From assembly GCA_002701765.1 (NCBI GenBank), contig NZXB01000014.1:22067-38571 (forward strand): DNA of 16,505 nt, in the 5' to 3' direction. The position numbers and the translations under genes are program-made. Source of the DNA: Porticoccaceae bacterium (GTDB taxonomy: Bacteria > Pseudomonadota > Gammaproteobacteria > Pseudomonadales > Porticoccaceae). The notes under the pieces are model-generated. The model had not been told where the DNA came from and did not search any database. It was given only the letters and a program-made list of their open reading frames with translations. Below are positions 1 to 16,505 of this stretch, in pieces (the first letter of the stretch is position 1; the number at the start of each line of letters is the position of its first letter).

Positions 1-1311
1 AAAGGGTATAGCTGCGTTATTGCAAGCTAGGATTGCTGCTCCAGCTTTAACTCTATGTGCCTGACCATCGCACAGATAAGTTGCGGTTATCCCTGATCCA
101 GTGCTTTTAACTCCCGCGTTTTGCACATTAACCACCGTACTGTTCAACTTGATGCGCACTGGTGCACCTTGTAGATCTAGTTTTGAGTAATCAAAATTTG
201 CTGTGATTAGGTCTTCCATACTGTCGCCTTCGGCAACCTCTGGGCACATCTTTCGCACCAACTGGCGAGCTATCGAGGCATTGCCGTCGGGGAAGTGGTG
301 AATATATGGCTCATCTTGACCTGCATTGGGCAATCCAGCGGCTTCCCAACCTGGTAATCCTGCGCTCCATAGGGCACTGGCAGCGTTAACCGAATCAATA
401 CCAACGCCCGAGTCACTCGTGAGGTCCTGAAACACAGCAAACACCTCATCTTCCGAAATCCCACAATGCCTAATGAGGAAATCTCGATACGAGATCGTAT
501 AGAGATAATCCCATTTCTCCGCCTTTGAGAGGTGCGGAATCTGATCCTCGGTTGTTGTAAATAGCCTAAGAATTTCCAATCTCGCCGCTTGACTAAGAGG
601 CATTTTCGGCACGGCATCTTGAACTTCTAATCGCGAGTCAAACATTGGCATCCAATCACGAAAGTTTGCGACATCAAACGGTATGGTTGCATCATTTCCC
701 CAAAGCTCCTTATTAAAATGAATACCCCCTGACAACTTATGTCGTCTATAAAACGTCTGATCATAAGCTTTGTTGAAAGCACCCATATCAACGCCCAATT
801 CTCTGAGCAGGCGCTTTACAACGCGCGGATAGCGCGAAGGCGCCGCCATGGTCTGAGCTCCACCGTAGCTAATCAATTTCCGACCATCGACCTCAAACTC
901 GTTTCGCTTAGCGTGGCCTCCAAAATCATCATGATTGTCCAACAAAAGGATTCGGGCATCTGGGCGTTCTTTTTGAAAGAAATATGCGGCTGAAAGACCG
1001 CTGATGCCAGCCCCAACGATAACTAGGTCGTAGTGATCTTTGTCGCGCTTAGGGGAAGTCCAGCTGGTCTTGTCCCCCCGAGTCAATTTATGCATCGCCT
1101 CATAAGAACCCAAATGATTCCCACGCATACCGGTCAAGGCTGGGGGATAAAAACCGCTGCTTGATTCCGTTTTTGGAAGCGAAGGGGCTTTGTGTTTACT
1201 GGCGGATGACGGAAGCACTATCCCGGCCGTGATAGCGCCGAAACCATGCAAAAGATCTCGCCTAGTTATCGGACGATTCATGCCCAGTCGACGGTCCAGC
1301 TCATCAATCAC
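1..1311 (-). CDS. Tat-exported FAD oxidoreductase, spermidine dehydrogenase-like (3' end off window)
   Basis: The first 437 codons are present without interruption; the C-terminus lies beyond position 1. A twin-arginine signal sits at residues 16-21 (TRRDLL), followed by a short hydrophobic stretch and a small-residue region ending near SSAS, so export in folded form is expected. The FAD-binding GAGISG motif is at about residues 100-105, with an acidic end to the second beta strand (LLLD). The pre-domain segment with TGMRGNHLGS and the later FPDGNASIARQLVR motif are, from memory, typical of the Pseudomonas SpdH family, which oxidises spermidine using a non-oxygen acceptor. I chose the GTG at 1311 because AAAGGGG lies 6 nt upstream; an ATG at 1281 would leave the Tat motif intact and is the alternative. 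It lies 68 bp downstream of a PuuB-like gene, which supports a polyamine role. The exact substrate is inferred; membership of the FAD amine-oxidoreductase group is firm. Confidence 0.8.
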   Translation of the reverse strand, partial: MIDELDRRLGMNRPITRRDLLHGFGAITAGIVLPSSASKHKAPSLPKTESSSGFYPPALTGMRGNHLGSYEAMHKLTRGDKTSWTSPKRDKDHYDLVIVGAGISGLSAAYFFQKERPDARILLLDNHDDFGGHAKRNEFEVDGRKLISYGGAQTMAAPSRYPRVVKRLLRELGVDMGAFNKAYDQTFYRRHKLSGGIHFNKELWGNDATIPFDVANFRDWMPMFDSRLEVQDAVPKMPLSQAARLEILRLFTTTEDQIPHLSKAEKWDYLYTISYRDFLIRHCGISEDEVFAVFQDLTSDSGVGIDSVNAASALWSAGLPGWEAAGLPNAGQDEPYIHHFPDGNASIARQLVRKMCPEVAEGDSMEDLITANFDYSKLDLQGAPVRIKLNSTVVNVQNAGVKSTGSGITATYLCDGQAHRVKAGAAILACNNAAIPF

Positions 1312-1317
1312 TTGTTT

Positions 1318-1324
1318 CCCCTTT
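1318..1324 (-). promoter_or_regulatory. Ribosome binding site deciding the GTG start of the spermidine dehydrogenase-like gene
   Basis: Read on the minus strand this is AAAGGGG, separated by 6 nt (AAACAA) from GTG at 1311. No comparable site precedes the in-frame ATG at 1281, so the GTG start is favoured. Confidence 0.55.
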
Positions 1325-1354
1325 ATTTTAAATTGCGCAGTTCACTCGCACATG

Positions 1355-1385
1355 ATTATATCGATTACTACTAGGACGATTACAA
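1355..1385 (-). promoter_or_regulatory. Possible sigma-70 promoter for the spermidine dehydrogenase-like gene
   Basis: A perfect TATAAT (minus strand, 1360 to 1355) lies in the short gap after the PuuB-like gene, about 44 nt above the GTG start. The best -35 candidate is TTGTAA (1385 to 1380), which overlaps the puuB stop codon at a long 19-bp spacing. It may give the downstream gene its own transcript, although co-transcription with the PuuB-like gene is just as possible. Confidence 0.3.
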
Positions 1386-2669
1386 AGAGTCGATGAATTT
1401 ATAGTAAAGCATTCCCAAAGATACCAACTGGTTCCTAAATAAGTGTTGGCCCGGTATAGTCACTGGATTAATTTTGGCAAAAATATCAAAGCGCTCCATC
1501 GTGCCAGCCACGGCCTCCGAAAGAATCTGCCCAGCAAGATGAGTAACATTGACACCATGGCCAGAATATCCTTGTGAATAAAAGATATTGTCCGCCAGCT
1601 TGCCCATCTGAGGCACACGATTAACAGTGACGCCTATCGTCCCTCCCCAACCAAATTCAAAATTGATTTTTGATAGTTGTGGATATATTTTTAGAAGCCG
1701 CGGCACCAAAGTTTTCTTAATTACCTCAGAATCGCTTCCAAAATATGTGAAACGACCACCAAATAGTAATCGACCATCGCCGCTTAGGCGAAAATAAGTC
1801 AAGATGTAATTTGGGTCGCAAACAGCCAAATCGCGCGGGTTTATTTCCTCAATCAGCTCCGCAGAGAGTGGTTCAGAAGCTACAATAAAACTATTCACCG
1901 GAAGAAGATTGCCTCGCAAACGAGGCTCAAGAAAATGATAGGCATTACCCGCGAGAATTACCGAATCGGCGGTAACAGATCCCCCATGGGTAACCACCGT
2001 GGCTTTATTACCTCTCTCAATTCGGATAGCCGGAGATCTCTCATAGATTTTTGCTCCAAGAGACATTGCAGCGGCGGCCTCTCCTAAACATAGGTTTAGT
2101 GGATGCAAATGCCCGTTTCCCATATTCAGTAATGCACCGATATATGCCTTAGTACCAAGCAACTCTTGGGTCTTTTCTTTCGAAAACATAGTATGTTCAA
2201 ACGAAAATTTATGTTCCTCTAGATATCGATATTCACGCTCAAGGTCCCTCAAATGTCTGGGCTTTATTGCGACATCAACATATCCAGCCTTCAAATCACA
2301 GTCGATAGCATATGTCTCCACACGCTCGCGAATAATTTGGTGCCCCGCCCAACGCAGATCCCAAAGCAATTTCGATCCTGATTCACCCAATGCAGCCGCA
2401 AGTCTCGGCTCTCCGGATATGCCACCAATCATCTGACCTCCGTTGCGACCTGAAGCTCCCCAGCCAACTTTATTAGCTTCGACTACTGTCACACCATAAC
2501 CTCTCTCGGCCAGATGCAGCGCAGCGGAGATACCTGTAAAACCGGCCCCCACTATGCAGACATCGGTGCTCTTTGCACCTTTCAATGATTCGCAATCAAC
2601 ATGCAGATTAGTTGAAGCGGCGTAGTAAGAGCTAGTGTGGGGTTGTGGATATTGTAATTCAGACGACAT
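1380..2669 (-). CDS. puuB: Gamma-glutamylputrescine oxidase-like FAD oxidoreductase (DAO family)
   Basis: This 429-residue protein matches E. coli PuuB closely in length and landmarks: HTSSYYAAS near residue 11, the FAD Rossmann motif GAGFTG at about 41-46, GWGASGRNGGQ at about 68-78, a GHLHPLNL segment near 186, and a C-terminal YSQGYSGHGVNVTHLAG. PuuB oxidises gamma-glutamylputrescine to the aldehyde with release of ammonia and hydrogen peroxide in the cytoplasm; related enzymes (OrdL type) act on other secondary or primary amines. The ATG at 2669 has only a weak ribosome site, but the SSYYA motif shortly after it fixes the N-terminus well. It precedes the spermidine dehydrogenase-like gene by 68 bp and follows the AraC-type regulator by 178 bp, so these three probably form a polyamine-related group. 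No other puu genes are visible. Substrate is inferred by similarity. Confidence 0.82.
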   Translation of the reverse strand: MSSELQYPQPHTSSYYAASTNLHVDCESLKGAKSTDVCIVGAGFTGISAALHLAERGYGVTVVEANKVGWGASGRNGGQMIGGISGEPRLAAALGESGSKLLWDLRWAGHQIIRERVETYAIDCDLKAGYVDVAIKPRHLRDLEREYRYLEEHKFSFEHTMFSKEKTQELLGTKAYIGALLNMGNGHLHPLNLCLGEAAAAMSLGAKIYERSPAIRIERGNKATVVTHGGSVTADSVILAGNAYHFLEPRLRGNLLPVNSFIVASEPLSAELIEEINPRDLAVCDPNYILTYFRLSGDGRLLFGGRFTYFGSDSEVIKKTLVPRLLKIYPQLSKINFEFGWGGTIGVTVNRVPQMGKLADNIFYSQGYSGHGVNVTHLAGQILSEAVAGTMERFDIFAKINPVTIPGQHLFRNQLVSLGMLYYKFIDSL

Positions 2670-2701
2670 AGGCGGTAGGACTCATGTATTAATCAGTAAT
2701 T

Positions 2702-2723
2702 ATTTTACCTGCGATGCTATCGC
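2702..2723 (-). promoter_or_regulatory. Candidate promoter and operator upstream of the PuuB-like gene
   Basis: A perfect inverted repeat with 5-bp arms and a 3-nt centre (GCGAT GCT ATCGC, 2711-2723) lies about 42 bp above the ATG. A -10-like TAAAAT (2707 to 2702, minus strand) sits just downstream of it. That would place the repeat inside the spacer of a promoter, a usual operator location, but no good -35 box accompanies it. Confidence 0.28.
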
Positions 2724-2847
2724 GAAATTTCCCCTCACCACTTCTCACCTTAAGGGAGAACAAAACTAGAACAGTATTCCTGACTGCTGATTATCCGGAA
2801 AAGTAAAATCATAAACTAATCCCGTTGGACATCCGCTCCTTAGGCCG

Positions 2848-3627
2848 TTAGTTAATTTTGCTTGTGGTATTTCTTCGAAATTGCGCTGGCGTCATACCCG
2901 TTTTCTTTTTGAATGCGGAATAGAACGCTGAGTTTGAGTTAAAGCCAACAGCGAAGGAAATATCTAAGATTGATTGATGAGAAGCACTCATATCTCTCAG
3001 AATCAACTTTGCCTCTTCAACACGATAAGAATTAAGGAAGTCAAAAAATGTCATTTCAAATTTAGAGTTCAATATCTGTGACAAATGATTAATAGAGCAG
3101 CCCACCATGCCGGCTAAACCTGGCAATGTAAGTTCGGGTTGCATGTATACTCGTTGTTCTTCCACTAATTGGACTAAACGTCGAGAATAAAGCTCAATTC
3201 GTGCCGGATCCAGGCCAGACTTGGCGTATTTTTTTGTGGAGAACTTAGGTTCGATTAACGACTGATTCGCTATTATGCCTGCATCATAGTAATCAGCAAT
3301 TCTGAGCGCTCCTTGATCAGTAAGCGTCATGAATTCGGCTCCAAACCGACTCCTGACATTTCCCTGAACCGGAGTCATGTGATATTGAAATGCTATTGAG
3401 CCGTGACCTTTGAGGACCTCCCCCACCAATCTGTACTCATAATGATCCGCAGCAAAGTACTGCGCCAAGTCCGCCATCAAATCCCGTTGGGAAAGTTGTC
3501 TATTTGCAGGGACGTCAATATAAGTGCCATCAGCACATAAATGACCAGCCACACCGACTGGATCTCGATGATTCCAAGCTTCGAAATAACTTTCAACAAA
3601 ATGACCAGCGTGCATACGCACTCTCAT
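2848..3627 (-). CDS. AraC-family regulator with N-terminal NTF2/SnoaL-like domain
   Basis: The 259-residue protein has two parts. Residues 6 to about 125 read like an NTF2/SnoaL-like ligand pocket: HAGHFVESYFEAWNHRD at the start, then FRAME-like beta strands ending near ADYYDAG. Residues about 145-255 form an AraC DNA-binding domain: the first helix-turn-helix is about 168-190 (LPGLAGMVGCSINHLSQIL), the second about 218-250, ending with the characteristic ILDISFAVGFNSNSAFYSAFK and GMTPAQFRR. AraC proteins normally carry cupin-type sensor domains, so this fusion is less common. The ATG at 3627 lacks a clear ribosome site; an ATG at 3615 (residue 5) follows GAGAG and is an equally good start. 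It lies between the A1 flavoprotein cassette and the PuuB-like gene, so it probably controls one or both in response to a small ligand. Family assignment of the C-terminal domain is firm. Confidence 0.85.
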   Translation of the reverse strand: MRVRMHAGHFVESYFEAWNHRDPVGVAGHLCADGTYIDVPANRQLSQRDLMADLAQYFAADHYEYRLVGEVLKGHGSIAFQYHMTPVQGNVRSRFGAEFMTLTDQGALRIADYYDAGIIANQSLIEPKFSTKKYAKSGLDPARIELYSRRLVQLVEEQRVYMQPELTLPGLAGMVGCSINHLSQILNSKFEMTFFDFLNSYRVEEAKLILRDMSASHQSILDISFAVGFNSNSAFYSAFKKKTGMTPAQFRRNTTSKIN

Positions 3628-3667
3628 GAAAAAATTAAAATCAACTAATAATTCTAACTACTAAAGG

Positions 3668-3697
3668 ATTGTACCTAAATAAAACAGGTTATGTTAA
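3668..3697 (-). promoter_or_regulatory. Sigma-70 promoter of the AraC-family regulator gene
   Basis: On the minus strand TTAACA (3697 to 3692) and TACAAT (3673 to 3668) are separated by 18 bp. Each differs from consensus at one base. Transcription would begin near 3661, giving a leader of roughly 35 nt before the ATG at 3627. This is the best promoter in the window. Confidence 0.6.
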
Positions 3698-3709
3698 CTC
3701 CCGCGAATT

Positions 3710-3736
3710 CTCAAATGCTTATTTTAAGCCTCAAAT
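3710..3736 (-). repeat. 20-bp-spaced direct repeat enclosing an inverted repeat, candidate regulator binding site
   Basis: CTCAAAT occurs at 3710-3716 and again at 3730-3736, exactly 20 bp apart; neighbouring matches extend it to AAnnCTCAAATnnTT. Between the copies is a perfect inverted repeat GCTTA TTT TAAGC (3717-3729). The block ends about 13 bp above the -35 box of the araC-type promoter. AraC proteins often bind direct repeats spaced two helical turns apart, so autoregulation is plausible but unproven. Confidence 0.4.
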
Positions 3737-3810
3737 TTTTAATTTAACTGATTGGTTAGGGGCAGATCTGAGTATGCTAGTCGCCTCACACAAAGCGCCC
3801 CCTCCTAAGA

Positions 3811-5001
3811 TTATGGTGGCGGAGTAATACGAGCTCTTTCAGGCGCCCAGAATGGCGATTTCTTTATTGTACATTTCGAAACCCTAGTGTGATAACGCAA
3901 TTCTTTTTGATAATTTATCTCAGCCCATATTTGTCCAGCCAGATAATCTGGTTCGACCATCGCTAGAGCTATGTTAGCCTTAACAACTGGCGACCACATG
4001 GCAGAAGTGACATACCCTATCTCCTGCCTACACTCTCTATCGCTGTAGAGAAAAGCCTCATCCGCTGGCTTGTTACCCTCTATATCAAGCTTGACAAGTT
4101 TATATGCTGGCCCTCGTTTCCGTTCCTCAAGAAGCGCCGCTCGGCCATTAAAGTGCGGCTTGTTAAAATCCACTAGCCAGTCCAGACTTAACTCAAAAGG
4201 CGTCTGATCATAACGATAGTGAACAGTCTTTAAGGCCTCATTAAACTCAATCGCAGGCATTATAAAGCCCGCCTCTAGCCGCGCCATATTGGTGGCGAAC
4301 TCACCATAAGGTTGAATCCCATAATCATCCCCAGCTGCATAGAGAGCATCCCATAGTTCCAGGGCAACTTCTGAGTTTATCCATAGCTCGTAACCAAGAT
4401 CACCAGTAAAACCAGTCCGTGACACCATAAGTTGTTGATCACTGTCACCAAAAGAAAAATGCATTATGCCAAAGGGCCTTAATGTTTCGATTCTCGAAAG
4501 ACCCATATTCTTTAAAACCTCGCATGTCATTGGGCCTTGGAACGACAATGCCGCCATCTTTTCTGAAATATCTGATAACTCTATGTCTCTAAAACCAAAA
4601 CTACTTTTTCTTAACCATGCCAAACACGGGCTACCACATGTGAGCATGAATCGATCATCTGCTAGTTTAAAAATTGTGCCATCATCAATCATTCTCCCCT
4701 CATCTGTGCACCAGCAAACATATGTTACCCGGTCGATATGAAGTTTTTTTATGTCTCTTGTAACCATTCGGTTCAGCATAGTCTCCGCATCTGCACCCTC
4801 AATGAGGTACTTTTGCATCGGGCAGATGTCATAAGTACCACACGTGTTGCGAATACAAAAATATTCATACTCTTCTTCATAATAGTAATTCGCGAACTTA
4901 TAGCCATTCCAGGCAGACCAGGCCTCACGAAAATTTAACAAGGACTGGCGCGGATGAAAGTGCGTTTCTTTCAGGCGCTCTCCAGCATAAGGATCAATCA
5001 T
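3811..5001 (-). CDS. GcvT-like folate-dependent aminomethyltransferase/demethylase A1
   Basis: The protein (396 residues from the ATG) is a member of the GcvT/aminomethyltransferase family, which transfers a one-carbon unit from an amine or ether to tetrahydrofolate. Visible landmarks are WNGYK (about 31-35), the conserved acidic pair in EGRMIDDGTI (about 101-110), ALSFQGP, the folate-barrel motif RTGFTGDLGYELW (195-207) and RLEAGF further on. The C-terminal barrel is present, so length is normal for the family. It is unlikely to be the housekeeping glycine-cleavage T protein, since no gcvH or gcvP is nearby and the family branch is different. It follows flavoprotein B1 closely and probably accepts its oxidised product. 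Start: ATG 5001 has GAGGG about 9-10 nt upstream; an upstream TTG at 5046, with GGGA 6-7 nt before it and only 9 bp from the B1 stop, would add 15 residues. Substrate unknown. Confidence 0.82.
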   Translation of the reverse strand: MIDPYAGERLKETHFHPRQSLLNFREAWSAWNGYKFANYYYEEEYEYFCIRNTCGTYDICPMQKYLIEGADAETMLNRMVTRDIKKLHIDRVTYVCWCTDEGRMIDDGTIFKLADDRFMLTCGSPCLAWLRKSSFGFRDIELSDISEKMAALSFQGPMTCEVLKNMGLSRIETLRPFGIMHFSFGDSDQQLMVSRTGFTGDLGYELWINSEVALELWDALYAAGDDYGIQPYGEFATNMARLEAGFIMPAIEFNEALKTVHYRYDQTPFELSLDWLVDFNKPHFNGRAALLEERKRGPAYKLVKLDIEGNKPADEAFLYSDRECRQEIGYVTSAMWSPVVKANIALAMVEPDYLAGQIWAEINYQKELRYHTRVSKCTIKKSPFWAPERARITPPP

Positions 5002-5055
5002 GCTTATGCACCCTCTCCAAACCTTATGAACAGATGATTTTCCCAAGTTTCTTCC

Positions 5056-6675
5056 CTATTCATCATAGAAGTCATCCTCCGGAACCGTGTTAGGTCGCTT
5101 AAGATCAATTAATATCTCACGAGCTGCGTTGGCCCCGCAGGCGGCTGACACACCTCCACCTGGGTGTGTCGAAGAGCCACACATATACATGTTTCTGATA
5201 GGCATACGATATTGCGCATAGCCGGGGAATGGTCTGTTGAATAGCAGTTGATCTATGGTCAACTCTCCCTGAAAAATGTTCCCTTCGGTCAAGCCAACCT
5301 CAGACTCAATCTCGTGAGGAGTCCGAACCTCCATATGCACTATAAGCTCCTTAAATCCTGGGCTATAGCGTTCTATTTTGTCGATAACCGTTTTGCCAAA
5401 TGCATCACGTTTTTCCGGCGTCCACGGACCCTTCGCCAACTTGGAGGGACAATACTGGATAAAGTTTGACATCCAGTGCTTCCCGGGCGGCGCGACTGTA
5501 GGATCCCAAGCGGACGGAATAACCGACTCAATAAATGGGTCATCTGACCATCGACCATGTTTCCAACAATCATAAGCTCTCTCCATAGTCTCCAAAGAAC
5601 CCACAAAGCCTTGCCCTCCGCGATTGATGTAGCGATTTTCGGGCACATTATTAAATCTCGGCAGCCCTGAAAGAGCGATGTTAACCTTGCCTGAGGATCC
5701 TCGAATTTTAAAATTCTTTGCTCGCTCGAACACACCCTCAGGCAAATCAGCTTCATTCATGCATTGAGTGAAAGTGCGCTTAGCGTCGAGGTTTGAAACG
5801 ACGATATTGGAATGCAACTCGTCTCCGTTCTCTAAAATAACGCCCGTGGCTCTGCCATTTTGAACGGAGATTTTATCAACTCCCGAATTAGTCCTTATCT
5901 CTCCGCCATATTCCTTCAGAGCTCCTGCCAGAGAGTGTGAAATTGCACCCATACCCCCTCGGGCTAGCCCCCAAGCGCCGATATTTCCATCCACATCTCC
6001 CATGACATGATGAAGAAGAATGTAGGCAGAGCCAGGAGAGTAGACACCTAGCGCTGTGCCAATAATACCGGGGCTGGCCATAGCCGCCTTTATGAGTCCG
6101 TCTTCAAAGTAATCATCAAGAAAGTCAGCAGCACTCATGGTAAAAAAACGAATATACTCGTAGAGCTCTTTTTCACCAAGGGACCAAAATTGTTTTGCCA
6201 GCCATAGTAACTCTCTGATATCCCTTACACGGAAGGAGGTCGGATTTGGGGGCGTACGCAGTAGCGTTTTTCTAATCAGCTGAGCATAGCGAGTGAGATC
6301 TGCCTGAAACCGCGACATCGCATCTGCATCGTGCGGAGAACGTCTGAAAAGCTCATTATATTCAGATTCTTCTGAGCCATAACTAGCCAACGTTTCTCCT
6401 TTGTCTCCGAACACGACGGTACCCAGATAGGGGACCAATATCAATCCATGTTTGGTCAAGTTCAGGTCACGATGAATAGCCTGACGCATCATGCTGCAAA
6501 CGTATGAGCAGCTAGAGTAAGACCATCCCGCATGCATCTCTCTTGTAACTGCCGCGCCACCAATGTAACTATTCTTTTCAAGAACTAGGACGCGCAAACC
6601 TGCCTTAGCCAGATAGGCTGCATTTGACAAGCCGTTATGTCCAGCACCAACTATAATTGCATCATGCTTCTTCAT
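5056..6675 (-). CDS. Phytoene-desaturase/PYROXD2-like FAD oxidoreductase B1
   Basis: The 539-residue protein has the N-terminal FAD Rossmann motif GAGHNG at residues 10-15, an ENSYIGG-like segment (KNSYIGGAA) after the second strand, the family motif ARGGMGAI in the middle (near residue 240), and a C-terminal FAD/active-site motif MCGSSTHPGGG followed by GANAAREIL. This is the superfamily that includes CrtI and PYROXD2, but the context is amine or one-carbon metabolism, not carotenoid synthesis. It starts 2 bp after the C1 stop and is followed closely by GcvT-like A1, so C1, B1 and A1 are surely co-transcribed. It is a clear paralogue of B2 across its whole length, including the conserved NIFQGELT and RPFPGYAQYR segments. 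I infer that it is the catalytic half of a B-C flavoprotein pair. Reaction and substrate are unknown. Confidence 0.85.
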   Translation of the reverse strand: MKKHDAIIVGAGHNGLSNAAYLAKAGLRVLVLEKNSYIGGAAVTREMHAGWSYSSCSYVCSMMRQAIHRDLNLTKHGLILVPYLGTVVFGDKGETLASYGSEESEYNELFRRSPHDADAMSRFQADLTRYAQLIRKTLLRTPPNPTSFRVRDIRELLWLAKQFWSLGEKELYEYIRFFTMSAADFLDDYFEDGLIKAAMASPGIIGTALGVYSPGSAYILLHHVMGDVDGNIGAWGLARGGMGAISHSLAGALKEYGGEIRTNSGVDKISVQNGRATGVILENGDELHSNIVVSNLDAKRTFTQCMNEADLPEGVFERAKNFKIRGSSGKVNIALSGLPRFNNVPENRYINRGGQGFVGSLETMERAYDCWKHGRWSDDPFIESVIPSAWDPTVAPPGKHWMSNFIQYCPSKLAKGPWTPEKRDAFGKTVIDKIERYSPGFKELIVHMEVRTPHEIESEVGLTEGNIFQGELTIDQLLFNRPFPGYAQYRMPIRNMYMCGSSTHPGGGVSAACGANAAREILIDLKRPNTVPEDDFYDE

Positions 6676-6677
6676 GC

Positions 6678-8243
6678 CTATTGTTCCGTCCGGAGAATTT
6701 CAATTGCGGCATTATGGCCTGGGGCTCCTGACAGGCCACCACCCGGATGGCATCCTGCCCCGCACAAGAAGAGTCCAGATATAGGGGTAGAATACTGCGC
6801 CGCCTCATACGTGGGTCGCATCATAAACATCTGATCTATAGCCATTTCGGCATGGTGCCAATGCCCGCCAGTCAAATTGTACTGATGCTCAAGGTCTTTG
6901 GGCGTAAGCAACTCACCAAAGATGATCTGCTCGCGAATACCTGGGGCATAGTGCTCAAGTAACTCTATCAGGTTTTGATAAAGGCGATCATGAGCTTCTT
7001 CTGTCCACCCTCCTTTAATCTGGTGAGGAATGTACATCACATGACCAGATAGAATATGTTTCCCCTCTGGCGCCATATCTGGATTACATAAGGTCGGCAA
7101 TATCAACTCCATGACTGGTCTATCTGAGAACTCCCCATACTTAGCATCATCATATGCAAATTCAATGCTATCCATATTTGAAACCAAAATCAGCCGCCCT
7201 AACGGGCTGTCTAACCCGGCAAAAACCGGAAGGGAATCCAAGGCCAAATGCAGCTTGGCAACGTACCCATCGCAACGCAATCGGTTGATACGGTTTGTAA
7301 AACCGATCTCCAAGTTCTCGACTCCAACCAAATCAATGAAAGTTTGTTTGGGATCAACCCCTGAAACTATTTTACGTGCATGAATAACGTCGCCATCAGC
7401 TAAAACCACCCCAACAGCTTTAACACCGTGGTCACCAGCGTCCATCAGCACTCGAGAAACAGGCTGGCCTAGCTTGAATTCGACACCCGACGACCGAGCA
7501 GATTTATACAAAGCCGTTACCAGTCCATCGATACCACTGACGGGTATCTTGGGCGCTCCAGCATCTTTTTCAGCCATTTTATAGAGAACAGAAAGAACGG
7601 TAGCATTAGGAGATCGTGGCGCCATCTTTGAACCCAGAAGGCCATCCCAACTCAGGACAGCTTTGAGCAAATCACTTTCGAAGTTTTCATCCATCAAATC
7701 ACGAATCGGCAAAGTGGCTATCCGCATGAACTCGCCCATTTCATCCTTTCCTAAAAGACGCAATTTGACCGCGAGGGCCAAAAAGGTGGTCATATCTTGG
7801 AGGTTAGCAGATCCGATTCGCGGGATAGTCTTAAGCCAAAAAGGTTTAAGCATGTCTGCAAAGGTTTGCATGCGCGCCATATATCCCGCATAGGCTTCTT
7901 CATCCTTTCCATCGAGCCCAGAGACTCTAGGTTGATCTTTTGAACTATCAAGCCTGATGCACTCCCCGTCTCGACTCAGTCCTATTGTTTGCAGAGGATA
8001 TTGCGATAAGTCTAGCCCGTGCTTCGTAAGAGATAAATCATCGATCACTTTTGATGAAAAGTTTTGGATAGTATGCGCGACGGAGGCTTTAAACCCGGGA
8101 AAGAACTCTCTGGTAGATGCAAGCCCTCCGCAATGATTGGACTGCTCAATGATTAAAACTGATCTACCCTTCTGGGCAAGATAACCGGCACAAACCATGG
8201 CATTGTGGCCAGCGCCTATGATAATTACATCAGGATCTGTCAA
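6678..8243 (-). CDS. Phytoene-desaturase/PYROXD2-like FAD oxidoreductase C1
   Basis: The 521-residue protein has an N-terminal nucleotide fold with GAGHNA at residues 10-15, where the last glycine of GxGxxG is alanine, and a C-terminal LCGAGCHPGGGLSGAPGHNAA FAD motif. It is paralogous to C2 (shared GGHWHHAEM/GGHWHHGEL and FMMRP segments) and more distant from B1/B2. The mid-protein ARGGMG motif of the B proteins is replaced by PVSGIDG. The start is forced to be a TTG at 8243: an in-frame TGA lies five codons upstream and the next ATG falls after the FAD motif. The TTG has no good ribosome site of its own, so translation may depend on coupling to a short ORF ending 11 nt upstream. B1 starts 2 bp after its stop. 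Probable role: partner subunit of B1 in oxidation of an amine-type substrate (inference). Confidence 0.83.
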   Translation of the reverse strand: MTDPDVIIIGAGHNAMVCAGYLAQKGRSVLIIEQSNHCGGLASTREFFPGFKASVAHTIQNFSSKVIDDLSLTKHGLDLSQYPLQTIGLSRDGECIRLDSSKDQPRVSGLDGKDEEAYAGYMARMQTFADMLKPFWLKTIPRIGSANLQDMTTFLALAVKLRLLGKDEMGEFMRIATLPIRDLMDENFESDLLKAVLSWDGLLGSKMAPRSPNATVLSVLYKMAEKDAGAPKIPVSGIDGLVTALYKSARSSGVEFKLGQPVSRVLMDAGDHGVKAVGVVLADGDVIHARKIVSGVDPKQTFIDLVGVENLEIGFTNRINRLRCDGYVAKLHLALDSLPVFAGLDSPLGRLILVSNMDSIEFAYDDAKYGEFSDRPVMELILPTLCNPDMAPEGKHILSGHVMYIPHQIKGGWTEEAHDRLYQNLIELLEHYAPGIREQIIFGELLTPKDLEHQYNLTGGHWHHAEMAIDQMFMMRPTYEAAQYSTPISGLFLCGAGCHPGGGLSGAPGHNAAIEILRTEQ

Positions 8244-8254
8244 AGCTAATTGGC

Positions 8255-8347
8255 CTATTCATCAATGGGCGATAGCGCAGATTCGGCAATAAAAATCTTT
8301 GTCGCTACCGATCCTGTAGGGGTAGAAAAAAACTCATTAAATTGCAC
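8255..8347 (-). CDS. Possible 30-residue leader/coupling peptide upstream of C1
   Basis: A GTG at 8347 is preceded by GAGGA with a 7-nt spacer (8359 to 8355), an excellent ribosome site, and opens 30 codons ending in TAG at 8257-8255. The GTG shares one base with the stop codon of the membrane-protein gene (TAGTG), and the ORF ends 11 nt before the weak TTG start of C1. The peptide begins VQFNEFF and ends LSPIDE; I recognise no family and see no tract of regulatory codons. It may simply couple translation between its neighbours, or it may be a chance ORF; the reading frame is open for 13 codons further upstream without a normal start. Confidence 0.3.
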   Translation of the reverse strand: MQFNEFFSTPTGSVATKIFIAESALSPIDE

Positions 8348-9078
8348 TATGTTGTCCTCGTGGAAAACATGTTTTTGTGCCGGTCAACCATGTTCACTTC
8401 GATAACTATGAACCCTACTATCCAAACAAGTTCGTCCCATGCGAACATGTAATGCCCTCTAAAAATCCAATATCCAATCGCGCACCAAAGTAGCGAGTAA
8501 AGAATAAACTTGGAACCATTGATAGTTCGAAATAAAATTCCATCGACAACTTTATGATCTTGCAACAATACAACTAGTTCTATTGTAAATAAAATCAATA
8601 GCCAAGTAATGGCCTCAGCCAAATCAATCCATGCCAACTCCCGCTCGATTGCCAATCCAGATGCATCTTGAACGATTGAAAATGTTGGAGGGTCAATGTA
8701 AAAGAAATCCTCTGCACCCGATAGCTCGGCACAATTTTCAGTACTCAGCGTGGTATAGATCAAGTTATAGGTATACGAAGCCCCATCATCGACTAACTCG
8801 CATAGATCGGAAACACCTTCGATTAACTGAGGTCTGCTTAACTCCTCAACGTAAACAGCATAGGCATAAAGGGTATGCGCTAGAGAAACATAGCAACCTA
8901 TTCGCACGGCCCGCATCATAAGTGCCTTGATGGGCGGCATAGAATTGTTAATGAAACGTGTTTCCAGTTCAAACAGTATGAGAAGGATCATCCACGCACT
9001 CTCGTCTATAGTGACGGCACATGCCCTGGTCCAAGCCAAAATACTGCTGCTGCTATTGAGTGTATGACCGTCAATCAT
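8347..9078 (-). CDS. Unrecognised integral membrane protein, about five transmembrane segments
   Basis: I do not assign this 243-residue protein to a named family. Hydrophobic segments lie at about residues 24-40, 56-76, 152-173, 189-206 and 213-231. Several carry acidic residues near their middle (FELET, TIELVV, WDELVW, VIEVNM), which is unusual and may matter for function. Residues about 80-148 form a polar loop with two cysteines (93 and 116) that could be disulfide-bonded if outside the cytoplasm. The start ATG at 9078 has no strong ribosome site; no other start looks better. It lies 253 bp after the Gfa gene and directly before the C1-B1-A1 cassette, with its stop overlapping the start of a short ORF, so it may be the first gene of that transcription unit. 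It could be a sensor or a small transporter for the cassette's substrate; both are guesses. Coding nature is supported by the coherent membrane pattern. Confidence 0.62.
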   Translation of the reverse strand: MIDGHTLNSSSSILAWTRACAVTIDESAWMILLILFELETRFINNSMPPIKALMMRAVRIGCYVSLAHTLYAYAVYVEELSRPQLIEGVSDLCELVDDGASYTYNLIYTTLSTENCAELSGAEDFFYIDPPTFSIVQDASGLAIERELAWIDLAEAITWLLILFTIELVVLLQDHKVVDGILFRTINGSKFILYSLLWCAIGYWIFRGHYMFAWDELVWIVGFIVIEVNMVDRHKNMFSTRTT

Positions 9079-9222
9079 CCAATCTTATCGCACTTAAAAG
9101 CCAAAGTTGATTAACAGAAGTCCATAGACAATCCATTTGAAATACCGCCGAGTGCCTAAAGTGTTAATTTCAAACTGAATAGCATTCGACCTCATTGATT
9201 TAACTGGATTGATTTCTGGAGA

Positions 9223-9271
9223 CTATGACCGAAGTTGGCATAGTAAAAAATAGCTCTTAGCGAGGTCATAG
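9223..9271. repeat. 8-bp inverted repeat with arms 41 bp apart in the intergenic region
   Basis: CTATGACC (9223-9230) and GGTCATAG (9264-9271) are perfect inverted copies, and a third imperfect half, GGCATAG, lies at 9237-9243. Start-to-start spacing is 41 bp, close to four helical turns. The region lies between the Gfa stop and the membrane-protein start. It could bind a regulator of the membrane-protein/C1-B1-A1 unit; the 33-nt loop and lack of a following T-tract argue against a terminator. Confidence 0.3.
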
Positions 9272-9331
9272 GCCTAGTATTGCTCCCCAATAAATCAATT
9301 ATGTTAAGAGCAAGATTTTCAAGTTCTATCC

Positions 9332-9733
9332 CTAGTTGGGAAATTCGTCAAATCTCTCGGACGTGTCATGAAACCTATGCCAAGGCGCTTTAGAGCCCAC
9401 AAAAATATGATAAGCGGTCGGAAGATTCGGGTCACCATCAATAGTGCCCATGGCAATATAATAGGTATCTGGCTCATCAGTAAGAGTCACTAAAATATTG
9501 GACCCGCAATTCCTACAAAAAACTCGCGTATGCGTGTCTGAGGAAGCATAATTGGCAACGTAAGATTGGCCGCACAGAAGAGCAAAAGAGGCCTTCTCAA
9601 CCCCTCCAAATGACGCAAAAGCCGCTCCATGCAGCCGCCGACATTGACTACAATGGCAATGTCTGAAGTCAGTTATGACTGAATTAATCTGATATTTTAT
9701 TTTGCCGCATTCACGTCGCCCGACAATCATCAT
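9332..9733 (-). CDS. Gfa/CENP-V family zinc protein (formaldehyde-activating enzyme-like)
   Basis: The 133-residue protein belongs to the Gfa-like family, whose founder (Paracoccus Gfa) was described as promoting glutathione adduct formation with formaldehyde. The catalytic-type zinc cluster CHCSQC is at residues 26-31, followed by RRLHGAAF, and the structural-site pair CRNC is at 73-76. The N-terminal GSCLCG-type motif is altered to GRRECG, so one of the four structural-zinc cysteines is an arginine (residue 7) while Cys9 is kept. The gene starts 22 bp after A2, so it is the last gene of the B2-C2-A2 operon. This fits clearance of formaldehyde released by oxidative demethylation, but many Gfa-family proteins have other or unknown roles. 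AGGTGG lies directly before the ATG at 9733, so translation may really begin at the next codon, also ATG (9730). Confidence 0.8.
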   Translation of the reverse strand: MMIVGRRECGKIKYQINSVITDFRHCHCSQCRRLHGAAFASFGGVEKASFALLCGQSYVANYASSDTHTRVFCRNCGSNILVTLTDEPDTYYIAMGTIDGDPNLPTAYHIFVGSKAPWHRFHDTSERFDEFPN

Positions 9734-9755
9734 CCACCTAGAGGTTCATTAGTCA

Positions 9756-10982
9756 TTAATATTTTTGCGGGGGCGTTGCAGAGCTTCGTTGATGAACCCA
9801 GAAAGGCTTAATAGATAGGCGACATTGCGCCCATGTGGCTCGCCACTCCAATTCTTTCTGATAATAGATTTCAGCCCAGATCTGTTTTGGTGGCGCACCC
9901 TTATCATATTCAATATCTGCCATCGACACATTCGTTTTAAGAATCGGGGACCAAACGCATGACTTGATGGTTCCTATCCTGCCACCCCCTTTGCGGTCAT
10001 ACAGAAAAGCATCCTTAGGCGGCTTATTCCCCTCAATGGAAAGCCGAACTAACTTACGCCGAATCGGCCGGGCAAATTCCGCAAACAGCGCTCGTTTTCC
10101 TGTAAAATAACATTTTTGAAGGTTAACCAACCAACCCAAACCAAGCTCATAAGGCGAGCGATCGTGGTCTGCTCTGATAGCTGTCTCGGCAGTGTTGAAA
10201 TCGTCTCCCGGCAAGATAAAGCCCGCCTCTATCCGAACCATTTCGAGGGCACCCAAGCCAGTTGGTCGGATATCGAAGAGCCCCTGCTCCTTTAGAGCAA
10301 AGATCGCATCCCAAATAGCTGAGGCATTAGAAGGATCAATCCATATCTCATAACCGAGGTCACCTGTAAAGCCCGTGCGGGATACCATGCACTCGATGCC
10401 ATTTACACGAGCATTGATCATACCAAAAGGTTTTAGCCCATTAAGCTCCTGAATGCCTGCAGCTGACAAAACGGAATAAGATGTAGGGCCTTGGACAGCT
10501 AGCGCCGCTATTGAATGTGTTTCTTCTTCAATGGTGACATCGAAACCCAAACTCGATATTAAAAGCCAGTCCAATTGATGGTGTTGGGAACAAAGACGAT
10601 ACTCACCCCCACCAAGGCTAAAAATAGTACCATCATCAAGAACCTTTCCTTCATCATTGCACCACACAACGTAAGTTACGCGGTTTGGTTGAAGCCCTGA
10701 GATATCTCTAGTTACCAATCTGTTTAGAAAATGCAGCGCATCGGGACCACCCACTCGATACTTTTCCATGGGAGTAAGATCCATAACACCGCAGGTACTT
10801 CGAATTGCAAAATATTCTGACGCTAGGGTGTCATAAGTTTTTGCTGTTTTGTATCCATTCCAAGACGCCCAGTCCTGAGTAAGAGAATAGCTGTCTACTC
10901 GATCTTGGAAAGGAGTGGGAGCTAGAACTTCCTTAAAATCGACGTGATCTGGACCAGCTTTTATAGATGACGAGCGCATCAT
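9756..10982 (-). CDS. GcvT-like folate-dependent aminomethyltransferase/demethylase A2
   Basis: The 408-residue protein is the close paralogue of A1 in the second cassette. Shared landmarks are WNGYK (41-45), SEYFAIRSTCGVMDLTPMEKY, EGKVLDDGTI with the conserved acidic pair at 116-117, LAVQGP, SRTGFTGDLGYEIW (201-214), RIEAGF and the C-terminal barrel segment VWSPILKTNVSMA. Members of this family pass a one-carbon unit to tetrahydrofolate. Its ATG overlaps the C2 stop as ATGA, a strong sign of coupled translation and stoichiometric production with the flavoproteins. The Gfa gene follows 22 bp later. The expected role is to accept the methylene or methyl group produced by the B2-C2 pair; the methyl donor is not identifiable from sequence. 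O-demethylases such as LigM and DesA belong to the same superfamily, so an ether substrate cannot be excluded. Confidence 0.85.
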   Translation of the reverse strand: MMRSSSIKAGPDHVDFKEVLAPTPFQDRVDSYSLTQDWASWNGYKTAKTYDTLASEYFAIRSTCGVMDLTPMEKYRVGGPDALHFLNRLVTRDISGLQPNRVTYVVWCNDEGKVLDDGTIFSLGGGEYRLCSQHHQLDWLLISSLGFDVTIEEETHSIAALAVQGPTSYSVLSAAGIQELNGLKPFGMINARVNGIECMVSRTGFTGDLGYEIWIDPSNASAIWDAIFALKEQGLFDIRPTGLGALEMVRIEAGFILPGDDFNTAETAIRADHDRSPYELGLGWLVNLQKCYFTGKRALFAEFARPIRRKLVRLSIEGNKPPKDAFLYDRKGGGRIGTIKSCVWSPILKTNVSMADIEYDKGAPPKQIWAEIYYQKELEWRATWAQCRLSIKPFWVHQRSSATPPQKY

Positions 10983-12532
10983 ACACGTCCTCCAAATTCA
11001 AGTATTCTATTGGCCGCGTTGTGACCAGGCACTCCTGTAATACCCCCTCCCGGATGAGTGCCAGCCCCACAAAGGAAAAGTCCCTCGATAGGGGTATCAT
11101 ATTGTGAAGCTCCAAATACAGGTCGCATCATAAAAGACTGATCGAGACTCAACTCGCCATGATGCCAGTGCCCTCCCACGTTATTATAGTTTACGCCAAT
11201 ATCTGCAGGCGTCAGCAATTTGCTTGCCTCAACATTCTCGGAAAAACCTGGCGCATATTGTTCTATGGTAGACAATACATTACCTAAGAAAACGGTTCTC
11301 AGATTATCCCAGCCCTGCTTAGGGGCACGAGGAGTATAAGTCGCAGAAACCGACACAACATGAAAGCCACTTGGTGCCAAAGTTGGATCCGCCAAGCTAG
11401 GAACAGTAATCTCTAAGACAGGGTTTTCTGAGCATTCCCCATACTTGGAATGGTTAAATGCATGCTCCACATAACGCTGATTTGGAGCGATCAGAAGTCT
11501 ATGCCGTAAGTTTTTCTGATCGAGATTTCGAAATTGAGGCAAAGCCCTCACAGCGAAAAATATCTTGGTTACGTTTCCTTCGCAACGAATATTGTCGATT
11601 CTATGGCAGAACATAGCATCTAGATTCTGCGCACCCACAAGTTCTAGGAACGTTGTTTTAACGTCTGCATTGGATACTACAATCGACGCTGACACCTCCT
11701 CGCCAGATTCGAGCAGCACACCAGTCGCTCGACCTTGTTCCACCAACACCCGCCTTACCCTCGAATTAGGTCTAAAACGCACCCCAGCTGAATCAGCCGA
11801 GTTGTAAAGCGCCTGCAGTATATCTTTACCAGTCGACAGCTCGGAGGTTGCATGAGTCTGAGCCCAAACACGATGGATATAGGTTAATACAGTGTTTGGA
11901 GTTCTCGGACCCATGTGTTGCCCCATTACTGCATCGACAGCAAGTGCGGCCTTTAAATGCCGGCTGTCAAAGTACTCGTTCAGAACATCATAAATATTGA
12001 TCCCACCCACTCGAAGAAATTCTCGCATTGAATCTGTACCCAATCCAAAACGCAAATTCCAACCAAGCCTTGCAAGAGTCTTTTTATCCTTACGATCCAT
12101 ATTCTTTAATCGCGGAGGTCTGTCAGTCATAAGCGGGTCAAGTGCTTTTGCATAGCTCGTGAACTCTTTCTTAAATTTCTTATAGGCACCGATATCTGTT
12201 TCAGAAATCTTATGACCGGACACACCATCTGAAGTCAAGATCAAATGCTCTCCCTTCACATCTAAAGCAACGCAATCAATCTTTTTAGGAGCTTTTTCAC
12301 TTTGTGGCGATAACTTAAGGTCCTTATAAATCTTTCTATTTAATCCATATGCTGCGTTAACCAGTCCCGGGGCGCGGAAGTCCTTTGCAAATTCAAACAC
12401 CCCGGCGGCGCCACCTAAAGACTCTTTTGCCTCCATAACATCTACTTGATAGCCTGCCATTGCCAGGTAGTTGGAGCAAACCATTCCATTATGCCCAGAG
12501 CCAATGACTATAACTGAAGGACGCTTAGTCAT
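10979..12532 (-). CDS. Phytoene-desaturase/PYROXD2-like FAD oxidoreductase C2
   Basis: From the ATG at 12532 the protein has 517 residues. The FAD motif GSGHNG is at residues 11-16, with the complete glycine pattern that C1 lacks, and the C-terminal motif is LCGAGTHPGGG followed by GHNAANRIL. It shares GGHWHHGEL and FMMRP with C1 and, like C1, lacks the ARGGMG motif of the B proteins (here ELSTGKD). A lysine-rich stretch follows the first FAD region (SEKAPKKIDC), absent from the others. The start is fixed by GGAGGA 8 nt upstream; a longer reading from a TTG at 12568 has no such support. The 8-bp overlap with the B2 stop and 4-bp overlap with the A2 start show tight coupling. I infer a B2 partner subunit in oxidative removal of a methyl or similar group. 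Confidence 0.84.
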   Translation of the reverse strand: MTKRPSVIVIGSGHNGMVCSNYLAMAGYQVDVMEAKESLGGAAGVFEFAKDFRAPGLVNAAYGLNRKIYKDLKLSPQSEKAPKKIDCVALDVKGEHLILTSDGVSGHKISETDIGAYKKFKKEFTSYAKALDPLMTDRPPRLKNMDRKDKKTLARLGWNLRFGLGTDSMREFLRVGGINIYDVLNEYFDSRHLKAALAVDAVMGQHMGPRTPNTVLTYIHRVWAQTHATSELSTGKDILQALYNSADSAGVRFRPNSRVRRVLVEQGRATGVLLESGEEVSASIVVSNADVKTTFLELVGAQNLDAMFCHRIDNIRCEGNVTKIFFAVRALPQFRNLDQKNLRHRLLIAPNQRYVEHAFNHSKYGECSENPVLEITVPSLADPTLAPSGFHVVSVSATYTPRAPKQGWDNLRTVFLGNVLSTIEQYAPGFSENVEASKLLTPADIGVNYNNVGGHWHHGELSLDQSFMMRPVFGASQYDTPIEGLFLCGAGTHPGGGITGVPGHNAANRILEFGGRV

Positions 12533-14138
12533 CTCCGAAATCCTCCGGAGTAGTACTTGATCTACCAAAATCTATTAATACTTCTCGTGCCGAGTTCGCT
12601 CCTGGGGCACCCATCACTCCTCCCCCCGGATGATTTGAAGAGCTACACATATACATGTTTTTTATCGGCGCTCTGTATTGCGCATAGCCAGGGAATGGGC
12701 GGTTGAACATCAATTGGTCAAGTGTTAACTCACCCTGAAAGATATTACCCTCCGTCAATCCCACTTCTGCCTCTAGCTCGCGTGGAGTGCGAATCTCAGC
12801 ATGGAGCAGCAAATCTTTAAAATTGGGACTATAGTCCGCTATCTGATTTATAACTGCGGCCCCGAAGGCATCTCTTTTACTATCGGTCCATCCGCCTTCA
12901 GCTTCCACGGGACAATATTGGACAAACACTGACATCATGTGCTTACCCGGTGGCGACATGCTAGGGTCATATTGCGTCGGAATAACCATATCTACATAGG
13001 GATCTTGGGACCATCGATCGTCCTTCCAGTCGTCATATGCTCGCTCCAGGCGCTCCAATGTATCCGTGAAATGCATGTGGCCGAGTGTGAGCGGCGAACC
13101 TTTAGGCAAGGCTGGGAAGTCAGGCATGCCATCTAAGGCAATGTTTACCTTTCCGGAGGATCCACGGATCTTAAAATTCCTTGCCCGCCGCACCAAGTCA
13201 TCCGGCAAATCACATGAATCGAGCAGGCCCAAGAATGTTCTTTTCGCATCGAGGTTGGAAATGACTGCTCGGGCCGATAATTCCTCTCCAGAAGCCAATA
13301 CCACGCCAGTTGCTCGCCCCCTTTTTACAGAAATACTTTCCACCTCGGCATTAGTTCGGATCTCGCCTCCAACGGCGCGCAAGGACGATGCGAGCGCCGA
13401 AGAAACTGAACCCATTCCACCACGAGCAAATCCCCAGGAACCGACATTACCATCCACATCACCCATGGCATGATGAAGCAGCACATAGGCTGTTCCTGGC
13501 GAGTAGACGCCAAGACCAGTACCGATAATACTTCCACCCGAAAAATGCGCCAGAATCGTGTCATTTTCGAAATACTGCTCGAGATATTCAGCAATTGACA
13601 TTGTAAAGAATCTGATAAACTCATATATCTGACTTTCACTCAGGCTGTGAAAACTTTTGAGAAGATAAGCAAACTCCATGACGTCCCTAATCTTAAAGGA
13701 CGAAGGATCGGGAGGTGTTCGCAGAAGAAAACCTCTGATCAACCGACACCACTTCATGAGATCGGCATCGAATCTGATTGATGCATCTGCGTCGCGTTTC
13801 GAGTGCCTAGCAATCTCTCTTCGCCTCACATTAGACTGATGATAGCTTCCAAAATAATCTCCATCTCGTTTGAATGTTACGCTCCCCTGCAACGGCACTA
13901 CCTCCAAACCATGACGGCCTAAATCAAGCGCTTGGTATATCTCCGGTCTAAACAGACTGCAGACGTAAGAGCAGTTGGAATATCGCCAATCTTTATGCAA
14001 CTCTAAGCTGGCTGTAGCACCTCCGATGTAATCATTTCTCTCCAAAACCAGGACTCTGAGGCCTGCTTTAGATAGAAAGGCGGCATGGGTAAGGCCGTTG
14101 TGGCCAGCTCCTATAACAATCGCATCATATGCTTTCAT
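12525..14138 (-). CDS. Phytoene-desaturase/PYROXD2-like FAD oxidoreductase B2
   Basis: The 537-residue protein has GAGHNG at residues 10-15 after a short N-terminus, NDYIGGATA, a central FARGGMGSV motif, and a C-terminal MCSSSNHPGGGV with GANSAREVLI. It aligns along its full length with B1, including LLHHxMGDVDGN, NFKIRGSSGKVNIAL, EVGLTEGNIFQGELT and RPFPGYAQYR, and both end in an acidic tail (PEDFGDD here). It is the first gene of the B2-C2-A2-Gfa operon. The ATG at 14138 has a weak ribosome site (GAG about 8 nt upstream) but is immediately before the conserved FAD motif, so the start is secure. A 12-nt-spaced inverted repeat lies about 50-70 bp upstream. Cytoplasmic flavoenzyme; the reaction is inferred from neighbours, not from any substrate-specific residue I can name. 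Confidence 0.86.
   Translation of the reverse strand: MKAYDAIVIGAGHNGLTHAAFLSKAGLRVLVLERNDYIGGATASLELHKDWRYSNCSYVCSLFRPEIYQALDLGRHGLEVVPLQGSVTFKRDGDYFGSYHQSNVRRREIARHSKRDADASIRFDADLMKWCRLIRGFLLRTPPDPSSFKIRDVMEFAYLLKSFHSLSESQIYEFIRFFTMSIAEYLEQYFENDTILAHFSGGSIIGTGLGVYSPGTAYVLLHHAMGDVDGNVGSWGFARGGMGSVSSALASSLRAVGGEIRTNAEVESISVKRGRATGVVLASGEELSARAVISNLDAKRTFLGLLDSCDLPDDLVRRARNFKIRGSSGKVNIALDGMPDFPALPKGSPLTLGHMHFTDTLERLERAYDDWKDDRWSQDPYVDMVIPTQYDPSMSPPGKHMMSVFVQYCPVEAEGGWTDSKRDAFGAAVINQIADYSPNFKDLLLHAEIRTPRELEAEVGLTEGNIFQGELTLDQLMFNRPFPGYAQYRAPIKNMYMCSSSNHPGGGVMGAPGANSAREVLIDFGRSSTTPEDFGDD
12541..12546 (-). promoter_or_regulatory. Ribosome binding site that fixes the C2 start
   Basis: GGAGGA on the minus strand lies 8 nt before the ATG at 12532, inside the 3' end of B2. 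It makes this ATG far more likely than the TTG at 12568 that opens a longer frame. Confidence 0.6.
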
Positions 14139-14186
14139 GCTTACTCAACTAAATATTGGAACTTACAATAATTCCCCAAGACATTC

Positions 14187-14210
14187 TGGTGATTCGGCAT
14201 GCAGTCACCA
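14187..14210. promoter_or_regulatory. Inverted repeat upstream of B2, candidate operator
   Basis: TGGTGA (14187-14192) and TCACCA (14205-14210) are perfect inverted copies separated by 12 nt that include GCATGC. It lies about 50 bp above the B2 ATG in the 284-bp gap after A3. The arm size and spacing suit a dimeric regulator. I found no convincing -35/-10 pair for B2; an isolated TTGACA at 14291-14286 has no matching -10 box. Nothing else stands out in this gap. Confidence 0.35.
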
Positions 14211-14422
14211 CAGATATTCATGAGGCAAGAACCATTTCTACTGCAACAATGACTAGCAAAAGCCATCAGTCTAAAACCTAACATCTGTCAAATGGGCTTG
14301 TTTTGCGAAGTGTAACCTATCTGATAACTCTCCGCTTACACAAAAAGGTATCTCCCCGGCACTTGGTCCTGACCATTCCACACTGTCGAAAAAGCAGCTC
14401 TATGTAATATCTACTCTATTCA

Positions 14423-15634
14423 TTAATGCTTTTCTATTTTAGCAGGGATTTCGTTCCGGCGAACCAGTTCCAAATGAGGCTCGCGACCGAGCGTGACGTA
14501 ATATTTTTCGCCATTTGCCCCAAAAAGAATAGCCTCTCCTAGATTTCTATACTTAGACGAGACCGAGGCATTACCTATGAACTTGCCCAAACCCCAAGAC
14601 CAAGCAGAACTAGTGACCATCCCGATACAGACCTCCTCGTCACCAATGTTTGCGTATAGTTGACCAGCGTCTTCCAAATCTAGGTCAACATCAGTTTTTA
14701 TTGTTCTCTTAAACCACTTCTGCCCATTTTTCTGTTCCCGCTGAAGCGCAGCTTTGCCCACGAAGTTCCCACCTTCTAGATCTACCATCCAACCCAATCC
14801 GACCTCAAATGGTGACCGCTTCAAGTCCAAGTCCAGATCCAGTTCTGTCGAAAAATCCCAACCGGCAACCACATAGCCACCTTCAAGACGACAGACCTCC
14901 AACGCATCAAGGCCATATCCGGGTAATGGAATTCCTAATTTACGACGAGCTAGTTCGATACGAGTTATCAGTTCTCTGACCAAAGAGGGGTTAAACCAAC
15001 ACTCATAACCCAAGTCTGCAGTAAAACCCATCCGCGCCAACTGGATGACCGAATCGTCAAGAGAGATCTCGACAAACTCAAAAGGCTTGATTAATTCAAC
15101 ATCGTCGAAACCCATTGCATGCAGAACAGTCGCCGACAATGGACCTTGAAGAGCAAGGCCTGACCACTCATGGGTGCACTCCTGAATTGTCACGTCATCC
15201 TCATCAATGCATAATTTTTCTCGAATAGAATCGAAATGCAAACTGTGATCAATATCAGATGGCATTAAGAGGAAATGCTCGTCAGAGAACTTGTATAAGA
15301 TCGAATCATCTTTAAGCATGCCATCAGCGTCACAAAAAGCGACATACCCGCCACGCATTGATTGCATAGCGCTTACTGGGCGAGTCAAAACAGTGTCAAG
15401 CAAAGTGCCAGCTGCCTTGCCAGATAGATGTATTTTTCGCATGGGCGAAACATCAAATAATGCACACTCATTTCGAATGGCTTGATATTCTTCCTGCGAG
15501 TCTCCATAGCAAGCGGGTAAAAGAAAATCATTCCAATTGATGTAATCTATATTCTCACAGCCATCACTCAGGAGTGCTTTGAAACCCGTGTCAGATTGAC
15601 GATTGAAGAAGTCAAAAAATACGCTTTTTTTCAT
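14423..15634 (-). CDS. Divergent GcvT-like aminomethyltransferase A3
   Basis: This 403-residue GcvT-family protein keeps YQAIRNECALFDVSPMRK, the conserved acidic pair in DGMLKDDSIL (109-110), LALQGP, and RLEGGY. It departs from A1 and A2 at several points: the WNGYK motif is absent, the folate-barrel motif is RMGFTADLGYECW (201-213) with Thr to Met and Gly to Ala changes, and TRDI is TRPV. A loop carries alternating Asp-Leu residues (STELDLDLDLKRS), encoded by a short tandem repeat. It is separated by 284 bp from B2 and by 232 bp from the yheS-like gene, so it is probably its own unit or the loosely linked first gene of the B2 operon. It probably transfers one-carbon units from a related but different substrate, or serves as an alternative partner for the flavoprotein pairs. 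The start at 15634 is the only ATG consistent with family length. Confidence 0.8.
   Translation of the reverse strand: MKKSVFFDFFNRQSDTGFKALLSDGCENIDYINWNDFLLPACYGDSQEEYQAIRNECALFDVSPMRKIHLSGKAAGTLLDTVLTRPVSAMQSMRGGYVAFCDADGMLKDDSILYKFSDEHFLLMPSDIDHSLHFDSIREKLCIDEDDVTIQECTHEWSGLALQGPLSATVLHAMGFDDVELIKPFEFVEISLDDSVIQLARMGFTADLGYECWFNPSLVRELITRIELARRKLGIPLPGYGLDALEVCRLEGGYVVAGWDFSTELDLDLDLKRSPFEVGLGWMVDLEGGNFVGKAALQREQKNGQKWFKRTIKTDVDLDLEDAGQLYANIGDEEVCIGMVTSSAWSWGLGKFIGNASVSSKYRNLGEAILFGANGEKYYVTLGREPHLELVRRNEIPAKIEKH
14820..14846 (-). repeat. Short in-frame tandem repeat encoding alternating Leu-Asp in A3
   Basis: Successive hexamers of the form CTG/TTG-GAT/GAC encode ELDLDLDLK. Neighbouring paralogues A1 and A2 have unrelated residues at this loop, so the stretch probably arose by local expansion. 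Confidence 0.4.
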
Positions 15635-15769
15635 ACTTCTAACTTATTAAAAGTGGTAATTTGAGTTTAGCATCCGAAGTTTAACTTTCATCAGGGGCCT
15701 ATAGGGGTGCATTCGACATTGGATGACAACGCCAAATTTGTTCTTACAGGACAGTCGCTTGTATTGAGC

Positions 15770-15781
15770 TTTCTGCAGAAA
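15770..15781. repeat. 12-bp perfect palindrome between A3 and the yheS-like gene
   Basis: TTTCTGCAGAAA is perfectly self-complementary. It lies about 136 bp above the A3 ATG in a 232-bp gap that otherwise shows only a weak GCGG/CCGC hairpin (about 15799-15813) and a GACC-TAGT-GGTC dyad (15819-15830). It may be an operator for A3 or chance. Confidence 0.22.
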
Positions 15782-15866
15782 AAACGTTAATTGTTCAGCG
15801 GTGAAGCTCCGCAAGTAAGACCTAGTGGTCAAATAAACACCGTATACTTCTCAGTTTTCAAAGGCA

Positions 15867-16505
15867 CTAATTTTCATTCTTTAGTTTCTTTTTACTTTCC
15901 AATATTTCTTGCGTGTCCAACCATTCACTTTCCAAATCAATCAAATTTGATTTTGTAAGCGCTTGATCAGAAATAAGTTTTTTCAATCTGTCTTTTTCCA
16001 TGGGCTCATAAACGCTTGGATTAGCCAACTTAAGCTCAATGCTGCGCAAGATAGCATTTGTGTTGTCTATTTCAGATTCCAGCAACCTGATCTTTTTAGT
16101 TAAAGGGGCAAACGATTGACGATGCTCTGCAGCTTCTTGTCGCGCGATTTTTTTATTTCCATGCGATGTGAGATCACATTCACCCTTTTTGTCAGATTTA
16201 CCGGATAGATCCGCCAGATAATTTTGATAATCCTCCAGATCTCCATCGAACTCGGACACAAGACCCTCAGCGACCAGATAAAAATTATCAATGGTACTTC
16301 GCATTAGGTGACGATCATGAGAAATAAGCACGACAGCCCCTGAAAAGCTTTGCAAAGCCACTGCCAAGGCATGCCGCATGTCCAGATCGAGGTGATTAGT
16401 CGGCTCATCCAGGAGTAGTAGATTTGGGTTTTTCCAAACGAGAATAGCAAGAGCCAAACGCGCTTTTTCGCCTCCGGAAAATTTTAGGATGGGATCCAAC
16501 GCTTT
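15867..16505 (-). CDS. yheS: ABC-F family ATPase, YheS-like (5' part off window)
   Basis: The last 212 residues of an ABC-F protein are present and in frame to the window edge. They include the second-domain signature FSGGEKARLALA near the window edge, Walker B with LLLLDEPTNHLDLD, the H-switch SHDRH about 28 residues later, and FDGDLEDYQNYL. A charged C-terminal coiled-coil region follows, ending in KKKLKNEN. The wording of these motifs and the tail (EWLDTQEIL) match E. coli YheS more than Uup or EttA. ABC-F proteins bind the ribosomal E-site region and modulate translation; they have no membrane domain. The gene is conserved housekeeping and marks the boundary of the accessory cluster, with a 232-bp gap before A3. 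No clear terminator follows the stop. Confidence 0.88.
   Translation of the reverse strand, partial: KALDPILKFSGGEKARLALAILVWKNPNLLLLDEPTNHLDLDMRHALAVALQSFSGAVVLISHDRHLMRSTIDNFYLVAEGLVSEFDGDLEDYQNYLADLSGKSDKKGECDLTSHGNKKIARQEAAEHRQSFAPLTKKIRLLESEIDNTNAILRSIELKLANPSVYEPMEKDRLKKLISDQALTKSNLIDLESEWLDTQEILESKKKLKNEN

Follow-up and report, generated by a model that had tools for sequence, protein, structure and literature searches.

In DMGDH, DMGO, SarDH and SoxBDAG, the oxidation of an amine by a flavin is coupled to a GcvT-type folate domain. Known flavin- and folate-dependent N-demethylation uses a flavin part of the DAO fold, which is the fold of the DMGDH group and in DMGDH is fused to GcvT, and in DMGDH, sarcosine dehydrogenase and TMAO demethylase (Tdm) oxidation and capture of the methylene are fused in one chain. 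There are also GcvT-like O- and S-demethylases that have no flavin partner; for DmdA, a free-standing GcvT-like demethylase, we know of no flavin partner. Unlike DMGDH, SarDH and DMGO, the genes studied here encode two PYROXD2/CrtI-type flavoproteins and a separate GcvT-like protein, and the arrangement of a DAO-fold flavin domain fused to GcvT in one chain is absent from them. An earlier note on this DNA had read the set as a split oxidative demethylase and knew of no named system of such composition; our full-text literature search likewise found no description of the triplet, a 2026 homarine-pathway paper lying outside its coverage. In the excerpt of PMC13390433, one sentence citing that pathway paper has Mgd take part in the homarine pathway. 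Terms such as GcvT or demethyl are absent from the excerpts of the SAR11 polyamine paper PMC8437039, and those of PMC3160333 describe two GcvT-like genes whose function is unknown, the neighbour of one being a gene for monomeric sarcosine oxidase, and do not contain the word phytoene.

Results

The window, by which we mean the whole stretch of 16,505 nucleotides that was analysed, comes from the MAG of a marine, SAR92-clade-like gammaproteobacterium with a completeness of 79%. All ORFs listed in the earlier note were found at their positions, and all are on the minus strand. We use A for the GcvT-like proteins and B and C for the two PYROXD2/CrtO-like FAD flavoproteins, the B and C of the earlier note apparently being our C and B. 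In the first triplet (type 1), B1 (537 aa; 12525..14138) is followed by C1 (529 aa as listed; 10979..12568) and A1 (408 aa; 9756..10982; PF01571, E 8e-59), and in the second (type 2) C2 (6678..8243) is followed by B2 (5056..6675) and A2 (3811..5046; PF01571, E 4e-54; PF08669, E 7e-10). The tight coupling that had been claimed for these genes holds: A1 and C1 overlap by 4 bp, gaps of 2 bp and 9 bp separate C2 from B2 and B2 from A2, and C1 overlaps B1 by 44 bp with its listed TTG start, or by 8 bp with an in-frame ATG at 12532, which is likely the real start. The set does occur twice in the window as had been noticed, but a third triplet, B3-C3-A3, lies on another contig (C15) of the same MAG and brings the number of copies in the genome to three. 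Similarly, the span of 3811..15634 assigned to the module contains both triplets, but its last part, 14423..15634, is A0, a divergent third GcvT-like gene (PF01571, E 8e-45) that lies 284 bp from B1 without tight coupling and is not a strict member of a triplet. A gene of the A0 type also stands before B1 in two other loci, L091 and L092, in the latter as split ORFs.

Between the two triplets lie a GFA-family protein, glutathione-dependent formaldehyde-activating-like, immediately after A1 (9332..9733; PF04828), and a hydrophobic protein of 243 aa without Pfam or NCBIfam match (8347..9078). A2 is followed by an AraC-family regulator (2848..3627), a DAO-family flavin oxidase (1380..2669; PF01266, E 8e-69) and a homologue of the spermidine dehydrogenase SpdH with a twin-arginine-like N-terminus (1..1311), which runs past the low edge of the window and continues in L001 (18450-19499); the high edge is the contig end. 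B1 and B2 are 59% identical (B2 to B1 and B3, 59-61%) and C1 and C2 39% (C2 to C1 and C3, 39-40%), while A2 shares 44-45% with A1 and A3, and A0 31-33% with A1-A3.

A neighbourhood search for B, C and GcvT confirmed that their co-occurrence is conserved beyond the source genome. B is followed by C in 79 of 80 fetched loci, and all 68 loci in which the sequence continues for more than 3.5 kb beyond B hold the full triplet (63 by ORF calling; L035, L036 and L054 by tblastn, an antisense ORF having masked A; and L068 and L078, where C, or C and A, are present as split ORFs). Across 78 related genomes, the same 11 carry B and A, in 25 paired copies. As the best-match types were concordant in 85/85 triplets (81 distinct), the A, B and C genes were duplicated together. 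Some of the flanking genes recur as well: six of the nine type-1 triplets, counting that of the window, have the GFA-family gene next to A1, relatives of the 243-aa protein are found near other triplets, and relatives of the AraC regulator adjoin A2 in L091 and L099 and lie two ORFs off in L105. Distant B-like plasmid genes (33-38% identity; five neighbourhoods) are mostly without an adjoining C or GcvT, the exceptions being Shinella sumterensis, with an adjoining gcvT, and another with an aminomethyltransferase about 9 kb off. The NADH:flavin oxidoreductase adjoining the Shinella triplet was considered as a possible amine demethylase of a known kind and dropped, its best NCBIfam match being a mycofactocin-system OYE, below the cut-off. 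A scan of viral contigs with B1 gave three pattern-matching stretches, none of which encodes a relative.

A1-A3 are proteins of 393-411 aa made up of GcvT domains only, with no fused flavin domain. The GcvT-type nature ascribed to this partner is confirmed by matches to PF01571, the GcvT folate-binding superfamily, in A0, A1 and A2 (153-199 bits; threshold 25.6), and all four A proteins lie under the gcvT equivalog cut-off (TIGR00528, 235.85 bits; A0 133.1, A1 158.3, A2 147.7, A3 168.5). In the PDB, A1 matches the GcvT domains of the DMGDH, DMGO, SarDH and SoxBDAG group (2gag, 1pj5, 4p9s) and also 9q5a, a likeness to Tdm. The best NCBIfam stretch of A1-A3 likewise falls in the C-terminal region of the model for TMAO demethylase (236-272 bits; A1 235.7), but the A proteins are without the N-terminal half of Tdm, and A0-A3 score 145-272 bits within positions 384-761 of the full-length model (NF053776, 763 positions, cut-off 1100). 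Alternatively, A could be a methyltransferase of the DmdA or LigM kind, redox-neutral and producing 5-methyl-THF, and B and C would then carry out a dehydrogenation of their own elsewhere in that pathway. Like DmdA, A is free-standing, it matches the DmdA model NF009133 (A0 103, A1 113, A2 135, A3 143 bits), and the known GcvT-like demethylases that work without a flavin would set a precedent. However, the cut-off of this model is 410, the DD motif of GcvT is kept in A0-A3 whereas four aligned DmdA-type proteins have ND, and the fact that A pairs 1:1 with B and C and was duplicated along with them fits one enzyme better than two steps, all of which makes such a methyltransferase decidedly unlikely.

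B and C match FAD and amine-oxidase families in Pfam. B1, B2, C1 and C2 pass PF01593 (28.5-56.4 bits vs 19.8; C1 without an individually passing stretch), which together with a GxxxK lysine places them in the flavin amine oxidase superfamily. This lysine is invariant in 52/52 B and 35/35 C proteins and aligns with the GxxxK lysine of one amine oxidase in all three MAFFT modes. Profiles of B and C compared with the amine oxidase by hhalign aligned in the N-terminal FAD part only, which speaks neither for nor against this placement of the lysine. As a hallmark of the triplet the lysine is weakened, being general in this flavoprotein group: 26 further B/C-type sequences, among them distant B-like proteins without C or A, have Lys in 22 cases and Arg in four. 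The nearest solved fold for both B and C, well ahead of the others, is the gamma-carotene desaturase 4rep (for C1 the comparison is by VIA-align only), and with their nearest folds CrtI-type the flavoproteins do belong, as had been proposed, to another branch than the DAO-fold DMGDH and sarcosine oxidase. The fold matches also include monoamine oxidases and, in ninth place, putrescine oxidase, which two uncharacterised archaeal oxidoreductases and renalase likewise precede.

Could B and C then be carotenoid- or lipid-type desaturases? They share fold and FAD motifs with CrtO, CrtI and PYROXD2, and many of them, in a group with at least 8000 relatives at E<=1e-60, bear the name phytoene dehydrogenase-like in the source annotations. 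Yet CrtO, although the best NCBIfam model for both, is matched far under its cut-off (NF045689, 209-276 bits vs 1000 for B1, B2, C1 and C2), and the same four proteins reach 91-121 bits on crtI_fam (TIGR02734, cut-off 238.1). Unlike these enzymes, B and C form a paralogue pair with a GcvT-like gene and carry Lys at the amine-oxidase position, where CrtI 4dgk has none. The partner genes are amine-catabolic, and the classified neighbours, many others being unclassified, include no carotenoid gene. We regard desaturation as highly improbable.

The neighbourhood of the triplet is often that of polyamine catabolism. Type 1 has spermidine dehydrogenase as a neighbour, and the windowed part of the homologue at 1..1311 matches PDB 7d9f with E 4.1e-93 over residues 15-436 of 436. 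In L093 the genes run B1-C1-A1-DAO-SpdH-hydroxylase on a single strand, with gaps after A1 of 38, 61 and 59 bp, and in both L092 and L093 a relative of the DAO oxidase comes after B1-C1-A1 in the same orientation; the best NCBIfam match of the window's own DAO oxidase is L-pipecolate oxidase, below the cut-off (NF050086, 196 bits vs 600). Type 3 is accompanied by PotFGHI, a gamma-glutamyl-type synthetase, a DAO oxidase, an aminotransferase and a Rieske oxygenase, and in L007 and the window's own genome the order on a single strand is B3-C3-A3-ACD-GS-Rieske-DAO-amidotransferase-aminotransferase, and farther along lie an agmatinase that exceeds its cut-off and a PuuD-like hydrolase (PF07722). 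Where PotFGHI-type transporter genes accompany the triplet, they are divergent. These neighbours resemble gamma-glutamylputrescine synthetase, PuuD, aminotransferases, PotFGHI and SpdH, but several stay under their equivalog cut-offs (GS-like 217 vs 650; PuuD-like 178 vs 266), no DAO protein has a Puu model as its best NCBIfam match, and we know of no Puu operon that contains B-C-A or Rieske genes. Two or more Pot genes are present in only 26 of the 80 loci, which are of unequal length, and many Halieaceae loci have a TonB receptor, an MFS transporter and an amidohydrolase in their place.

Given this context and the putrescine oxidase among their fold matches, B and C might oxidize or dehydrogenate unmethylated polyamines while A scavenges stray formaldehyde or has lost catalysis. 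Unmethylated polyamines, however, give no one-carbon unit, and wherever a locus is long enough the GcvT-like gene is with B and C, as it is in 25/25 copies of the related genomes; the frequent Rieske partner of a demethylase class and the altered PotF proteins described below also argue against such a role, which we find quite unlikely.

A Rieske gene is present in 51 of 61 loci with at least 8 kb after B and missing from the other 10; the window itself has none. The partner protein is of the Stc2/GbcA class: the demethylase 4qup, which we take to be the stachydrine demethylase Stc2, is among its three nearest solved structures, and its best NCBIfam model is GbcA (NF058607), at 263.9 bits against a cut-off of 670. 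The Shinella partner is of another subfamily (33% over 201 aa).

According to the excerpts of PMC8666671, D247, D278, E185 and D39 of PotF are at least 96% conserved in 250 homologues, and E185 is a distal-site residue. The 27 triplet-linked PotF-type proteins (all distinct; 26 gammaproteobacterial, one alphaproteobacterial) keep W37, D39, W244, D247, D278 and Y314 in 27/27 cases and Glu185 in none (Ser 14, Thr 7, Asp 6), so that three of the four carboxylates are retained, whereas 14 distinct unlinked homologues have Glu (13) or Asp (1) at 185. By sequence, the linked proteins keep the primary-amine site and are without the distal Glu185, and the loss may be a single ancestral event. Asp, which occupies the position in 6/27, is itself a carboxylate. 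The PotFa-type proteins of three alphaproteobacterial plasmids (L085-L087) were excluded from the 27 as another branch without the D247 motif; they have Asp in the Glu185 column, and the one transport protein scored is weakly PotD-like (86 bits vs 582). A PotF-type protein was not found in the window's own, 79% complete MAG.

These two partners bear on whether B-C-A might be the dimethylglycine/sarcosine-type step of betaine or carnitine catabolism, replacing DMGDH and sarcosine dehydrogenase, with the Rieske protein demethylating glycine betaine. The GbcA match would fit, no protein elsewhere in the own MAG exceeds the NF058607 cut-off, carnitine-type genes (BCCT, BKACE) lie 14-15 kb from triplet 3 in this genome, and a BetI-like regulator adjoins a triplet. 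But the partner Rieske is itself under that cut-off, polyamine-type enzymes share the same gene runs, and elsewhere the genome encodes an 837-aa protein that combines a GcvT domain with a FAD motif near its N-terminus and, judged by eye, resembles DMGDH. Moreover, the linked gammaproteobacterial transporters are PotF-type with an intact primary-amine site, and glycine betaine, which has no primary amine, should therefore not use them. A betaine or carnitine role is unlikely in our judgement, and glycine betaine derivatives are a less likely substrate; of the candidates listed in the earlier note, N-methyl polyamines fit the neighbourhood best.

Discussion

Our tentative proposal, to which we give slightly less than an even chance, is that B, C and A together make up a split, flavin-driven and tetrahydrofolate-coupled N-demethylase of N-methylated di- or polyamine-like amines. 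In such an enzyme, B and C, putatively a heteromer of two members of the flavin amine-oxidase superfamily from its PYROXD2/CrtI branch, would act on a cationic substrate resembling a di- or polyamine and use FAD to dehydrogenate one of its N-methyl groups; A would capture the resulting methylene, as iminium or formaldehyde, on tetrahydrofolate to give 5,10-methylene-THF. The three paralogous triplets may serve different substrates or N-positions. In type 3, the neighbouring Rieske oxygenase would remove the first methyl of a quaternary nitrogen and the freed amine would enter a gamma-glutamyl (Puu-like) and transaminase route, while type 1 would work alongside the DAO oxidase and spermidine dehydrogenase.

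A wider and more doubtful possibility is that the three parallel B-C-A sets, together with the Rieske oxygenase, import through altered PotF or TonB proteins and the Puu-like route, form a dedicated marine gammaproteobacterial pathway for N-methylated polyamines, possibly long-chain polyamines such as those of diatom silica, which passes their methyl groups to the folate pool by an undescribed class of split flavin/folate N-demethylase. The split-demethylase proposal gives a testable prediction on the ligands of the altered PotF proteins. If it is true, it would provide a function for a large group of proteins that source databases currently call phytoene dehydrogenase-like, and would tie methylated amines or polyamines to the one-carbon metabolism of SAR92, Halieaceae and rhizobia.

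Results

The window covers bases 22067-38571 of contig C80 in a 2.07 Mb MAG of 78.6% completeness, which its named relatives point to placing in the SAR92/Porticoccaceae clade, and every gene discussed here lies on the minus strand. Transcription runs from an ABC-transporter-type ATPase fragment, truncated at the contig end, through A0 (a divergent GcvT-like gene, 14423-15634) to the first triplet, composed of the flavoproteins B1 (12525-14138) and C1 (10979-12568) and the GcvT-like A1 (9756-10982). A GFA-family protein and a hydrophobic 243-aa protein (8347-9078) separate it from the second triplet, C2 (6678-8243), B2 (5056-6675) and A2 (3811-5046), after which come an AraC regulator (2848-3627), a DAO-family flavin oxidase and a spermidine dehydrogenase (SpdH) homologue extending beyond the window edge. 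The tight couplings of 4, 8, 2 and 9 bp reported earlier were confirmed, the 8 bp one using an in-frame ATG of C1. Identity between the copies is 59% for B1/B2, 39% for C1/C2 and 45% for A1/A2, while B and C are about 28-35% identical to one another.

Three side observations concern this region. The N-terminal stretch of the AraC regulator weakly matches an SgcJ/EcaC-type model (TIGR02246, 20.9 bits against a cut-off of 33.95) and, if real, is an unusual sensor domain. The hydrophobic protein has no match in Pfam or NCBIfam; its relatives recur at triplets of different types (L005, L014, L025, L026, L044, L150 and other loci), and it is possibly a membrane partner. Lastly, A0-type genes occur before B1 or alone, with no B and C of their own (window 14423-15634; L110, contig C5 of genome G193).

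The earlier note had described the module as present twice, which holds for the window; the genome as a whole carries a third triplet, B3-C3-A3, on contig C15. Searching the whole MAG with GCV_T gave six places; three lie in the window and one is in triplet 3, the others being an 840-aa frame on C91 and a short match on C5, and no clear free-standing canonical GcvT was found in this 79% complete assembly. B3 is 91% identical to its counterpart in Porticoccaceae bacterium AG-905-B21. A3 is followed by an ADP-forming acyl-CoA ligase (ACD), a glutamine synthetase (GS)-like protein, a Rieske oxygenase, a DAO oxidase, a class-I amidotransferase, a class III aminotransferase, an agmatinase, a TetR-type regulator and further aminotransferases, and then by a transporter-like protein, an aldehyde dehydrogenase, a PuuD-like PF07722 hydrolase, a second GS-like protein and another aminotransferase. 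The agmatinase exceeds its cut-off; the GS-like and PuuD-like proteins score below their NCBIfam cut-offs, and the transporter-like protein has no NCBIfam match.

The co-occurrence of B, C and GcvT outside this genome, for which the earlier note proposed a neighbourhood search, is conserved. Scanning genome contigs with B3, we kept the best 80 loci of 373 relatives, all labelled Gammaproteobacteria, a group within it or only Proteobacteria; C follows B in 79 of these 80, and the remaining one (L043) stops at the end of B. Of the 68 loci with more than 3.5 kb after B, ORF calling finds A closing the triplet in 63 and tblastn adds three; in the last two, L068 and L078, the reading frame is split for C or for both C and A. 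When our genome and its relatives were surveyed (78 genomes; B at E ≤ 1e-130, A at E ≤ 1e-50), the same 11 genomes held B and A, and their listed coordinates match 25 B copies with 25 A copies, the two of each pair sharing a contig and lying less than 1.7 kb apart; the two extra A matches are A0 and one in G193. A phylum-wide sample of 398 genomes (B at E ≤ 1e-150) gave B in 10 genomes besides our own, five of them from one genus; C and A adjoin B in all 10, and a PotF- or PotFa-type transport protein lies near B in eight (seven PotFa, one PotF; fetched 20 kb). The triplet is patchy, since only 3 other genomes in a class sample of 185 have B at ≥56% identity.

B, C and A had the same best-match type in every one of 85 complete triplets (81 distinct; 71 type 3, 9 type 1, 5 type 2). 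Gene order was B-C-A in 81 and C-B-A in four, every one of type 2. Types 1 and 2 form clades in the trees of A, B and C alike, and type 3 does so for A and B, not for C. Judged from these sequences, the three genes were duplicated and inherited as one unit.

Over the 80 loci kept, neighbouring genes were assigned by their best BLAST match among labelled reference genes and counted, and the counts are lower bounds, as loci are unequal in length and many neighbours unlabelled. A Rieske gene was found in at least 56 of the 80 (51 of the 61 with ≥8 kb after B), a class III aminotransferase in at least 31, a GS-like gene in at least 28, two or more Pot genes in at least 26, acyl-CoA dehydrogenase in at least 20, acyl-CoA ligase and DAO each in at least 19, amidotransferase in at least 16 and agmatinase in at least 4. 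L007 carries B3-C3-A3-ACD-GS-Rieske-DAO-amidotransferase-aminotransferase in one run, whose genes overlap by up to 20 bp or stand up to 100 bp apart; divergent from this run are a PotFGHI-type transporter, a BetI-like regulator and an acyl-CoA dehydrogenase. L093 has B1-C1-A1-DAO-SpdH-hydroxylase on a single strand, the three genes after A1 following at intervals of 38, 61 and 59 bp, and L092 resembles it (184, 69 and 54 bp). An aspartyl/asparaginyl beta-hydroxylase-like protein recurs beside SpdH, including the window's (L001 17797-18390), and beside many triplets (for example L020 4936-5499, PF05118).

B-C-A also occurs on plasmids of Shinella zoogloeoides, Rhizobium sp. SL42, Parasedimentitalea marina and Fuscovulum ytuae, accompanied by a TetR regulator, an ABC transporter, a Rieske protein and a class III aminotransferase. 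For the Shinella transporter, the best models of ATPase and permease are spermidine/putrescine ones and the PotD match of the binding protein is weak; its Rieske protein belongs to another subfamily. Separately, a Shinella sumterensis plasmid (L089 10001-12752) has a lone B-like flavoprotein (38%) directly before an annotated gcvT, near acyl-CoA ligase, enoyl-CoA hydratase and 3-keto-5-aminohexanoate cleavage genes, and this pair is perhaps a two-gene relative of the triplet system.

At many Halieaceae loci and, in our genome, upstream of triplet 3, the neighbours are instead a TonB receptor, a TPR-sulfotransferase and an amidohydrolase, together with an MFS transporter. The first three, with a 312-aa protein that has no Pfam match, make up a cassette (L150 8756-15721; L059 286-8377; other Halieaceae loci) that adjoins triplets at loci where PotFGHI was not seen, and that might import a larger substrate.

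Discussion

The transporter pocket bears on the substrate. A JBC study of E. coli PotF assigns S38, D39 and D247 to the proximal amine site, W37, W244 and F276 to an aromatic box and S85, S87, A182, E185, D278 and L348 to the distal site, with D247, D278, E185 and D39 conserved at ≥96% across 250 homologues (PMC8666671). The comparison took in 27 distinct PotF-type proteins linked to triplets, 26 gamma and one alpha, and set aside three alpha proteins that belong to another branch. Because W37, D39, W244, D247, D278 and Y314 are retained in 27/27 and E185 in 0/27 (Ser 14, Thr 7, Asp 6), the primary-amine end is intact and the far Glu lost. Of 14 distinct unlinked homologues, duplicate records counted once (13 from genomes without B in the 78-genome survey, one from another contig of G241), 13 have Glu at position 185 and one has Asp; the triplet-linked protein of G240, seen in this second comparison, has Asp. 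The loss of Glu185 could be one inherited change within a transporter clade. As a predicted specificity, the linked pocket fits a diamine with a methylated second nitrogen.

None of the curated equivalog cut-offs of known enzyme families that we tested was reached by A, B or C; their matches above cut-off were to the broad superfamilies PF01571 and PF01593 alone. Full-text literature searches listed no description of the triplet. Related genes may conceivably appear in the homarine pathway of 2026 (Ferrer-Gonzalez et al., Nature Microbiology, as cited in PMC13390433).

Flavin oxidation of N-CH3 yields an iminium, and in DMGDH and sarcosine dehydrogenase a GcvT-type domain converts the one-carbon unit to methylene-THF. 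By analogy, the most likely scheme is a split flavin/folate one in which B and C would oxidise N-CH3 as a flavin oxidase of another branch than that of these enzymes, and A would be the putative folate part on a separate chain. One of the two flavoproteins may act on the methyl group while the other may pass on electrons or hold a different portion of the substrate. Quaternary nitrogen would fall to a Rieske oxygenase of the demethylase class, and the carbon skeleton to Puu-like enzymes, aminotransferases and SpdH. Diatom long-chain polyamines, whose degree of methylation varies by species (PMC12206195), are one possible substrate source; the B-C-A carrier Rhizobium sp. SL42 comes from root nodules, and therefore the substrate cannot be solely diatom-derived. 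The triplet resembles DMGDH-type N-demethylation in its candidate flavin plus GcvT-type chemistry but differs in its flavin partner and split architecture, and we file it as a putative flavin/folate N-demethylation system.
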